A stretch of 64,000 nucleotides of DNA, taken from NCBI RefSeq assembly GCF_026586805.1, contig NZ_JAPFHA010000010.1, positions 62,001 through 126,000 on the forward strand, written 5' to 3'. Shown here one piece after another: positions 1-64,000 of the stretch. Made by a program: the position numbers and the translations under genes. The number at the start of each line of letters is the position of its first letter. Position 1 is the stretch's first letter. This DNA comes from Niveibacterium sp. 24ML (lineage in GTDB: Bacteria > Pseudomonadota > Gammaproteobacteria > Burkholderiales > Rhodocyclaceae). A model generated the notes under the pieces. The model was not told the origin of the DNA and did no database searches. It was given only the letters and a program-made list of their open reading frames with translations.

Positions 1-2793
1 CTCGTCGCCGCAGCCGTGGCTGAAACCAGCGCCCGCATTGAGGCCGAAAACGCCCGTCTGGTCGAAGCCGAAGCGCTCGCCGAAACCGCCCGCGAGCAGC
101 ACTACAAAGCCTCGGATGCGCTGCACGCCGCGCAGGCGGATCTGTATGCCGCCAATGGCGAAGTGACGCGGCAAGAGGGCGAGATCACCCGTTTGCGCGA
201 GCGCCGTCAGATGCTGGGCAGCCGCGTCGGGCAGTTGCAGGCCGATGAGGCACGCTGGCTTGAACAGCAAGGCAACGCCGAGAACGATCGCCAGCGTTGG
301 GACAGCCTGCTCGACGCTGCATCCTTGCGTCACGAGCAGGCTTCGGCGCGCCACGAGGAAATGGCTGCCCGGCTGCCCGCAGCGGAAGACGCACTCTCGG
401 GCGCGCAGGCGGCCAGCCGCTCGCTGCGTCACGAACTGGGTAGCGCGGAGCAGCAGCTTCGGGTTGAAGAAACCCATCGTGCGAGCGCTTTGCGCGCTCT
501 CGACACGCTCGCGCAGCGACGTATGCGGGTTGAAGGCGAACGTCATGCCTTGCAGGCGCCGGATCTGCAGGCGCTTGAACGCGCCGAAGCAGCGGCGGAA
601 CTCGCCAATGCCCGGCTCGAACAACTGCAGGAGGCGCTCGACGCTGGCGCAGCGGATCTGCCGAACCAGCTCGCGGCGGTGCGCAGCGCGCAGGAAGCCG
701 AACGCCACGCCAACCGTGCGCTCACCGAATCTCGCGCACGGCGCGAGGCGCTGGTGCGTATCCAGCAGAAGGCCGCGGCGCCCGGCGCGCTGGGTGACTG
801 GCTCAGGCAACGTAGGCTGGATGCTGCCGAGCCGCTTTGGCGTGCCTTGCGGGTTGAGCCTGGCTGGGAAGGGGCGGTGGAGGCGGCCTTGCGCGAGCAT
901 TTCAACGCGCTGCGCATTGAATCGCCCGCCGATTGCCTTGAAGCGCTGGCTAGCCAGCCGCCGGCAAGCGTGGCGCTGGCCTGGGAGGAGGGCGAATCCG
1001 CCGTGCTGACCGATGAGGCGACACTGCCTGGCCATGCGCTGGCGAGTTTCGTACGGCTCGACGATACGGTCTGGGTGGCGCCCTTGCGTACGCTCTTGCA
1101 CCGTGTGCGTGCGGTTGAGGATTGCCGTGAATGGCTGGCGCAGGCGCCTGAGTTGCCGATCGATGTCCGTTTGGTGGACCGCGCCGGCCGTGCGCTGTGC
1201 CGATCCTCCTGTTCATGGGTGCGGCCGGATGCCGGCACGCACGGCGTGCTGGAGCGCCAGCGCGAACTCGACGAACTTGAAGCGCGGGTCGAAGTGCTTG
1301 AAGCCGACGCCGAGGCCGCGCACGAAGCTTTGGCGGCGGCCGAACTGGCCAGCCAGCGCGCGCAGGAATCGCTTGCCAGCCTGCGCCGCGAACACCAGGC
1401 CGCGCAGCAAGCTGCGCACCGTGAGCAGATGGCGGCGGTGCAGCTTGGGCAGGCGCGTCAGCGCTTCGATGAGCGCTACGGGCAGTTGCAGCGGGATCTC
1501 GATGAACTGGACGTGCAGGTTACCGCCGAGCGCGCCCACCTTGAGCGCGCGATCTCCGAGCAGGGGATTCAGGAGGAGCGGGTCGAGCAGTTGCGCGAGC
1601 GTCTTGAGGCAACCGAATCCATCGTCCAGCAACAAGAGTCGTCACTGCGCGCGCTGCGCACGCAAGAGCAGCAGCTTGCGCGCGAAACCCAGGAGGCGGC
1701 TTTCTCGGAGCGTGAGTGCCGCGCCAAGCTCGACGAACTTGGGCGCCAACTCGCGCAAGCCGCCGAGCAGATCATCCGCTGTGCGCGTGAGCGTGAAAGT
1801 GCAGAAGCCGAACACGCCGGGCTCGACGAAACACCGCTTGCCGATGCCTTGCAGGAATCGCTGGCACTGCGCGAACGGCGCGAGGCGCAACTCACCGAAT
1901 GCCGTGAAGCCCTTGAGGCCGCGGCGACACGCTTGCGCGAACTCGACGAAGCGCGCTTGCGTGCCGAGCTGGCGCTGCGCCCGCTGAATGATTCACTCGC
2001 CGATGCGCGCCTGAAACTCCAGGCCGCTGAGCTTGGCCAGCAGCAGTATGACGAACGCTTGGCCGAGATCGAAGTCGACGAAGAAGAGTTTGCCGCGCGG
2101 CTCGCTGCTGGCCCTAAAGACCAGACGTTGGCGCGCGAAATCAACCGCCTGACGCGTGAATTGGGTGAACTTGGGCCGGTAAACCTCGCGGCCGTGGAGG
2201 AACTCACAGCCGCTGAAGAACGCAAAGGCTACCTTGACGCGCAATCTGCCGATCTGGACGAAGCGATCGGCACGCTCGAAGACGCGATCCGCCGTATCGA
2301 CCGCGAGACGCGCGAGCAATTGCAGGAGACGTACAATACGGTGAGCCGCCATTTCGGCGAGCTATTCCCGCAATTGTTCGGGGGGGGCGAGGCGCAACTG
2401 GTGCTGACCGGCGACGAGATTCTCGATGCCGGCATCCAGATTGTTGCGCGGCCGCCGGGCAAAAAGAACAGCTCGATCCACCTGCTTTCTGGCGGTGAAA
2501 AAGCGCTGACAGCGATCGCGCTGGTGTTCTCGTTCTTTCAGCTTAATCCGGCGCCGTTCTGCTTGCTCGACGAAGTCGATGCTCCGCTGGACGACGCCAA
2601 CACTGAACGTTTCTGCGCCATGGTCAAACGGATGTCCGAGATCACGCAGTTCATGTTCATCAGTCACAGCAAGATCACGATGGAGATGGCGCGCCAGCTG
2701 GTGGGCGTGACGATGCAGGAGCAGGGCGTCTCCCGCGTGGTTGAAGTTGATATCGAAGAAGCGCTGCGACTAGCTGACCCGGTCGCGGCTTGA
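1..2793 (+). CDS. smc: Chromosome partition protein SMC (3' part; 5' end outside window)
   Basis: SMC is the ATPase core of the bacterial condensin that compacts and helps segregate chromosomes. The frame is open from base 1 to the stop, so the start and the N-terminal Walker A lie upstream; about 930 codons of the usual 1150-1200 are present. Visible parts are long Glu/Ala/Arg/Gln-rich coiled coils on both sides of a globular hinge (about residues 255-410 of this fragment, around the PGALGDWLRQR stretch). A C-terminal head follows with the ABC signature LLSGGEKALTAIA and the Walker B FCLLDEVDAPLDDAN. The TGA is followed after 8 bases by the zipA ATG, so the two genes are probably co-transcribed. 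The coiled-coil composition and head motifs make the family clear. Confidence 0.97.
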   Translation, partial: LVAAAVAETSARIEAENARLVEAEALAETAREQHYKASDALHAAQADLYAANGEVTRQEGEITRLRERRQMLGSRVGQLQADEARWLEQQGNAENDRQRWDSLLDAASLRHEQASARHEEMAARLPAAEDALSGAQAASRSLRHELGSAEQQLRVEETHRASALRALDTLAQRRMRVEGERHALQAPDLQALERAEAAAELANARLEQLQEALDAGAADLPNQLAAVRSAQEAERHANRALTESRARREALVRIQQKAAAPGALGDWLRQRRLDAAEPLWRALRVEPGWEGAVEAALREHFNALRIESPADCLEALASQPPASVALAWEEGESAVLTDEATLPGHALASFVRLDDTVWVAPLRTLLHRVRAVEDCREWLAQAPELPIDVRLVDRAGRALCRSSCSWVRPDAGTHGVLERQRELDELEARVEVLEADAEAAHEALAAAELASQRAQESLASLRREHQAAQQAAHREQMAAVQLGQARQRFDERYGQLQRDLDELDVQVTAERAHLERAISEQGIQEERVEQLRERLEATESIVQQQESSLRALRTQEQQLARETQEAAFSERECRAKLDELGRQLAQAAEQIIRCARERESAEAEHAGLDETPLADALQESLALRERREAQLTECREALEAAATRLRELDEARLRAELALRPLNDSLADARLKLQAAELGQQQYDERLAEIEVDEEEFAARLAAGPKDQTLAREINRLTRELGELGPVNLAAVEELTAAEERKGYLDAQSADLDEAIGTLEDAIRRIDRETREQLQETYNTVSRHFGELFPQLFGGGEAQLVLTGDEILDAGIQIVARPPGKKNSSIHLLSGGEKALTAIALVFSFFQLNPAPFCLLDEVDAPLDDANTERFCAMVKRMSEITQFMFISHSKITMEMARQLVGVTMQEQGVSRVVEVDIEEALRLADPVAA

Positions 2794-2801
2794 GGGAACT
2801 C

Positions 2802-6824
<4,023 letters not shown>

Positions 6825-6839
6825 TACAAGCAACGCCAA

Positions 6840-6877
6840 AAACAACACGGGCAGCCCTTGGGCTGCCCGTGTTGTTT
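6840..6877. terminator. Bidirectional terminator between galU and typA
   Basis: A perfect 18-bp inverted repeat (6840-6857 and 6860-6877) with a 2-base TT loop. The stem core is GGGCAGCC/GGCTGCCC, flanked by AAACAACAC on one side and GTGTTGTTT on the other. It lies between the convergent galU and typA genes, so it can end both transcripts. The T-rich ends of the stem stand in for a U tract. Confidence 0.85.
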
Positions 6878-6901
6878 GTACGAACCGATGTGGGAAGGCG
6901 C

Positions 6902-8719
6902 TTACGACGCCTCGGCCTTGTTGGCGCGCTTGCGGTCGGTTTCCTTCAGGTAACGCTTGCGCAGGCGGATCGACTTCGGCGTGATCTCGACGATTTCATC
7001 GTCAGCGATGAATTCGATCGCGGATTCAAGCGTCAGCTGGATCGGCGGCGTCAGACGCACGGCTTCGTCGGTGCCTGAAGCGCGCACGTTGGTCAGCTGC
7101 TTGCCCTTGATCGGGTTCACCACCAGATCGTTGTCGCGAGTGTGGATGCCGATGATCATGCCTTCGTACAGCGCTTCACCCGGGCTGACGAACATGCGGC
7201 CGCGGTCTTGCAGGTTCCACAGCGCGTAGGCAACCGCTTCACCGTCGTTCTGCGAGATCAGCACGCCGTTGCGGCGCTCGGCCATCACGCCGGCCATCGG
7301 GCCGTAGTCGTCGAACACGTGGCTGGCGAGGCCGGTGCCGCGCGTCAGCGTCAGGAATTCGCCCTGGAAGCCGATCAGGCCGCGTGCCGGAATGCGGTAC
7401 TCAAGGCGCACACGGCCTTTGCCGTCCGGCTGCATGTCCTGCAGTTCGCCGCGGCGACGGCCAAGTTCTTCCATCACTGCGCCCTGGTGGTTTTCTTCCA
7501 CGTCCACCGTCAGCATTTCGTACGGCTCGCACTTCTCACCGTTGATTTCCTTGAACACGACGCGCGGGCGGCCAACCGCCAGTTCGTAGCCTTCACGGCG
7601 CATGTTTTCGAGCAGGATCGTCAGGTGCAGTTCGCCACGGCCCGAGACTTCGAAGACGTCTGAATCGCCGGTGTAATTCACACGCAGCGCCACATTCTTG
7701 AGCAGCTCTTTGTCGAGGCGCTCACGGATCTGGCGGCTGGTGACGAACTTGCCCTCGCGGCCGGCCAGCGGCGAAGAGTTCACCATGAAGTTCATCGTCA
7801 GCGTCGGTTCATCGACGGCGATCGGCTTCATGCCTTCAGGCTTTTCCGGATCGCAGATCGTGACGCCGATGTTCACCTGATCGATACCCGACACCAGCAC
7901 GATGTCGCCGGCTTCGGCCGATTCGGCCTGGCTGCGCTCGAGGCCCTTGAAGGTCAGCACCTGGCCGATCTTGGCCTTGCCGCGGTTCTCGTCGCCGTAC
8001 ATGACCACGACTTCCTGGTTCGGGCGGATGCGGCCCGAGCGGATGCGGCCAATGCCAAGCTGGCCGACGTAGGTGGAGTAGTCCAGCGAGCAGATCTGCA
8101 ACTGCAGCGGCGCTTCGGCGTCGACTTCCGGCTGCGGCACATGCTTGAGAATCGCTTCGTACAGCGCGGTCATGTCGGTACCCGGCTTGTCGGCTTCCAG
8201 CATTGCGTAGCCATTGAGCGCCGAGGCGTAGACAACCGGGAAGTCGAGCTGCTCTTCGGTTGCGCCGAGTTTGTCGAACAGGTCGAAGGTGTGGTTGATC
8301 ACCCAGTCCGGGCGCGAGCCGGGGCGGTCGATCTTGTTGATCACGACGATCGGCTTGAGGCCCATCGCGAGCGCCTTGCGCGTCACGAAGCGGGTCTGCG
8401 GCATCGGGCCTTCGACGGCGTCGACGAGCAGCAGCACACCGTCGACCATCGACAGCACGCGTTCGACTTCGCCGCCAAAGTCGGCGTGGCCGGGGGTGTC
8501 GACGATGTTGATATGGGTTTCACCGTACTGGATGGCGCAGTTCTTCGCCAGAATGGTGATGCCGCGCTCCTTTTCCAGATCGTTGGAGTCCATCACGCGC
8601 TCGGCAACCTGCTGGTTTTCGCGGAAGGTGCCGGATTGGCGGAGAAGCTGGTCGACCAGCGTGGTTTTGCCGTGGTCGACGTGAGCGATGATGGCGATAT
8701 TTCGGATTGCGCGGCTCAT
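6902..8719 (-). CDS. typA: Ribosome-associated GTPase TypA/BipA
   Basis: TypA (BipA) is a translational GTPase related to EF-G. It acts in 50S ribosome assembly and in growth under cold or other stress. The product is 605 residues. The G domain shows G1 AHVDHGKTT near residue 12, the switch region [11 protein letters not shown]3 DTPGHADF and G4 NKIDR. EF-G-like domains II, III and V follow, then the family-specific C-terminal domain. I chose the ATG at 8719 ([10 protein letters not shown]), which has GGGA upstream; a TTG four codons earlier is possible but less likely. The gene is monocistronic, convergent with galU and divergent from the phosphorylase gene. Confidence 0.96.
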
Positions 8720-8750
8720 GGGATGTCCCAAGTCTTTGAAAAAGGGGCGG

Positions 8751-8759
8751 ATTCTAGCA
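8751..8759 (-). promoter_or_regulatory. Putative extended -10 promoter of typA
   Basis: On the minus strand the bases read TGCTAGAAT, an extended -10 element (TGn plus a TATAAT-like hexamer). It lies about 32 bases upstream of the typA ATG. No convincing -35 hexamer lies 16-18 bases further upstream. The call rests on the motif and its position alone. Confidence 0.4.
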
Positions 8760-8841
8760 CGGCGCTACCGCAGTGCAGCGAAAACAGGTAACCGGCCATG
8801 CTACCATTTTTGGTTATCCAAATTGCACCGAAAGCGTACTC

Positions 8842-9576
8842 ATGCTCGCAATCATCGGCGGTAGCGGCCTCACCCAGTTGGCCAACCTCAACATCGAGCG
8901 GCGCGAGGTGGTTCGCACGCCGTACGGCGAACCTTCCGGTGCACTGTTGTTTGGTCGGGTGTGCAGCGTCAGCGTCGTATTTCTAGCGCGGCATGGTTAC
9001 GGCCATACGATTCCCCCGCACATGGTCAACTACCGGGCGAACATGTGGGCGCTCCAGCATGCGGGGGCAACCGGGGTGCTGTCGGTAGCTTCGGTTGGCG
9101 GGATCAGGGCGGATCTTGGGCCCGGCACGCTGGTGGTGCCGCATCAGGTGATCGACTATACCCACAGCCGCTGCAGCACATTCTTTGACGGCGTGGATGG
9201 CCCGGTTACTCATGTGGATTTCACCGAACCTTACGACGCGGTGCTGCGTCGGCGCATTCTCGCTGCGGCCGCGGAAGTGGGTGAGCAGGTGCTGGACGGT
9301 GCGGTGTATGCGGCGACCCAGGGGCCGCGCCTGGAGACCGCTGCGGAAATCAACCGCCTTGCCCGTGACGGTGCTGACGTCGTGGGCATGACCGGGATGC
9401 CGGAGGCCGTGCTGGCGCGTGAGCTTGATCTGCCGTACGCGGCGCTCAATGTGGTTGTGAATTGGGCGGCTGGCCGTGCGGATAGTGAACACGAGATCTG
9501 CTTTTCGTCGATCGAGCAGACCGCGCAAGCCGCGATGGCACGCGTCCGGGTTGTGATTGACCGGATCTGCGGGTAA
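8842..9576 (+). CDS. S-methyl-5'-thioinosine (MTA/MTI) phosphorylase
   Basis: A purine-nucleoside phosphorylase of the MTAP/PNP class. It cleaves methylthioinosine or methylthioadenosine with phosphate, giving the base and methylthioribose-1-phosphate and recycling the by-product of polyamine synthesis. The 244-residue product has the N-terminal phosphate loop IIGGSGL, the family motif RHGYGHTIPPHMVNYRAN and the substrate region YAATQGPRLETAAEI followed by GADVVGMTGMPE. Its length matches the bacterial MtiP form. I chose the ATG at 8842, which gives the standard N-terminus; the ribosome site there is weak. MTI and MTA specificity cannot be told apart by eye, so I give no symbol. It lies 6 bases upstream of def. 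Confidence 0.85.
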   Translation: MLAIIGGSGLTQLANLNIERREVVRTPYGEPSGALLFGRVCSVSVVFLARHGYGHTIPPHMVNYRANMWALQHAGATGVLSVASVGGIRADLGPGTLVVPHQVIDYTHSRCSTFFDGVDGPVTHVDFTEPYDAVLRRRILAAAAEVGEQVLDGAVYAATQGPRLETAAEINRLARDGADVVGMTGMPEAVLARELDLPYAALNVVVNWAAGRADSEHEICFSSIEQTAQAAMARVRVVIDRICG

Positions 9577-9582
9577 TTCACC

Positions 9583-10116
9583 ATGATCAGAGATGTGCTG
9601 CGAATGGGTGATCCGCGATTGCTGCGGATTGCCAAGCCGGTGACAGAGTTTGGCACTGCTGCCCTGCTTGAGGTGGTGGGCGACATGCTCGACACGATGC
9701 GGCACTTGAACGGCGCCGGCATTGCCGCGCCGCAGATCGGTGTCGACTTGCGGGTCGTGATTTTCGGTGTCGAAAAGAATCCACGCTATCCCGACGCTGA
9801 ACCGGTTCCGCTGACCGTGCTGTGCAACCCCGAAATCCGGGTCATTGGGGAGCAGACCGAAGCCGGGTGGGAGGGGTGCCTGTCAGTACCGGGATTGCGT
9901 GGCCTAGTCTCGCGGCACCTTGAGCTGACCTATCGCGGCTTTACCCCGGAAGGGCTTGCGATTGAGCGTACTGCGAAGGGTTTTCACGCCAGGGTGGTGC
10001 AGCACGAATGCGATCATCTGGATGGCGTGCTGTACCCGATGCGCATCACCGACTTCACCCGCTTCGGTTTCACCGACGTGTTGTTTCCCGGGCTCGATGC
10101 CCGGGATGATGACTGA
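9583..10116 (+). CDS. def: Peptide deformylase
   Basis: This metalloenzyme removes the formyl group from the N-terminal methionine of new proteins. All three family motifs are present in 177 residues: GAGIAAPQ (motif 1), EGCLSVPG (motif 2, whose Cys is a metal ligand) and QHECDHLDG (motif 3, with two His metal ligands and the catalytic Glu). Motif 1 has Ile where Leu is most common, a usual variant. It follows the thioinosine phosphorylase by 6 bases. The map gene, which acts next in N-terminal processing, lies nearby on the other strand but is a separate transcript. A GC-rich 7-bp hairpin (10087-10105) lies inside the last codons. Confidence 0.96.
10087..10105. terminator. Possible terminator hairpin at the def/glnD junction
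   Basis: A perfect 7-bp all-GC stem (CCCGGGC / GCCCGGG) with a 5-base loop, within the last codons of def. Only 5 bases separate def from the convergent glnD, so this is the only stem available at the junction. There is no T run, so intrinsic termination is uncertain. Confidence 0.3.
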
Positions 10117-10121
10117 ACTGG

Positions 10122-12704
10122 CTAAACCTGAAGTTTCGCGAGCAACGCGCCTTCGAGCTTGACGATGGCGCTGGTGGCGGCTAGTTCCGGACCTGAAATC
10201 AGGAAGGTGTCTTCCGCTCGCTCGCCAAGGGTGGCGATCTTTGCTGTGTGCAGGTTGACATGGCATGCCGTGAGGACGCTTGCGATTTCGAACAGCAAGC
10301 CCGGTCGGTCGGCAGCGGCCACTGACAGAATGTAGTGCTGGCCGCGCTCGTCGGGCCGGATCGACACTTCGGGCGTGATCGGGAAGTGCCGCACCTGCCG
10401 CGACAGGCGGCCGGCGCCGGGTTTGTCGATGGGCGCGTTTGCACGCAAGCGCTCGCCCAGATCGTGTTCGATCAGGGGCACCATTTCCCGGTAGTTGTCT
10501 TCGCCGCCCGGATCAAGCAGCACAAAACTATCGAGCGCGTAGCCGTGGCGTGTGGTGTGGATCTTCGCGTCAAGAATGCTCAAGCCATGGCGGCTGAAGA
10601 AGGCGCAAAGCCGCACGAACAGATCCTGCGTGTCACGCGCGTACACCATCACCTGGAGGCCGCGCTCGACCTGGCTTGGGCGCGCCTTGACCACCGCCTC
10701 TTCGCTGGATGGGCGGTAGTACAGCATGCGTGTGTGCCAGACGAGCTCATCGATCTCGTGGCGCATAAAGTACACCGTGTCCAGCTCGTCCCAGAACGGA
10801 CGCTCGACACCTTCGACCAGGCCGAAGAAGCGCAGGCGTACGCGCGCCTCGTCGAGGCGTTCTGCAAGCCCCTTGGCTTGCGCGGGTGTATCCCCGCGTA
10901 GCAGGCGCTGGGTGGTCAGGAAGAGGTCTTCGAGCAGTTTGGCTTTCCAGCCGTTCCAGACCTTCGGGCTGGTCCCCCGGATATCCGCATGGGTCAGAAG
11001 GTAGAGCGCAACAAGCCGGCGCTCTGTGCCGACCAGTTTCGCAAAGCGATCAATGACCGCTGCATCGCTCAGATCGCTCTTTTGCGCGACCTGGGACATC
11101 GTCAGGTGTTGCTCGACCAGCCACTCCACCAACTCGGTGTCTTCATCGGACAGACCGTGCTCGACGCAGAAATGCCGGGCGTCGGCCATGCCAAGTTTGG
11201 AGTGGTCGCCGCCACGGCCTTTGGCGATATCGTGAAACAGCGCGGCGACGTAGAGCAGCCAGTGCCGGTCCATGGCGGTGATCAGCCGGGTACAGAGCGG
11301 GTACTCGTGCGCGTGCTCGTCCATGGTCATGCGCCGAAGGTTGCGCATGACTTGCAGAATGTGTTGATCTACCGTGTAAACGTGAAACAGGTCGTGCTGC
11401 ATTTGCCCCACGATTTGCCCGAACGCGGGCAGGTAGCGGCCCAGAATGCCGTACTGGTTCATCCAGCGGAATGTGTGGGTAATGCCTTGGGGTTGCTGGA
11501 ACAGTTCAAGAAAACGTTTGCGGTTATCCGGGTTGCGGCGGAAGCTGCCATCAACCAGGCCGCGGCTCTGCCAGAGCGAACGCAAGGTCCGCGCAGTCAT
11601 GCCTTTCAGGTCATCATGTTGTTCAAGCAGCAGGAAAGCATCGAGGATTGCGCCGGGTGTTTTGGCGAACAGGCGGTCGTCGATGACGTCCAGCAGGTTC
11701 TGGCGCTTGCAGAAGCGTTCGTCGATCGGGATTGGGGTGTCGAGCCCGGCTGGCAGGATGCGGCTGGCAAGGTTTTGCAGCAGCAAGGCGTTCAGCTGCG
11801 TGATCTTCTTTGCGACCAGGTAGTAGCGCTGCATCATCACTTCAGACGCGCGGCGCGTCGACGTGGCGCCAATCCCGAGCGAGCGGGCGAGCGCTTCCTG
11901 GTGATCGAACAGCAGGCGGTCTTCACGCCGCCGCGTGATGTGGTGCAGGCGAATCCTGACGGTCTGGAGGAAGCGCTCCGACTTGTTCAGCTCATTGCAT
12001 TCTTCGTGCGTGATGAGGCCCTGGGCGGCCAGCGCTTCCCAACTTGAACCCAGGTTTGCCGCAAGTGCGATCCAGACAAGGGTCTGCAGGTCGCGTAGCC
12101 CGCCCGGGCCTTCTTTGCAGTTGGGCTCAAGCGCGAAAGGCGTGTCGTTGAACCGGTTGTAGCGCTGCTCCTGCTCGGCGCGCTTGGCGATAAAGAAGGC
12201 GGGAAGCTGCAGTGCGTCGCGGTGCCGCTGCAGCATGGTTTCCAGCAGCGCTTTATCCCCCGCGAGCCAGCGTGCCTCCAGCAGATTGGTCTGGACGGTG
12301 ACATCGAGCGCCGATTCTTCGATGCACTCTTCGATTGTCCGCACGCTGTGACCGATCTCGAGACCGATGTCCCAGAAGACACCGATCAACCCTTCGATCA
12401 ATTGTCTGGTCTCGCGGTCGGGTTCGTCGCGCAGCAGGATCAGGACATCAACGTCAGAGTTCGGAAACAACTGGCCGCGACCGTAGCCGCCTACCGCCAC
12501 CAGTGTTGTGCTGGCTGGCAGCTGTGCGGCCTGCCATAAATCCCGCAGGGCGTCATCGACCAGTAGCGCGTTCTCATTGAGCAGTCGCGCTGGCTCTGGC
12601 CGATTTTCGAAGTGGTCCCGGAGGCGCATGCGCCCTTCACTGATGCGCTTGCGGACAGCCGTTGCGACCGAGCGCAGCGTCTCGGTCCTCGCTTCGGGGG
12701 TCAT
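10122..12704 (-). CDS. glnD: PII uridylyltransferase / uridylyl-removing enzyme GlnD
   Basis: GlnD senses glutamine. It uridylylates PII proteins (GlnB/GlnK) when nitrogen is short and deuridylylates them when glutamine is high, setting glutamine synthetase activity and Ntr transcription. The 860-residue product has an N-terminal nucleotidyltransferase domain with GGYGRGQLFPNSDVDVLIL (about residues 67-85). An HD hydrolase domain follows (YVAALFHDIAKGRGGDHS, near 460), then two C-terminal ACT domains (starting near 680 and 790) that bind glutamine. It starts 3 bases after the map stop, so map and glnD form an operon. Only 5 bases separate its stop from def on the other strand. Confidence 0.97.
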   Translation of the reverse strand: MTPEARTETLRSVATAVRKRISEGRMRLRDHFENRPEPARLLNENALLVDDALRDLWQAAQLPASTTLVAVGGYGRGQLFPNSDVDVLILLRDEPDRETRQLIEGLIGVFWDIGLEIGHSVRTIEECIEESALDVTVQTNLLEARWLAGDKALLETMLQRHRDALQLPAFFIAKRAEQEQRYNRFNDTPFALEPNCKEGPGGLRDLQTLVWIALAANLGSSWEALAAQGLITHEECNELNKSERFLQTVRIRLHHITRRREDRLLFDHQEALARSLGIGATSTRRASEVMMQRYYLVAKKITQLNALLLQNLASRILPAGLDTPIPIDERFCKRQNLLDVIDDRLFAKTPGAILDAFLLLEQHDDLKGMTARTLRSLWQSRGLVDGSFRRNPDNRKRFLELFQQPQGITHTFRWMNQYGILGRYLPAFGQIVGQMQHDLFHVYTVDQHILQVMRNLRRMTMDEHAHEYPLCTRLITAMDRHWLLYVAALFHDIAKGRGGDHSKLGMADARHFCVEHGLSDEDTELVEWLVEQHLTMSQVAQKSDLSDAAVIDRFAKLVGTERRLVALYLLTHADIRGTSPKVWNGWKAKLLEDLFLTTQRLLRGDTPAQAKGLAERLDEARVRLRFFGLVEGVERPFWDELDTVYFMRHEIDELVWHTRMLYYRPSSEEAVVKARPSQVERGLQVMVYARDTQDLFVRLCAFFSRHGLSILDAKIHTTRHGYALDSFVLLDPGGEDNYREMVPLIEHDLGERLRANAPIDKPGAGRLSRQVRHFPITPEVSIRPDERGQHYILSVAAADRPGLLFEIASVLTACHVNLHTAKIATLGERAEDTFLISGPELAATSAIVKLEGALLAKLQV

Positions 12705-12707
12705 CGT

Positions 12708-13526
12708 TCAGGCCGTGAAAAGGTGGGCGAGCGACTCGGGAATCGCGGGCGAACCGGCGGAGCGGGTGAGTACTTCAACGCCCGTTTCGGTCACCACCAC
12801 CGTGTGCTCCCACTGCGCCGACAGGCTGCGATCCTTGGTTACGATGGTCCAGCCATCAGGCAGTTCGGAAATGGCGGCTTTGCCCGCATTGATCATCGGT
12901 TCGATCGTGAAAATCATGCCAGCCTTCAGCGCCATGCCCGTGCCGGGGCGTCCGTAGTGAACGACTTGCGGCTCTTCATGGAAGTTGCGTCCGATTCCGT
13001 GCCCGCAGAACTCGCGGACCACCGAGAAGCCTGCCGCTTCGGCGTGCTTCTGGATTGCGTGCCCGATATCGCCGAGCGTTGCGCCTGGCTTGACCTGCGC
13101 GATGCCGAGCCACATGCATTCATAGGTGATCTGGCAGAGACGCTTGGCAAGAATGCTCGCATCGCCGCCTACGATGAACATCCGGCTGGTGTCGCCGTGG
13201 AAGCCATCCTTGATCACGGTGATGTCGAGGTTGACGATGTCGCCGCGCTTGAGCTGTTTGTTGCCCGGAATGCCGTGACACACCTGATGATTGATCGATG
13301 TGCAAATCGACTTCGGGTAGGGTTTGTAGCCCGATGGCGCGTAATTCAGCGGGGCCGGAATCGTGCCCTGCACATTGACCATGTAGTCATGGCAGAGCTT
13401 GTCGAGCGCTTCGGTCGTAATGCCGGGCTGAACATGCGGCGTGATGTAATCGAGCACTTCCGAAGCCAAGCGTCCGGCAAGCCGCATGGATTCGATTTCT
13501 GCTGGGGTTTTGATCGTGACGCTCAT
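12708..13526 (-). CDS. map: Methionine aminopeptidase type I
   Basis: Map removes the initiator methionine from deformylated proteins. The 272-residue product has the type I metal-binding set: Asp in NLDITVIKDGFHGDTSRMF (two Asp), His in CGHGIGRNFHEEP, and Glu in MIFTIEPMIN and near the C-terminal WEHTVVVTETG. The substrate-site CTSINHQVCHGIP is also present. I chose the ATG at 13526 (MSVTIKTPAEIE); the frame is open for 33 more codons upstream but runs into the control region shared with rpsB. It is divergent from rpsB, the classic arrangement in proteobacteria, and is followed at once by glnD. Confidence 0.97.
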   Translation of the reverse strand: MSVTIKTPAEIESMRLAGRLASEVLDYITPHVQPGITTEALDKLCHDYMVNVQGTIPAPLNYAPSGYKPYPKSICTSINHQVCHGIPGNKQLKRGDIVNLDITVIKDGFHGDTSRMFIVGGDASILAKRLCQITYECMWLGIAQVKPGATLGDIGHAIQKHAEAAGFSVVREFCGHGIGRNFHEEPQVVHYGRPGTGMALKAGMIFTIEPMINAGKAAISELPDGWTIVTKDRSLSAQWEHTVVVTETGVEVLTRSAGSPAIPESLAHLFTA

Positions 13527-13616
13527 TGTTGTTCTGGTGTTGGCTGCATAAACCGAAAGGTTAGCGTCTTTCGGTTGGATCGGCCACTCGCCCCGGGTGT
13601 TTGGCGCGCCGTCTGC

Positions 13617-13646
13617 TTGAGCCACAATCGACTAGCCTGCTATAAT
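13617..13646 (+). promoter_or_regulatory. Strong sigma-70 promoter of the rpsB superoperon
   Basis: The -35 hexamer TTGAGC (13617-13622) and a perfect -10 TATAAT (13641-13646) are 18 bases apart. This is the best sigma-70-like promoter I see in the window. A start near 13653 would give a leader of about 130 bases before the rpsB ATG. It sits in the 258-bp divergent region between map and rpsB. Confidence 0.8.
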
Positions 13647-13652
13647 CATGGG

Positions 13653-13784
13653 CTTGGCTGTACCCATGGGGGGTACGGCGAAATACGCACGTCCCTGTTG
13701 CAAGGGTCCCGCTGATGCGGGCGAGGTCGCGATCTCTGCGCGACCACCAGGGGCGGAGGCTAACCCTTAGATCGGAGAATTACC
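13653..13784 (+). promoter_or_regulatory. Structured rpsB mRNA leader, possible S2 autoregulatory element
   Basis: The expected 5' untranslated region holds several stem-loops in a row. They are GTACCC/GGGTAC (13660-13676), CCCGC/GCGGG (13708-13721) and a 7-bp GGTCGCG/CGCGACC stem (13725-13745), with a weaker CCCT/AGGG stem around 13693-13706. The ribosome site GGAG lies just before the ATG. In Escherichia coli protein S2 represses its own mRNA through the rpsB leader. A like role here is inferred from position and structure only. Confidence 0.5.
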
Positions 13785-14540
13785 ATGTCCGTCACTATGC
13801 GCCAGATGTTGGAGGCCGGTGTTCACTTCGGCCATCAGACCCGTTTCTGGAATCCGAAGATGGCTCCTTACATTTTCGGTCATCGCAACAAGATCCACAT
13901 CATCAACCTCGAAAAGACCTTGGCCAAGTACCAGGAAGCCATGGCATTCGTTCGCAAGCTCGCGAGCAACCGTGGCACCGTCCTGATGGTGAGCACCAAG
14001 CGCCAGGCACGCGAAATTCTGGCCGAGGAAGCACAGCGCGCAGGTATGCCGTTTGTGGATGAGCGCTGGCTCGGTGGCATGCTGACCAACTTCAAGACGG
14101 TCAAGCAGTCGATCAAGCGCCTCAAGGATATGGAACAGATGGTTGAAGATGGCTCCTTCGAGAAGCTCTCGAAGAAAGAGGCGCTGATGGCGACTCGCGA
14201 GCTGGAGAAGCTGCAGAAGTCGATTGGCGGCATCAAGGAGATGGGTGGCCTGCCCGATGCTCTGTTCATCATCGACGTCGGCTATCACAAGATCGCCATT
14301 ACCGAAGCCAAGAAGCTGGGTATCCCGGTCGTTGCCGTGGTTGATACCAACCACACGCCGGAAGGTGTGGATTATGTGATTCCGGGTAACGACGACTCCA
14401 GTCGTGCGATCCGCCTGTACGCCCGTGGCGTGGCAGATGCCGTGCTGGAAGGTCGCAGCCAGGTCATCAACGAGATCGTTGCTGCTGGTGAGTCGGATGA
14501 ATTCGTTGAAGTGGAAGAGGGCGTTGAAGGCCAGGCTTGA
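13785..14540 (+). CDS. rpsB: 30S ribosomal protein S2
   Basis: S2 is a late-assembling protein of the small ribosomal subunit, needed to bring in S1. The 251-residue product has the hallmark start [20 protein letters not shown] and then [15 protein letters not shown]. It also carries [12 protein letters not shown] and the [16 protein letters not shown] region. An acidic C-terminal tail ([13 protein letters not shown]) ends it. It is the first gene of the superoperon, preceded by GGAG and a strong promoter, and is followed by tsf as in most bacteria. Confidence 0.98.
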
Positions 14541-14590
14541 GCCGGGGCTTCTCTCCAATCCACTGCACTAACAGAAATTCAGGAGTAGAT

Positions 14591-15490
14591 ATGGCGGAAA
14601 TTACCGCAGGCATGGTCAAAGAGCTTCGCGAGAAGACCGATGCTCCCATGATGGAATGCAAGAAGGCGCTGACTGAAGCTGGCGGCGACATGGCCAAGGC
14701 AGAAGAGATTCTGCGCGTGAAGCTGGGCAACAAGGCGTCGAAGGCTGCCGCTCGCGTGGCTGCCGAAGGCGTCGTGACGACTTACATCGCAGCTGACGGC
14801 AAGCTGGCCTCGATCATCGAAATCAACAGCGAAACCGACTTTGTCGCGAAGAACGATGATTTCCTGAAGCTCGGCCGCGATTGCGCCGAGTTGGTTGCTG
14901 CCAAGGCGCCTGCTGATGTTGCTGCGCTGTCAGCACTCCCCTTGGGTGAGTCCACCGTTGATGGCGTGCGTACTGCACTGGTTGGCAAGATCGGCGAGAA
15001 CATGTCGATCCGCCGTTTTGTGCGTATCGAGGCCAAGGGCAAGGTTGCCAGCTACATCCACGGCGGCGCCAAGATCGGTGTGCTGATCGATGTCGAAGGT
15101 GGTGATGAGGCTTTGGCGCGCGATCTGGCAATGCACATCGCTGCGAACAAGCCCAAGTCGCTCGATTCAACCGGTGTGTCGGCCGAACTGATCGAAACCG
15201 AACGCCGTGTTGCGCTTGAGAAGGCGCGTGAGGCGGGCAAGCCGGAAGCGATGCTTGAGAAGATCGCCGAGGGTTCGGTTCAGAAGTTCCTCAAGGAAGT
15301 CACGCTGCTCGGTCAGGTGTTCGTCAAGGCTGAAGATGGAAAGCAGACTGTCGAGCAACTGCTGAAGGCAAAGGGCGCCACGATTCACAGCTTTACGCTG
15401 TACATTGTGGGCGAAGGAATCGAGAAGAAGACCTCCGATTTCGCCGCTGAAGTTGCCGCTCAGGCCGCTGCGGCTGCCGCTCAACGCTAA
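14591..15490 (+). CDS. tsf: Elongation factor Ts
   Basis: EF-Ts is the nucleotide exchange factor that turns EF-Tu-GDP into EF-Tu-GTP. The 299-residue product has the N-terminal UBA-like helix region with [20 protein letters not shown]. The core contains the [10 protein letters not shown] loop that contacts EF-Tu, and the C-terminal module includes [17 protein letters not shown] chose the ATG at 14591 with AGGAG 6 bases upstream; the open frame before it is not conserved. It lies 50 bases after rpsB and 12 before pyrH. Confidence 0.98.
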
Positions 15491-15502
15491 GAAGGATCCG
15501 CC

Positions 15503-16219
15503 ATGACGACGCCCGCCTATCGCCGTATTCTTTTGAAGCTTTCTGGTGAAGCCCTGATGGGCGATGATGCCTTTGGCATCAATCGCGATGTGGTTTCCCG
15601 AATCGTGAAGGAAGTGGCGGAGGTGGTCAGCCTCGGAGTCGAGGTTGGCGTCGTCATTGGTGGTGGCAATATTTTCCGCGGTATGGCGGGCGCAGCGAGC
15701 GGAATGGACCGCGCCACCGCCGACTACATGGGCATGCTCGCGACTGTCATGAATGCCATGGCGCTCGCCGATGCGATGAAACATGTGGGCGTGGTTGCGC
15801 GAGTGCAGTCAGCGCTGAATATGGAGGCGGTTGTTGAGCCCTATATTCGTGGCAAAGCCATTCGATACCTCGAAGACGGCAAGGTCGTAATTTTTGCCGC
15901 CGGAACCGGGAACCCGTTCTTCACCACGGATACCGCAGCAGCGCTGCGGGGCGCTGAGATCGGCGCCGAGGTTGTGCTGAAGGCGACCAAGGTTGATGGG
16001 ATCTATACCGCAGATCCAAAGAAGGATCCGTCGGCGACACGGTATTCGCGTGTCAGCTTCGACGAAGCAATCTCAAGAAATTTGCAAGTGCTTGACGCAA
16101 CAGCCTTCGCCCTGTGCCGTGATCAGAAGCTCCCGATCAAGGTGTTCAGCATTTTTGCGGAAGGCGCCCTCAAGCGCGTCGTGATGGGTGAAGACGAAGG
16201 CACTTTGGTGCATATCTGA
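15503..16219 (+). CDS. pyrH: UMP kinase
   Basis: PyrH phosphorylates UMP to UDP in pyrimidine nucleotide synthesis; it is a hexamer usually activated by GTP and inhibited by UTP. The 238-residue product is an amino-acid-kinase fold protein. It has [13 protein letters not shown] at the start, [13 protein letters not shown], then [17 protein letters not shown]. The nucleotide-binding [20 protein letters not shown] and [17 protein letters not shown] follow. A good AAGGA ribosome site precedes the ATG. It lies between tsf and frr as in most proteobacteria. Confidence 0.98.
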
Positions 16220-16235
16220 AGCAAGGACTCAGGAC

Positions 16236-16793
16236 ATGATTACCGAACTGAAGAAAATCACCGAGCAGAAGATGCAGAAATCGCTCGAATCGCTGAAGAA
16301 CGATTTGGGTAAGGTGCGTACTGGTCGCGCCCACACCGGTTTGCTTGATCATGTTCAAGTGGACTATTACGGCTCAATGGTTCCGATCAATCAGGTCGCG
16401 AACATCAATTTGCTTGATGCACGGACGATCGGCGTTCAGCCTTGGGAAAAGCCGATGATCGCCAAAGTGGAGAAGGCCATTCGCGATAGCGACCTCGGGC
16501 TTAATCCTTCGACCATGGGCGATACGGTCCGTGTGCCGATGCCTGCACTAACCGAAGAGCGCCGTAAGGATCTGATCAAGGTTGTTCGTTCTGAGGCGGA
16601 AAACGCGCGTATCGCGATTCGTAACCTGCGCAGGGACGCCAATGGCCAGTTGAAGGACGCGGTTAAGGCCAAAGAGATCTCGGAAGACGACGAACGTCGT
16701 GCGGAAGAAGAAGTACAGAAGTTGACCGACCGCTACATCGCGGAGGCCGACAAGCTGCTCGCCGAAAAAGAAAAAGACCTGATGCAGGTCTAA
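16236..16793 (+). CDS. frr: Ribosome recycling factor
   Basis: RRF works with EF-G to split the post-termination ribosome. The 185-residue product is the standard length. It has [20 protein letters not shown] near the start, [15 protein letters not shown], and the helical domain [15 protein letters not shown]. The C-terminal [20 protein letters not shown] follows. I chose the ATG at 16236 ([13 protein letters not shown]), the conserved start, although the frame is open upstream inside pyrH. It sits 16 bases after pyrH and 34 before uppS. Confidence 0.98.
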
Positions 16794-16827
16794 GGGTAGC
16801 CGCGACGCCGAGCGGAAACCGACTCCT

Positions 16828-17598
16828 ATGGCCTTGGGCCGATTATTCAGTTCGACTCGTGCCGTACCGGCAGTGAGTGAGATGCCTGCGCATGTTGCCA
16901 TCATCATGGATGGCAACGGGCGCTGGGCGCGCAAGCGCATGATGCCGCGTGTCGCGGGTCACAAGCGCGGACTTGAAACCGTGCGCGAAATCGTCTCCGC
17001 CTGCATCGAGCGCGGGATCGGCCATCTGACGCTGTTCGCATTCAGTTCAGAGAACTGGCGCAGGCCCGAGGAAGAGGTTTCCTTCCTGATGAATCTCTTC
17101 CTGAAGGCGCTGGAACAGGAAATTGCGAAGCTTCATCGCAATAACATCCGCTTTCGTGTCACCGGCGATCTGTCCCGTTTCGATGACCGGATTCGCGTGA
17201 TGATTGCGGACGCGGAGGCACTGACGATTGAGAACACCAAGCTGACGCTCACTATCGCTGCGAACTACGGCGGTCGCTGGGACATTCTCAATGCGGTCGA
17301 ATCAATGCTGGCAGCGCATCCCGATAAGCGCGCCGGATTTCAGGAAGAGGATCTCGCTCCGTTTCTTGCGCTGGGTGATCTGCCGGAGCCTGACCTTTTT
17401 ATCCGTACCGGCGGCGAGCAACGCATCAGCAATTTCTTGTTGTGGCAGCTTGCCTATACCGAGCTGTTCTTCACTGAAACGCTTTGGCCAGAATTTGACG
17501 CAGCTGCATTTGATGTGGCGCTCAATTCGTTCCGTACGCGCGAGCGGCGCTTTGGCAGAACAAGCGAACAGCTTCAGACCAAAACCCCCACGGAGTAG
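16828..17598 (+). CDS. uppS: Isoprenyl transferase (undecaprenyl diphosphate synthase)
   Basis: UppS builds the C55 polyprenyl diphosphate that becomes the lipid carrier for peptidoglycan, O-antigen and other glycans. The 256-residue product has the cis-prenyltransferase motifs HVAIIMDGNGRWA (catalytic Asp, phosphate site), GHKRGLETV and LTLFAFSSENWRRP. LFIRTGGEQRISNFLLWQ and TELFFTETLWPEF complete the set. An internal ATG at 16882 would remove an extra 18-residue lead, so the start is not certain. Its product supplies the carrier that the GT2 enzyme at 37016-38068 is inferred to use. Confidence 0.96.
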   Translation: MALGRLFSSTRAVPAVSEMPAHVAIIMDGNGRWARKRMMPRVAGHKRGLETVREIVSACIERGIGHLTLFAFSSENWRRPEEEVSFLMNLFLKALEQEIAKLHRNNIRFRVTGDLSRFDDRIRVMIADAEALTIENTKLTLTIAANYGGRWDILNAVESMLAAHPDKRAGFQEEDLAPFLALGDLPEPDLFIRTGGEQRISNFLLWQLAYTELFFTETLWPEFDAAAFDVALNSFRTRERRFGRTSEQLQTKTPTE

Positions 17599-17603
17599 CC
17601 AAG

Positions 17604-18413
17604 ATGCTTCGCCAACGCGTGATTACGGCATTGCTGCTCCTCGCGGCCTTGCTGTCCGCAGTCTTTTTGCTCCCAACCCAAGGATGGTGGGTCGTCTGCG
17701 CCGTTGTGGCTGCTGCGGCCGGTTGGGAGTGGGCGGGTATCGGCAAGGTGCAGGCGCATTTGCGTTGGGGCTACGGTTTGCTGGTGGGCTTTGCGGTGGG
17801 GGCGTTCGCAGCACTGGAGTCCAAGCCGTTGGATGCGATCGTCTTTACGATTTCAGCCATGTTCTGGATGGTTTTTATTCCACCGTGGTTGCGCCAGCGG
17901 TGGGCGCTTTCAACCGGCGTCATTCAGTTGCTTGTCGGGTTGGTGCTGATCGCACCGCTTGGATTGGCTATGGCTAGGTTGCGAGAAATCGACCCTTGGT
18001 TGATGTTGGCGGTCATGGCTGTCGTTTGGGTTGCGGATATTGCCGCCTACTTTGGCGGAAGAGCGTTTGGCCGTCGGAAGTTGGCTCCGGAAATCTCTCC
18101 CGGGAAGAGCTGGGAAGGGGTTTATTCGGGGATTGTGGGTGTGCTCCTTTACGCGTGCGTGCTGTTTTCTACGTTCCTGGCTGCCATCCCTGATCGATTG
18201 GGTTGGCTGGTGGCACTGTTATTGGTCCTTGTTCTTGGTGTGCTGAGTGTGGTTGGCGATCTTTTTGAGTCGCTGATGAAGCGCCAGGCCGGCATCAAGG
18301 ATTCATCTGCGCTGCTTCCCGGACATGGCGGCATTCTGGATCGGATTGACAGCCTGACATCGACTTTGCCGCTCGCCGCGCTTTGGGCCCTGATTTGGCA
18401 ATTGAGCCTGTGA
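17604..18413 (+). CDS. cdsA: Phosphatidate cytidylyltransferase
   Basis: CdsA makes CDP-diacylglycerol from CTP and phosphatidic acid in the inner membrane, the branch point of phospholipid synthesis. The 269-residue product is almost all membrane segments. It ends with the CDS signature spread over [20 protein letters not shown] and [20 protein letters not shown], which carries the conserved Asp residues. The internal SPGKSWEG motif is also typical. GGAG overlaps the uppS stop just upstream. Its own stop lies 3 bases before the dxr ATG. Confidence 0.96.
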
Positions 18414-18415
18414 AT

Positions 18416-19600
18416 ATGCAGAGCATTGCGATCCTCGGCGCGACCGGTTCGATTGGCCAGAGCACCCTCGATGTCGTCGCGCGCCACCCTGACCGGTACC
18501 GCGTATTTGCGCTGACTGCGCAGACCCAGATTGCCAGGCTTGCTGCGTTGATCCGGCAGCACTGTCCGTCGGTTGTCGTCGTTCCTGATGAGCGCGCACG
18601 GCAAACTTTGCTGGAGGAGTCCGGCGGGCGTGTTGACTGTGAGGTGTTCATCGGCGTTGATGGCCTGTGCCGGGTAGCGGCTGCGCGAGAAGTCACCACC
18701 GTCATGGCGGCGATTGTCGGAGCTGCCGGATTGGCGCCCACCCTTGAGGCAGTACGCGCCGGTAAGCGGGTATTGCTTGCCAACAAGGAAGCCCTTGTAA
18801 TGACCGGGCAACTGTTCATGGAGCTTGCTCGGCAATCGCAATCAAACATCTTGCCGATTGATAGTGAACACAACGCGGTGTTTCAGTCATTGCCGCCTGG
18901 TTTCGACTACGGCTTGCATGAGTGTGGCGTGAGCAAGATTGTCCTGACCGCATCCGGCGGTCCCTTCAGGACATGGGCGCTTGAGCAAATCGCCAACGCG
19001 ACGCCGGACCAAGCGATTGCGCACCCGAACTGGTCGATGGGTCGCAAGATCTCGGTGGATTCGGCAACCATGATGAACAAAGGGCTTGAGGTGATTGAGG
19101 CTCGATGGTTGTTCGGCGTTGGTGGGGAGCAGATCGATGTGGTCGTTCATCCGCAAAGCGTGATCCACTCGATGGTGCAGTACGTCGATGGCTCGGTGGT
19201 CGCTCAACTGGGGAATCCAGACATGCGAACGCCGATTGCTCACGCGCTTGCATATCCCGAGCGTATCGCTTCCGGGGTCGCGCCATTGAATTTCGCCAGC
19301 TTGTCTGGATTGACCTTCGAAATGCCCGATGCGCGCCGCTTTCCTTGCTTGGGCTTGGCCTTCGATGCCTTGCGCGCGGGCGGCCATGCGCCGGCTGTGC
19401 TCAATGCTGCGAACGAGGTTGCGGTTGCGGGCTTTCTCGATCACAAGATCCGGTTTGGCGATATTTCCAGCGTGGTGGCGGAGACCCTCACGCGTTGCAA
19501 GGTGGGCTCTGAGGCAAGTCTTGATGCGGTCTTGGCGGCCGATGAGTCAGCGCGACATGTTGCGCACGAATGCATGGAATCCCGCAGGATGATGCGTTGA
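18416..19600 (+). CDS. dxr: 1-deoxy-D-xylulose 5-phosphate reductoisomerase
   Basis: Dxr (IspC) makes methylerythritol 4-phosphate with NADPH, the first committed step of the MEP isoprenoid pathway. The 394-residue product has the NADPH-binding start [19 protein letters not shown] and [10 protein letters not shown]. The metal and substrate site is in [12 protein letters not shown], followed by LTASGGPF and the catalytic [21 protein letters not shown] chose the ATG at 18416; an in-frame GTG two codons earlier overlaps the cdsA stop. Its stop overlaps the rseP start in TGATG. Confidence 0.97.
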
Positions 19601-20958
19601 TGGGGTTTCTTTGGTACGCCGGCGCCTTCGTGATCGCGATTGGCATCCTTGTGACGGTGCATGAGTCTGGCCATTACCTGGCCGCGAGGCTGTGCAAGGT
19701 CCGCGTATTGCGGTTTTCGTTTGGTTTTGGTCGGCCGCTGATACGCTGGCAGCGCCCGGGTGCTGAGACCGAGTGGACCATCTGTGCGATCCCCCTCGGC
19801 GGCTATGTGAAGATGCTTGACGAGAGCGAAGGTGATGTCTCGGCCCAAGACGTCGAGCGAGCCTTCAATCGCAAGAGTGTCTGGCAGCGGCTTTTTATTG
19901 TGTCCGCCGGGCCGGCAGCCAATCTGCTGCTTGCGGTGTTGATCTACTGGATCGGTTTCGTGCAGGGCGTATCCGAGCCGCGTCCGATTCTTGGCGAGCC
20001 AACGCCAAACAGTGCTGTCGCCCGGGCGTCACTTCGCGCCGGGGATGAGATCCTCATGGTGGGGGAGCGCGCCACGCGCACTTGGGCAGACGTGCGCTGG
20101 GGCTTTGTGCAAGCGATGGCTGGTCAGCCGCAGGTGGAACTCCTGATTCGATCAGGCAGCAACGATCGCCGGGTGACGTTTTCCACCCCAAGCTTGTCGG
20201 ACATCTCTGACGAGTCTGATCCTTTGAAGGAGCTCGGCTTCAACTCGTTCCGCCCCGAGTTCCCGCCCTTGGTTGGCACGGTGGTTGCCGGAGGCGCAGC
20301 AGAGCGGGCGGGGATCAGGGTGGGCGATCTTGTCCTGTCAGTCGATCGACAGCCAGTCAAGCATTGGGGAGAACTGGTTCAGATCATCAGCGCTGCGCCC
20401 GACCGGTCGCTGCGCTTGGAACTGAGCCGAGCAGGCCAGCGGCTTGCGCTGGACGTTATCCCAGAAAAGCACACCCAAGGCGGGCAAACGATCGGCCGAA
20501 TCGGCGTGGGTGTCGAGGCCAGCGGACCTTGGCGCGAGCGGCTTTTCGTCGAGATCCGCTACGGCGCCCTTGACGCGTTTGGGCATGCAATTGTGAAGAC
20601 CTGGGAGATGGCCGGTTTTTCGCTCCGTATGCTGGGCCGGATGATCGTTGGTGAAGTTTCGCTGAAGAACATCAGCGGCCCGCTCACGATTGCCGACTAC
20701 GCAGGGCAGTCCGCCAAGGTTGGGCTTGACGCCTATATCCGGTTTCTTGCCCTCATCAGTATTAGCATCGGCGTTCTCAACCTGTTACCAATCCCGCTGC
20801 TGGACGGGGGGCACATCATGTATTATCTGGCGGAAATTGCCTTCCGCCGCCCACTTTCCCAACGAACCATGGAGTTGGGACAGCAGATTGGGTTCGTGCT
20901 CTTGGCCTGTCTGATGGCCTTCGCCTTCTTCAACGACATCACCCGATTGTTGTCCTGA
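19600..20958 (+). CDS. rseP: Site-2 intramembrane protease RseP
   Basis: RseP is a zinc protease in the inner membrane that makes the second cut in the anti-sigma factor RseA, freeing sigma-E. It also clears remnant signal peptides. The 452-residue product has the zinc motif HESGH at residues 21-25 in the first membrane helix. Two PDZ domains lie between about residues 115 and 300 (one with GGAAERAGIRVGDLVLSV). The third zinc ligand is in LLPIPLLDGGHIMYYL near residue 395. The gene starts on the last base of dxr (TGATG) and is followed by bamA. Confidence 0.97.
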   Translation: MGFLWYAGAFVIAIGILVTVHESGHYLAARLCKVRVLRFSFGFGRPLIRWQRPGAETEWTICAIPLGGYVKMLDESEGDVSAQDVERAFNRKSVWQRLFIVSAGPAANLLLAVLIYWIGFVQGVSEPRPILGEPTPNSAVARASLRAGDEILMVGERATRTWADVRWGFVQAMAGQPQVELLIRSGSNDRRVTFSTPSLSDISDESDPLKELGFNSFRPEFPPLVGTVVAGGAAERAGIRVGDLVLSVDRQPVKHWGELVQIISAAPDRSLRLELSRAGQRLALDVIPEKHTQGGQTIGRIGVGVEASGPWRERLFVEIRYGALDAFGHAIVKTWEMAGFSLRMLGRMIVGEVSLKNISGPLTIADYAGQSAKVGLDAYIRFLALISISIGVLNLLPIPLLDGGHIMYYLAEIAFRRPLSQRTMELGQQIGFVLLACLMAFAFFNDITRLLS

Positions 20959-20966
20959 CCTATCCG

Positions 20967-23261
20967 ATGCGACATAAGTTGATTTCAGGACTGATTCTGT
21001 CCTTGTTTGCTGCGACGGCAGCGCACGCTTTTGATCCCTTTGTTGTCAAGGACATCCGTGTCGAGGGCTTGCAGCGTACCGAGGCCGGTACGGTATTTAA
21101 CTACCTGCCTATCAAGGTCGGCGAGCGGGTCACCGAAGAGCGCGCGGCACAGGCGATCCGCGCCTTGTATGCGACCGGGTTTTTCAAGGATGTACGTCTT
21201 GAGGTGGATGGCAGTGTGCTGGTCGTCGTAATCGACGAGCGCCCTGCAATTGGCTCGATCGAGTTCGAAGGCAATAGTGCCTTTGATAGCGAAAACCTGC
21301 GGAAGGGCTTGCGTGATGCAGGTATAGCTGAATCAAGAATTCTTGACCGTGCGCTGCTGGAGCGGGCCGAGCAGGAACTCAAGCGTCAGTATCTGAACCG
21401 CAGCTATTACGGCGCAACCATTACGACCGAAATTGTTCCGTTGGAACGTAATCGTGTGGCTCTGAAGTTCAAGATCAGTGAAGGCGAGATTGCAGCAATC
21501 AAGCAGGTCAGCATTACAGGGAATAAGGTTTTCTCTGAGTCTGAGTTGAAGAATCAGATTTCCGCGACGCCAAAGTACTGGTTTCCGCCTGTTAATTGGC
21601 TTTCAAAAGGGCACGAGTATTCGAAGCCCAAGCTTCAGGGCGACCTTGAGAACATTCGCAGTTATTACTTGAACCGTGGCTATCTGGATTTTGCGATCGA
21701 TAGCTCCCAGGTTTCGATTACGCCGGATAAGCAGGACGTCTACATCGCGATATCGGTGGCTGAAGGTGAGCAGTACAAGGTTGCGGGCGTCAAGCTGGCT
21801 GGCGATTTGATCGTATCGGATGCCGAAGCGCGTTCCCTGGTGAAACTTCGGCCCGGTGATGTCTTTGCTCGCGACCAACTCACTGAAACGACGCGCCTGA
21901 TTAGCGAACGATTATCAAACGAAGGCTACGCGTTTGCCAACGTGAATGCCGCGCCGGAGCTGGACAAGGCCAAGCGTGAGGTCACCTTCACGATCTTCGT
22001 CGACCCCGGGAAGCGGGTCTACATTCGTCGCGTAAATATTTCCGGTAACACCCGTACCCGTGACGAGGTGATCCGCCGGGAGTTGCGCCAGTTCGAGAAT
22101 GCCTGGTACGACGGCACGAAAATCAAGCGCTCCAAAGCACGCCTGGATCGCAGCGGTTTCTACGATGAGACCAACGTGGACACCCAGCCCGTGCCAGGCA
22201 CCAGCGATCAGGTCGACTTGAACGTAACGGTCAAGGAGCGGGCGACCGGCAACTTCTTGCTGGGTGCGGGCTATTCGACTACGGAAAAGCTCGTGCTGCA
22301 GGGCTCTTTGTCGCAGAACAACCTTTTTGGCTCCGGTAATGCCTTGTCGCTCAACCTGAATACCGGTAAGTCGAATCGGACCTTTGTGCTGTCGTATACG
22401 AATCCGTATTTCACGCCGGAAGGCGTGAGCCTTGGCTACAACCTGTATCACCGCAAGTACAACCCGTCCGCGACAACCAATGTTGCGTACTACCGCACGG
22501 AATCCACCGGTCTCGGAATGACCGTTGGCTACCCGATCGCAGAAGACGACACGGTATTCTTTGGTGCCTCATTCGATTCGACACGTACTTTCGTTGATGG
22601 CACTACGGATGTGCAGTACATCGACTTCGTGAATCAGTTTGGTGAGTTGACGAACACCTTCTTGCTGACGGCATCGTGGGCAAAAGATTCGCGAGACAGT
22701 TACCTCACGCCTTTGTCCGGTTTCTATCAGCGTCTGCAAACCGAAGTGGCGATTCCGCCAGCCGAACAGCAGTACTACCGTATCAACTATCAGGCGCAGT
22801 ATTTCATTCCCTTGTTTTTCAAGGATTCAACACTGCAGTTTCGCGGTAACGTTTCGTATGCTTCCGGCTACGGGGATTTGCCCGTTCCGTTCTACAAGAA
22901 CTACTACGCTGGTGGCATCGGCTCGGTTCGCGCCTACGATGACAACTCGCTCGGGCCGCGGTCATCGAACGGCAATGCCCTCGGCGGCACGCAGCTCTTG
23001 ACCTTTGGTGCGGAGTACTTCTTTCCCTTGCCAGTTGCCAACGCCGGCAAGGGTTTCCGTTTGAGCCTCTATGCCGACGGTGGTCAGGTGTGGGGCGCCG
23101 ACCAGAAAGTTGATCCTGAGGATCTCCGGTATAGTGCGGGCGTTGGTTTGGCGTGGGTCTCGCCAGTCGGGCCTTTGAAGTTCAGCTTTGGTCAGCCGCT
23201 GAACAAGAAGGAAGGCGATCGTACGCAGCGGTTCCAGTTCCAGATGGGCAACATTTTCTGA
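20967..23261 (+). CDS. bamA: Outer membrane protein assembly factor BamA
   Basis: BamA is the core of the machine that folds beta-barrel proteins into the outer membrane. The 764-residue product has a signal peptide (cut after AHA, residue 21) and FDPFVVKDIRVEGLQR, the usual mature start. Five POTRA repeats run to about residue 420. A C-terminal 16-strand barrel follows, with the conserved VRAYDDNSLGPR loop (equivalent to the VRGF/VRGY lock motif) and a final strand ending in GNIF with terminal Phe. It begins 8 bases after rseP and is followed by skp, the usual order. Confidence 0.97.
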   Translation: MRHKLISGLILSLFAATAAHAFDPFVVKDIRVEGLQRTEAGTVFNYLPIKVGERVTEERAAQAIRALYATGFFKDVRLEVDGSVLVVVIDERPAIGSIEFEGNSAFDSENLRKGLRDAGIAESRILDRALLERAEQELKRQYLNRSYYGATITTEIVPLERNRVALKFKISEGEIAAIKQVSITGNKVFSESELKNQISATPKYWFPPVNWLSKGHEYSKPKLQGDLENIRSYYLNRGYLDFAIDSSQVSITPDKQDVYIAISVAEGEQYKVAGVKLAGDLIVSDAEARSLVKLRPGDVFARDQLTETTRLISERLSNEGYAFANVNAAPELDKAKREVTFTIFVDPGKRVYIRRVNISGNTRTRDEVIRRELRQFENAWYDGTKIKRSKARLDRSGFYDETNVDTQPVPGTSDQVDLNVTVKERATGNFLLGAGYSTTEKLVLQGSLSQNNLFGSGNALSLNLNTGKSNRTFVLSYTNPYFTPEGVSLGYNLYHRKYNPSATTNVAYYRTESTGLGMTVGYPIAEDDTVFFGASFDSTRTFVDGTTDVQYIDFVNQFGELTNTFLLTASWAKDSRDSYLTPLSGFYQRLQTEVAIPPAEQQYYRINYQAQYFIPLFFKDSTLQFRGNVSYASGYGDLPVPFYKNYYAGGIGSVRAYDDNSLGPRSSNGNALGGTQLLTFGAEYFFPLPVANAGKGFRLSLYADGGQVWGADQKVDPEDLRYSAGVGLAWVSPVGPLKFSFGQPLNKKEGDRTQRFQFQMGNIF

Positions 23262-23277
23262 TCTTGAGGAGGCGGTT

Positions 23278-23775
23278 GTGAGTGTCACTCGTGCATGTTT
23301 GGCTGTCGCTTTAGGGCTTGGCGTGTCCGCGAGCGCCATGGCTCAGAGCAAGATCGGATTCGTCAACTCTGATCGCGTGCTGCGTGAGTCCGCTCCGGCA
23401 GTGGCGGCCCAGAAGAAGCTCGAGAAGGAATTCGAGAAGCGGGATCAGGAACTCCAGAAGCTCACCAAGCAATTGCAAGGTATGCAAGAAAACCTGGAGC
23501 GCAATGCCGTCACGATGGCTGAAGCGGACCGGAAGGCAAAGGAGCGTGAGTTCGCAGAGTTGACGCGTGAGTTTCAGCGTCGTCAGCGCGAGTTCCGCGA
23601 AGACCTGAATCAGCGCCGCAACGAAGAACTTGCGGGCGTACTCGAGCGCGCCAACCGCACGATTCGCGAGATCGCCGATTCCGAGAAATACGACGCCATT
23701 CTGCAGGATGCGATCTACATTAGCCCGCGCGTGGACCTGACCGATAAGGTCATCAAGACGCTGAACAGCAAGTAA
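23278..23775 (+). CDS. skp: Periplasmic chaperone Skp/OmpH
   Basis: Skp is a trimeric periplasmic holdase for unfolded outer-membrane proteins on their way to BamA. The 165-residue product starts at GTG 23278 with GAGGA upstream. It has a signal peptide ending in ASAMAQ (about residue 23) and the mature start SKIGFVNSDRVL. A long charged coiled-coil arm follows (about residues 40-125), and the C-terminus DLTDKVIKTLNSK is typical. Its place between bamA and lpxD is conserved in gram-negative bacteria. Confidence 0.95.
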   Translation: MSVTRACLAVALGLGVSASAMAQSKIGFVNSDRVLRESAPAVAAQKKLEKEFEKRDQELQKLTKQLQGMQENLERNAVTMAEADRKAKEREFAELTREFQRRQREFREDLNQRRNEELAGVLERANRTIREIADSEKYDAILQDAIYISPRVDLTDKVIKTLNSK

Positions 23776-23781
23776 GCCGAC

Positions 23782-24807
23782 GTGCCAAGTCTGCGAGAGA
23801 TCGCCGAGCGCTTCGGTGGGCGGGTTGTCGGTAATGAATCGGTTGAAATACGCCAGATTGGCAGCCTCGAGTCAGCTCGGCAAGGCGAGATAGCCTTTCT
23901 CGCCAGCCCAAAGTATCGCAAGGCGCTTGCGCAGACTGGCGCCTCTGCGGTGATTCTGCCTCCGGTTGCTGAGGACGCAACCGGCTTGCCGCGCATCATT
24001 GCTGATCAGCCCTATCTTTACTACGCGAAACTCGCGCAGTGGCTCAACCCCGGGCATGCGGTCGCATCGGGGGTACATCCCTTGGCGGTTGTGGAGTCAC
24101 CCGTGCCGGCCAGTGTTGCCGTTGGGCCGTTCGCGTACATCGGACCGGGTTGTACGATCGGCGAGAGCGTCATCATTGGCGCCGGGTGCGTCGTTGAGCG
24201 TGACTGCAGCATCGATAGCGGAACGCGCCTGTACCCGAACGTTTCGGTGTACTTCAATTGCGTGATTGGTCAGCGTTGCATCATCCACTCCGGGGCCGTG
24301 ATCGGCGGCGACGGCTTTGGCTATGCGCGCGAGCGTTCCGGCGCCTGGGTGAAAATTCCCCAGATCGGGCGTGTGGTGATTGGAGATGACGTCGAGATTG
24401 GCGGCAACACGACTGTCGACCGCGGTGCCTTGGACGATACCGTGATCAGCAACGGCGTCAAACTCGACAACATGGTGCAGATCTCACATAACGTGCGCAT
24501 CGGTGAGCACACGGCGATGGCCGGATGCTCCGGTGTCGCAGGTAGTACGCATGTGGGCGCGCGGGTGATGATTGGCGGTCAGGCCGGTGTGATCGGACAC
24601 ATTACCGTTGCTGACGATACGGTGATTTCTTCCCGCACCCTGATCAGCAAAACAGTCAGTAAAGCAGGGGTGTATACGTCTGCAATACCCGCCATGCCAC
24701 ATAACGAGTGGATGAAGAGTGCAGCGCATTTCAGGCATCTGGATGCAATGGCAACACGGTTGCGAGAACTAGAAAAACGCATCGACGAATTGGAGAGCAA
24801 GTCTTGA
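23782..24807 (+). CDS. lpxD: UDP-3-O-(3-hydroxyacyl)glucosamine N-acyltransferase LpxD
   Basis: LpxD adds the second hydroxyacyl chain in lipid A synthesis, from acyl-ACP to the amino group of UDP-3-O-acyl-glucosamine. The 341-residue product starts at GTG 23782. It has an N-terminal uridine-binding domain (to about residue 100), a left-handed beta-helix of hexapeptide repeats (for example [20 protein letters not shown]) and a C-terminal helix. The catalytic His lies in the [20 protein letters not shown] region. Its stop overlaps a possible TTG start of fabZ. Confidence 0.96.
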
Positions 24808-24812
24808 GCATC

Positions 24813-25250
24813 ATGGAAATTGGCGAGGTCATGGAGTACCTCCCGCATCGTTACCCGTTTCTGCTGATTGATCGCGTGATTGCAATGGAGTCCGGTGTGT
24901 CGATCCGGGCTATCAAGAACGTGACCATCAACGAACCGTTCTTTACCGGGCACTTCCCTCACTATCCGGTAATGCCTGGCGTGCTTGTCATTGAGGCGAT
25001 GGCGCAGGCGGCCGCGGTCCTGTCCTACAAAACCCGCGACATGAAGCCGGATGCGAATACCGTTGCGTACTTCGCCGGCATTGACAATGTCCGCTTCAAG
25101 CGCCCGGTGGTGCCGGGTGATCAGCTTGTTTTTGACATCACGCTGGTGAAGAATAAGGGCGATCTCTGGAAGTACAGTGGCGTTGCAACGATTGATGGCC
25201 AAGTTGCCGCCGAAGCGGACCTGCTTTGCTTTTTCAAGAGGATTGCATGA
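24813..25250 (+). CDS. fabZ: 3-hydroxyacyl-ACP dehydratase FabZ
   Basis: FabZ dehydrates 3-hydroxyacyl-ACP in fatty acid elongation, competing with LpxA and LpxD for hydroxyacyl chains. The 145-residue hotdog-fold product has [14 protein letters not shown] and the active-site [20 protein letters not shown], with catalytic His 47 and Glu 61. I chose the ATG at 24813 because it gives the standard ten residues before LPHRYPF. A TTG at 24804 overlaps the lpxD stop and has GGAG at a better distance, so the true start may be three codons earlier. Its stop overlaps lpxA in ATGA. Confidence 0.95.
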
Positions 25251-26017
25251 TTCATCCAGCGGCGATCGTTCATCCGGGCGCGCGCATTGCAGAAGGGGTC
25301 GAGATCGGCCCCTTTTCTGTTATAGGCGAGCATGTCGAGATTGGAGCAGGCACGTCGATTGGCTCGCATGTGGTGATTACCGGCCACACGCGGATCGGGC
25401 GCGACAACCGGATCTTCCAGTTCTGTTCGCTTGGCGAAATGCCGCAGGACAAGAAGTACGCAGGCGAGCCCACGCGTCTGGAAATCGGTGACCGCAACAC
25501 CATCCGCGAGTATTGCAACTTCAATACCGGTACGGTGCAGGATGTCGGCGTAACGCGAATTGGCGACGACAACTGGATCATGGCATCGGTCCACATCGGG
25601 CATGATTGCCAGGTCGGCAACAAGACCATCATGGCCAATAACGTCACCCTGGCCGGTCATGTGTCGGTTGGCGATTGGGCCATTCTGGGCGGCATGACGG
25701 CGGTGCACCAGTTCGCCCGCATTGGTGCACACAGCATGTGTGGCGGCGGGACGATCCTTCTTCAGGATCTGCCCCCTTACGTGATGGTGTCAGGCAATCC
25801 GGCGGCCACGCATGGAACGAATAGCGAAGGCTTGAAGCGGCGCGGCTTTTCGTCGGAGTCGATCATGGCGATCAAGCGGGCGTACAAGACGATCTACCGG
25901 AGCGGACTGACGCTCGAAGAAGCGCGCCTGCAACTGGCCGAAGTAGCTGAAAGCGTTGCGGAAGTGCAGCCCTTGCTTGAATTCATCTCCATTGCCGGAC
26001 GCGGCATCGTTCGCTGA
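25247..26017 (+). CDS. lpxA: UDP-N-acetylglucosamine acyltransferase LpxA
   Basis: LpxA starts lipid A synthesis by moving a hydroxyacyl chain from ACP to the 3-hydroxyl of UDP-GlcNAc. The 256-residue product is a hexapeptide beta-helix with the start [20 protein letters not shown]. The active-site region is [20 protein letters not shown] with the catalytic His just after it ([10 protein letters not shown] and [12 protein letters not shown]). A helical C-terminal cap follows. The ATG overlaps the fabZ stop (ATGA), and the stop overlaps lpxB (TGATG). Confidence 0.97.
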
Positions 26018-27171
26018 TGAGCGCTTGTATTGCCATGGTGGCCGGCGAGGCGTCCGGCGACCTGCTGGGTAGCCGACTCATCCTTGCGCTGAAGCGCCAG
26101 CTTCCTGACGTGCGTTTTGTCGGCATCGGCGGCCCCGCGATGGAGCGGGAGGGGCTTGAGTCCTGGTTCCCTGCCGAGCGGCTCGCGGTTAATGGCATCG
26201 TCGATGCACTGGGCCGCGTACCCGAGTTGTTGGGGATTCGCCACGAGCTGATTGCGCGGATCAAGGCTGAGTCGCCGCTGATTTTCATCGGGATCGATGC
26301 GCCGGACTTCAATCTTGGCGTCGAGCGCAGGCTCAAGGCGAGCGGTATTCCCACGGTTCACTATGTCAGCCCTTCGGTCTGGATGTGGCGGGCAGGGCGA
26401 ATCAAGAAGATCCGGCGTTCGGCGGATCACATTCTGTGTCTGTTTCCGTTTGAGCCAGAGCTTTATCAGCGCGCGGGTGTCGCCGCGACCTACGTCGGGC
26501 ATCCGCTGGCCGATGAGTTTGAGCTTGAGCCGAATCGGATGGAAATGCGTGAGCGCCTGTGTTTGCCGCGGCACGCCGAGATCGTCGCGCTGCTACCTGG
26601 GAGTCGGAATGGCGAAGTGTCGCGGCTTGCGGCAGATTTCGTTGGGGCGGCGAAGCTGATTCACGAACAGCGCCCCGATACGCGCTTCCTCGCGCCTTTT
26701 GTCACCCGCGAGACACGCAGCTTCTTTGAGCAGGCCATGCATGAGGCGGGCTTGCCGAAGGACTTTCCGATCACGCTGATGTTCGGGCACAGCCACGATG
26801 CAATGATTGCTGCAGACGTCGTTCTGCTTGCCAGTGGCACGGCTACGCTGGAAGCCGCCTTGCTCAAGCGCCCGATGGTGATTGCGTACAAGATGCCCGC
26901 CTGGCAATTTGGCTTGGTGCGGCGATTGATGTATCTGCCCTACGTTGGCTTGCCGAACATCTTGTGCAAGGAGTTTGTGGTGCCAGAGCGTTTGCAGGAG
27001 CGTTGCGAACCGGTGGGGCTTGCGGAAGATGTGATTCGTTGGCTCGCCGATAAAGAGGCGACGGCGGCCTTGTCGCAGCGCTTCACCGATGTGCATCTGA
27101 GTCTGCGGCAAGACAATGCAAGCAAGGCGGCGGCGGCGATTTGCGGCATGCTTGGTGGGCGAGCGCGGTGA
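26017..27171 (+). CDS. lpxB: Lipid-A-disaccharide synthase LpxB
   Basis: LpxB joins UDP-diacylglucosamine and lipid X to form the lipid A disaccharide at the inner membrane. The 384-residue product is a GT19 GT-B fold enzyme. It has [17 protein letters not shown] at the start, [19 protein letters not shown], and [20 protein letters not shown]. The C-terminal half includes [13 protein letters not shown] and [20 protein letters not shown]. It starts on the last base of lpxA and its stop overlaps rnhB (GTGA). Confidence 0.97.
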
Positions 27172-27767
27172 CTTTGCCGGCGCGCCCGAGCGGGCTTGTT
27201 GCGGGGGTGGACGAAGCGGGGCGCGGGCCGCTGTGCGGCGCGGTGGTTGCGGCTGCGGTGATTCTTGATCCGGCAAGGCCGATTGCCGGCTTGAACGATT
27301 CTAAGAAGCTCACGGCGCGCAAGCGCGAAGCCTTGGCGGTGCAGATCCGCGAGCAGGCATTGGCATGGTGTGTGGCGGAAGCGAGCCCGGCCGAGATCGA
27401 TCGGCTGAATATCCTTGCCGCCAGCATGTTGGCGATGCAGCGCGCGGTGGCCGGCTTGTCGGTGACGCCGGACGAAGCCTGGATCGATGGCAATCGCTGC
27501 CCATCCTTGAGTTGTGCGACGCATGCGATTGTCGGTGGTGACGCACTGGTTGCGGAGATTTCGGCGGCTTCGATTCTGGCGAAAACCGTGCGTGATGCGC
27601 AGATGGAGGCGCTTGACGCGCGCTATCCGCTGCTCGGCCTGGCGAAGCACAAAGGCTATCCGACTGCGGCGCATCTGGCTGCGCTGCGCATCCACGGGGT
27701 GCCTGACTTCTATCGGCGCAGCTATGCGCCGGTAAGGGCCTTGCTGTCGCAAGCGACGCTCTTCTGA
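27168..27767 (+). CDS. rnhB: Ribonuclease HII
   Basis: RNase HII cuts RNA in RNA-DNA hybrids and removes single ribonucleotides from DNA. The 199-residue product has the first catalytic Asp-Glu in [19 protein letters not shown]. Further acidic ligands lie in [11 protein letters not shown] and [16 protein letters not shown] chose the GTG at 27168 (VTLPARPSG), which overlaps the lpxB stop as GTGA; the open frame before it lies inside lpxB. It is the last gene of the long superoperon. Confidence 0.95.
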
Positions 27768-27814
27768 CCCACCCGATGCCGCGTGGGTGCCGGGCCATGA
27801 CAGCGGGCGCCCGG
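27767..27814 (+). other. Two stem-loops between rnhB and the RNA methyltransferase
   Basis: ACCCAC/GTGGGT (27767-27788) and CCGGGC/GCCCGG (27790-27814) form two 6-bp stems in the 65-bp gap after rnhB. No T run follows either. They could slow or partly end transcription of the superoperon, or mark an RNA-processing site. Confidence 0.3.
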
Positions 27815-27832
27815 TTACTGGAACAGACCTGA

Positions 27833-28621
27833 ATGCTCAAACCGATCACATCGCGTGACAACCCCTTGATCAAACGCTTGCGCAAGCTAGCGGAGTCCTC
27901 GCGCGCGCGGCGCAGCGAGGGCACGGCCTTGATCGAAGGCGTGCATCTTGTGACTGCGGCGCTCGATGCGGGCAGGCCGCTGGGCGAGTTGCTTGTGTCC
28001 GAGTCGGGCAGCAGGGCGCCTGAAGTACAAGGCCTGCTCGACCGCGCGCGTGACGTGTCGGCCTACCTTTTGCCCGATGCCTTGTTCGCATTGATCAGCG
28101 CTCACGAAACGCCAGTTGGGGTGCTGGCAACGATCGGCTGGGGTGTGGCGGTAGCGCCGCCGCCAGAGGACGCCGACTGGTTGGTGCTGGATGGCGTGCA
28201 GGACGCGGGCAACGTGGGCACCTTGATGCGCACGGCGGCCGCAGCTGGAGTGGCTTGCGTGCTGCTGGGGCCGGGATGCGCGCAGGCCTGGGGGCCGAAA
28301 GTGCTGAGGGCCGCGATGGGCGCGCACTTCGTGCTTGATCTGTACGAGGTCGATGATCTGCCAGGCCTGCTTTCGGGCTACGCCGGTCAGATCGCGGCTA
28401 CGCGACTCGATGCCGCGGTTTCCCTGTATGACTGTGAGCTTGTTGGTCCGACGGCTTGGCTATTCGGGGCCGAAGGGCAGGGCCTGTCGCCGATACTGGC
28501 GCAGATGGCGACCCGCGGCGTGGTGATTCCGATGGCGCCGGGGATCGAGTCCCTGAACGTCGCCGCGGCCGCGGCGATCTGCCTGTTCGAGCAGCGGCGA
28601 CAACGTCTGTGGGCCCGGTAG
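27833..28621 (+). CDS. TrmH/SpoU-family RNA 2'-O-methyltransferase
   Basis: A SPOUT-class enzyme that puts a methyl group from S-adenosylmethionine on a ribose 2'-OH of rRNA or tRNA. The 262-residue product has an N-terminal substrate-binding domain with SRDNPLIKRLRKLA and GTALIEGVHLV. The knotted catalytic domain carries motif 1 LDGVQDAGNVGTLMRTAAAA, motif 2 WLFGAEGQGLSP and motif 3 VIPMAPGIESLNVAAAAAI. The target nucleotide cannot be told from sequence. RlmB-like and TrmH-like relatives are all possible. Its stop directly abuts the ppsR stop on the other strand. Confidence 0.9.
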   Translation: MLKPITSRDNPLIKRLRKLAESSRARRSEGTALIEGVHLVTAALDAGRPLGELLVSESGSRAPEVQGLLDRARDVSAYLLPDALFALISAHETPVGVLATIGWGVAVAPPPEDADWLVLDGVQDAGNVGTLMRTAAAAGVACVLLGPGCAQAWGPKVLRAAMGAHFVLDLYEVDDLPGLLSGYAGQIAATRLDAAVSLYDCELVGPTAWLFGAEGQGLSPILAQMATRGVVIPMAPGIESLNVAAAAAICLFEQRRQRLWAR

Positions 28622-29458
28622 TCAGTAGCCGTTCTTGTCGATGCGGATGTCCTGGATGATCTTCGCCGAGATCTCCTCGATCGACCTTGCGGTCGAGTCG
28701 ATGAACGGAATCTGCTCGCGCCGCATCAGTTTCATGGCTGCATCAATCTCGAAACGACAGTTGTCGAGCGACGAGTAGGTACTGTTCGGACGTCGTTCCT
28801 GGCGAATCTGCGCAAGGCGCTCAGGCGTGATCGTCAGGCCGAAAAGTTTGTTCCGGTGTTTTGAAAGCTCAACCGGCAGCTTGTTGCGCTCAAAGTCTTC
28901 CGGAATCAGCGGGTAGTTCGCGGCCCGCACGCCGAATTGCATGGCCAGATAGAGGCTGGTCGGCGTTTTGCCGGAACGTGAGACCCCCACCAGAATCACG
29001 TCCGCGTCTTCCAGGTTTTCGTGCGATACCCCGTCGTCATGCGAGAGCGTGAAGTTGATTGCTTCGATCCGCTTGGTGTAGCTGCTCGAATCCGCGCCGC
29101 CATGGAAGCGGCCGATGGTGTGGGCAGATTTCATGCCCAGTTCCATTTCAAGCGGTTCGATGAAGGCGAGGAAGAGGTCCACGAAGTGCGCGTTGGCCTT
29201 GCGCAAGCCATCGGCGGTGACTTGATTGACCAGCGTTGAAAACACGATGGGCGCAACGCCGTCACGCCGTGCTGCATCGTTGATCCGGAATACCGCGTCT
29301 TTCGCTTTGTCGTCCGAGTCGATAAAGGGCATCCGAACATGCCGGAACCGGACCTCTGGAAACTGCGCCAACAGGCTGTGGCCGAGGGTTTCCGAGGTGA
29401 TGCCGGTGCCGTCGGAAACAAAAAACACGGTGCGCGTATTGCGGTGCGGATTGTTCAC
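28622..29458 (-). CDS. ppsR: PEP synthase regulatory protein (kinase / pyrophosphorylase)
   Basis: PpsR (DUF299/PSRP) controls PEP synthase by ADP-dependent phosphorylation of a threonine near its active-site His and by phosphate-dependent removal. The 278-residue product has [20 protein letters not shown] at the start, and the P-loop-like [38 protein letters not shown] lies toward the C-terminus. I chose the GTG at 29458 ([12 protein letters not shown]) with GGAGCA upstream; the longer open frame overlaps the ppsA promoter region. It is divergent from its target ppsA. Confidence 0.94.
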
Positions 29459-29564
29459 GGCTTGCTCCGGGATCAGGGAAAACGTCGATGCGGTGCAGCA
29501 AGATAGCTGCCTAGAATGGGATTTTCTCCGCAACAACCGAAACTGACAATGAAAGGTCCACACA

Positions 29565-31934
29565 ATGGTCCGATACGTCATACCGTTTGAGTCGCTGCGC
29601 ATGACAGACGTCCACGAGGTCGGGGGCAAGAATGCCTCGCTGGGCGAAATGATCAGCCAGCTCGCTGCGTCCCATGTACGCGTGCCCGGTGGATTTGCCA
29701 CGACGGCCGATGCGTACCGGGAGTTCCTCGCACACGACGGGCTTGCCGCCCGGATTGCGGCGCTTCTGGAGCACCTGGACGTCGACGATGTGGATGCACT
29801 GGTTCGCGCGGGGGCGCAGATCCGGGGCTGGATCGTCGATACGCCGTTTCCGGCCGCACTGGAAGCCGAGATCAAGACGCACTACGAACGCCTCGAGAGC
29901 AATGGGGAGGGGTCGTTCGCAGTGCGCTCTTCAGCAACGGCCGAAGACCTGCCCGACGCATCCTTTGCGGGGCAGCAGGAGTCCTTCCTCAACGTGCATG
30001 GATACGAAAACATCCTGCATGCAATCAAGGAAGTGTTTGCTTCGCTCTACAACGACCGCGCCATTGCGTACCGGGTCCACAAGGGTTTTGTGCATGCAGA
30101 CGTCGCGCTGTCGGCGGGGGTGCAGCGCATGGTGCGTTCCGATCTTGGTGCGTCGGGGGTGATGTTTACGCTTGATACCGAATCCGGTTTCAAGGACGCG
30201 GTGTTCATCACCGCCGCCTACGGACTGGGCGAAACGGTGGTGCAGGGCGCCGTCAACCCGGACGAGTTCTATGTGCACAAACCGATGCTGGCGGCGGGAA
30301 AACCGGCCATCGTGCGGCGCAATCTGGGTTCGAAACTCATCAAGATGGTGTTCACCGAGTCGCGCGCAGCGGGGCGTTCAACCCGCACGGAGGACGTTTG
30401 CGACGCGGATCGAAACCGCTTTTCGATTTCCGATGAAGACGTTCTGGAACTGGCGCGCTACTCAAGCATCATCGAGAAGCACTACGACCGCCCGATGGAT
30501 ATCGAGTGGGGCAAGGACGGCATAGACGGCAAGCTCTACATCCTGCAGGCGCGGCCTGAAACGGTGAAATCGCAGAGCAGCGCGCATGTGATGGAGAAGT
30601 ACCGCATCAAGCAGCATGGCAAGGTGTTGTGCAGTGGCCGCGCGATTGGGCAGAAGATCGGCGTGGGCGTGGTGCGTATCGTCTCTGACGCCTCTCAGAT
30701 GAATCGTGTGCAGGCAGGCGACATACTGGTCACCGACATGACGGACCCGAACTGGGAACCGGTGATGAAGCGCGCGTCGGCCATCGTCACAAACCGCGGC
30801 GGGCGCACCTGCCATGCGGCGATCATCGCGCGCGAGTTGGGCATACCGGCGATCGTTGGCTGCGGCGATGCGACCGACATGCTCACCGAAGGCGAATCGG
30901 TCACGGTGTCGTGCGCTGAAGGCGACACCGGCTACGTCTACCGCGGGCGCCTGGAGTTCGAGGTTGTCACGCGCGACATGGGGCATCTGCCGGATATTCC
31001 GGTCAAGATCATGATGAACGTGGGCAATCCGGAGCTGGCCTTCGAATTTGCGCAGATTCCGAATGCGGGCGTGGGGCTTGCGCGGCTGGAGTTCGTCATC
31101 AACAACATGATCGGGATCCACCCGAAGGCAGTGCTCGACGTTGAGCATGTGCCCGCCGGCCTGCGCGACGAAATCTACCGCCGCGCCCGCGGTTACGCGA
31201 CGCCGCGTCAGTTCTTCATCGAAAAGCTGGTTGAGGGCGTGGCGACGATCGCTGCGGCGTTCTGGCCCAAGCCGGTCATCGTGCGCCTGTCGGACTTCAA
31301 GTCGAACGAGTACCGCAAATTGCTCGGCGGCGAAATCTATGAGCCCGAGGAAGAAAACCCGATGCTTGGCTTTCGCGGCGCATCGCGCTACATCGCCAAT
31401 TCGTATCGCGAGTGCTTTGAACTGGAGTGCATTGCGATGCGCCGGGTGCGAGACGAACTGGGGCTCACCAATGTGCAGTTGATGGTGCCCTTCGTGCGCA
31501 CCGTCGCGGAGGGCAAGGGGGTGGTCGACCTGTTGGCGGAAAACGGCCTGCGGCGGGGCGAGAACGGGCTCAAGCTGGTGATGATGTGCGAGATCCCGTC
31601 CAATGCGTTGCTGGCCGAGCAGTTTCTTGCGCACTTCGACGGCTTTTCGATTGGCTCGAACGATCTGACGCAGCTCACGCTGGGCCTTGATCGCGATTCA
31701 GGCTTGGTCGCGCATGCGTTCGACGAACGCGATGACGCAGTCAAGGCCCTGCTGAAGATGGCTATCAACACCGCCAACCGCTTGGGCAAGTATGTCGGCA
31801 TCTGTGGTCAGGGGCCGTCAGATCATGCCGATTTTGCCGAATGGTTGATGGATGAGGGCATCCAGTCGATTTCGCTCAACCCAGACACCGTACTCGATAC
31901 CTGGATGCAGTTGGCGGAACACCGGCGGCATTGA
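29565..31934 (+). CDS. ppsA: Phosphoenolpyruvate synthase
   Basis: PpsA makes PEP from pyruvate and ATP (to AMP and phosphate), the entry to gluconeogenesis from C3 acids. The 789-residue product has an N-terminal ATP-grasp domain ([33 protein letters not shown]). A swivelling domain carries the phospho-His in [18 protein letters not shown] (His 417). The C-terminal TIM barrel has [17 protein letters not shown], the [19 protein letters not shown] metal and substrate site, and the acid/base Cys 747 in [10 protein letters not shown]. It is divergent from ppsR and ends at a clear terminator. Confidence 0.98.
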
Positions 31935-31954
31935 TCAACGCCTGGCTCAAACGA

Positions 31955-31980
31955 AAAACGGCGGGGTTCCCCGCCGTTTT
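31955..31980. terminator. Bidirectional terminator between ppsA and smpB
   Basis: A perfect 12-bp inverted repeat, AAAACGGCGGGG / CCCCGCCGTTTT, with a TT loop. The A and T ends give a T run in both directions. It lies 20 bases after the ppsA stop and touches the last base of the convergent smpB, so it can end both. Confidence 0.9.
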
Positions 31981-32429
31981 CAGTTGCGCTTGTCGCGCAC
32001 CAGTCTTTGTTTTTCGCGTTCCCAGTCGCGTTCCTTCTCGGACTCGCGCTTGTCGAAGAGTTTCTTGCCTTTGCCTAGCCCAAGCTCCAGCTTGATCCGC
32101 CCTTTGGTGTAGTGCAGGTTGAGCGGGATCAGCGCGTAGCCGGCACGTTCCGCCTTGCCGATCAGCCGGTTGATCTCGGTGGCATGCAGCAGTAGCTTGC
32201 GGGTGCGTACCGGGTCGGGCGTGACATGCTTTGACGCCGTCGGTAGCGGGCTCACATGCATGCCGATCACGAACAGTTCGGCATTGCGGATGATCACGTA
32301 CGCTTCCTTGATCTGCACCCGGCCTTCGCGGATCGCCTTCACTTCCCACCCTTCGAGCGCCATGCCGGCTTCGAAGCGCTCTTCGATGAAGTAATCGTGA
32401 GTGGCCTTGCGGTTATCGATGATGCTCAT
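31980..32429 (-). CDS. smpB: SsrA-binding protein SmpB
   Basis: SmpB binds tmRNA and brings it to stalled ribosomes for trans-translation. The 149-residue product has the OB-fold core with [20 protein letters not shown], then [39 protein letters not shown] and the [16 protein letters not shown] stretch follow. The basic C-terminal tail, which stands in for the anticodon arm, is present and ends in LVRDKRN. The tmRNA gene is not in the window. Its divergence from ratA is a conserved layout. Confidence 0.97.
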
Positions 32430-32508
32430 GTGCGTCCGTGGTGCCCGTAGCGGGTTGACCCGCTAAAATGCACGATTCTACCAACTCGGCACACGCGTCG
32501 TATTCGTC

Positions 32509-32946
32509 ATGGCGGAAGTCCGCAAAATTGTTCTGCTCGAGTTCACGCCGACGCAGATGTTCACGCTGGTCGACGGGGTCGAGGACTATCCGGCCTTTCT
32601 GCCCTGGTGCGCGGGCGGGGAAGTGCTTTCGCGCGACGACGCGGTTACCCACGCGCGCTTGCACATCAATTACCACGGCATCAAGTCGCATTTTTCGACC
32701 GAGAACCGCAAGGAATTCCCGCGGCGGATGGACATTCGCCTGGTCGAAGGGCCGTTTCATATGCTCGAAGGCGACTGGGTCTTCACCGCCCTGGGTGAGG
32801 CGGCCTGCAAGGTCGAGTTCCGGCTGGTGTATGAGTTCTCGAACAAGCTGATCGAGAAGGCGGTGGGGCCGGTTTTTCACCACATTGCAAATACGTTTGT
32901 CGACGCCTTCGTCAAGCGTGCAGAGCAAGTCCTTCCAAGAGGTTGA
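32509..32946 (+). CDS. ratA: RatA/Coq10-like START-domain protein
   Basis: A small helix-grip protein of the COQ10/START family. Relatives are described as a ribosome association toxin (RatA) in Escherichia coli and as ubiquinone-binding or lipid-binding proteins elsewhere; the role here is not settled by sequence. The 145-residue product has the family start EFTPTQMFTLVDGVEDYPAF, LPWCAGGEVL, and the C-terminal FVDAFVKRAEQVLP. It is divergent from smpB and followed after one base by rnfH. Confidence 0.88.
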   Translation: MAEVRKIVLLEFTPTQMFTLVDGVEDYPAFLPWCAGGEVLSRDDAVTHARLHINYHGIKSHFSTENRKEFPRRMDIRLVEGPFHMLEGDWVFTALGEAACKVEFRLVYEFSNKLIEKAVGPVFHHIANTFVDAFVKRAEQVLPRG

Positions 32947-32947
32947 G

Positions 32948-33259
32948 ATGTCGGATTCGATTCAGGTAGAGGTTCTCTACGCCCACCCGCACAAGGCGGA
33001 TCTGGTGAAGCTACGCTTGCCGGCTGGCAGCACTTTGCAGCAAGCGATCGAAGCCTCCGGGCTTTTGCAGAAACGGCCCGAAATCGATCTGGCGATCAAC
33101 AAGCTGGGGGTGTTCGGCAAACTGTGCAAGGCCGATACGGTGCTGCGCGAGCGTGACCGGGTCGAGATCTACCGCCCCTTGATCGCAGATCCGAAGGAAG
33201 TGCGGCGCAAGCGCGCCGAAGACGGCAAGGTGATGAAGAAAGGTGGCGGCGACGCCTGA
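32948..33259 (+). CDS. rnfH: RnfH/RatB-like ubiquitin-fold protein
   Basis: A 103-residue protein of the RnfH (UPF0125, RatB) family with a beta-grasp fold; its biochemical role is not known. Visible motifs are IQVEVLYAHP, AIEASGLLQKRPEIDLAINK and LGVFGKLCKADTVLRERDRV. The ending EIYRPLIADPKEVRRKRA is the most conserved part. I chose the ATG at 32948, one base past the ratA stop, with GAGGTTGAG just upstream. It is paired with ratA as in many proteobacteria. No rnf electron-transport genes lie nearby. Confidence 0.88.
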   Translation: MSDSIQVEVLYAHPHKADLVKLRLPAGSTLQQAIEASGLLQKRPEIDLAINKLGVFGKLCKADTVLRERDRVEIYRPLIADPKEVRRKRAEDGKVMKKGGGDA

Positions 33260-33295
33260 TCGGCCGACTGCGTTTGTCCTGGCGCCGCTCGTGAT

Positions 33296-33997
33296 CTAGC
33301 GGATCGCAGCCGGCAACTGGTCGCCGGTGGGGAGCACACCAAAGCGCGAGAGAAGCACTTCCGCCAGCCAGCAGCCCATCCACACTGCGTAAAAGGCAAA
33401 GATCACGTCGCTCGTGAAGTGACCGCCTTGGACAACGCGGACCAAGCCCACGACTGCGCCTGCGCCGGCAGCGCTGAGCATCCACAGGCGTCGCTTCCGG
33501 GGCGAGCCAAGCCAGCCGAAAGCCATCAGCGCAAACGCGCCGGTGGCGTGGCCGCTGACAAAAGAGCAATTGCGCGCGCATTGATCGGCCGGCTGCAAGG
33601 CGGGCGTGAAGTGCTTGTTGCCGCCAAACGCCTCAACCTGGTGGGGGCGCGCACGACCCCAGTTGTTTTTCAGGCCCGCATCGGTGATCAGCCCTGGCCC
33701 GAGGGCAAAGGCGAGGGCAAGGAAGCCGAACCAGCGCCGGCGCGATGCCAGCCAGCCGCCACGAATCGCGAAACTCGCCAGCCACAAGAGCAGAACGGTC
33801 GCGACGGCAAGACGCGAGCCGCCCCAAACGCCCCAGTAGATCGCTTTCACGGCTATCAGGCGGTCGAGCCAGAAGCCCTCGTTGCCATCGTAGAAAAGGG
33901 CGGTGATAGCCAGGTCCAGCTGCGGCCACAGGCTGAAGATCAGGGCAGTGATCAGGAGCACCGCCAGCAGCAAGGCGCCTTCACGCTTGTCCGGCAT
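33296..33997 (-). CDS. PAP2-family membrane phosphatase, last gene of the lipid/glycan operon
   Basis: A 233-residue inner-membrane phosphatase with about six membrane helices and periplasm-facing catalytic loops. The three PAP2 motifs are present: KNNWGRARP (Lys 110, Arg 117, Pro 118), FVSGH (His 150) and R-x5-H-x3-D (Arg 187, His 193, Asp 197). Val replaces the usual Pro of PSGH, and Val precedes Arg 187 in place of Ser. It overlaps the preceding GT39 gene by one base (TGATG). LpxE/LpxF lipid A phosphatases and undecaprenyl pyrophosphatases share this fold, so the substrate is open. The context favours a lipid A or polyprenyl-linked phosphate. Confidence 0.85.
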   Translation of the reverse strand: MPDKREGALLLAVLLITALIFSLWPQLDLAITALFYDGNEGFWLDRLIAVKAIYWGVWGGSRLAVATVLLLWLASFAIRGGWLASRRRWFGFLALAFALGPGLITDAGLKNNWGRARPHQVEAFGGNKHFTPALQPADQCARNCSFVSGHATGAFALMAFGWLGSPRKRRLWMLSAAGAGAVVGLVRVVQGGHFTSDVIFAFYAVWMGCWLAEVLLSRFGVLPTGDQLPAAIR

Positions 33998-35478
33998 CAG
34001 TAACCCTTGAAGCCTTGCATCAGCCAGACCGAGGTGGTGAGGCTGAAGTCTGGATGGGTCTGCACGCGGATGGTGGCAAGTTTCTCGACCTGCTCGAAGC
34101 GCGGGGCGACCTCATTGGGTTCCCCTTTGCTGAGGTAGAGGATCGCCAAGCCCGGGGTGTTCGGCAGTGAATGGGTCAGTTGGTACTGATCGTTGACCGT
34201 CCGCGCGGGGTTCCAGCTGGCGATGCGCGGCGAGTGCTCGCGCAGCGTGTAAGCCACATGCGCAAGCAAGGTGCGTTCATCGGCAACGATATAGGCATCG
34301 GGATGCGCGGCGCGCATAGGTTCGATAGCCAGCGCGAGTTTGTCCCAGCCTTTCATGCGCTTGAACGGATCGATTTTCGCGGTCAGCGGGCGGTCGGCCA
34401 GATGCAGGATCTGTGGCCACTGGTACACGACCACCATGATCAACAGGTTGAGCGCGAGCGCGGCCTTGAGCCAGGCGATGCGACGCGGCGTGCGCGAGAG
34501 CCAGGCCACGGCCAGCAGGGTGCCGCCAGCGAAGATCGGCCCCGCCCAGTTGGCATTGGCCTCGCTCGTGCTCGCTTGTGTCATAACCAACAGCAGCAAG
34601 GGCAGGGAGCCGGCCAGCAAGAGGCGATCGCCCGGGTGCTGCCAGGCGCTGCGCAGCGTGACGACGGCGCCGATGAAGCCAATGGCCAGCAAGGGGCCGA
34701 TGGATCCGAATTGCGCGCCGATGAACTCAAGCAGGTTGGCATCCTTGTGCTGCTGGGTGATCTCGGCCGTGTGGCGGAAGGTTGGAAAGTCGTTCGCCCA
34801 GTTCCACCAGAGATTGGGCGCCAGAATCGCCAGCGCGACCAAGGCCGTGAGCCAAGGCCCCCGGCTGAGCAAGTGGCGCCGCCCTTCCTGCGTTGCGATC
34901 AACAGTACGGCCGCCGAAAGCGCAAAGGCGGCCATGGTGTACTTCGACATCAACCCCAAGCCGCAGACCACGCCCAGCAAGACCCAGTCGCGGGTGCGGC
35001 CTTGGCTGATGGCGGTGTGAAGCGCCCACAGCGCGGCGGTCCAGAAGAACAGCAGCAGCGCATCGGTTGAAATGAAGAGCCCCAGTGCGCTGGTGATGGG
35101 CAGCGTGAGGAAGGCCAGCGCGCCGATGAGCGCGGTGCGCGTGCCATACAACTGGTGGCCGAGGCCGAACAGCAGAAGCGCCGTTGCCGGGTAGAGGATC
35201 AGCGAGCCTGCCTTGATGCCCACCAGGCCATCGCCCAGCAAATGGGTGCTTGCGGCGATCAGCCCCGCGATCAGCGGCGGCTTGGAGAAGTAGCCCCAGT
35301 CCAGCGCCTTGGCCCAGCCCCAGTAGTAGGCCTCATCGACATACAGCGTGATGCCGGAATGGGTGACTACCCAGATGCGCCAGGCCGTCAGCAGGACGAT
35401 CGCGCCCAGCAGAAGCATCAGCGCCTTGGCGGCGGGTTCTTCGTCGGCGTCGTGCGAGAAAATGCGGCGTTCGGTCAT
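33997..35478 (-). CDS. GT39 (ArnT-like) membrane glycosyltransferase A
   Basis: A 493-residue GT-C fold enzyme with about 11-12 membrane helices in the N-terminal two thirds and a periplasmic C-terminal part. The first periplasmic loop has the acidic catalytic motif YVDEAYYWGWA (Asp 48, Glu 49) and YFSKPPL. Enzymes of this family use a polyprenyl-phosphate sugar to modify lipid A (ArnT, RgtA-D) or proteins (PMT). It starts in the ATGA overlap with the second GT39 gene and ends in the TGATG overlap with the PAP2 gene. The sugar and acceptor are unknown. Confidence 0.87.
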   Translation of the reverse strand: MTERRIFSHDADEEPAAKALMLLLGAIVLLTAWRIWVVTHSGITLYVDEAYYWGWAKALDWGYFSKPPLIAGLIAASTHLLGDGLVGIKAGSLILYPATALLLFGLGHQLYGTRTALIGALAFLTLPITSALGLFISTDALLLFFWTAALWALHTAISQGRTRDWVLLGVVCGLGLMSKYTMAAFALSAAVLLIATQEGRRHLLSRGPWLTALVALAILAPNLWWNWANDFPTFRHTAEITQQHKDANLLEFIGAQFGSIGPLLAIGFIGAVVTLRSAWQHPGDRLLLAGSLPLLLLVMTQASTSEANANWAGPIFAGGTLLAVAWLSRTPRRIAWLKAALALNLLIMVVVYQWPQILHLADRPLTAKIDPFKRMKGWDKLALAIEPMRAAHPDAYIVADERTLLAHVAYTLREHSPRIASWNPARTVNDQYQLTHSLPNTPGLAILYLSKGEPNEVAPRFEQVEKLATIRVQTHPDFSLTTSVWLMQGFKGY

Positions 35479-37019
35479 CGTTGGCGGATCAGGCGGACGC
35501 CGCCTTCGCTGAAGAGGATATCGATCTGCGCGTCAGCAGGAATGCGGTCGGCCCGGGTGATGGCGATTTCGCCCGGCGCGGGCGGACGCGCAGGGGCTTG
35601 CATTTCCCGGTAAACGGCAAAGCTGGGCTGGAAGAAATTCCACTGCACGCCTTGCTCGGTGTAGGACCGGGCGGCCAAGGCCGCGCGCTTGACCGGCCCT
35701 TGCAGGAGATCGCCGACGAATGGCGTCACCACGGTGGCAAGCAGCACGCCCTGAATCGCGGCGATCGCCGCAAGCCGCTGCCAGGCAGCGGTGCGCCAGA
35801 GGGCCGTGATGGCGAGCGCCGCTGCCAAACCGATCAGCATCGGCAGGTAGTAGGCAGGACCGCTGGCTTCGCCATATCGGGCCAGCTGTGCGGCGTAGTA
35901 TGGATCGCCCACCTTGCCCTGGGCCAGCAGGGTGGAGATGATGGTCGGCAGCAGCGCACAGAAAGCCAGCACTGCCAAGCCGGGCAACACGCCCAGCCAC
36001 GCCGAGCGCAGCTTCTCGCGATGGATCGCGATCAACAGGAACAAGGGCGTGCAGCCATACAGTGCGTAATGCGGCAGCTTGGTGCCGGAGAGCGAGAAGA
36101 ACACCAGCACGAAGCCGAACCAGATCCAGAGGAATCTGCGCAGTGGGTCGGCGCAGTCGCTGCGGACACTGCCAAGCGCTTTGGCAAGCGGCGCAAGCCA
36201 CGGGAGCAGCAGCACCGGAACAATGATCAGGTAGTAGAACAGGCTGCCGCCGTGGCCTTCCATCGGGCCGGAGAATCGGCCGACGTTGTGCTTGAGGATG
36301 AAGCCATCAATGAATGCCTGGCCGTGAATCGAGAGCGCCACGGCATACCAGGGGGCGGCTACCGCGACCAGGATGAGCCAGCCGATCGGATCGAATGCCG
36401 CGCGGGCCCAGGCCTTGAATTCACGCCGGCTTGCGCAGTACAGGAATGTCACCGCGACCGGGATCGCCATCGCAATCGGGCCCTTGGTCAGCACGCCCAA
36501 GGCAATCCACAGATACATGCGGCGAAGGGGCGCGCGCCCGCCGGATTCGAGGTGGCGCCAGGCGTCGGTCAGCGCGAGCGCAAGCAGCATGTTCAGCAGC
36601 GCATCCGCGGTGGCCGCACGACCGATCACGAACACGCCAATGCTGGTTGCGGCAACCAGTGCAGCGAACTGCGCGCTTGCACGGCCAAAGCGTGGCCATG
36701 CGAAGTTGCCAACCACGGCACACCACACTGCAGCAGCCAGCGCCGAGGGCAGGCGGAAGGCCCACTCCGATACCCCGAAAAGGCCAACCGGGATGGCTTG
36801 CAGCCAGTAGATCAGGATTGGCTTGTCGAAGCGCGGGACGCCGTTCAGCCAGGTCGAGAGGAAGTCGCCGCGCTCGAACATTTCGCGCGTGGCTTCCGAG
36901 AACGCGCCTTCGTCGACGTCGAAGAGCGGCGCGCCCCCCAGATTGAGCAGCAGCAGGACTGCGGGCAGCAGAAACAGCGTCAGCCGCTCGCGCAGTGTAG
37001 GTGTGGCGCTGTGCTTCAT
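35475..37019 (-). CDS. GT39 (ArnT-like) membrane glycosyltransferase B
   Basis: A 514-residue GT-C enzyme, clearly related to but different from the next gene. The first loop has PLFDVDEGAFSEATREMFER (Asp 36, Glu 37) and FDKPILIYWLQA, closer to the classic ArnT pattern. Many membrane helices follow, then a periplasmic tail. I chose the ATG at 37019, which overlaps the GT2 stop as ATGA; a frame-open start 10 codons earlier lies inside the GT2 gene. It may use the same polyprenyl-phosphate sugar as its neighbour but act on another position or acceptor. That split is an inference. Confidence 0.88.
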   Translation of the reverse strand: MKHSATPTLRERLTLFLLPAVLLLLNLGGAPLFDVDEGAFSEATREMFERGDFLSTWLNGVPRFDKPILIYWLQAIPVGLFGVSEWAFRLPSALAAAVWCAVVGNFAWPRFGRASAQFAALVAATSIGVFVIGRAATADALLNMLLALALTDAWRHLESGGRAPLRRMYLWIALGVLTKGPIAMAIPVAVTFLYCASRREFKAWARAAFDPIGWLILVAVAAPWYAVALSIHGQAFIDGFILKHNVGRFSGPMEGHGGSLFYYLIIVPVLLLPWLAPLAKALGSVRSDCADPLRRFLWIWFGFVLVFFSLSGTKLPHYALYGCTPLFLLIAIHREKLRSAWLGVLPGLAVLAFCALLPTIISTLLAQGKVGDPYYAAQLARYGEASGPAYYLPMLIGLAAALAITALWRTAAWQRLAAIAAIQGVLLATVVTPFVGDLLQGPVKRAALAARSYTEQGVQWNFFQPSFAVYREMQAPARPPAPGEIAITRADRIPADAQIDILFSEGGVRLIRQR

Positions 37020-38068
37020 TCCGGCAGGGCCTGTCCCGGCTTGTGCCATGCGTCGTCTTCGTCAGGGGCGTCCGGGTCGCGAACCCGGTACTGCGATGCG
37101 CCACCCGATTCAAAATAGATGCGAGCGAGGGTTTCGGCGAGCACGCCCGTCGAGATGAATTGAACGGCGGCGATGATCAGGAAGAAGCCCAGTTGCAACA
37201 GTGGTCGTTGCCCGATCGAGGCGCCGGTGAAGAGCTTGAGCGCGGCAAGCCAGCCCAGGATTGCACTGCCGATCACGCCCACCGCCAGACCGATGCCGCC
37301 AAAGAAGTGGCCAGGGCGCGCGCGATAGCGCATGAAGAAGAAGACGAAGATCAGGTCAAGAATCACGCGGAATGTGCGTGAGATGCCGTACTTGCTCTGG
37401 CCGAACTGCCGTGCATGGTGCGTGACGACCTCTTCGGCAATCCGCCGTGGGGTGGTGACCGTCGCCAGCCATGCAGGAATGAAGCGATGCATTTCGCCGT
37501 ACAGACGGACGTTCTTGATCACGCTGGCGCGGAAGGCCTTGAGGCTGCAGCCGTAGTCGTTGAGCTTCACGCCGGTGATGCGGGCAATCAGGCGGTTGGC
37601 GATGCGCGAGGGGATCTTGCGCAGCACCATGCCGTCCTTGCGGTTCTTGCGCCAACCGGCCACCAGGTCAAGGTTCTCGTTCAACAAGCGGCCGACCATG
37701 CGCGGAATGTCGATCGGATCATTCTGCAGGTCGCCATCCATGGTGACGATCACATCGCCACGCGCAGCGTCCACGCCGGCTTGCATTGCGGCGGTCTGCT
37801 TGAAGTTGCGCATGAGCGATACAACCCGGACGTGGGGGCCGTAATGCCGCGCGGCAGCTTCAAGTTCGCCGGGGGTGCCGTCAGAGCTGCCGTCGTCCAC
37901 CAGCAGTAATTCCCACGGGTGCGGGTAGTCGAGCAGGGCTTCATGCACGCGCTTGGCGAGCGGTGCAACGTTTTCGGCCTCGTTGTACATCGGTACGACA
38001 ACCGATAGACGGTGTGCCGGGATCGAGAGGGCGACCGGATGCTCGGTCGGGGTGACGGCTGTATTCAT
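37016..38068 (-). CDS. GT2 polyprenyl-phosphate glycosyltransferase (ArnC/GtrB/RgtE-like)
   Basis: A 350-residue GT2 enzyme that, by family, moves a sugar from a nucleotide donor onto undecaprenyl phosphate at the inner face of the membrane. It has VVVPMYNEAENV, LLLVDDGSSDGT (residues 58-61 DDGS) and the metal-binding TMDGDLQNDP (Asp 111, Asp 113). The FKQTAAMQAGVDAARG motif is typical of dolichol/undecaprenyl-phosphate sugar synthases. Two pairs of C-terminal membrane helices (about 235-275 and 285-310) anchor it. Both ends overlap neighbours by 4 bases (ATGA). The donor sugar cannot be read from sequence. Confidence 0.9.
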   Translation of the reverse strand: MNTAVTPTEHPVALSIPAHRLSVVVPMYNEAENVAPLAKRVHEALLDYPHPWELLLVDDGSSDGTPGELEAAARHYGPHVRVVSLMRNFKQTAAMQAGVDAARGDVIVTMDGDLQNDPIDIPRMVGRLLNENLDLVAGWRKNRKDGMVLRKIPSRIANRLIARITGVKLNDYGCSLKAFRASVIKNVRLYGEMHRFIPAWLATVTTPRRIAEEVVTHHARQFGQSKYGISRTFRVILDLIFVFFFMRYRARPGHFFGGIGLAVGVIGSAILGWLAALKLFTGASIGQRPLLQLGFFLIIAAVQFISTGVLAETLARIYFESGGASQYRVRDPDAPDEDDAWHKPGQALPE

Positions 38069-38979
38069 GATGTGGTTCCGTTTGCCTTGACCGGCCGAGG
38101 GCCGGTCGGGAGCGCTGCGTAGGCCAAAGCCCCGGCACTTACAGCGGTGGCGATGATAACGAGGTGCAAAGCGAGCGCGGCCTGAAGTCCGTTCGCGAGT
38201 GTAATGCCGTGCGGCACCAGTGCGGCTGCGACGCCGGCTTCGTAGGTGCCAAATCCTGCCACACCCTGAACCGGCAGGATGGCGGCAAGCTCGCCGCCGA
38301 GCACGCCGGCGCTGGCAAGCCAGTCAGAACGCCCGAGCAGTGCGGTGAGCAACAGGGTTTGAGCAGAAAGCTTGACGAGCCAGTTGGCGAGCGTCCATGC
38401 CCAGCTGCGGACAGCGCCGCGGGTGGAATGGGCAAGGGCAAGGCGCAGCTTGCCCAGCTTGCCTCGCCAGCCGGTTTGCTCTGCGACATTGGCCGGGTGA
38501 GCCCGTGCCCAGGCCGGCACCGCCCACGCGCTGAGCAGCACGCCAAGGCTCCAGAGCACACGGATGGCCAGATCGAGGCCGGGCCAAACCCATGCAGCCA
38601 GAAGCAAGACGACAAACGCGTCCTGCATCCGCAACCACAGCAGCGACACCAGCGCTCGCCCCATCGGCACGCCAAATTCACGCTGAAGCAGGACCGGCAA
38701 GGCGATCTCGCCCCCGCGGAAGGGGACGACGTTGATGGCGGCATTGTGGGCAGTCGTGACACGCGCCATGGCCCAGAAGTGGCCACGCGAGACATCCACG
38801 AACTCGTCGCTCATGCGCGCAGCACGCAGCAGGTAGCTGAGCAGAAAGCCCGAGAGCGCCAGCGCAAGTACGCTCCAGGGCATCGAGCCCAGGCGTTCGC
38901 CGACGGCGCGCCAATCACCGGAATGCGCAAGCCACGCGAGCAGCGCAAGCGAAATCGCAAGAGCAAGCAGGCGCTTCAA
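38065..38979 (-). CDS. UPF0104/LPG-synthase-TM family membrane protein, possible lipid or lipid-sugar flippase
   Basis: A 304-residue protein with about 7-8 membrane helices of the UPF0104 family (the flippase-like half of lysyl-phosphatidylglycerol synthase). The C-terminal VQGVAGFGTYEAGVAAAL is the family's conserved glycine-rich signature. MRDEF-like loop residues (RMSDEFVDVSRG, then NVVPFRGGEIALPVLLQREF) are also typical. I chose the TTG at 38979. It overlaps the PAP2 stop as TTGA, has GGAG about 10 bases upstream, and gives a clean membrane start (LKRLLALAISLALLAWLA). A role in moving the polyprenyl-phosphate sugar is inferred from its neighbours. Confidence 0.82.
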   Translation of the reverse strand: MKRLLALAISLALLAWLAHSGDWRAVGERLGSMPWSVLALALSGFLLSYLLRAARMSDEFVDVSRGHFWAMARVTTAHNAAINVVPFRGGEIALPVLLQREFGVPMGRALVSLLWLRMQDAFVVLLLAAWVWPGLDLAIRVLWSLGVLLSAWAVPAWARAHPANVAEQTGWRGKLGKLRLALAHSTRGAVRSWAWTLANWLVKLSAQTLLLTALLGRSDWLASAGVLGGELAAILPVQGVAGFGTYEAGVAAALVPHGITLANGLQAALALHLVIIATAVSAGALAYAALPTGPRPVKANGTTS

Positions 38980-39779
38980 GCGGCGGCGCTCCGCTTGAGC
39001 CAGATAGCCCGAAGCGCAACGATGGCACTGCCTACCGCCACGCCTGAAAGCAGCCACTTGAGCGGATCGGCCAGCGGGTAACCGAGATCGGTGCCGGCGA
39101 GGCTGATCCCCATCACCAGCAGTGCCAACGCCATGACTGCTTGCATCGTGAGCTTCTGCCAGACCATCCAGCGGCGGGAAATCGCCTCGCCCGCGGCGCC
39201 GGAGAGCCAACCGCCAGCAGCGCCGACCAGTACATCGAGCGGCCAGTGGGCGCCAACGGCAATCCGCGAAAAAGCCACCAATGCGGCAAGCGGCAGCAGC
39301 ACGCTCGCAAGCAGGGCTGGCCGACGGCCAAAAAACACCAGCGTCGCTGCAAAGGCAAACGCGGTGGTGGCGTGCCCGGAAGGGAATGAGTTCCGGGTGA
39401 GCGTTTCACCGATGATGTGGATCTGGCTGGGGTCGAACATCGCCGCGGGGCGCCCGGCGTCGACCAGTGGTTTGATCGTGTGCGTGAAGCTGCCCGCGAA
39501 TGCGCCGGTGAGCAGTGCGCTGGCCATCAGGCGCGGCGTGTTCTTCAGGGTCGGCGCCACCACCGCATAGGCGCAGGCGCCGGTGCCCAGTACGGTGACC
39601 CAGGACCAGAAGCTCGCCGGGAGCATCGCCGCGCCGCTGTTGAGCGCGAGGAACAGTGGCGTGTTCGTGTTCTGCTGCAGCAGCGCGCCCGCGGCGGCCA
39701 GCAACAGCAAAGGTGGCAGCCAGATCAGCAGCAGACGGGGCAGGGCGGGGCTCGGCGCAGGAGGCGTGGGTTCAGGCAT
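38976..39779 (-). CDS. PAP2-family membrane phosphatase, first gene of the lipid/glycan operon
   Basis: A 267-residue membrane phosphatase with all three canonical PAP2 motifs: KPLVDAGRP (Lys 103, Arg 110, Pro 111), FPSGHATT (His 136) and SRIAVGAHWPLD (Arg 172, His 178, Asp 182). Six or more membrane helices surround them; extra helices follow the last motif, as in some lipid A phosphatases. I chose the ATG at 39779; a TTG at 39800 is also in frame, and neither has a clear ribosome site. A possible extended -10 promoter lies just upstream. It begins the six-gene coupled run. Confidence 0.87.
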   Translation of the reverse strand: MPEPTPPAPSPALPRLLLIWLPPLLLLAAAGALLQQNTNTPLFLALNSGAAMLPASFWSWVTVLGTGACAYAVVAPTLKNTPRLMASALLTGAFAGSFTHTIKPLVDAGRPAAMFDPSQIHIIGETLTRNSFPSGHATTAFAFAATLVFFGRRPALLASVLLPLAALVAFSRIAVGAHWPLDVLVGAAGGWLSGAAGEAISRRWMVWQKLTMQAVMALALLVMGISLAGTDLGYPLADPLKWLLSGVAVGSAIVALRAIWLKRSAAA

Positions 39780-39806
39780 GTGCACAGTGCGTGGAATCAA
39801 CAGGCG

Positions 39807-39815
39807 ATTCTAACA
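39807..39815 (-). promoter_or_regulatory. Putative extended -10 promoter of the PAP2/GT operon
   Basis: On the minus strand the bases read TGTTAGAAT, a TGn extended -10 element. It lies 28 bases before the ATG of the first PAP2 gene, inside the 53-bp gap after the mutarotase gene. No good -35 is seen. If real, it gives the six-gene run its own promoter. Confidence 0.35.
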
Positions 39816-39832
39816 TCGCCCCGCTCTGTGCC

Positions 39833-40678
39833 TTAGAGCGCGAGCAGGCTCTGGCGGCCCCACCATTCGGCGCCTGCCGGCAGTACCACGGGCTTGCCGA
39901 TGGCGCCGTGTTCGATGCACAGCATGCGCCGGAACCCGAGCTTGGTCATGTCGGGCAGTGTGGCGCTCAGATGCTCCCAGGGGTTCCACACCACCACATC
40001 GGGCAGGTTCTCGGCGGATAGCCCGAGCGAGCGCCCCCGCTCGCTGACGAGTACCGGCTTCTGCGCGTCGAAATAGATGCGATCGGTCTCCGCCTCGATC
40101 ATCAGTTCGGTGCCGCTTTCGCGGTGCTCGGTGCCCTTGGTGGCGTCCAGGTAGCGCAGGCCCCGCAGCCCCTGGATCTGTGCTTCTTCTACCTCGCGCA
40201 CGGCGAGGTAGCTGTGCAGCGCGCAGGTGAAGCTGATGGTTTCGTCGCCGGGGTTGCGCACGCCCAGTTCCACGTCGAGCCGCTTCCCCGAGAGCAGAAC
40301 CGTCAGTTCGGCGTGGAAGGCATGGGGCCAGATTTCGCGGGATACATCGTCATCGCCCAGCGCCATCGTCGCCGTTGCGAAGTCGCTGCCGCTGCGGCCG
40401 GAATCGAAGTCCCACTCGACGGTGCGCACGAAACCATGTTTTGGCAGCGGGCCACGCGAACCGAACTGCGGAAAGCAGATCGGGATGCCGCCGCGCACCG
40501 GTACGCCGCGCTCGAACTTGGCGTTTTCGCTGAGGAAGAGACGCTCTTCGCCGCCAGCGGGAATCCAGCTGACGACTTGCGCGCCGTGGCGCAGGATGGT
40601 TGCTTGTGCGCCGTCGGGGGCGGATATCCGCACTGCGGGCATGCCATGGAATTCGATGTGTTCGATCGCTTCGATCAT
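39833..40678 (-). CDS. D-hexose-6-phosphate mutarotase (YeaD-like)
   Basis: A 281-residue aldose-1-epimerase-fold enzyme of the glucose-6-phosphate 1-epimerase type, which interconverts the alpha and beta anomers of hexose-6-phosphates. It has RHGAQVVSWIPAGGEERLFL, the phosphate-binding arginine stretch PVRGGIPICFPQFG, and LPKHGFVRTVEWDF with the likely catalytic His. FTCALHSYLAV and VVWNPW follow. It lies 15 bases after tag and 53 before the PAP2/GT operon. A link to that operon's sugar supply is possible but not shown. Confidence 0.87.
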   Translation of the reverse strand: MIEAIEHIEFHGMPAVRISAPDGAQATILRHGAQVVSWIPAGGEERLFLSENAKFERGVPVRGGIPICFPQFGSRGPLPKHGFVRTVEWDFDSGRSGSDFATATMALGDDDVSREIWPHAFHAELTVLLSGKRLDVELGVRNPGDETISFTCALHSYLAVREVEEAQIQGLRGLRYLDATKGTEHRESGTELMIEAETDRIYFDAQKPVLVSERGRSLGLSAENLPDVVVWNPWEHLSATLPDMTKLGFRRMLCIEHGAIGKPVVLPAGAEWWGRQSLLAL

Positions 40679-40693
40679 GATGTTGTGTTCTTT

Positions 40694-41284
40694 CTAGGAC
40701 TGAACGCCGGCTGCCGATGGCGCAAGCCCGGCATGGCGGAAACAGGCGGGGTGATGGTCGTTGACCATGCCGGTTGCCTGCATGAACGCATAACATGTTG
40801 TGCTGCCGACGAAGCGGAAGCCCGCTTTGCGCAGCGCTTTGCTCATCCGGTCCGATGCGGGGCTGGTGCTCTGCACTGCAGCATCGGCTGGGCGCTGGCC
40901 CGCGGCATCGCTGGCGAACGACCACAACCAGCGCGCCGGGTCGATGCCCTGTTCAATGAGTGCCAGCCAGGCGCGCGCGTTGCCGATGGTCGCTTCGATC
41001 TTGCCGCGGTGGCGCACGATGCCGGGGTCGCCAAGCAGACGGTCAAGATCCTGGTCCGTGAAGCGGGCGACTATTTCCGGGTCAAAGCCGGCGAAGGCGC
41101 GTCGGTAGCCTTCCCGCTTGCGCAGTATCGTCAGCCACGACAGCCCGGCCTGCGCGCCTTCGAGCGTGAGGCATTCAAACAGTGCATGCGGGTCGTGCTG
41201 CGGCACGCCCCATTCGGTGTCGTGATAGGCGATGTAGAGCGGGTCGGCCGTCACCCAGCTGCAGCGAACCTGCGTGTCAGGCAT
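40694..41284 (-). CDS. tag: DNA-3-methyladenine glycosylase I
   Basis: Tag removes 3-methyladenine from alkylated DNA in base excision repair. The 196-residue product carries the zinc-snap ligands Cys 8 and His 21 near the start (RCSWVTADPLYIAYHDTEWG) and the H-x3-C pair in VNDHHPAC near the end. It also has FECLTLEGAQAGLSWLTILR and RHRGKIEATIGNARA. Its first bases overlap the end of the small monooxygenase-like gene by 8 bases. Confidence 0.95.
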   Translation of the reverse strand: MPDTQVRCSWVTADPLYIAYHDTEWGVPQHDPHALFECLTLEGAQAGLSWLTILRKREGYRRAFAGFDPEIVARFTDQDLDRLLGDPGIVRHRGKIEATIGNARAWLALIEQGIDPARWLWSFASDAAGQRPADAAVQSTSPASDRMSKALRKAGFRFVGSTTCYAFMQATGMVNDHHPACFRHAGLAPSAAGVQS

Positions 41285-41588
41285 TGAACTCGTCGATGGC
41301 CTTGAGCACGCGGAATTGCGGAATCCCTGCGAGCTTGCCGATCAGGGCCATGATCGCCGCCTTCACATGCGGCGCACTCATGTGCCGATTGAGCGAGGCT
41401 TCGTCGGCCCAGACCTCGATCGTGTTGATCCGCAAGGGATTCGACCCTTCGCGATAGAGGTCATAGCGCAGGCAGCCTTCTTCCTGACGGGTCAGTTCCG
41501 CGGCATGGCGCAGCACACGGATGGCTTCTTCTTCATGCTGAGGAACGATCTCCGCAAGGGCGATCACATGAATCGGGGCATTACTCAT
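41277..41588 (-). CDS. Antibiotic-biosynthesis-monooxygenase (ABM) domain protein
   Basis: A 103-residue ferredoxin-like (dimeric alpha-beta barrel) protein of the ABM/YgiN type. Relatives are quinol monooxygenases or heme-degrading enzymes. Here the pattern HVIALAEIVPQHEEEAIRVL, EEGCLRYDLYREGSNP and EVWADEASLNRHMSAPHVKA fits the YgiN-like group. The substrate is unknown. It overlaps the Pat gene by 4 bases (ATGA) and tag by 8, so it is translated with them. Confidence 0.78.
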   Translation of the reverse strand: MSNAPIHVIALAEIVPQHEEEAIRVLRHAAELTRQEEGCLRYDLYREGSNPLRINTIEVWADEASLNRHMSAPHVKAAIMALIGKLAGIPQFRVLKAIDEFNA

Positions 41589-44290
41589 TCGCGAACTCCA
41601 AGGGGTGCATAGGCCTGGATATCCAGGGTGCCAAGTTTAAGCGAAGTGTCTTCAGGGTCGTTCGTCAGCTTGAAGCCGAACTTGCGCACGAAGCGAAGCA
41701 TGCGGTCGTTGTCGTTGAGGAAGATGCCCTTCATTTCGAGCAGGCCGCGGTCTTTTGCGCTGAGGATGAGGATCTCCATCAGGCTGTGCGCCAGGCCGGT
41801 GCCCTTGACGTCGTCGGAGACGACGATGGCAAATTCGCAGCTCTTGCCGTCGGGGTTGGCGGCATAGCGGCAGACGCCAAGCTGGTGTTCGGCTCCGTCC
41901 CGCATCACGGTGGCGACGAAGGCCATTTCCCGGTCGTAGTCGATCTGGGTGAGCTTGGCCAGCATCTGGGGCGGCAGCTCTGAGAGCGCGCTCATGAAGC
42001 GGTAGTACTTTGTTTCGGGCGAGAGCCGCCGCACGAAGGCCTGCTCCAGCGCGGCGTCTTCCGGCATGATCGGGCGCACCAGCACCTCGCTGCCGTCACG
42101 CAGGCTGATGTGCCGGACAAGATTGCCCGGATATGGATGGATCGCCATGTGGTCGTAGCGGTTTGCGTTCTTCGGCACGCGGCCGACCACAATGCGGACG
42201 TCGACCGCCACCACGTCGTTCTCGTCGGCGACCAGCGGCTGAATGTCGACCGAGCGCACCCAGGGCAGCTCGCACGCCATCTCCGAGAGTCTCAACACCA
42301 CGAACTCCAGCCTGTCCATCGCGATCGGGGGCAGGCCGCGCCAGGCGTCCAGCTTGTTGGCCATGCGGTGCGAGCGGACGAGGTCGCGCGCAAGAAACTC
42401 GTTGAGCGGTGGCAGTGCAACGGTGCGTGAATCAAGCCCGTCGGCGTCCACGCCATGCTCGCCGAAGGAGATGATCGGGCCGAAAACCGGGTCTCGCGAC
42501 ACACCCAGCAAGAGGCCGCGCGCGCTGGCGAGTTCGATCCGCGGTTCGATCGTCACGCCGTGCTCGGCACTGTCGTCATCGCGCGAGCGCAAGTCGTCCA
42601 TCAGCTCTTCGAAGGCCAGATGGGCCGCCACTGCGCTTGAAGGGTAGCGTTTCGGACCGGTACCCAGGCTTTGCCGCCGCAAGGTGTTGGCGCGCATCGT
42701 GACCGGGAAGCCCAGCTCGTAGGCCATGGTGACCGCCTGCGCGGCGGTGTGGGCCACCAGGGTGCGCCGCACCGGAATCTTGAAGGCCGCAAGCACGGAC
42801 CGCGCTTCACTGCGGGTCAGGGTGGTACGGCCGCTTTCGATGGCGTTTTCAATCACGGCCCGCGCAGCGGCAATGTCTGGCGCCTCAAGGCTTGATAGCG
42901 GCGAGGGCACTTGCGTCAGCAGCTTCTGGTTCTGGTAGTAGGCGGAGATCTGCGAGAACAAGTCGATTGCAGGTTCCGGCGTGCGGTAACTCGGGATGCC
43001 GTTGGCAACAAATTGCTCGCGCGCCGCGCTGACCTGCGCCTCGCCCATCCAGCAGCAGAGGATGGGTTTGTCTGCCTTTTTGTCGATCTCGATCACGCGC
43101 TGCGCAACCTCCATCGGGCGCGTCATCGCCTGCGGGGTGAGGATTGCCAGAATGCCATCCACGCCCGGATCGGCCAGCACGGTTTCAAGCGTGCGCGCGT
43201 AGCGATCAGGGTCGGCATCGCCCACCATGTCGATCGGATTGTCGTGCGACCAAGCGCGCGGCAGGTCGCGGTTGAGCGCGGCAATCGTCTGCGGTGAAAG
43301 CTCGGCCAGCGGGATGCCCAGATCCCCCGCGCGGTCAGCCGCCATGACGCCGGGGCCTCCGCCGTTGGTGATGATCGCGAGGCGGTTGCCGCGTGGCCGG
43401 AAGCGGGTGAACAGAGCCTGCGTGGCGGCGAACATCTGGGTCAGGTACTTCAGCCGGATCACGCCCGCGCGGCGCAGCGCGGCATCGAAGACGATGTCCT
43501 CACCCACGATGGCGCCGGTGTGCGAATGCGCGGCCCGCGAGCCCGATGGATGGCGGCCGACCTTGATCACCATGATCGGTTTGGCGCGTGCGGCGGTTCG
43601 CAGCGAACTCATGAATCGGCGCGCGTCGCGGATGCCTTCGATGTAGAGCAGGATGCTCTCGGTGCGGAAGTCCCAGATCAGGTAATCGAGGATTTCACCA
43701 AAGTCCAGATCGCAGGACCCACCCAGCGACACAACGTTGGAGAATCCGACATTGGTGGTCTTGGCCCAGTCGAGAATCGCCGCACACAGCGCGCCCGACT
43801 GCGAAATGAAACCGATGCTGCCCGCCTTGGGTGCAGCGTGGGCAAACGTGGCATTGACGCCCGCAATGGCGCGTGCGATGCCCAGGCTGTTCGGCCCCAG
43901 GATGCGGATGCCGTACTTATCGGCCAGACGAACGATGTCGCGTTCCATGGCCGCGCCTTCGCTGCCGCTTTCGGCAAAACCGGCCGACAGGATCACCGCG
44001 GTCTTCACGCGCGCCCGGCCGCATGCGGCGACGATGTCTGGCACGGTGGGCGCGGGCGTTGCCACAATCGCCAGATCCACCCGCTGCGGCACATCGCCAA
44101 TGCTGTGCACGCAGGGGGTGCCGAGGACTTCCTTGTACTTGGGGTTGACCGAGTAGAGCTTGCCCTTGAAGCCGCTCTCAAGCATGTTCTGCACGAGCAC
44201 GTTGCCAAGCGCGCCGTCTCGCGGCGATGCGCCGATCACGGCGACCACCTGCGGTACGAACAGGGGCGTGAGGTAGTGTTGCTCGTCCAT
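41585..44290 (-). CDS. Pat/YfiQ-like protein: NDP-forming acyl-CoA synthetase domains fused to GNAT acetyltransferase
   Basis: A 901-residue protein with an acyl-CoA synthetase (NDP-forming) CoA-binding domain (VVAVIGASPRDGALGNVLVQ). It continues with ligase domains (ILGPNSLGI, IGFISQSGALCAAI, AIITNGGGPGVMAADRAG), an ATP-grasp region (about 480-700), and a C-terminal GNAT domain (about 735-885) with the acetyl-CoA loop VKGTGLAHSLM. Pat enzymes acetylate lysines, notably of acetyl-CoA synthetase. His 257 in SHTGAIVGED is kept, at the place where true ligases carry the phospho-His. The end overlaps the ABM gene (ATGA). It heads the minus-strand run. Confidence 0.88.
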   Translation of the reverse strand: MDEQHYLTPLFVPQVVAVIGASPRDGALGNVLVQNMLESGFKGKLYSVNPKYKEVLGTPCVHSIGDVPQRVDLAIVATPAPTVPDIVAACGRARVKTAVILSAGFAESGSEGAAMERDIVRLADKYGIRILGPNSLGIARAIAGVNATFAHAAPKAGSIGFISQSGALCAAILDWAKTTNVGFSNVVSLGGSCDLDFGEILDYLIWDFRTESILLYIEGIRDARRFMSSLRTAARAKPIMVIKVGRHPSGSRAAHSHTGAIVGEDIVFDAALRRAGVIRLKYLTQMFAATQALFTRFRPRGNRLAIITNGGGPGVMAADRAGDLGIPLAELSPQTIAALNRDLPRAWSHDNPIDMVGDADPDRYARTLETVLADPGVDGILAILTPQAMTRPMEVAQRVIEIDKKADKPILCCWMGEAQVSAAREQFVANGIPSYRTPEPAIDLFSQISAYYQNQKLLTQVPSPLSSLEAPDIAAARAVIENAIESGRTTLTRSEARSVLAAFKIPVRRTLVAHTAAQAVTMAYELGFPVTMRANTLRRQSLGTGPKRYPSSAVAAHLAFEELMDDLRSRDDDSAEHGVTIEPRIELASARGLLLGVSRDPVFGPIISFGEHGVDADGLDSRTVALPPLNEFLARDLVRSHRMANKLDAWRGLPPIAMDRLEFVVLRLSEMACELPWVRSVDIQPLVADENDVVAVDVRIVVGRVPKNANRYDHMAIHPYPGNLVRHISLRDGSEVLVRPIMPEDAALEQAFVRRLSPETKYYRFMSALSELPPQMLAKLTQIDYDREMAFVATVMRDGAEHQLGVCRYAANPDGKSCEFAIVVSDDVKGTGLAHSLMEILILSAKDRGLLEMKGIFLNDNDRMLRFVRKFGFKLTNDPEDTSLKLGTLDIQAYAPLGVRE

Positions 44291-44396
44291 TCTGGTTTAC
44301 CCGGTCCGGTTGGTGGCGGCATCGTAGTGGGCACGGCTGACGCATTGCTTGCGTTGGGTCAGTCGTGCGCCGGTCGCAATTGCCGATGTGCGATCT

Positions 44397-44416
44397 GACA
44401 ATGCACCGACATTGTC
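44397..44416. other. 7-bp inverted repeat upstream of the methyltransferase gene
   Basis: GACAATG and CATTGTC, separated by 6 bases, lie in the 181-bp divergent gap between the Pat-like gene and the methyltransferase gene. It could be an operator half-site pair or a small hairpin. No promoter is clear around it. Confidence 0.25.
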
Positions 44417-44471
44417 GTTCGTTTGCGCCGGTTTCGTCAGGGGCTCGCCCCCGACTTTGTGGAGCAGAACC

Positions 44472-45056
44472 ATGCAGTCACACCACCACGCCGGCACCAT
44501 GCCGCCTTCCGCCTGGGTGCGCGCCCATGCGCACCTTGTGCCGACTGGCCGCGTGCTTGATCTTGCGTGCGGTAGCGGGCGTCACGCACGCTTCTTCGCC
44601 GCAGCGGGTTGGCCGGTGCTGGCCGTTGATCGTGATGCGACGGCCTTGCAGGCTCTCGCTGGCGTGGACTTGATCGAGACCCGGGGGTGCGAACTTGAGA
44701 CAGGCGCCTGGCCCTTGCAGGCCGCCACCTTTGCCGGCGTGGTGGTGACGCACTACCTTCACCGCCCGCGTCGGGCCGAGTTGATGGCGCTTTTGCAGGC
44801 GGGCGGGGTGCTGATCTACGAGACCTTCATGGCCGGGCACGAGCGCCATGGCCGGCCTTCACGCCCCGAATTTCTCTTGCAGCCGGGCGAATTGCTTGAT
44901 TGGGCGCATCTGTTCGGCCTCGAGGTCTTGGCCTTTGAAGAGGCGACAGTCAGAATCCCCCGTGAAGCCTGTCTGCAGCGCCTGTGCGCGCGGCGACCGC
45001 TGGACCGATCTATTCTGGAAGTACCCACTACCCACTACCCACTACCCACGGAGTGA
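44472..45056 (+). CDS. Class I SAM-dependent methyltransferase
   Basis: A 194-residue Rossmann-fold methyltransferase. The SAM-binding motif I is RVLDLACGSGRHARFFAAAG, the acidic end of strand 2 is in VLAVDRDATAL, and the motif IV region is VVVTHYLHRP. The set resembles TehB-like and other small-molecule methyltransferases; the substrate is unknown. I chose the ATG at 44472 with GGAG upstream. The last codons are made of four TACCCAC repeats (45022-45049), so repeat-number change would alter the C-terminus or fuse it to the next gene. Confidence 0.82.
   Translation: MQSHHHAGTMPPSAWVRAHAHLVPTGRVLDLACGSGRHARFFAAAGWPVLAVDRDATALQALAGVDLIETRGCELETGAWPLQAATFAGVVVTHYLHRPRRAELMALLQAGGVLIYETFMAGHERHGRPSRPEFLLQPGELLDWAHLFGLEVLAFEEATVRIPREACLQRLCARRPLDRSILEVPTTHYPLPTE
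45022..45049 (+). repeat. Heptanucleotide tandem repeat (TACCCAC x4)
   Basis: Four perfect head-to-tail copies of TACCCAC lie at the end of the methyltransferase gene, 5 to 7 bases before its stop. Seven is not a multiple of three, so each copy gained or lost changes frame. Loss of one copy would join the methyltransferase in frame to the RRM-like protein that starts at 45061. Confidence 0.9.
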
Positions 45057-45060
45057 TGCA

Positions 45061-45297
45061 ATGAACCTTTGGCTTGCCAATCTGGCCCCGGAAGTGACCG
45101 ACGATGACATCCGTGCGCTGGTCATGAAGTACTGCGCGGTTGAGGTGCCTGAGATCCGCCGCGAACCGGGTGATGGCTCGCGGCCTGCCGCTGAACTGCG
45201 GTTTCCCGATGTCAGTTCAGACGTTTTGCACCAGTTTCAGGGCCGCCTCAACGGCATGTTCTGGATGGGGCGCAAGCTCAGCGCCCAGGTCATGTAA
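45061..45297 (+). CDS. Small RRM-like RNA-binding protein
   Basis: A 78-residue protein with a likely RNA recognition motif: LWLANLAPEVTDDDIRALV matches the RNP2 strand and first helix. AELRFPDVSSDVLHQF and the final GRKLSAQVM match the second half. The RNP1 strand is weak, so RNA binding is probable rather than certain. It starts 4 bases after the methyltransferase stop, and its last 8 bases overlap the end of the convergent selU. Confidence 0.6.
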   Translation: MNLWLANLAPEVTDDDIRALVMKYCAVEVPEIRREPGDGSRPAAELRFPDVSSDVLHQFQGRLNGMFWMGRKLSAQVM

Positions 45298-46345
45298 GGC
45301 TCTGGATCAGATCGGCGGCTGCGGCCGCCAGTTGATCCGCTGACAGGGTTTCGAGCACGATCGGCCGCGCCTCGCCAAATCGCACGAAGTTGCGGTTCTG
45401 CGAGCGCTGGTAGAGCGGATCGTAATGCTCGTCGATGAAGGCGGCGAACAGGGTTGCGAGGTCGCCCACCTCGGCCAGGCGCTTCCATTCATCGAGCACG
45501 CTGTTGCTCTGAAAACCACGCAGACAGTCGATGCGTTCCTTGAAATCGGCGACATCGTGGCCCAGGTAGGCGTAGTCATTGAGCAGAAAGTCGAGCCTTG
45601 CGGCGCGGCTTGCCTCGATGGCAACACACTCGCTCTGCCGGATCCGCTCGATCAGCGCCTCGGGAATCTGGATCGAGCCGATCTTGCGGCTCTCTGCCTC
45701 CACAAAAACGGGCCGCTCGGGCGAATAGCCGGCGAGTTTTTCGTGCAAGGCCGTCTCGAATGATTTCTGCGGCGGCTGTGCGATGCCCGGCAGGCGGCCG
45801 AGCACCGAACCCTTGTGGCGCGCCAGCCCCTCCAGATCCAGCACCTGTGCGCCGGCGGCCGCCAAGGCGTCGAGCAAGCGCGTCTTGCCCGATCCGGTGG
45901 CGCCGCACACCACCACGAAGCGCAGCGTCGGCGGCAGCGCGGCGATCTGGTCGATCACGTGACGGCGGTAAGTCTTGTAGCCGCCTTCGAGCTGGCAGGC
46001 GTCCCAGCCGATCATCCGCATCCAGGTGGTGAAGCTGCCGCTGCGCTGCCCGCCACGCCAGCAGTACAGCAGGGGGCGCCAGTCCTTGGGTTGGTCTTGG
46101 AAGTGCGTCATCAGATGGCGGGCAATGTTCTCCGCCACCATCGCGGCACCCAGCTTGCGCGCCTCAAACGCCGACACCTGCTTGTAGATCGTGCCGACCT
46201 GAGCGCGCTGTGCGTTGTCCAGAACCGGGCAGTTGATGGCGCCGGGAATATGGTCTTCCGCGAACTCGGCCGGCGATCGGGTATCGATGATCTGGTCGAA
46301 CGACCCAAGATCAGGAATGCGGGCAATGCCGCGAGGTGTCTGCAT
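45290..46345 (-). CDS. selU: tRNA 2-selenouridine synthase
   Basis: SelU (MnmH, YbbB) swaps sulfur for selenium in 2-thiouridine at the wobble position of Lys, Glu and Gln tRNAs, using selenophosphate and a geranylated intermediate. The 351-residue product has an N-terminal rhodanese domain with active Cys 95 in LLYCWRGGQRSGS. A P-loop domain follows with VVCGATGSGKTRLLDAL (148-155). It is divergent from selD, which makes its selenium donor. Its tail overlaps the RRM-like gene by 8 bases. Confidence 0.94.
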   Translation of the reverse strand: MQTPRGIARIPDLGSFDQIIDTRSPAEFAEDHIPGAINCPVLDNAQRAQVGTIYKQVSAFEARKLGAAMVAENIARHLMTHFQDQPKDWRPLLYCWRGGQRSGSFTTWMRMIGWDACQLEGGYKTYRRHVIDQIAALPPTLRFVVVCGATGSGKTRLLDALAAAGAQVLDLEGLARHKGSVLGRLPGIAQPPQKSFETALHEKLAGYSPERPVFVEAESRKIGSIQIPEALIERIRQSECVAIEASRAARLDFLLNDYAYLGHDVADFKERIDCLRGFQSNSVLDEWKRLAEVGDLATLFAAFIDEHYDPLYQRSQNRNFVRFGEARPIVLETLSADQLAAAAADLIQSLT

Positions 46346-46412
46346 TGAAACTCCGGGAGGGGCGCGAACGCGGCGCAGGTAAAATCAGGGCGTTCTCAGT
46401 ACAGGCCTGACC

Positions 46413-47450
46413 ATGACGATCAAACTTACGCAATTTTCTCACGGTGGCGGATGCGGCTGCAAAATTGCACCGGCGGTGCTCTCGCGCCTGCTCGCCAGTG
46501 CGCCGCCGGGAATCGTGCCGCCGGCACTGATGGTCGGTAACGAAACGTCCGACGACGCCGCAGTCTATCGCCTCAATGATGAGCAGGCCCTGGTCGCCAC
46601 AACCGACTTCTTCACGCCGATTGTGGATGACCCGTTCGACTTCGGGCGGATTGCGGCGACCAACGCGATTTCGGATGTCTACGCGATGGGCGGAACGCCG
46701 ATCATGGCCTTGTCGCTGGTCGGCATGCCGCTCGACAAGATTCCGCTCGATGCGGTCGGCAAGATCCTTGAGGGCGGCGCGGCGGTCTGCCGCGAAGCGG
46801 GCATCCCGATTGCGGGCGGGCACTCGATCGATATTCCGGAGCCCATCTACGGCCTGGTCGCCCTTGGCATCGTGCATCCCGATCGGGTCAAGCGGAATTC
46901 GGATGCACGCGCAGGCGACGTGCTGATTCTCGGCAAGCCGCTAGGGGTGGGGGTGCTCAGCGCCGCGCTCAAGAAGGGGCGGCTTGACGAAGCCGGCTAT
47001 GCGGAGATGATCCGCCATACGACACATCTGAATCGTGTTGGCGCGGCGCTCGCGAAGCTTGACGGTGTTCATGCCCTGACCGACGTGACCGGGTTCGGGC
47101 TTGCCGGCCATCTGCTTGAGATTGCGCGGGGTTCCAGGCTGGCCGCCACCGTGGCTTTCGATGCGCTGCCCTTGATCGCGCAGGCGGTTGCCTTCGCCAA
47201 GGATGGCGTCGTCACCGGTGCGAGCGGTCGCAACTGGAATGGCTATGGCGCGGATGTCCTGACGCCCGACGGATTCGAGGCCTGGCAACGGGTGCTGGTG
47301 ACCGATCCGCAAACATCCGGGGGTTTGCTTGTGAGCTGCGCCCCGGACTGTGCCGAATCGGTGCTGGCGGCCTTCCGCGCAGAGGGTTTCGCCGAGGCGG
47401 CCGTAATCGGGCAACTGCTCGAAGGCCCGCCTCTGGTGCGGATCGCCTGA
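46413..47450 (+). CDS. selD: Selenide, water dikinase
   Basis: SelD makes selenophosphate from selenide and ATP. The 345-residue product has the N-terminal active-site loop GGGCGCK with Cys 14 and Lys 17, the counterparts of the Escherichia coli Cys 17 and Lys 20. Here the residue is plain Cys (TGC), not selenocysteine. VGNETSDDAAVYRLN, TTDFFTPIVDDPFDFGRIAA and AGGHSIDIPEPIYGL follow, with the AIR-synthase C-terminal half. It is divergent from selU. The selenocysteine genes selA and selB are not in the window, so tRNA modification is the local use. Confidence 0.96.
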   Translation: MTIKLTQFSHGGGCGCKIAPAVLSRLLASAPPGIVPPALMVGNETSDDAAVYRLNDEQALVATTDFFTPIVDDPFDFGRIAATNAISDVYAMGGTPIMALSLVGMPLDKIPLDAVGKILEGGAAVCREAGIPIAGGHSIDIPEPIYGLVALGIVHPDRVKRNSDARAGDVLILGKPLGVGVLSAALKKGRLDEAGYAEMIRHTTHLNRVGAALAKLDGVHALTDVTGFGLAGHLLEIARGSRLAATVAFDALPLIAQAVAFAKDGVVTGASGRNWNGYGADVLTPDGFEAWQRVLVTDPQTSGGLLVSCAPDCAESVLAAFRAEGFAEAAVIGQLLEGPPLVRIA

Positions 47451-47465
47451 TTCCTGTGGCTGGGC

Positions 47466-48066
47466 TCAGCGTTTGAGTTGTGTCTTGAGCGCGGGCCAGA
47501 CGTTGTCCAGCAGGCGTGACTGGGCCGCAGCGGTTGGATGCAGCCCGTCTGCCTGGAACATCTGCGGTGACAAGGCGAGACCTTCGAACAGGAAGGGCAC
47601 CAGCGCAGCGCCTTCCTTCTTTGCAACCGCCGGAAAGCTGTTCTGGAACTTTTCGGTGTAGGCGGGGCCGTAGTTGGGCGGCAGACGCATGCCGACCAGC
47701 ACCAGTTTTGCGCCGGCCTTCTTGGCCATGCGCGCCATGTCGGTGAGGTTCTCTTGCATCGCATTGAGCGGCAGGCCGCGCAGGCCGTCGTTGGCGCCCA
47801 GTTCCAGCACCACCACGCTGGGTTTGTGCTGGGCGAGCGCGGCGGGCAAGCGGGTCTTGCCGCCGGCCGTGGTTTCACCGCTGGCGCTGGCGTTGACGAC
47901 AACATGCGGGAAGCCTTCTGCCTTCAAGCGTTTCTGCAGCAGCGATGGCCATGCCTCGTCGGCACGCAGGCCGTAGCCTGCGGACAGGCTGTCGCCAAAA
48001 ACCAGAATCGTGCTGGCGTGGCACACTCCGGCGCACAAAAGGAAAAGCGCAACAATGGAACGAAAC

Positions 48067-48068
<2 letters not shown>
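47466..48068 (-). CDS. tesA: Periplasmic SGNH esterase / lysophospholipase TesA-like
   Basis: TesA-type enzymes (arylesterase, thioesterase I, lysophospholipase L1) hydrolyse acyl esters in the periplasm. The 200-residue product has a signal peptide ending in CHA (about residue 18). It then has block I VFGDSLSAGYGL with catalytic Ser 27, block III LGANDGLRGLPL, and the Asp-His pair in DGLHPTAAAQ. I chose the ATG at 48068. Its first bases overlap the start of the divergent ybbA, as in Escherichia coli. Confidence 0.9.
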
Positions 48069-48768
<700 letters not shown>

Positions 48769-48795
48769 GGGCGGAGTGAAGGTCGCCGTGGCGCC

Positions 48796-50067
48796 TCAAG
48801 CCGCCGCGGTGCAGTCGATCACTTTGAAGACAACGCGGCGGTCAAGCGCATCGGAGGCATCGTCGCGCCCCGTGCCGACGAGGTTTTCGCGAGAACCCAC
48901 GCCGTTCGCAATCGTGCGCGTGCGCAGGCTCGGTTGACTGCCTTCGAGCTTCTGCTTGATCGATTCGGCGCGCAAGACCGAGATCCGTTCATTGATGGCT
49001 TCAGGACCGCTGCGGCTGGTGTGGCCCACAATTTCAAGACATGCGTTGCGCTTGGCAGTCTGGCTGGCCACTTCATTCAGCCATGCCGGATAGGACTTGC
49101 CGAACAGCGGATCATTCGCGAAGGCGGTTGAACCGGGCTTGAACAGGAAGCGCACCGCCATCCGCTTGCGCTCAAGGCCGAAGTCGACGATCCGCTTGAA
49201 CACCAACTCCGATGCGTCCTTGCGGCCCAGGCGCATGTTGGTCAGAAACACCCCGTTGAGAATGCGCAGTTCATCACCGGCTGCGGCCTGCATCGCGACG
49301 CTGTAGTGATCAAGCGCTTCCCGGTAACGCCCGGCGTTGTAGCTGTCGATGGCGCGCTGCACGCTGGCGGCAGAGACGATGCGTGCGACGTAGAAGGGGT
49401 CCATCGGATCGCCGATGCGGCTGCCCTGGCAGGTCTTGATGTAACCCTCGGTTACACCATCGAGTGCCCACGCCGGGCTGTCGCGGAAGTAGGCCAGTGG
49501 CGTGGCGTCGACGCCTTCCATTTTCGAGCGCGCGGTGCCCTTGCCGACCAGTTGACGGCTGTCGAGATCGGCCAGGGCAAGGCAGATCCGGTAGGCTTCG
49601 CGTGCCCCCTTGGTGGCGCCTTTGCCGTCGATGCCGGTGAAGGTGCCAACCAGAACCAGTGGCTTGCGGCGCAGGTTTTCCACCGAAAAGGCCTGCACGT
49701 CGAACTCAGGAAAACGCTCGCGGGCAATCTGGGTCAGCTTTGCCTGCATTTGCCGGGTCGCTTGGGTTTGCTCGCCGGTGACACCGTCGATCAACGGATC
49801 GATCACGACGATGCGTCCGCCCTTGGTCTTGTCAGCCGCGACACTGGCAAAAAGCGCGCTTGCCGCCTGTTCAACTGCCTGATCGAAGGGGGTTGCGACC
49901 GGAGCCGCTTGCGGTTCAGGCTGGGGCGCCACCGGGGCCTGGGGGGCCGGGGAAAGTGTCGCGGCCTGGCCCTGGGAGCGGGGGCTAGGTGTTGAACAGC
50001 CGACCGCCATGGCCAGGGCGATTGCAGCCGATAGCTTCCAGACCGGGTTCGTGACGGAAAATGACAT
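48796..50067 (-). CDS. OmpA-family lipoprotein beside the T6SS genes
   Basis: A 423-residue lipoprotein: signal peptide and lipobox with Cys 24 (LAMAVGCS), then a Pro/Ala/Gln-rich linker to about residue 65. A middle domain of unknown type follows (GGRIVVIDPLIDGVTGEQTQ, somewhat like FlgO/CsgG folds), then a TPR-like pair around 245-275 (AIDSYNAGRYREALDHYSVA). The C-terminal OmpA peptidoglycan-binding domain (about 320-423) has CLEIVGHTSRSG and ALDRRVVFKV. I chose the ATG at 50067. It is divergent from tssJ and convergent with ybbA. A link to type VI secretion is inferred from position. Confidence 0.75.
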   Translation of the reverse strand: MSFSVTNPVWKLSAAIALAMAVGCSTPSPRSQGQAATLSPAPQAPVAPQPEPQAAPVATPFDQAVEQAASALFASVAADKTKGGRIVVIDPLIDGVTGEQTQATRQMQAKLTQIARERFPEFDVQAFSVENLRRKPLVLVGTFTGIDGKGATKGAREAYRICLALADLDSRQLVGKGTARSKMEGVDATPLAYFRDSPAWALDGVTEGYIKTCQGSRIGDPMDPFYVARIVSAASVQRAIDSYNAGRYREALDHYSVAMQAAAGDELRILNGVFLTNMRLGRKDASELVFKRIVDFGLERKRMAVRFLFKPGSTAFANDPLFGKSYPAWLNEVASQTAKRNACLEIVGHTSRSGPEAINERISVLRAESIKQKLEGSQPSLRTRTIANGVGSRENLVGTGRDDASDALDRRVVFKVIDCTAAA

Positions 50068-50187
50068 GAGCACCTCTTGTTGTGCGTTGCTGGGGCGGCG
50101 GGGCGGGGCCCGGAATCCTGTGCGTATTGGTAGCACGCCCTGTACAGACGCGCCAGAAAGTTCATCGTTAGCCTGGGCGAACTTCAC

Positions 50188-50217
50188 GGCCCATGCAAGC
50201 TGTCGTTGCAGCGGGCC
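50188..50217. other. Dyad in the divergent region before tssJ
   Basis: Two nested inverted blocks, GGCCC/GGGCC and TGCAA/TTGCA, surround a 7-base centre. They lie about 65 bases before the tssJ ATG, in the 212-bp gap shared with the OmpA-family lipoprotein gene. It could be a hairpin or a regulator site. The rest of this gap shows no clear promoter. Confidence 0.3.
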
Positions 50218-50279
50218 GCTTCGCTCGTGATAATCCGGCAGGCGCGAATCTCGATTGCATTCACTTTAGGGTTTATCCA

Positions 50280-50759
50280 ATGAACTTCGTATCCCGAAGA
50301 ACGCTTCTGGTGGCCGGGGCGTGTGTGGTGCTCAGTGCTTGCGGTGGCAAGACGCTCGCACCGCCGCCGCCCCCGACCGTGGTGCAATTGACCGTGGCCG
50401 CCGAGGCCAATGCCAACCCGGATGCGCGTGGCCGCGCCACGCCGGTGGTGGTGCGCTACTACTTGCTTGCCAACGCCGGCCCCTTCGAGGCGGCCGATTT
50501 CTTTTCGCTGTTTGACAGTGACGAGAAGACGCTTGGTGCAACCATGGTTTCACGCGAAGAGGTGACACTCAAGCCGGGTGATTCGATCGCCAGTCGGCTC
50601 GCGCCGCAATCTGAAGCCAAAGCGCTGGGCGTATTTGTCGCCTTCCGTGATCCGAACAAGACACAATGGCGTGCCGTGGTGCCGGTGCCGGCGAACAAAA
50701 CCACCGCCTACACGGTTGCGATCCTGAAAGATCGCGTGACGATTTCCACCGCGCCCTGA
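50280..50759 (+). CDS. tssJ: T6SS outer-membrane lipoprotein TssJ
   Basis: TssJ anchors the TssM-TssL envelope complex to the outer membrane. The 159-residue product has a lipoprotein signal with lipobox VLSAC (Cys 21). The beta-sandwich core has VQLTVAAEANANPDARGRAT, VVRYYLLANAGPFEAADFF and LFDSDEKTLGATMVSREEVT, the usual TssJ order. Near the end, LGVFVAFRDPNKTQWRAVVP also fits. I chose the ATG at 50280; the frame is open for 29 codons upstream. It begins the plus-strand T6SS run with tssK 23 bases later. Confidence 0.93.
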   Translation: MNFVSRRTLLVAGACVVLSACGGKTLAPPPPPTVVQLTVAAEANANPDARGRATPVVVRYYLLANAGPFEAADFFSLFDSDEKTLGATMVSREEVTLKPGDSIASRLAPQSEAKALGVFVAFRDPNKTQWRAVVPVPANKTTAYTVAILKDRVTISTAP

Positions 50760-50782
50760 GCGCTCACCCCCGGAACTAAGCA

Positions 50783-52120
50783 ATGTCCTGGTACAGCAAG
50801 GTTGTCTGGTCGGAAGGCTTGTTTCTTCAGCCGCAGCATTTCCAGCAACAGGACCGGCACACGGAATGGTGGGTTGAAGCGCGCACGCGGGCGCTCGCCG
50901 GCCACTTCTGGGGCTTTTCGCACCTGGTGCTGGACGAAGCGGCGCTCGCGGCCGGCAAGGTGGCCATTCTGGAGGCGCGCGGCATCCTGCCCGACGGCAC
51001 TCCGTTCGATTTTCCCAACGTCGATCTGGCGCCCCCGCCGCTGGAATTCCCGGCCGATGCCAAGGATGCCCTGGTCAGCCTGGCTCTGCCGCTCAGGCGC
51101 CCGCAGGCGATCGAAATCTCGGGTGAGGCCGATGCGGCGACGCGGCTTGCGCGATACGAGCCCAGCGAGACCCAGGTGCTGGACGCGCACACGCCCGATG
51201 CCGACTCGGCCCCGATGGAGGTCGCCTATCCGCGTTTGCGGCTTGAGCTTGCCGGGCCGCTGACCGATGCCTTCGTGCAGATCGGTGTCGTGCGGGTGTC
51301 GGAGCGCCGGCCAGACAACAGCTTGCTGCTTGACCGTGGCTACGTGCCGCCGGTGCTCGGCTGCAAGGTGTCGGCGGTTCTCAGCGGCTACCTGAAAGAA
51401 GTCTGTGCTCTAATCCGCCAGCGCGGCGATGCCCTCGCGGCCCGGCTCGGGCAGCCTGGCAGTGGCGGGGTTTCCGAGATTGCCGATTTCCTGTTCCTGA
51501 TGTTCGCAAACCGACATCAGCCGGTGCTCGATCAGTTCGCGCAGCTCTCGCTCTTGCACCCGGAACGTTTGCACGAGCGGCTGCTTGAACTGGCGGGCGA
51601 GCTTGCCACGCTGACGCGCAGCGAGCGCCGGCCCGAGAACTTCCCGGCCTATGTGCACGATGCGCTGGATGCCAGCTTTCTGCCGCTGGTGCGCGAGATC
51701 CGCAAGGGCCTTGCGACGGTGCTGGAACAGAGCGCGGTGCCGATCGAACTGCAGGATCACAAGCAAGGCCGCTATGTGGGCATGATTGCGGATCGCGGCC
51801 TGTTGCGACAGGCGGGTTTCGTTCTGGCAGTGAACGCGCAAGTGCCCGGTGAAACCCTGCGCAGCCGCTTCCCGTCGCAGGCGAAGCTGGGGCCGGTGGA
51901 ACGCATCCGGGAACTGGTCAACCTCCAGTTGCCTGGCATTGCGCTGCGGCCCTTGCCGGTGGCGCCAAGGCAGCTGCCTTACCACGCCGGGTTTTCGTAT
52001 TTTGAGCTCGATGCGACCGGTGATCTGTGGAAGCAGCTTGAAACCTCCGGCGGCCTCGGAATCTATGTGGCGGGCGAGTTCCCTGGTCTCGAACTGTCGC
52101 TCTGGGCGATTCGCGCCTGA
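50783..52120 (+). CDS. tssK: T6SS baseplate protein TssK
   Basis: TssK links the cytoplasmic baseplate to the membrane complex. The 445-residue product has the family start VVWSEGLFLQPQHFQQQDR. SVLLLDRGYVPP-like text (here SLLLDRGYVPPVLGC) and the neck and head region with VLDQFAQLSLLHPERLHERL are also present. FSYFELDATGDLWKQLE lies near the end. It follows tssJ. A 109-bp gap with two hairpins separates it from tssL. Confidence 0.95.
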   Translation: MSWYSKVVWSEGLFLQPQHFQQQDRHTEWWVEARTRALAGHFWGFSHLVLDEAALAAGKVAILEARGILPDGTPFDFPNVDLAPPPLEFPADAKDALVSLALPLRRPQAIEISGEADAATRLARYEPSETQVLDAHTPDADSAPMEVAYPRLRLELAGPLTDAFVQIGVVRVSERRPDNSLLLDRGYVPPVLGCKVSAVLSGYLKEVCALIRQRGDALAARLGQPGSGGVSEIADFLFLMFANRHQPVLDQFAQLSLLHPERLHERLLELAGELATLTRSERRPENFPAYVHDALDASFLPLVREIRKGLATVLEQSAVPIELQDHKQGRYVGMIADRGLLRQAGFVLAVNAQVPGETLRSRFPSQAKLGPVERIRELVNLQLPGIALRPLPVAPRQLPYHAGFSYFELDATGDLWKQLETSGGLGIYVAGEFPGLELSLWAIRA

Positions 52121-52140
52121 TCCGGCTGAACACGCTGGTG

Positions 52141-52213
52141 GCGGCCTTGCAGGTGCAAGGCCGCTGTTCGCATCACGATGAATGGATATCCCGGCGCGAG
52201 GCGCCGGATTCAT
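52141..52213 (+). other. Two strong hairpins between tssK and tssL
   Basis: The first is a perfect 11-bp stem with a 2-base loop (52141-52151 and 52154-52164). The second has a 7-bp GC stem CCGGCGC/GCGCCGG (52191-52207), extended by ATGAAT/ATTCAT across a 7-base bulge (52178-52213). No long T run follows either. They could be a partial terminator or an RNA-processing site that sets the ratio of TssK to the membrane proteins. Confidence 0.6.
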
Positions 52214-52229
52214 GGACGGGTAAGAGGCA

Positions 52230-53549
52230 ATGGCGCAAGACGATCCATTTGGGCAAATGCCCACTGACCGCACCCTGATCATTCCTTCGCCCGGCTCGCG
52301 TGCGGCCGCGGCGGCGCCCGCGCCGGCGTATGTGCCGCCTGTTTCGGGCGGCGGGCGCTTTGATCGGGTGGAGCTGGGCTCGCTCGACTGGACGACCGGC
52401 CTGAATCCGCTGGTGGCGGCCGCGACGCCATTGCTCAATCTGGTGCCGCAGTTGCGTCAGGCAACCCACCCGGACCCGGCCGGCCTGCGTGACATGCTTG
52501 GCCGCGCGGTGCAGGAGTTCGAGAACCGGGCACGCGCCAGCGGCGCATTGAACGAGCATGTGGTGGCGGGGCGCTACGCCTTGTGTACCTTCCTCGACGA
52601 GGCAGCAGCAAACACCCCGTGGGGCGAGAAAACCTGGGCCCAGCGCAGCTTGCTGGTTCAGTTTCACAACGAAGCCTGGGGTGGAGAGAAGTTCTTCCAG
52701 TTGCTGGGCAAGGTTGCCGAGCAAGCGGACACGCATCGCCCCCTGCTGGAACTGTTCTACCTGATCCTTTCGCTCGGCTTCGAGGGGCGCTACCGGGTAC
52801 TGCAGAACGGCAAGGCGCAACTGGATCAGGTGCGCGAGCGCCTCTTCCAGATGATTGCGAAGTCGCGTGGCGAGCCCGATCGCGAGCTCTCGCCCGCCTG
52901 GAAAACCAGCGCAAGTACCCGCACGCCGCTGCGCGACAGCCTGCCGATCTGGGCAGTTGCCGCCATCGCCGCACTGGTGCTGGGCCTTACGTTTGTTGGC
53001 CTGTCGTTTGCGCTCAATCGCCAGTCCGATCCAACGTTTTCGGACATTCTTACCCTCAGCGTGAAACCGCCCCTGCCGGTGGTGACGAAGACCGTGCAGG
53101 TGACGCCGCCCGATCGCTTGAGCAAGGTGCTGCAGGACGACATCCGTGCCGGACGCATCGTGGTTAGGGATCTGTCGGACCGCAGTGTCGTGCTGGCACA
53201 GGGCGATGGCATGTTTGAACCGGCCAGCGCCACGCTCGCGCCGGCCTTCGTGGACATCCTCGATCGGGTTGGTGCGGCGGTCGCCAAGGTCGGCGGAGCG
53301 GTGCTGGTGCGCGGGCATACCGACAACCGCCCGATCCGTTCGGCGCGTTTCCCGTCGAACTGGCATTTGTCCAAGGCGAGGGCCGATGCGGTGGCCGATG
53401 CCCTGAAGGCGCGCATGGCGCCGGGGCAATCGATTCAGACCGAGGGGCGTGCCGAAACCGAGCCGGTCGCTTCGAACGAGTCAGCCGAAGGGCGCGCGCA
53501 GAACCGGCGCGTCGAGATCATCGTTTTCCCCGCCGCGGGCGGGGTTTGA
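52230..53549 (+). CDS. tssL: T6SS inner-membrane protein TssL with OmpA domain
   Basis: TssL is the inner-membrane partner of TssM. The 439-residue product has a cytoplasmic DotU/IcmH domain (about residues 45-230) with LNPLVAAATPLLNLVPQLRQ and YALCTFLDEAAANTPWG. One membrane helix follows (about 240-262, IWAVAAIAALVLGLTFVGLS). A periplasmic OmpA-like peptidoglycan-binding domain (about 310-439) has GAVLVRGHTDNRPIRSARFP and ends RAQNRRVEIIVFP. The OmpA fusion is the evolved form of TssL, which anchors the complex to the cell wall by itself. Confidence 0.95.
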   Translation: MAQDDPFGQMPTDRTLIIPSPGSRAAAAAPAPAYVPPVSGGGRFDRVELGSLDWTTGLNPLVAAATPLLNLVPQLRQATHPDPAGLRDMLGRAVQEFENRARASGALNEHVVAGRYALCTFLDEAAANTPWGEKTWAQRSLLVQFHNEAWGGEKFFQLLGKVAEQADTHRPLLELFYLILSLGFEGRYRVLQNGKAQLDQVRERLFQMIAKSRGEPDRELSPAWKTSASTRTPLRDSLPIWAVAAIAALVLGLTFVGLSFALNRQSDPTFSDILTLSVKPPLPVVTKTVQVTPPDRLSKVLQDDIRAGRIVVRDLSDRSVVLAQGDGMFEPASATLAPAFVDILDRVGAAVAKVGGAVLVRGHTDNRPIRSARFPSNWHLSKARADAVADALKARMAPGQSIQTEGRAETEPVASNESAEGRAQNRRVEIIVFPAAGGV

Positions 53550-53568
53550 ACCGCAGACAGGTCCTCCG

Positions 53569-56500
53569 ATGAAAGCATTCTTCAAGGCACTGTTGCACCC
53601 TGTGGTGATCGGTCTGCTGGGGCTGATCGCGTTTGCGCTGCTCATCTGGTTCATCGGCCCGCTGATTGCGGTGGCCGGTCGCGCGCCGCTGGAATCCGCC
53701 ACTGTCAGACTGGTCCTCATCGGCCTCGTGGTGCTGGTGGTTGTGGGGCGCTACGCGTATCTCAAGTTCAAGGCACGCAAGGCCAATGCCAAACTGCTCG
53801 ACGGGCTTTCGGGTGATGCCGGCGAGCCCGCGGAGTCTCCCGAAGTTCAAGTCTTGCGGCAGCGTTTCTCTGAAGGCATTGCGGTGCTCAAGCAAAGCCG
53901 CATGGGGGCCGACAAGAAGGCCGGCGCAATGGCGCGGCTTGCCTCGCTTGGCTCAAGCCGCTACCTCTATGAGTTGCCCTGGTATGTATTCATTGGCGCG
54001 CCGGGGTCGGGCAAGACGACCGCGCTGATCAATTCCGGCTTGCGCTTTCCGCTGGCGGACAAGTTGGGCGTGCATCAGCTCAAGGGCATTGGCGGCACGC
54101 GGAACTGCGATTGGTGGTTCACCGACGAAGCAGTGCTGATTGATACCGCTGGCCGCTACACGACGCAGGATTCCGACCAGTCTGCCGACCGCAGTGCGTG
54201 GCAGGGTTTTCTTGCGCTGCTCAAGAAGCACCGCCCGCGGCAACCGCTTAACGGGGTCTTGCTGACGGTATCGCTCGGCGATCTGCTGACCCAAAGCGGG
54301 CCTGCCGCAGCCGCCCATGCGGCGGCCTTGCGCACGCGGATCCAGGAACTGTATTCCGAGCTTGGCGTTCGCCTGCCGGTGTATGTGCTGGTGACCAAGG
54401 CGGATCTGATCGCCGGATTTGGCGAGTTCTTTGGCGATCTTGGCAAGGAAGCGCGTGATCAGGTGTGGGGGACCACCTTCCCGGCCGAGACGCTGGGCGC
54501 GCCGGCCACGGATCTGGCCGAGCGCCTGGCTGGCCTGCAAGCGCGGGTCGACAGCGTGTTCCTTGAGCGCCTGCAGGCCGAACGTGACCTGACCCGCCGT
54601 GGTGCGATCGCCAGCTTTCCGCAACAGTTCGCAATGGCAGGGCGGCTGCTGCGTGAGTTTCTTGATCAGGTGCTCTCGCCCTCCGGCTACGACCACACCC
54701 TGATGGTGCGGGGCGTGTACTTCACCAGTGGCACGCAGGAAGGCAATCCGATCGATCGCGTGCTGGCCAGCCTCGGCGGCGCCTTCGGGCTTGAACGCAG
54801 GGTCATTCCGCCGCAGGCGGGAACGGGCAAGAGCTTCTTCCTGACGCGTTTGCTCAAGGAAGTCGTCTTCGCCGAACAGCGTCTCGGTGGCACCAATCTG
54901 AAGTGGGAACGTCAGCGCGGCCTGCTTCGGCTGGCCGCATTTGGCGGGATCGGGGTGCTCGCGGTGGGCCTGCTGCTCGCCTGGGGCATGAGTTTCATTG
55001 GAAACCGCGGCTATGTGGCCGAGGTGGATGCGCGCGTTGCGGAACTCAAACCGATCGTCGTGCAGGCTGGAAGCGCGCCGATCGATGATGTGGTGGGCAT
55101 CATTCCGGTCATCGGAGCGGTGGAAAACGTTACGCACACCGCAACGCGCCCCACCGGTGAAATGCCGTTCTCGCTGGGTTTTGGCCTGGGGCAGGGCGAC
55201 AAGCTTGACGCCGCGGCCGAGCAGACCTTCCGTGGCCTGCTGCGTGACGTGTTGCTGCCGCGGATTTCGAACCGGGTTGAAGCGCAACTGCGCGGCAGCC
55301 TTGATGGCAACAACCTCGAGTTCACCTACGAAGCCCTCAAGACCTACCTGATGCTGCATCAGGCGCCGCACTTCGACGGCGATGCGCTCAAGGCCTGGAT
55401 AGCGCTCGACTGGGAACGCAATCTGCCCACCCAAACGACGAGCGACCAGCGTGGCGCGCTGGCCGCCTATCTTGACGCACTGTTCGCGCAGGGGCCGGTC
55501 GCCTCGCCGGTGCCGGCGGATGCCGCACTTGTGGCGCAGGCGCGCACCCGTTTGTTGCAGTTCTCTTTGCCGGCGCGCATCTACAGCCGCCTCAAGCGAC
55601 AAGGGGTTGGTTCGGATATCGCCGAGTTCACCATCGATCGAGCGGCAGGCCCGTCTGCGTCGCTGGTTTTCGTGCGCAAGAGCGGCCAGCCCTTGTCGAA
55701 GGGCGTGGCGGGGCTGTACACCTACGACGGGTATTACAAGGGCTTCGATCGCGAACTCGGGCGGGTGTCCAAGCAACTGGTGGAAGAGCAAGCCTGGGTG
55801 CTGGGCGCGGATGCCGCGCAGCCGGGCGATGCCGGCAAGATCGCCGAAGAGGTGCGCCGGCTGTATCTCACCGATTACATCAAGGTGTGGGAAGAGTTCA
55901 TTGCCGACATCACGCTGGCCCGCTCGGCAAGCCTTCAGCAGAGCATTCAGGTCGCGCGGGTACTGTCGGCGCCAGACTCGCCTCTGCCCAAGCTGCTGCG
56001 CGCTGTATCACGTGAAACGACGCTGACACGGCGGGCGGAAGACAAAACCGTGGTCGACAAAGCGGGCGAGAAAATCAGCGGCGCCCGTCAGGAGCTTGGC
56101 AAGATGCTTGGCATGGGTGATGCCGCGCCTGCGGCGCCCACCAGTGCAGCCATGGAGGCCATGGTTGACGAGCGGTTCGCGCAGATTCGTGCGCTGGTGA
56201 CGGGCGATGGAAAGACCGCGCCGATCGATGCGGTGACGGCGCTGCTCAATGATGTGTACGTCACGCTGACCGCGACCGAGACCGCCTTGCGCGACAAAGT
56301 CGCACCGCCCACCGGCGATACCGGCATTCGCGTCAAGGCCGAAAGCGCGCGTATGCCGGAGCCGCTGCGTTCGATGTTGCAGCAACTCTCTGCCGCCGGT
56401 ACTTCGCAGGCCCTCACCGCCACGCGGGAGAACCTCTCTGCGAGCGTTGGCGCGCAGGTGGGGCAGTTCTGCCAGCAGGCCATCGAGGGCCGATACCCCT

Positions 56501-57120
56501 TCGTCAAGGGCAGTGCGCGGGACGTGACGCGCGAAGACTTCGCGCGCCTTTTCTCGCCCGGCGGCTTGATGGACGATTTCTTCCAGAAGAACCTGGCGAA
56601 TTTCGTGGATACCTCAACCCGGCCCTGGAGCTTCAAGAAGGTTCAGGAACAGTCGCTGGGCGGATCGGGGAGCCTGGTGCAGTTCCAGCGCGCGGCAACG
56701 ATTCGCGATGTGTTCTTCCGCAGCGGTGGCTCGATCCGGCTCGATTTCAAGCCGATCGAGATGGATCCCGCGCTGACGCAGTTCACCCTTGATGTCGACG
56801 GTCAATTGGTGCGCTACGCACACGGCCCGCAAGTACTGCAATCCATTCAATGGCCCGGCGCAAAGGGCGGGCTGACCGCGCGGGTTCAAGTGGCGCCAGC
56901 AGGCCCTACCGGCAATTCGGGCTTCTCGACCGAAGGGCCCTGGGCGCTGTTCCGTCTGTTCGATAAAGCCAAGGTTGATGGCATGGGCGCGCCGGAGAAG
57001 TTCAAGGTGGTGTTCGATATCGATGGGCGCAGTGCCGCGTTCGAGGTAACCGCCAGCAGCGTGCAGAACCCCTTCCGCCTGCGCGAGCTCAGCGAGTTCC
57101 GCTGCCCGGCCGGGCTCTAA
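53569..57120 (+). CDS. tssM: T6SS membrane complex protein TssM (IcmF)
   Basis: TssM spans the inner membrane and periplasm and forms the channel with TssJ and TssL. The 1183-residue product has two N-terminal membrane helices (starting near residues 10 and 45) and a cytoplasmic NTPase-like domain with Walker A FIGAPGSGKTTALINSGL (near 142-150). A third helix lies near residue 460. The large periplasmic part includes the IcmF-related and TssM C-terminal beta domains that bind TssJ. I chose the ATG at 53569 (MKAFFKALLHPVVIG). It lies 19 bases after tssL and 2 before tagF. Confidence 0.96.
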   Translation: MKAFFKALLHPVVIGLLGLIAFALLIWFIGPLIAVAGRAPLESATVRLVLIGLVVLVVVGRYAYLKFKARKANAKLLDGLSGDAGEPAESPEVQVLRQRFSEGIAVLKQSRMGADKKAGAMARLASLGSSRYLYELPWYVFIGAPGSGKTTALINSGLRFPLADKLGVHQLKGIGGTRNCDWWFTDEAVLIDTAGRYTTQDSDQSADRSAWQGFLALLKKHRPRQPLNGVLLTVSLGDLLTQSGPAAAAHAAALRTRIQELYSELGVRLPVYVLVTKADLIAGFGEFFGDLGKEARDQVWGTTFPAETLGAPATDLAERLAGLQARVDSVFLERLQAERDLTRRGAIASFPQQFAMAGRLLREFLDQVLSPSGYDHTLMVRGVYFTSGTQEGNPIDRVLASLGGAFGLERRVIPPQAGTGKSFFLTRLLKEVVFAEQRLGGTNLKWERQRGLLRLAAFGGIGVLAVGLLLAWGMSFIGNRGYVAEVDARVAELKPIVVQAGSAPIDDVVGIIPVIGAVENVTHTATRPTGEMPFSLGFGLGQGDKLDAAAEQTFRGLLRDVLLPRISNRVEAQLRGSLDGNNLEFTYEALKTYLMLHQAPHFDGDALKAWIALDWERNLPTQTTSDQRGALAAYLDALFAQGPVASPVPADAALVAQARTRLLQFSLPARIYSRLKRQGVGSDIAEFTIDRAAGPSASLVFVRKSGQPLSKGVAGLYTYDGYYKGFDRELGRVSKQLVEEQAWVLGADAAQPGDAGKIAEEVRRLYLTDYIKVWEEFIADITLARSASLQQSIQVARVLSAPDSPLPKLLRAVSRETTLTRRAEDKTVVDKAGEKISGARQELGKMLGMGDAAPAAPTSAAMEAMVDERFAQIRALVTGDGKTAPIDAVTALLNDVYVTLTATETALRDKVAPPTGDTGIRVKAESARMPEPLRSMLQQLSAAGTSQALTATRENLSASVGAQVGQFCQQAIEGRYPFVKGSARDVTREDFARLFSPGGLMDDFFQKNLANFVDTSTRPWSFKKVQEQSLGGSGSLVQFQRAATIRDVFFRSGGSIRLDFKPIEMDPALTQFTLDVDGQLVRYAHGPQVLQSIQWPGAKGGLTARVQVAPAGPTGNSGFSTEGPWALFRLFDKAKVDGMGAPEKFKVVFDIDGRSAAFEVTASSVQNPFRLRELSEFRCPAGL

Positions 57121-57122
57121 CC

Positions 57123-57791
57123 ATGCACGGCGCAGGTTGGTACGGAAAGCTTCCGGCAATTGGCGACTTTGCGCACCGCAGGCTCGATGCGGATTTCGTC
57201 GCTCGCTGGGATGCCTGGTTGCAGACTTGCCTGGCCGAAAGCCAGCGCGCCTTGGGTGGCGCCTGGCTAGACCGCTACCTCACCGCGCCGGTCTGGCGCT
57301 TTGCGCTGAGCCCTGGCGTGGTCGGCGGTCGTGCCTGGGTGGGGCTTTTACTCCCCTCGGTGGATCGGGTGGGGCGTTACTTTCCCTTGACCGTGTGTGC
57401 GCCGCTTGACGGGTCGCCGCTCGACGGCAGCAGCATCACGGGTCTCACCCCGTGGTACGACAAGGCCGAGGCCGCCGCGCGTGCCTGCCTTGCCCATGAC
57501 GCGACGCTTCATGGCTTTGAAGAAAGTCTGTTGGCCGCCGGCTTGCCGCAGCTTTCAAGCCAAGGGCAGGGCGGCGCCATCGCTCGTGCGCTGCAGCAGC
57601 ACGCATCGCCGCTCCCCTTGGCCTGCCGGGATGGCGTGCCCGACCTTGCGGCCGTAGCCGGGGACTTACTGGTCAATGCCTTGAGTGCTTACTCCGTGTG
57701 GTGGCAAGCTTCTGGCGCGGCCTTCCTGTGCCTTGGGTTGCCCGCGCCGAGCCGTTACACCGAAATGATTGATCAAGCGTTTGCCCGCTAG
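57123..57791 (+). CDS. tagF: T6SS accessory protein TagF
   Basis: TagF (ImpM) proteins repress type VI secretion after translation, in some species by binding Fha, and act alongside the PpkA/PppA pathway. The 222-residue product has the family start GWYGKLPAIGDFAHRRLDAD, then FVARWDAWLQ. WRFALSPGVVGGRAWVGLLL and VDRVGRYFPLTVCAP follow. It starts 2 bases after the tssM stop and is followed after 29 bases by the kinase gene. Confidence 0.93.
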   Translation: MHGAGWYGKLPAIGDFAHRRLDADFVARWDAWLQTCLAESQRALGGAWLDRYLTAPVWRFALSPGVVGGRAWVGLLLPSVDRVGRYFPLTVCAPLDGSPLDGSSITGLTPWYDKAEAAARACLAHDATLHGFEESLLAAGLPQLSSQGQGGAIARALQQHASPLPLACRDGVPDLAAVAGDLLVNALSAYSVWWQASGAAFLCLGLPAPSRYTEMIDQAFAR

Positions 57792-57820
57792 GGCATAGCG
57801 CGAGCCTGTGGAAGAACCCT

Positions 57821-59821
57821 GTGTCTGATTCGAACGACGACAAGACCGTTGTACTGGGCGGCGCTGCAGCCAGCACGCCCGCCGCGAGCGCGTCCGCTCA
57901 CGCCGCCGATGCGCACTCACAGAACGCCTTGCCGCTCGGCACCCGCCTGGGCGAATTCGAGGTGGTGGGGCTGGTGGGCGAAGGCGGTTTTGGCATCGTT
58001 TACCTTGCCCACGATCATTCGCTGGAACGCAAGGTCGCACTCAAGGAGTACATGCCTTCGTCGCTCGCCTCGCGTGCAACAAACGCGTCGGTGGCCGTGC
58101 GCTCCGAGCGGCATCGCGAAACCTTCGAAGTGGGTCGCCGCAGTTTCGTGAATGAAGCGCGCTTGCTGGCGCAGTTTGACCACCCGGCCCTCGTCAAGGT
58201 GTATCGCTTCTGGGAAGACAACGGCACCGCCTACATGGCAATGCCCTTCTACGATGGCATTACCCTGCGCGACGCGCTCAAGGCCCGCGGCAGCGCGCCG
58301 GATGAAAGCTGGATTCGCAAGATCCTGCTGCCGGTGATGGACGCGCTGGAGATCATCCACAACCAGAGCTGCTATCACCGCGACATCGCGCCCGACAACA
58401 TCATGCTGCTCGCCGATGATCGCCCGGTCCTGCTGGACTTTGGTGCTGCGCGCCGCGTCATCGGCGACATGACGCAGGCGCTCACGGTGATCCTCAAGCC
58501 CGGCTACGCCCCGATTGAGCAGTACGCCGAGATGCCGGGCATGAAGCAGGGCCCTTGGACCGACATCTACGCGCTCGGCGCGGTGGTCTATTTCATGATC
58601 ACCGGCAAGACGCCGCCGCCGTCGGTGGGCCGGATGATGCAGGACAGCTTCGAGCCGCTTGCCACGCTGGTCGCCGGCAAATATGGCGATGCGTTCTTGC
58701 GCGGCATTGATCAGTGCCTGGCCGTCAAGGCGGAAGACCGTCCGCAGTCGATTGCCGAGATGCGCCAGGCGGTCGGCATTGCCAGCGCGTCGCCCCTTTT
58801 TGCGCCAACTTCGAGCGACGCGCCGGCGCGCTCCGCAGCGCCCCGCGCGGCCTCGCAAGACGGCGCCCGGACCGTGGCGGCCAGCTCGCAGCCGAGCAAG
58901 CCCGAGGAGCCCTCAGGGAAGCGAAACACCGTTGTGCTGCTTGGCGCGGCGGCGGGAGCGGTGGTACTGGCAGGGGTGGGCGCCTACTTTGCACTGGCGC
59001 CCAAAAAGCCGGAGCCGGTGCCGACTGAGCTGGCCGTGGAAGCCTCCGCGCCGGCCGCCAAACCGTCAGTAGCGCAAACACCGACTGCGGCGCCCGCGGC
59101 CGAACCCGCAGCTGCGAAGCCGGTGTCGCTGCCGGAAGCACAGCAGCGCTTGCTTGCATCGGCCTCGGCCGATTTTGGCGTGCAGATCGACAAGGTCAAA
59201 TCGCCTGCCGCGATCGGGCGGGACGCGCTGGGCTTCAGCTTGCGCGCCGCCAAGGGCGGCTACGTCTACCTTTTCCTGCATGACAAGGGGACCGGGATGG
59301 TGTTCAACCTGTTCCCGAATGCGCTCGATCCGGACAACCTGCTGCCGGCCGGCAGAACGATGCGCTTTCCGCGCGAGAACTGGACCTACGACGCCGACGT
59401 GCCGCGTGGGGACTGGGAGGTGACGGCCATCGTTTCCGAGTCGCCGCGCGACTTTCCGGGGCTTGGGCTCACGCCGCAAGATGGCATCCTTTCGGCGCCG
59501 CTTGCGGCGGTCGAAGCTGCGCTCACGCGCAATGGTGTCGCCGCCATTTCTGGCGCCTTGCATTGCGCGGACGGGGCAAGTCAATGTGGCGATGCCTACG
59601 GTGCCACGAGTTTCTCGGTCAATGAAGCGGACGCACCGGTGGCCGCAGCGCCGGCGCCCAAGCCGGCAGGTTCATCCGCGCCCGCAAGCAAGCCGGCACA
59701 GGAGACAAAGCCCGCCAAGTCGCGCGAAAAGGCGCCAGCGCAGGATCCGGCCAATGCCGAAGCGGAATACATGAAAAAACTCAACAGCGATCTCGATCAG
59801 TTGCTGGGCGGAAAGAAGTAG
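57821..59821 (+). CDS. ppkA: PpkA-like Ser/Thr protein kinase with C-terminal periplasmic domain
   Basis: PpkA-type kinases phosphorylate Fha to switch on type VI secretion. The 666-residue product starts at GTG 57821. The kinase domain (about 44-310) has the glycine loop GEGGFGIVY, Lys 75 in VALKEYMP, catalytic HRDIAPDN (186-193) and DFG (206-208). Ala replaces the usual Lys two places after the catalytic Asp. A Pro/Ala linker and one membrane helix (371-393) lead to a periplasmic part with a DUF4384-like domain (about 450-590, YVYLFLHDKGTGMVFNLFPN). A terminator follows. The T6SS role comes from context. Confidence 0.86.
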   Translation: MSDSNDDKTVVLGGAAASTPAASASAHAADAHSQNALPLGTRLGEFEVVGLVGEGGFGIVYLAHDHSLERKVALKEYMPSSLASRATNASVAVRSERHRETFEVGRRSFVNEARLLAQFDHPALVKVYRFWEDNGTAYMAMPFYDGITLRDALKARGSAPDESWIRKILLPVMDALEIIHNQSCYHRDIAPDNIMLLADDRPVLLDFGAARRVIGDMTQALTVILKPGYAPIEQYAEMPGMKQGPWTDIYALGAVVYFMITGKTPPPSVGRMMQDSFEPLATLVAGKYGDAFLRGIDQCLAVKAEDRPQSIAEMRQAVGIASASPLFAPTSSDAPARSAAPRAASQDGARTVAASSQPSKPEEPSGKRNTVVLLGAAAGAVVLAGVGAYFALAPKKPEPVPTELAVEASAPAAKPSVAQTPTAAPAAEPAAAKPVSLPEAQQRLLASASADFGVQIDKVKSPAAIGRDALGFSLRAAKGGYVYLFLHDKGTGMVFNLFPNALDPDNLLPAGRTMRFPRENWTYDADVPRGDWEVTAIVSESPRDFPGLGLTPQDGILSAPLAAVEAALTRNGVAAISGALHCADGASQCGDAYGATSFSVNEADAPVAAAPAPKPAGSSAPASKPAQETKPAKSREKAPAQDPANAEAEYMKKLNSDLDQLLGGKK

Positions 59822-59860
59822 CCTCGATCACGATCATGCGGTGCCGGTGCAAGTGAACGA

Positions 59861-59888
59861 AGAAAAGGGATCGAGAGATCCCTTTTCT
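59861..59888. terminator. Bidirectional terminator after the ppkA-like gene
   Basis: A perfect 12-bp stem, AGAAAAGGGATC / GATCCCTTTTCT, with a GAGA loop. The A/T tracts lie inside the stem ends. It lies between the plus-strand kinase gene and the minus-strand glycine-zipper lipoprotein gene, so it can end both T6SS transcripts. Confidence 0.85.
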
Positions 59889-59928
59889 GCTTGCTGCGGC
59901 ACCCGCAGTGCGGCGGGTGTGGCTTGGG

Positions 59929-60582
59929 TCAGACTTCGATGCGGCTCGGGTTCTTGACCTCGATGGTGACCCGCTGGACGTTCGGCGGGATGCGGGTATC
60001 GGCGACCACGTTGCGGACCACCGCCCCTTTGCCGGCGGCTTCGCGGGTTTGTTGCGTGGCAACTTTGGTCTTGCCGGTTTTGTCCGGCGCTACGGCCACG
60101 GTCATATCCACCGTCTCGCCACGTTCGGTGGCGACCTTCCGCGCGTAGTCGTTGAGTTTGCGCATCGCTTCGCGGCCTTCGGCGGTGTTGAGCTGGCTCA
60201 CCGGTATGTCGACCGATACCGACTTGAAGGCCTTCACCGGCTCGGTCTTGCCGCTTTCCTTGTCTGTGACTTGCACGACCTCGGTTTGCACCGGCGTGGT
60301 CTTTGCGCCCGCGACACTGGTGGTCGTGGCTTCGGCGGCCTTGCGCGCCTCTTCGATCTCATTGTTGCGCGCGCGCTGATAGCCGATCAGGCCGCCAACC
60401 ACGGCACCGGCCGCGCAGGCGGTGCCTGGGTCGTTCGAGGTGACTTGCGCGAGCAGGGCGCCCGCAGCGCAACCGAGTGCGGCGCCCACCGCTGCGCCTT
60501 GTGTTTTTTCGTCCATGGTCGCGCAGCTGGAAAGAAGCAGCGGTGCCAGGGCCAGGCAGATAACGCGCTTGCGTGTGCTCAT
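59929..60582 (-). CDS. Glycine-zipper lipoprotein of unknown function
   Basis: A 217-residue lipoprotein with lipobox LLLSSC (Cys 20). A glycine-zipper stretch (about 29-68, AAVGAALGCAAGALLAQVTS and GAVVGGLIGYQRARNN) follows and may insert into or oligomerise at a membrane. The C-terminal part (about 100-217) has SVSVDIPVSQLNTAEGREAM and VRNVVADTRIPPNVQRVTIE, which I do not recognise. I chose the ATG at 60582 with a GGAGG ribosome site. It is the last gene of the minus-strand T6SS control run, 22 bases after pppA. Confidence 0.7.
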   Translation of the reverse strand: MSTRKRVICLALAPLLLSSCATMDEKTQGAAVGAALGCAAGALLAQVTSNDPGTACAAGAVVGGLIGYQRARNNEIEEARKAAEATTTSVAGAKTTPVQTEVVQVTDKESGKTEPVKAFKSVSVDIPVSQLNTAEGREAMRKLNDYARKVATERGETVDMTVAVAPDKTGKTKVATQQTREAAGKGAVVRNVVADTRIPPNVQRVTIEVKNPSRIEV

Positions 60583-60604
60583 TTTTTCCTCCGGTTCGGG
60601 CCGG

Positions 60605-61393
60605 TCAGTCGCCGAGATTTTCATCGGGCATGATGATCGTGGTGCGGGGGTCGCTGGACCCGACAACGACACAGATCGCAGTGAAATTATCGTTGCCGGA
60701 ACTGACTTTTGCGCGCAAAGAATCACTCATCAATTGCAGCCAATGCTGCGGTGAGCTGCTTTGGGCGAGCATCCGCGTCATCTCCTGCTCGTCAACATAC
60801 TCCCACCAGCCATCGGTGCACATCAGGAAAACGTCGCCAGAGAGAATCTGCAGGGGCGTGCCGGCGACCGAAAGTTCGATGGATTCGGCCGACCCGATGG
60901 CGGAGGTCAGGAGGCTGCGTTGCGGGTGGCTGCGAATCATGTCGGTGCTGCCGTAGCCCGCATCGATCAGGTTCTGCACGAGGCTGTGATCGCGTGTGCA
61001 ATACGCGACCGCGCCATCGCGGAAAAGGTAGATGCGGGTATCGCCGGCGTGGCCCCAGATTGCTTCGTTGCGGGCGCGGTCGATCATCAGCAGCGCGACG
61101 GTTGCGTGCATGTCGTCCTTGGTGACGCCGGAACGCTTGGCGTTGATCACTGCATCGTTGGCGCCACGGAGCAATTCGACCGCGCGGTCAGATCCGACGA
61201 CCGGGTTCGCGGAAAACCACTCCAGGATGCGGCTGACGACCAGGCGCGATGCGACATCGCCACTGCCGTGGCCGCCGGCGCCGTCAGAGACGACCCAGCA
61301 TGCGCCGGTATCGGAGCTCCAGTACCCGCAGGCATCTTCATTGCGCGTGCGGCCACCCTGGTCTGAGAAGTATGCGGTTTCAAGCTCGAGCAT
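60605..61393 (-). CDS. pppA: PP2C-family protein phosphatase (PppA)
   Basis: PppA removes the phosphate that PpkA puts on Fha, switching type VI secretion off. The 262-residue product has the PP2C motifs DQGGRTRNEDA, VSDGAGGHGSGDVAS, HAGDTRIYLFRDG, FLMCTDGWWEYV and the final metal ligands in SSGNDNFTAI. I chose the ATG at 61393 with GGAG upstream; a GTG at 61414 overlaps the tagH stop as GTGA and is also possible. It sits between tagH and the glycine-zipper lipoprotein. Confidence 0.9.
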   Translation of the reverse strand: MLELETAYFSDQGGRTRNEDACGYWSSDTGACWVVSDGAGGHGSGDVASRLVVSRILEWFSANPVVGSDRAVELLRGANDAVINAKRSGVTKDDMHATVALLMIDRARNEAIWGHAGDTRIYLFRDGAVAYCTRDHSLVQNLIDAGYGSTDMIRSHPQRSLLTSAIGSAESIELSVAGTPLQILSGDVFLMCTDGWWEYVDEQEMTRMLAQSSSPQHWLQLMSDSLRAKVSSGNDNFTAICVVVGSSDPRTTIIMPDENLGD

Positions 61394-61410
61394 CAAGGGC
61401 TCCGCTAGGG

Positions 61411-63252
61411 TCACTCGCGGCCGGGGTCGGACGCAAGACGATCGATCTGCTCTTCATAAGCGCGCAGGAAGGCGCGCCCGAACAGGGTCTGGAAGTCATC
61501 TTCCGCTTCGCGTGAGATGTCGGCGAAGTGTTGCTCGTACAGATCCCACAATTTGGCCTTGCGTGCGCCGGGCAAGACGCTGTCGAGGAATCCGCGCTCG
61601 CTGATGCGCCCTTCGAGTTGTTCGGGCTTGAAGCGATCGAGCACGCCGCTGAGCGCGGCACGCATGCCTGCCATGAAGCCGAACTGGTGCGAGCGCAGGT
61701 CGTCGTAGGCATCGCGCATCGCGGCCACCGGCTCCATGAATCCGCGGCCCTGCGGCGCAAGCAACTGAACCAGCGCGAATTCAACATCGGGCGCGAACTT
61801 CAGGGGGTTGTTCTCCTTGCTGACAATCATCGTCACTTCCGCGCGGATTTCGCGTTTGGTCAGCGCGCGGGCGGTGAGCAGCGCCATGGTGCCGGCTACC
61901 GATTCACGCAGCACCCGGCCGATCTGCTCCATGCGCTCGGGCGAGAGGCCATCGCTCGGTTGCAGCGGGAAGCCGAGTCCGCGCTGGAATGCGGCGAGCA
62001 GCGCATCGGGCGACGCAGACGTCGCGCTCTGGTGCACAGGCGGTGTCGTGGCCAGTGGCGGGGCGCTGACCGGTGCGGGCGTTGGCTGGGGCGTTGCTGC
62101 CGCCGGGGCCGGGGCGGGCGCGACCGGGGGCGTGATGGTGGGTGCGACGACAGGCGGAATGGCCGGCGCTTGCTCAATTCGCACCGAGACCGCGGCTGCC
62201 CCCTTGCTTGCCGGTGGCACGAACAGTTCGTTAATGTCGCTCGGAGCGGGTGCGGACTGCACCAGTGGCGTTTCAGTCCACGACACGACGATCCCGGAAC
62301 TGGCGCCCGCGTCGGTAGTAGGTGCCGGGGGCGGCAGTGGGTTGGGCGCAGGCGCCAGCGTGGGGGCCGGGCCAATCGGACGTGGCGGTGTGAAGCTCTC
62401 GCCGAGCATGGGTGCGTCATCGCGGCCTGGTGCGGCTGCGGGTGCGGGCGCCGGCGTGCCGCCAAACAGCGCCAGCGGGTCGGCCGCATTCGGTTGCGCC
62501 GCGGGCGGTGCGGTGTGCGATGACAAGGGCGTGCCGGCGAAGGGGTCGGCCGCGCTGCTGGCTGTTCCCAGGCCAAAAAGATCATCGACGGAAGCTGCGG
62601 GCGCCAGGTTCAGATCCATGCCCAAGGGGGCGGCCGGCCTGGGGGCAGGAGCGGGCATTGCAAACGGATCAGGCGGCGGCGGAGCGGCGTGCGAGGGGGC
62701 TGGCGTGGGGGGGGGACTCGCGACCGCGAAGACCGCAAACGGATCGTCGGCGTTATCGAAAGCGGATGGACTCGGCGGCACCGTCGGCTTGGCGGCGGCA
62801 GGGGGTGCAGCGGGTGCAAAGGCGGCGGGTGCAAAGGAGGCGGGGGCGCCGAAGGGGTCCGTGCTTGGCGCCCCACCGAAGAGGCCGAGCGGATCGTTGC
62901 CACTCGCTGCGCTCGCCGGCGCAGTGCTGAGCGCGGGTGCGGGGCGATCGATGTGCGCGCGCAATTCATAGCTGCCGATGACCAGGGTATCGCCATCCGC
63001 AACCGCCATCCGATTGCCGCGACCGACCGGGCGGCCGTTGATGAGCGTTGGGTTGCCGCCATGATCTTCGATTATGAAGACGCCGTTTTCGCACAGCACT
63101 TGCGCATGCAGTCGCGAAATGTGGCGTTCCGGGTCCGGCAGGACCAGCGCGTTGCCAGGCTCGCGCCCAATCGAGCCACCCAGCGGCCCAAATTCCGCCT
63201 GAATTGGCTGTGGGGCACTGCTGCCCTTGAAGGAGGTGACGGTCAGTCTCAT
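61411..63252 (-). CDS. tagH: FHA-domain T6SS regulator TagH
   Basis: Fha/TagH proteins bind phosphothreonine and control assembly of the secretion machine. The 613-residue product has an N-terminal FHA domain with GGSIGREPGN (Arg 30), ERHISRLHA (Ser 46, His 49) and NPTLINGRPV (Asn 72). A linker of about 310 residues follows, rich in Ala and Pro and holding repeated DPF or DPL motifs. The C-terminal TagH domain (about 413-610) has GLSPERMEQIGRVLRESVAG and FDSVLPGARKAK-like text (here GFLDSVLPGARKAKLWDLYE). I chose the ATG at 63252. It shares a transcript with pppA. Confidence 0.92.
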   Translation of the reverse strand: MRLTVTSFKGSSAPQPIQAEFGPLGGSIGREPGNALVLPDPERHISRLHAQVLCENGVFIIEDHGGNPTLINGRPVGRGNRMAVADGDTLVIGSYELRAHIDRPAPALSTAPASAASGNDPLGLFGGAPSTDPFGAPASFAPAAFAPAAPPAAAKPTVPPSPSAFDNADDPFAVFAVASPPPTPAPSHAAPPPPDPFAMPAPAPRPAAPLGMDLNLAPAASVDDLFGLGTASSAADPFAGTPLSSHTAPPAAQPNAADPLALFGGTPAPAPAAAPGRDDAPMLGESFTPPRPIGPAPTLAPAPNPLPPPAPTTDAGASSGIVVSWTETPLVQSAPAPSDINELFVPPASKGAAAVSVRIEQAPAIPPVVAPTITPPVAPAPAPAAATPQPTPAPVSAPPLATTPPVHQSATSASPDALLAAFQRGLGFPLQPSDGLSPERMEQIGRVLRESVAGTMALLTARALTKREIRAEVTMIVSKENNPLKFAPDVEFALVQLLAPQGRGFMEPVAAMRDAYDDLRSHQFGFMAGMRAALSGVLDRFKPEQLEGRISERGFLDSVLPGARKAKLWDLYEQHFADISREAEDDFQTLFGRAFLRAYEEQIDRLASDPGRE

Positions 63253-63295
63253 GTCGATCGGCCAGCGTGACAGTGTTGTTGGATTATGCCGCGAG

Positions 63296-64000
63296 CTAGA
63301 TGGCCGGTGGCGGCGAGAAAACGCGAGTGCCTGCGAGGGCGGCGCGGGCGCCGAAATCCCAACGGGCTTCGAGGTCGATGGTCTTCTGGGCCATGGAACT
63401 GAGCGTTCTGCAGATGTCGTGCCCGCGGCACCAGCGATTGCCGACCTGCCATTGCGCAGCGTTGTCCCGCCACTGCTGCTGTGCGCGTTGCACGTCTGGC
63501 AGGCGCACTTCTTCAGGGAAATCGCGAGCAAAGTCGTCCGCGTCGTCCGCAGGAGTCAAGGCCACCCGTTCGCCTTCGACATCAAAACCGGTGATGCGGG
63601 CCCAGGCAAGGCCTGCCGCCGCTGCGCAAGCCGCGTCCGGATCCTGAATGGCGATCAGCAAGGGTTCGAAGGCCGCGGGGTGACCGGCCCGTGCGAGCAG
63701 GGCAAAGCGCTTTTTGCCCTGGAGAGCGAGCAAGGCATGAATGCCCTGATCGTCAAGTTCGCGCTGCAGCGTCGCGGCAGTCCAGTCGAGTCCGATTGAA
63801 TCGCCACTTTCGGCAAGTTGCTTGATCACGCGCGGCACCCAGGATTCGCCGCGCCAGACACCGGCTTCAAGGGCTGCTGCGCGCAATTGAGCGTCGCTGT
63901 GTGCGATGGCTGCCGCGTAGGGGCGAGGAATGGGCTCACTTTGCTGATCAATCTGCAGAACCGCCCGCCATGCCTGGCTTGCGATCGCTGGGTCGGCCTC
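63296..64000 (-). CDS. HEAT-repeat-like T6SS-associated protein (3' part; 5' end outside window)
   Basis: The frame is open from the right edge of the window (64000) to the stop at 63296, giving at least 234 C-terminal residues; the start lies beyond the window. Helical repeat pairs are seen (SDAQLRAAALEAGVWRGESW, HPAAFEPLLIAIQDPDAACA), which suggest HEAT-like repeats. The end, DLEARWDFGARAALAGTRVF, and the VQRAQQQWRDNAAQWQVGNR stretch recall the TIGR02270 family found in type VI loci. It lies 43 bases upstream of tagH on the same strand. The function is unknown. Confidence 0.55.
   Translation of the reverse strand, partial: EADPAIASQAWRAVLQIDQQSEPIPRPYAAAIAHSDAQLRAAALEAGVWRGESWVPRVIKQLAESGDSIGLDWTAATLQRELDDQGIHALLALQGKKRFALLARAGHPAAFEPLLIAIQDPDAACAAAAGLAWARITGFDVEGERVALTPADDADDFARDFPEEVRLPDVQRAQQQWRDNAAQWQVGNRWCRGHDICRTLSSMAQKTIDLEARWDFGARAALAGTRVFSPPPAI

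Follow-up and report, generated by a model that had tools for sequence, protein, structure and literature searches.

A six-gene operon of overlapping genes in Niveibacterium sp. 24ML predicted to exchange lipid A phosphates for a polyprenyl-carried sugar

Six genes in the window (the whole stretch of 64,000 nucleotides analyzed here) encode two PAP2 phosphatases, two glycosyltransferases of the GT39 family, one polyprenyl-phosphate glycosyltransferase and one UPF0104 membrane protein, which raises the question of what molecule such a set of enzymes modifies. The features considered are the following:

39779-38976, minus strand: PAP2a, 267 aa, LpxE-like PAP2 phosphatase, predicted to take off the lipid A 1-phosphate
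38979-38065, minus strand: UPF0104 (LPG_synthase_TM), 304 aa from a TTG start codon; may flip the polyprenyl-phosphate sugar
38068-37016, minus strand: GT2, 350 aa, polyprenyl-phosphate glycosyltransferase, putative common donor maker of the ArnC/RgtE type
37019-35475, minus strand: GT39B, 514 aa, GT-C glycosyltransferase of the ArnT fold, predicted partner of PAP2a
35478-33997, minus strand: GT39A, 493 aa, GT-C glycosyltransferase of the ArnT fold, predicted partner of PAP2b
33997-33296, minus strand: PAP2b, 233 aa, LpxF-like PAP2 phosphatase, predicted to take off the lipid A 4'-phosphate
23782..27171, plus strand: the lipid A backbone genes lpxD, lpxA and lpxB, with a fabZ-like frame among them; 6 kb away from the six genes and listed as context only

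All six frames are open, and the reading frames and junction letters bear out the gene order and the five stop/start overlaps reported in the first-pass annotation, which measure 4, 4, 4, 4 and 1 nt (TTGA, ATGA, ATGA, ATGA and TGATG). The products match the Pfam families PAP2, LPG_synthase_TM (that is, UPF0104), Glycos_transf_2, PMT_2 (twice) and PAP2, each above the gathering score, and none of the six proteins reaches a curated equivalog cut-off of NCBIfam. The promoter pattern scan of the operon returned no promoter and nothing above shuffled sequence, and terminator-like sites occur at background level (six versus 5.5 expected from shuffles), so that the operon status rests on the overlaps together with conservation. 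The same order is present in all seven genomes of the genus (the window and G001-G006, with the copy of G004 spread over two contigs), at per-gene tblastn identities of 58-92%. In six regions of the genus, 22 of the 29 junctions are overlaps of 1 or 4 nt, the remaining seven depending partly on automatic start choice; one of these seven is a gap of 149 nt 5' of PAP2b in locus L035. Outside the genus the full set lies together in six further loci, but the wider family regions examined hold subsets; the expectation that relatives keep these genes together is thus confirmed within the genus and only partly beyond it. A tblastn search of plasmids with PAP2b gave weak matches only (28 records, every one below 60% identity). 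The system had also been termed complete, which is true for the membrane steps only, because the operon contains no sugar-nucleotide gene.

We infer, with a probability of about 60%, that the operon serves a two-ended exchange of phosphate for sugar on lipid A, the sugar being carried by a polyprenyl lipid. On the cytoplasmic side GT2 would load undecaprenyl phosphate with one sugar, for which galacturonic acid donated by UDP-GalA is the likeliest candidate, and the UPF0104 protein, with its predicted MprF fold, would assist the loaded lipid across the inner membrane. In the periplasm, PAP2a (LpxE type) would strip the 1-phosphate of lipid A for GT39B to place the sugar there, and PAP2b (LpxF type) would strip the 4'-phosphate, with GT39A placing the sugar at that position.

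Similarity to curated models suggests that PAP2b is a lipid A 4'-phosphatase of the LpxF type. Its best NCBIfam family is LpxF (NF045633), matched over residues 11-213 of 233 with 116.3 bits (next family, 40) against a curated cut-off of 400 bits, which makes it a homologue rather than a member by that rule; the model is matched by all 22 PAP2b homologues (best E 1.1e-39, next family 2.1e-13). Of the active-site motifs K110-x6-RP, VSGH and R-x5-H-x3-D, the residues K, R, P, S, H, R, H and D are invariant in 22/22 sequences, and the Gly of SGH is replaced by Ser in two. A PDB search with the PAP2b sequence alone found no match, and the PAP2b profile matched nothing better than PgpB and acid phosphatases, both weakly. 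PAP2a (Pfam PAP2, 72 bits) is in turn predicted to be a lipid A 1-phosphatase of the LpxE type. Among solved structures its profile, built from 28 sequences, places Aquifex LpxE 6EBU first (E 1.6e-27, 99.7 bits; next, 52.5), and the single sequence matches 6EBU at E 1.1e-8; the catalytic K, R, P, PSGH, R, H and D of the motifs K103-x6-RP, PSGH and SR-x5-H-x3-D are invariant in 28/28 sequences. According to the available text on the 6EBU protein, it is a lipid A 1-phosphatase, the search for which was prompted by GalA at positions 1 and 4' of Aquifex pyrophilus lipid A, and LpxE enzymes also accept undecaprenyl pyrophosphate (C55-PP) as a substrate (PMC6581854). The NCBIfam LpxE model PRK09597 is matched by 4 of the 28 PAP2a sequences and not by that of the window. 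The best NCBIfam models for PAP2a are undecaprenyl-diphosphatases (44.6 bits, below the cut-off of 250), and C55-PP phosphatase models are matched by 27-28 of the 28 sequences.

These last matches speak for a different arrangement, in which only PAP2b and GT39A act on lipid A, at 4', while PAP2a recycles undecaprenyl pyrophosphate or has another lipid as its substrate, GT39B decorates another acceptor (for example the LPS core or a glycolipid) and UPF0104 belongs to this second half. It is favored also by the curated models, which link PAP2b to LpxF more strongly than PAP2a to LpxE, and by five loci (L037, L039, L056, L057 and L041) where GT2, GT39A and PAP2b stand without nearby GT39B or PAP2a, the first four of them in genomes without UPF0104. 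We nevertheless consider this arrangement unlikely, as the organism's own genome has a BacA gene elsewhere, separate from the operon, the PAP2a profile prefers Aquifex LpxE to PgpB, and GT39 enzymes release C55-P rather than C55-PP. Furthermore, a natural PAP2b-PAP2a fusion of 508 aa is encoded in L204 beside GT39A, UPF0104 and GT39B, and in L247 a PAP2a homologue overlaps lpxB by 1 nt, behind lpxD-fabZ-lpxA. With BacA, the fusion and the lpxB overlap in view, we rejected the idea that both PAP2 proteins do nothing but recycle undecaprenyl pyrophosphate.

The proposed exchange at both ends of lipid A assigns one transferase to each phosphatase, and such pairs tend to occur across loci, an observation new here. 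In 93 of the 100 loci L030-L129 (L034, L042 and L045-L049, without GT2 at the score used, were dropped), PAP2a lies near GT2 in 36 of 46 loci with GT39B versus 2 of 47 without it (p 3e-14), and PAP2b in 18 of 37 loci with GT39A versus 3 of 56 without it (p 1e-6); the cross pairs showed no significant excess over these 93 loci (p 0.43 and 0.15). The GT39A gene is directly upstream of 18 of the 22 PAP2b genes, and in L077, L083 and L212, where all six genes are present but arranged differently, both phosphatases remain next to their own transferases. When each GT2 cluster at 80% identity was counted as one unit (41 clusters), GT39B-PAP2a and GT39A-PAP2b retained p values of 2e-9 and 0.003; at the 60% cut (6 clusters) no pairing was significant. 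Correction by the GT2 tree, from which L040 was excluded for unread bases, is a small test with few pairs, in which the direction was the same and not significant (4.2 same and 0 opposite of 6; 3.4 same and 0.7 opposite of 8). The pairing is a tendency: 19 of the 37 GT39A loci lack a PAP2b in the neighborhood of GT2, and PAP2b lies 3' of GT39B with no GT39A in L052, L058 and L076. In the class sample, where only PAP2 matches of at least 120 bits were counted (19 and 19), GT39A is missing from the surrounding 6 kb or so, or up to the contig end, at 13 of the 19 strong PAP2b loci, and PAP2a lies directly 3' of GT39A in L239, L243 and L244. The PAP2a match of L088 is weak (72 bits).

Both transferases resemble ArnT, GT39A by fold and GT39B by sequence. 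The predicted model of GT39A (Pfam PMT_2, 116 bits; pLDDT 92.9) has ArnT 5F15/5EZM as its top Foldseek matches (E 1.4e-9, TMq 0.64), and the sole match of the GT39B sequence (PMT_2, 59.5 bits) among solved structures is Cupriavidus ArnT 5EZM (E 7.4e-28). ArnT (NF009784) is the best named family for both, with 142.8 bits for GT39B and 50.6 for GT39A, below the cut-off of 567. GT2 (Glycos_transf_2, 108 bits) likewise scores best on ArnC (NF007986, 196 bits, below the cut-off of 529) and shares 35% identity over 326 columns with E. coli ArnC; among the named matches listed, the nearest (77%) belongs to a Rhodocyclales MAG. In other bacteria ArnT-like addition places L-Ara4N or GlcN onto lipid A phosphates, and the likenesses just described would fit a system of that kind, in which the PAP2 enzymes do something else. 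We regard it as very improbable, since the chain of overlapping genes includes two PAP2 genes, which the E. coli arn operon does not, and neither ArnE nor ArnF is encoded by the six genes. The L-Ara4N pathway itself was rejected on the evidence of ArnA, of which no full-length copy was found in the organism's own genome.

For the exchange proposed here, the sugar is probably galacturonic acid. Epimerase-like genes adjoin the operon genes in L067, L068, L076 and L084 and lie 3' of GT2 in L062; those of L067, L068 and L084 (three of the five loci) were compared with solved structures. The own genome carries a UDP-uronate epimerase homologue on contig C27, 66% identical to the L067 epimerase. Against a link with the operon, the epimerase is present in 45 of 61 relatives, many of which do not have these genes. 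Literature searches on uronic acid in betaproteobacterial lipid A turned up no structure from this group, and the available text on Rhodocyclus LPS gives a sugar list without it (PMC8954225). At L118 and L123 the neighbors of GT2 resemble GDP-mannose dehydratases by sequence pattern only; the GT2 genes of these two loci are distant ones, with no GT39 or PAP2 nearby.

The UPF0104 protein is the candidate for the flipping step. It matches LPG_synthase_TM with 81.5 bits (cut-off 33.4), is the single PF03706 match of its genome, and has 13 invariant residues across 39 sequences, including R52, R55, E91, R117, D120, K203 and H272. Its fold, as modeled by AlphaFold (pLDDT 92.6), is of the MprF type: Foldseek assigns a probability of 1.00 to three MprF structures only, among the 50 matches listed, at TMq 0.55-0.56 and E 0.014-0.09, none reaching E 0.001. 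The Pfam family and fold are shared with the MprF flippase domain, GpgF, the AglD C-terminus and YbhN; MprF itself acts on aminoacyl-phospholipids, unlike the polyprenyl-phosphate sugar proposed for the operon protein, and the P. aeruginosa enzyme is described as a promiscuous scramblase in the text available (PMC11980842). The first-pass annotation went too far in holding that UPF0104 as a flippase would be new, and we dropped it as a novel idea: as far as the accessible portions of the sources show, flippase activity was predicted in 2015 for all COG0392/UPF0104 proteins, with archaeal PMT/STT3-like neighbors (PMC5898192), and in 2025 GpgF, a member of UPF0104, was described as a predicted flippase (PMC12713373). 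We found no publication showing a polyprenyl-phosphate-sugar substrate for UPF0104/MprF-type proteins. The protein does not accompany donor maker and transferase in every genome: searched with the whole family PF03706, no match was found in G009, G017, G062 and G063, each with GT2-GT39A-PAP2b, nor in G064 (GT2-GT39A) or G061 (GT2 alone). Since genomes with the GT2-GT39A-PAP2b subset do without it, UPF0104 appears to be dispensable for the GT39A-PAP2b half.

As for the acceptor, GT39/PMT enzymes have many, and some GT2 or GT39 loci sit among glycosyltransferase or Wzy-like genes, as would be expected if the phosphatases served the polyprenyl carrier and the sugar went to a protein, O-antigen, hopanoid or phospholipid. 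This we hold to be improbable in view of the two relatives of lipid A phosphatases, their fusion and the lpxB and msbA-like neighbors, the latter represented by L042, where a GT39A homologue stands one gene before an MsbA-like gene. On the other side, by raw count, just 2 of 154 loci have any of 16 lipid A or LPS genes within 1 kb of an operon gene. In the window, lpxD, lpxA and lpxB score above their NCBIfam cut-offs; the fabZ-like frame is named by position alone. The earlier suggestion that sugars take the place of both lipid A phosphates is favored by the LpxF- and LpxE-like phosphatases, the pairing, the fusion and the lpxB overlap, while still unproved.

The phosphates of lipid A form bridges in the outer membrane through divalent cations, and both polymyxins and the TLR4/MD-2 receptor bind to them. 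If the exchange takes place, phosphate-free lipid A would be more widespread than the rhizobia, Caulobacter, Aquifex and Bdellovibrio cases known from the published accounts available to us, the operon would offer a compact genetic system for how a polyprenyl-linked sugar passes the inner membrane, and the matching of phosphatases to transferases would allow position-by-position predictions for lipid A. A bolder combination, in which UPF0104 is a dedicated flippase of polyprenyl-phosphate-galacturonic acid for an Rgt-type lipid A pathway and the operon, as one piece, replaces both lipid A phosphates and so leaves Betaproteobacteria and Gammaproteobacteria with an outer membrane free of phosphate and capped by sugars, is offered tentatively and is rather doubtful as a whole.

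The kinds of components are all known, and their complete set in one operon is the unusual part, no published description of which was found. E. coli arnBCADTEF, which adds L-Ara4N to lipid A, has in common with the operon its ArnC-like GT2, and E. coli ArnT is 27-29% identical to the GT39 enzymes over 333 and 180 columns; unlike that system, the operon also lacks ArnA, ArnB and ArnD and has two phosphatases instead. In Aquifex, GalA replaces both lipid A phosphates, the same kind of end product as predicted here; the operon has an LpxF-like gene, unlike A. aeolicus, for which the available text reports no lpxF homologue detected (PMC7663294). The same source describes rgtE as clustered with rgtF in Oligotropha, Azorhizobium, Mesorhizobium and Aquifex, and rgtE, rgtF and lpxE are clustered in Mesorhizobium loti, as stated in the accessible text of another (PMC5644692). 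The rhizobial LpxE/RgtF/RgtE and LpxF/RgtD routes, which place GalA at C-1 and C-4' of lipid A, appear the closest in design, with a phosphatase and a transferase per position and one polyprenyl-phosphate sugar synthase, GT39A and GT39B being likened to RgtD and RgtF by analogy only; unlike these routes, the operon described here unites, through overlapping genes, the enzyme pairs for the two positions with the donor maker and UPF0104.

The six genes reported by the first-pass annotation were recovered at the same place, all on the minus strand, and their consecutive frames indeed overlap, by 4, 4, 4, 4 and 1 nt. In operon order they are:

38976-39779 (-), PAP2a, phosphatase, predicted LpxE-like
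38065-38979 (-), UPF0104 membrane protein
37016-38068 (-), GT2, predicted ArnC/RgtE-type donor maker
35475-37019 (-), GT39B, predicted ArnT-fold transferase
33997-35478 (-), GT39A, predicted ArnT-fold transferase
33296-33997 (-), PAP2b, phosphatase, predicted LpxF-like

The corresponding Pfam matches (PAP2, LPG_synthase_TM for UPF0104, GT2, PMT_2, PMT_2 and PAP2) all exceeded the gathering score. The six-gene operon is real and conserved: when larger regions were fetched, the full order was found in 7/7 genus genomes, with one copy (G004) split where its contig ends, the remainder lying on a second contig. Beyond the genus, the family regions that were fetched keep subsets, namely GT2-GT39A-PAP2b, UPF0104-GT2-GT39B-GT39A, or less. 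GT39A was matched in 24 of 61 genomes at E 0.001 (own genome included). The contig holding the window is 153 kb long, in a draft genome of 4.6 Mb; outside the operon this genome encodes a third protein of both the PMT_2 and the PAP2 family (contig C23, locus L049, and contig C55, locus L143).

For a wider survey, named genomes were scanned with a GT2 profile, and the best 80 loci among the matches listed were pooled with 20 regions taken from the own genome and its relatives; GT2 was present in 93 of these 100 loci. Neighbouring genes were classed by profiles built on the six proteins of the window. Between GT39A and GT39B the separation was clean, hits above 250 bits scoring no more than 66 bits against the other profile; for PAP2a and PAP2b the corresponding maximum among strong hits was 34 bits. 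All six genes occurred in 10/93 GT2 loci, comprising five genus copies and the first five loci below; the eleventh six-gene locus, L212, came from a separate sample of the class.

L067, Burkholderiales: order of the window
L068, Limnohabitans: order of the window
L077, Aestuariibacter: UPF0104-GT2-GT39B-PAP2a-GT39A-PAP2b
L083, Marinobacterium: UPF0104-GT2-GT39B-PAP2a-GT39A-PAP2b
L088, gammaproteobacterial MAG: genes on both strands, PAP2a weak
L212 (G225:C10): divergent halves UPF0104-GT39A-PAP2b and GT2-GT39B-PAP2a

Three Mesorhizobium loci (L059, L061, L062) carry UPF0104-GT2 pairs, with GT2 65-67% identical to that of the window and neither PAP2a nor PAP2b near; in L059 a PMT_2 protein, a homologue of which also occurs in L062, precedes UPF0104. 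An extra short PAP2-like stretch was seen just before GT2 in L081 (near 5957-6590), L091 (9361-9969) and L092 (6280-6888).

Within the 93 loci, PAP2a accompanied GT39B in 36/46 loci versus 2/47 lacking GT39B (one-sided Fisher p 3e-14), and PAP2b accompanied GT39A in 18/37 versus 3/56 lacking GT39A (p 1e-6), while the cross pairs showed no significant excess (GT39A-PAP2a, p 0.43; GT39B-PAP2b, p 0.15). Counting one unit per 80% GT2 cluster (41 clusters) gave 17/18 versus 1/23 for GT39B-PAP2a (p 2e-9) and 10/19 versus 2/22 for GT39A-PAP2b (p 0.003); at 60% clustering, which leaves 6 clusters only, no pairing was significant. On the GT2 tree, GT39B and PAP2a changed the same way in 4.2 and oppositely in 0 of 6 independent pairs, and GT39A and PAP2b in 3.4 and 0.7 of 8, neither result being significant. 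The gene directly upstream of PAP2b on the same strand was GT39A in 18/22 cases and GT39B in 3/22. In the class sample (229 genomes, PAP2 profiles as bait) the pairing was weaker than in the GT2-linked loci: GT39A was near 6 and GT39B near 4 of 19 strong PAP2b loci, the direct same-strand module neighbour being GT39A in 4/4 loci that had one; GT39B was near 7 and GT39A near 5 of 19 strong PAP2a loci, the direct same-strand neighbour being GT39B in L233 and L242 and GT39A in L239, L243 and L244. The pairing is thus a strong tendency among GT2-linked modules and not a law.

The PAP2 active site is intact in both window phosphatases, and its residues K, R, P, S, H, R, H and D vary in none of the aligned sequences. 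For PAP2b the top NCBIfam family was LpxF, a nearly full-length match of 116 bits against a cut-off of 400, with the runner-up family at 40 bits, and this model matched 22/22 PAP2b sequences (best E 1.1e-39). Among solved structures, a profile of 28 PAP2a sequences found Aquifex LpxE (6EBU; E 1.6e-27, 99.7 bits; next chain 52.5). NCBIfam ranks undecaprenyl-diphosphatase models first for PAP2a, and its LpxE model matched only 4/28 of the sequences. These assignments need not conflict, since passages of PMC6581854 report that LpxEs act both as lipid A 1-phosphatases and as phosphatases of C55-PP; the same passages term Aquifex LpxE a distant ortholog of Francisella LpxE and place GalA at positions 1 and 4' of Aquifex pyrophilus lipid A.

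Several loci point to a link between the module and lipid A. A single 508-aa frame, L204:5226-6749 (-), joins an LpxF-like half (NCBIfam 117.8 bits) to a half resembling PAP2a (249 bits with that profile) and adjoins GT39A, UPF0104 and GT39B genes; no GT2 of the operon type was found in its genome, which is 81% complete. At L247:5992-8060 (-), a PAP2a homologue (201 bits) overlaps by one nucleotide the end of lpxB (342.8 bits, passing the NCBIfam cut-off of 190), behind lpxD, a fabZ-like frame and lpxA in a bamA-lpxD-fabZ-lpxA-lpxB cluster. In L042, a single small gene separates a GT39A homologue from a downstream MsbA-like gene, which shares 44% identity with E. coli MsbA. A screen for 16 lipid A/LPS genes over 154 loci (2.24 Mb) gave matches in 14 loci, L042 and L247 being the only two with a match 1 kb or less from a module gene (raw counts). 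A small tyrosine/dual-specificity phosphatase-like protein lies directly behind the GT39 gene in L042 (near 10170-10840, between GT39A and the msbA-like gene) and L072 (11480-12148). Other features of the window are:

13785-28621 (+), conserved gene cluster; uppS (16828), lpxD, lpxA and lpxB confirmed
50783-61414, type VI secretion genes tssK, tssL, tssM and tagF, then a Ser/Thr kinase-like and PP2C phosphatase-like gene

The lpxD, lpxA and lpxB genes lie 6 kb from the operon on the opposite strand, a nearness that may be chance, as they belong to a widely conserved cluster. By their first residues, the intervening frames resemble the usual rpsB-tsf-pyrH-frr-cdsA-dxr-rseP-bamA-skp-fabZ-rnhB. 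The stretch 62001-63000 is unlike the remaining window (GC skew 0.20, G+C up to 0.723).

The UPF0104 model (pLDDT 92.6) resembles MprF: three MprF entries (TMq 0.55-0.56, E 0.014-0.09) were the only ones with probability 1.00 among the 50 Foldseek rows listed. Its invariant charged residues would suit a translocase, and translocation of another lipid is plausible by analogy, as P. aeruginosa MprF is described in PMC11980842 as a promiscuous scramblase. A flippase role, taken to be new in the first-pass annotation, was already predicted in 2015 according to a passage of PMC5898192. In favour of such a role, UPF0104 was near GT2 in 46/93 loci, in 42 of which it was the module gene next in front of GT2 on the same strand; several distant loci have another gene of UPF0104 type behind GT2 (cluster c1, of which one member was tested); and a search of the own genome gave no other PF03706 protein. 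The sole GtrA of the own genome adjoins a different GT2 in an apparent polysaccharide cluster. Against the role, the association of UPF0104 with GT39B (34/46 loci versus 12/47 lacking GT39B) has no support from independent pairs, and a whole-family PF03706 search found no match in four genomes with GT2-GT39A-PAP2b (G009, G017, G062, G063), one with GT2-GT39A (G064) and one with GT2 alone (G061); hence UPF0104 may act chiefly for the GT39B half, or its place may be taken by other flippases.

GT39B matched Cupriavidus ArnT (E 7.4e-28), undecaprenyl phosphate-bound ArnT ranked first in Foldseek for the GT39A model (pLDDT 92.9; E 1.4e-9, TMq 0.64), and GT2 shares 35% identity with E. coli ArnC. 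No curated cut-off was reached, so the operon proteins are not classed as members of LpxE, LpxF, ArnT or ArnC. The donor sugar is suggested by epimerase-like genes, which in L067, L068, L076 and L084 lie no more than about 130 bp from the module and in the Mesorhizobium locus L062 start about 30 bp behind GT2. Compared with solved structures, the proteins of L067, L068 and L084 all matched 5U4Q first (labelled dTDP-glucose 4,6-dehydratase in the PDB). The structures 6ZL6 and MoeE5 (6KV9), which we take to be UDP-glucuronate 4-epimerases, both ranked third or better for L068 and L084; for L067, 6ZL6 was second and MoeE5 sixth, the latter after WbgU entries. One homologue, 66% identical to that of L067, is on contig C27 of the own genome; homologues occur in 45/61 genomes (own included), many without the module. 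No full-length ArnA was found in the own genome. The epimerase evidence permits UDP-GalA as donor and does not prove its use; GalA is a tentative choice, at slightly under even odds.

In the open-licence literature we found no description of the six-gene operon or its product in Betaproteobacteria. We consider it the most likely reading (about 0.6) that the operon replaces both lipid A phosphates by polyprenyl-delivered sugar; which phosphatase and transferase would act at which end is an even bet. By analogy, the operon would parallel the rhizobial LpxE+RgtF (C-1) and LpxF+RgtD (C-4') routes supplied by RgtE, which, according to passages of PMC7663294, PMC5644692 and PMC7795004, yield GalA-substituted lipid A.
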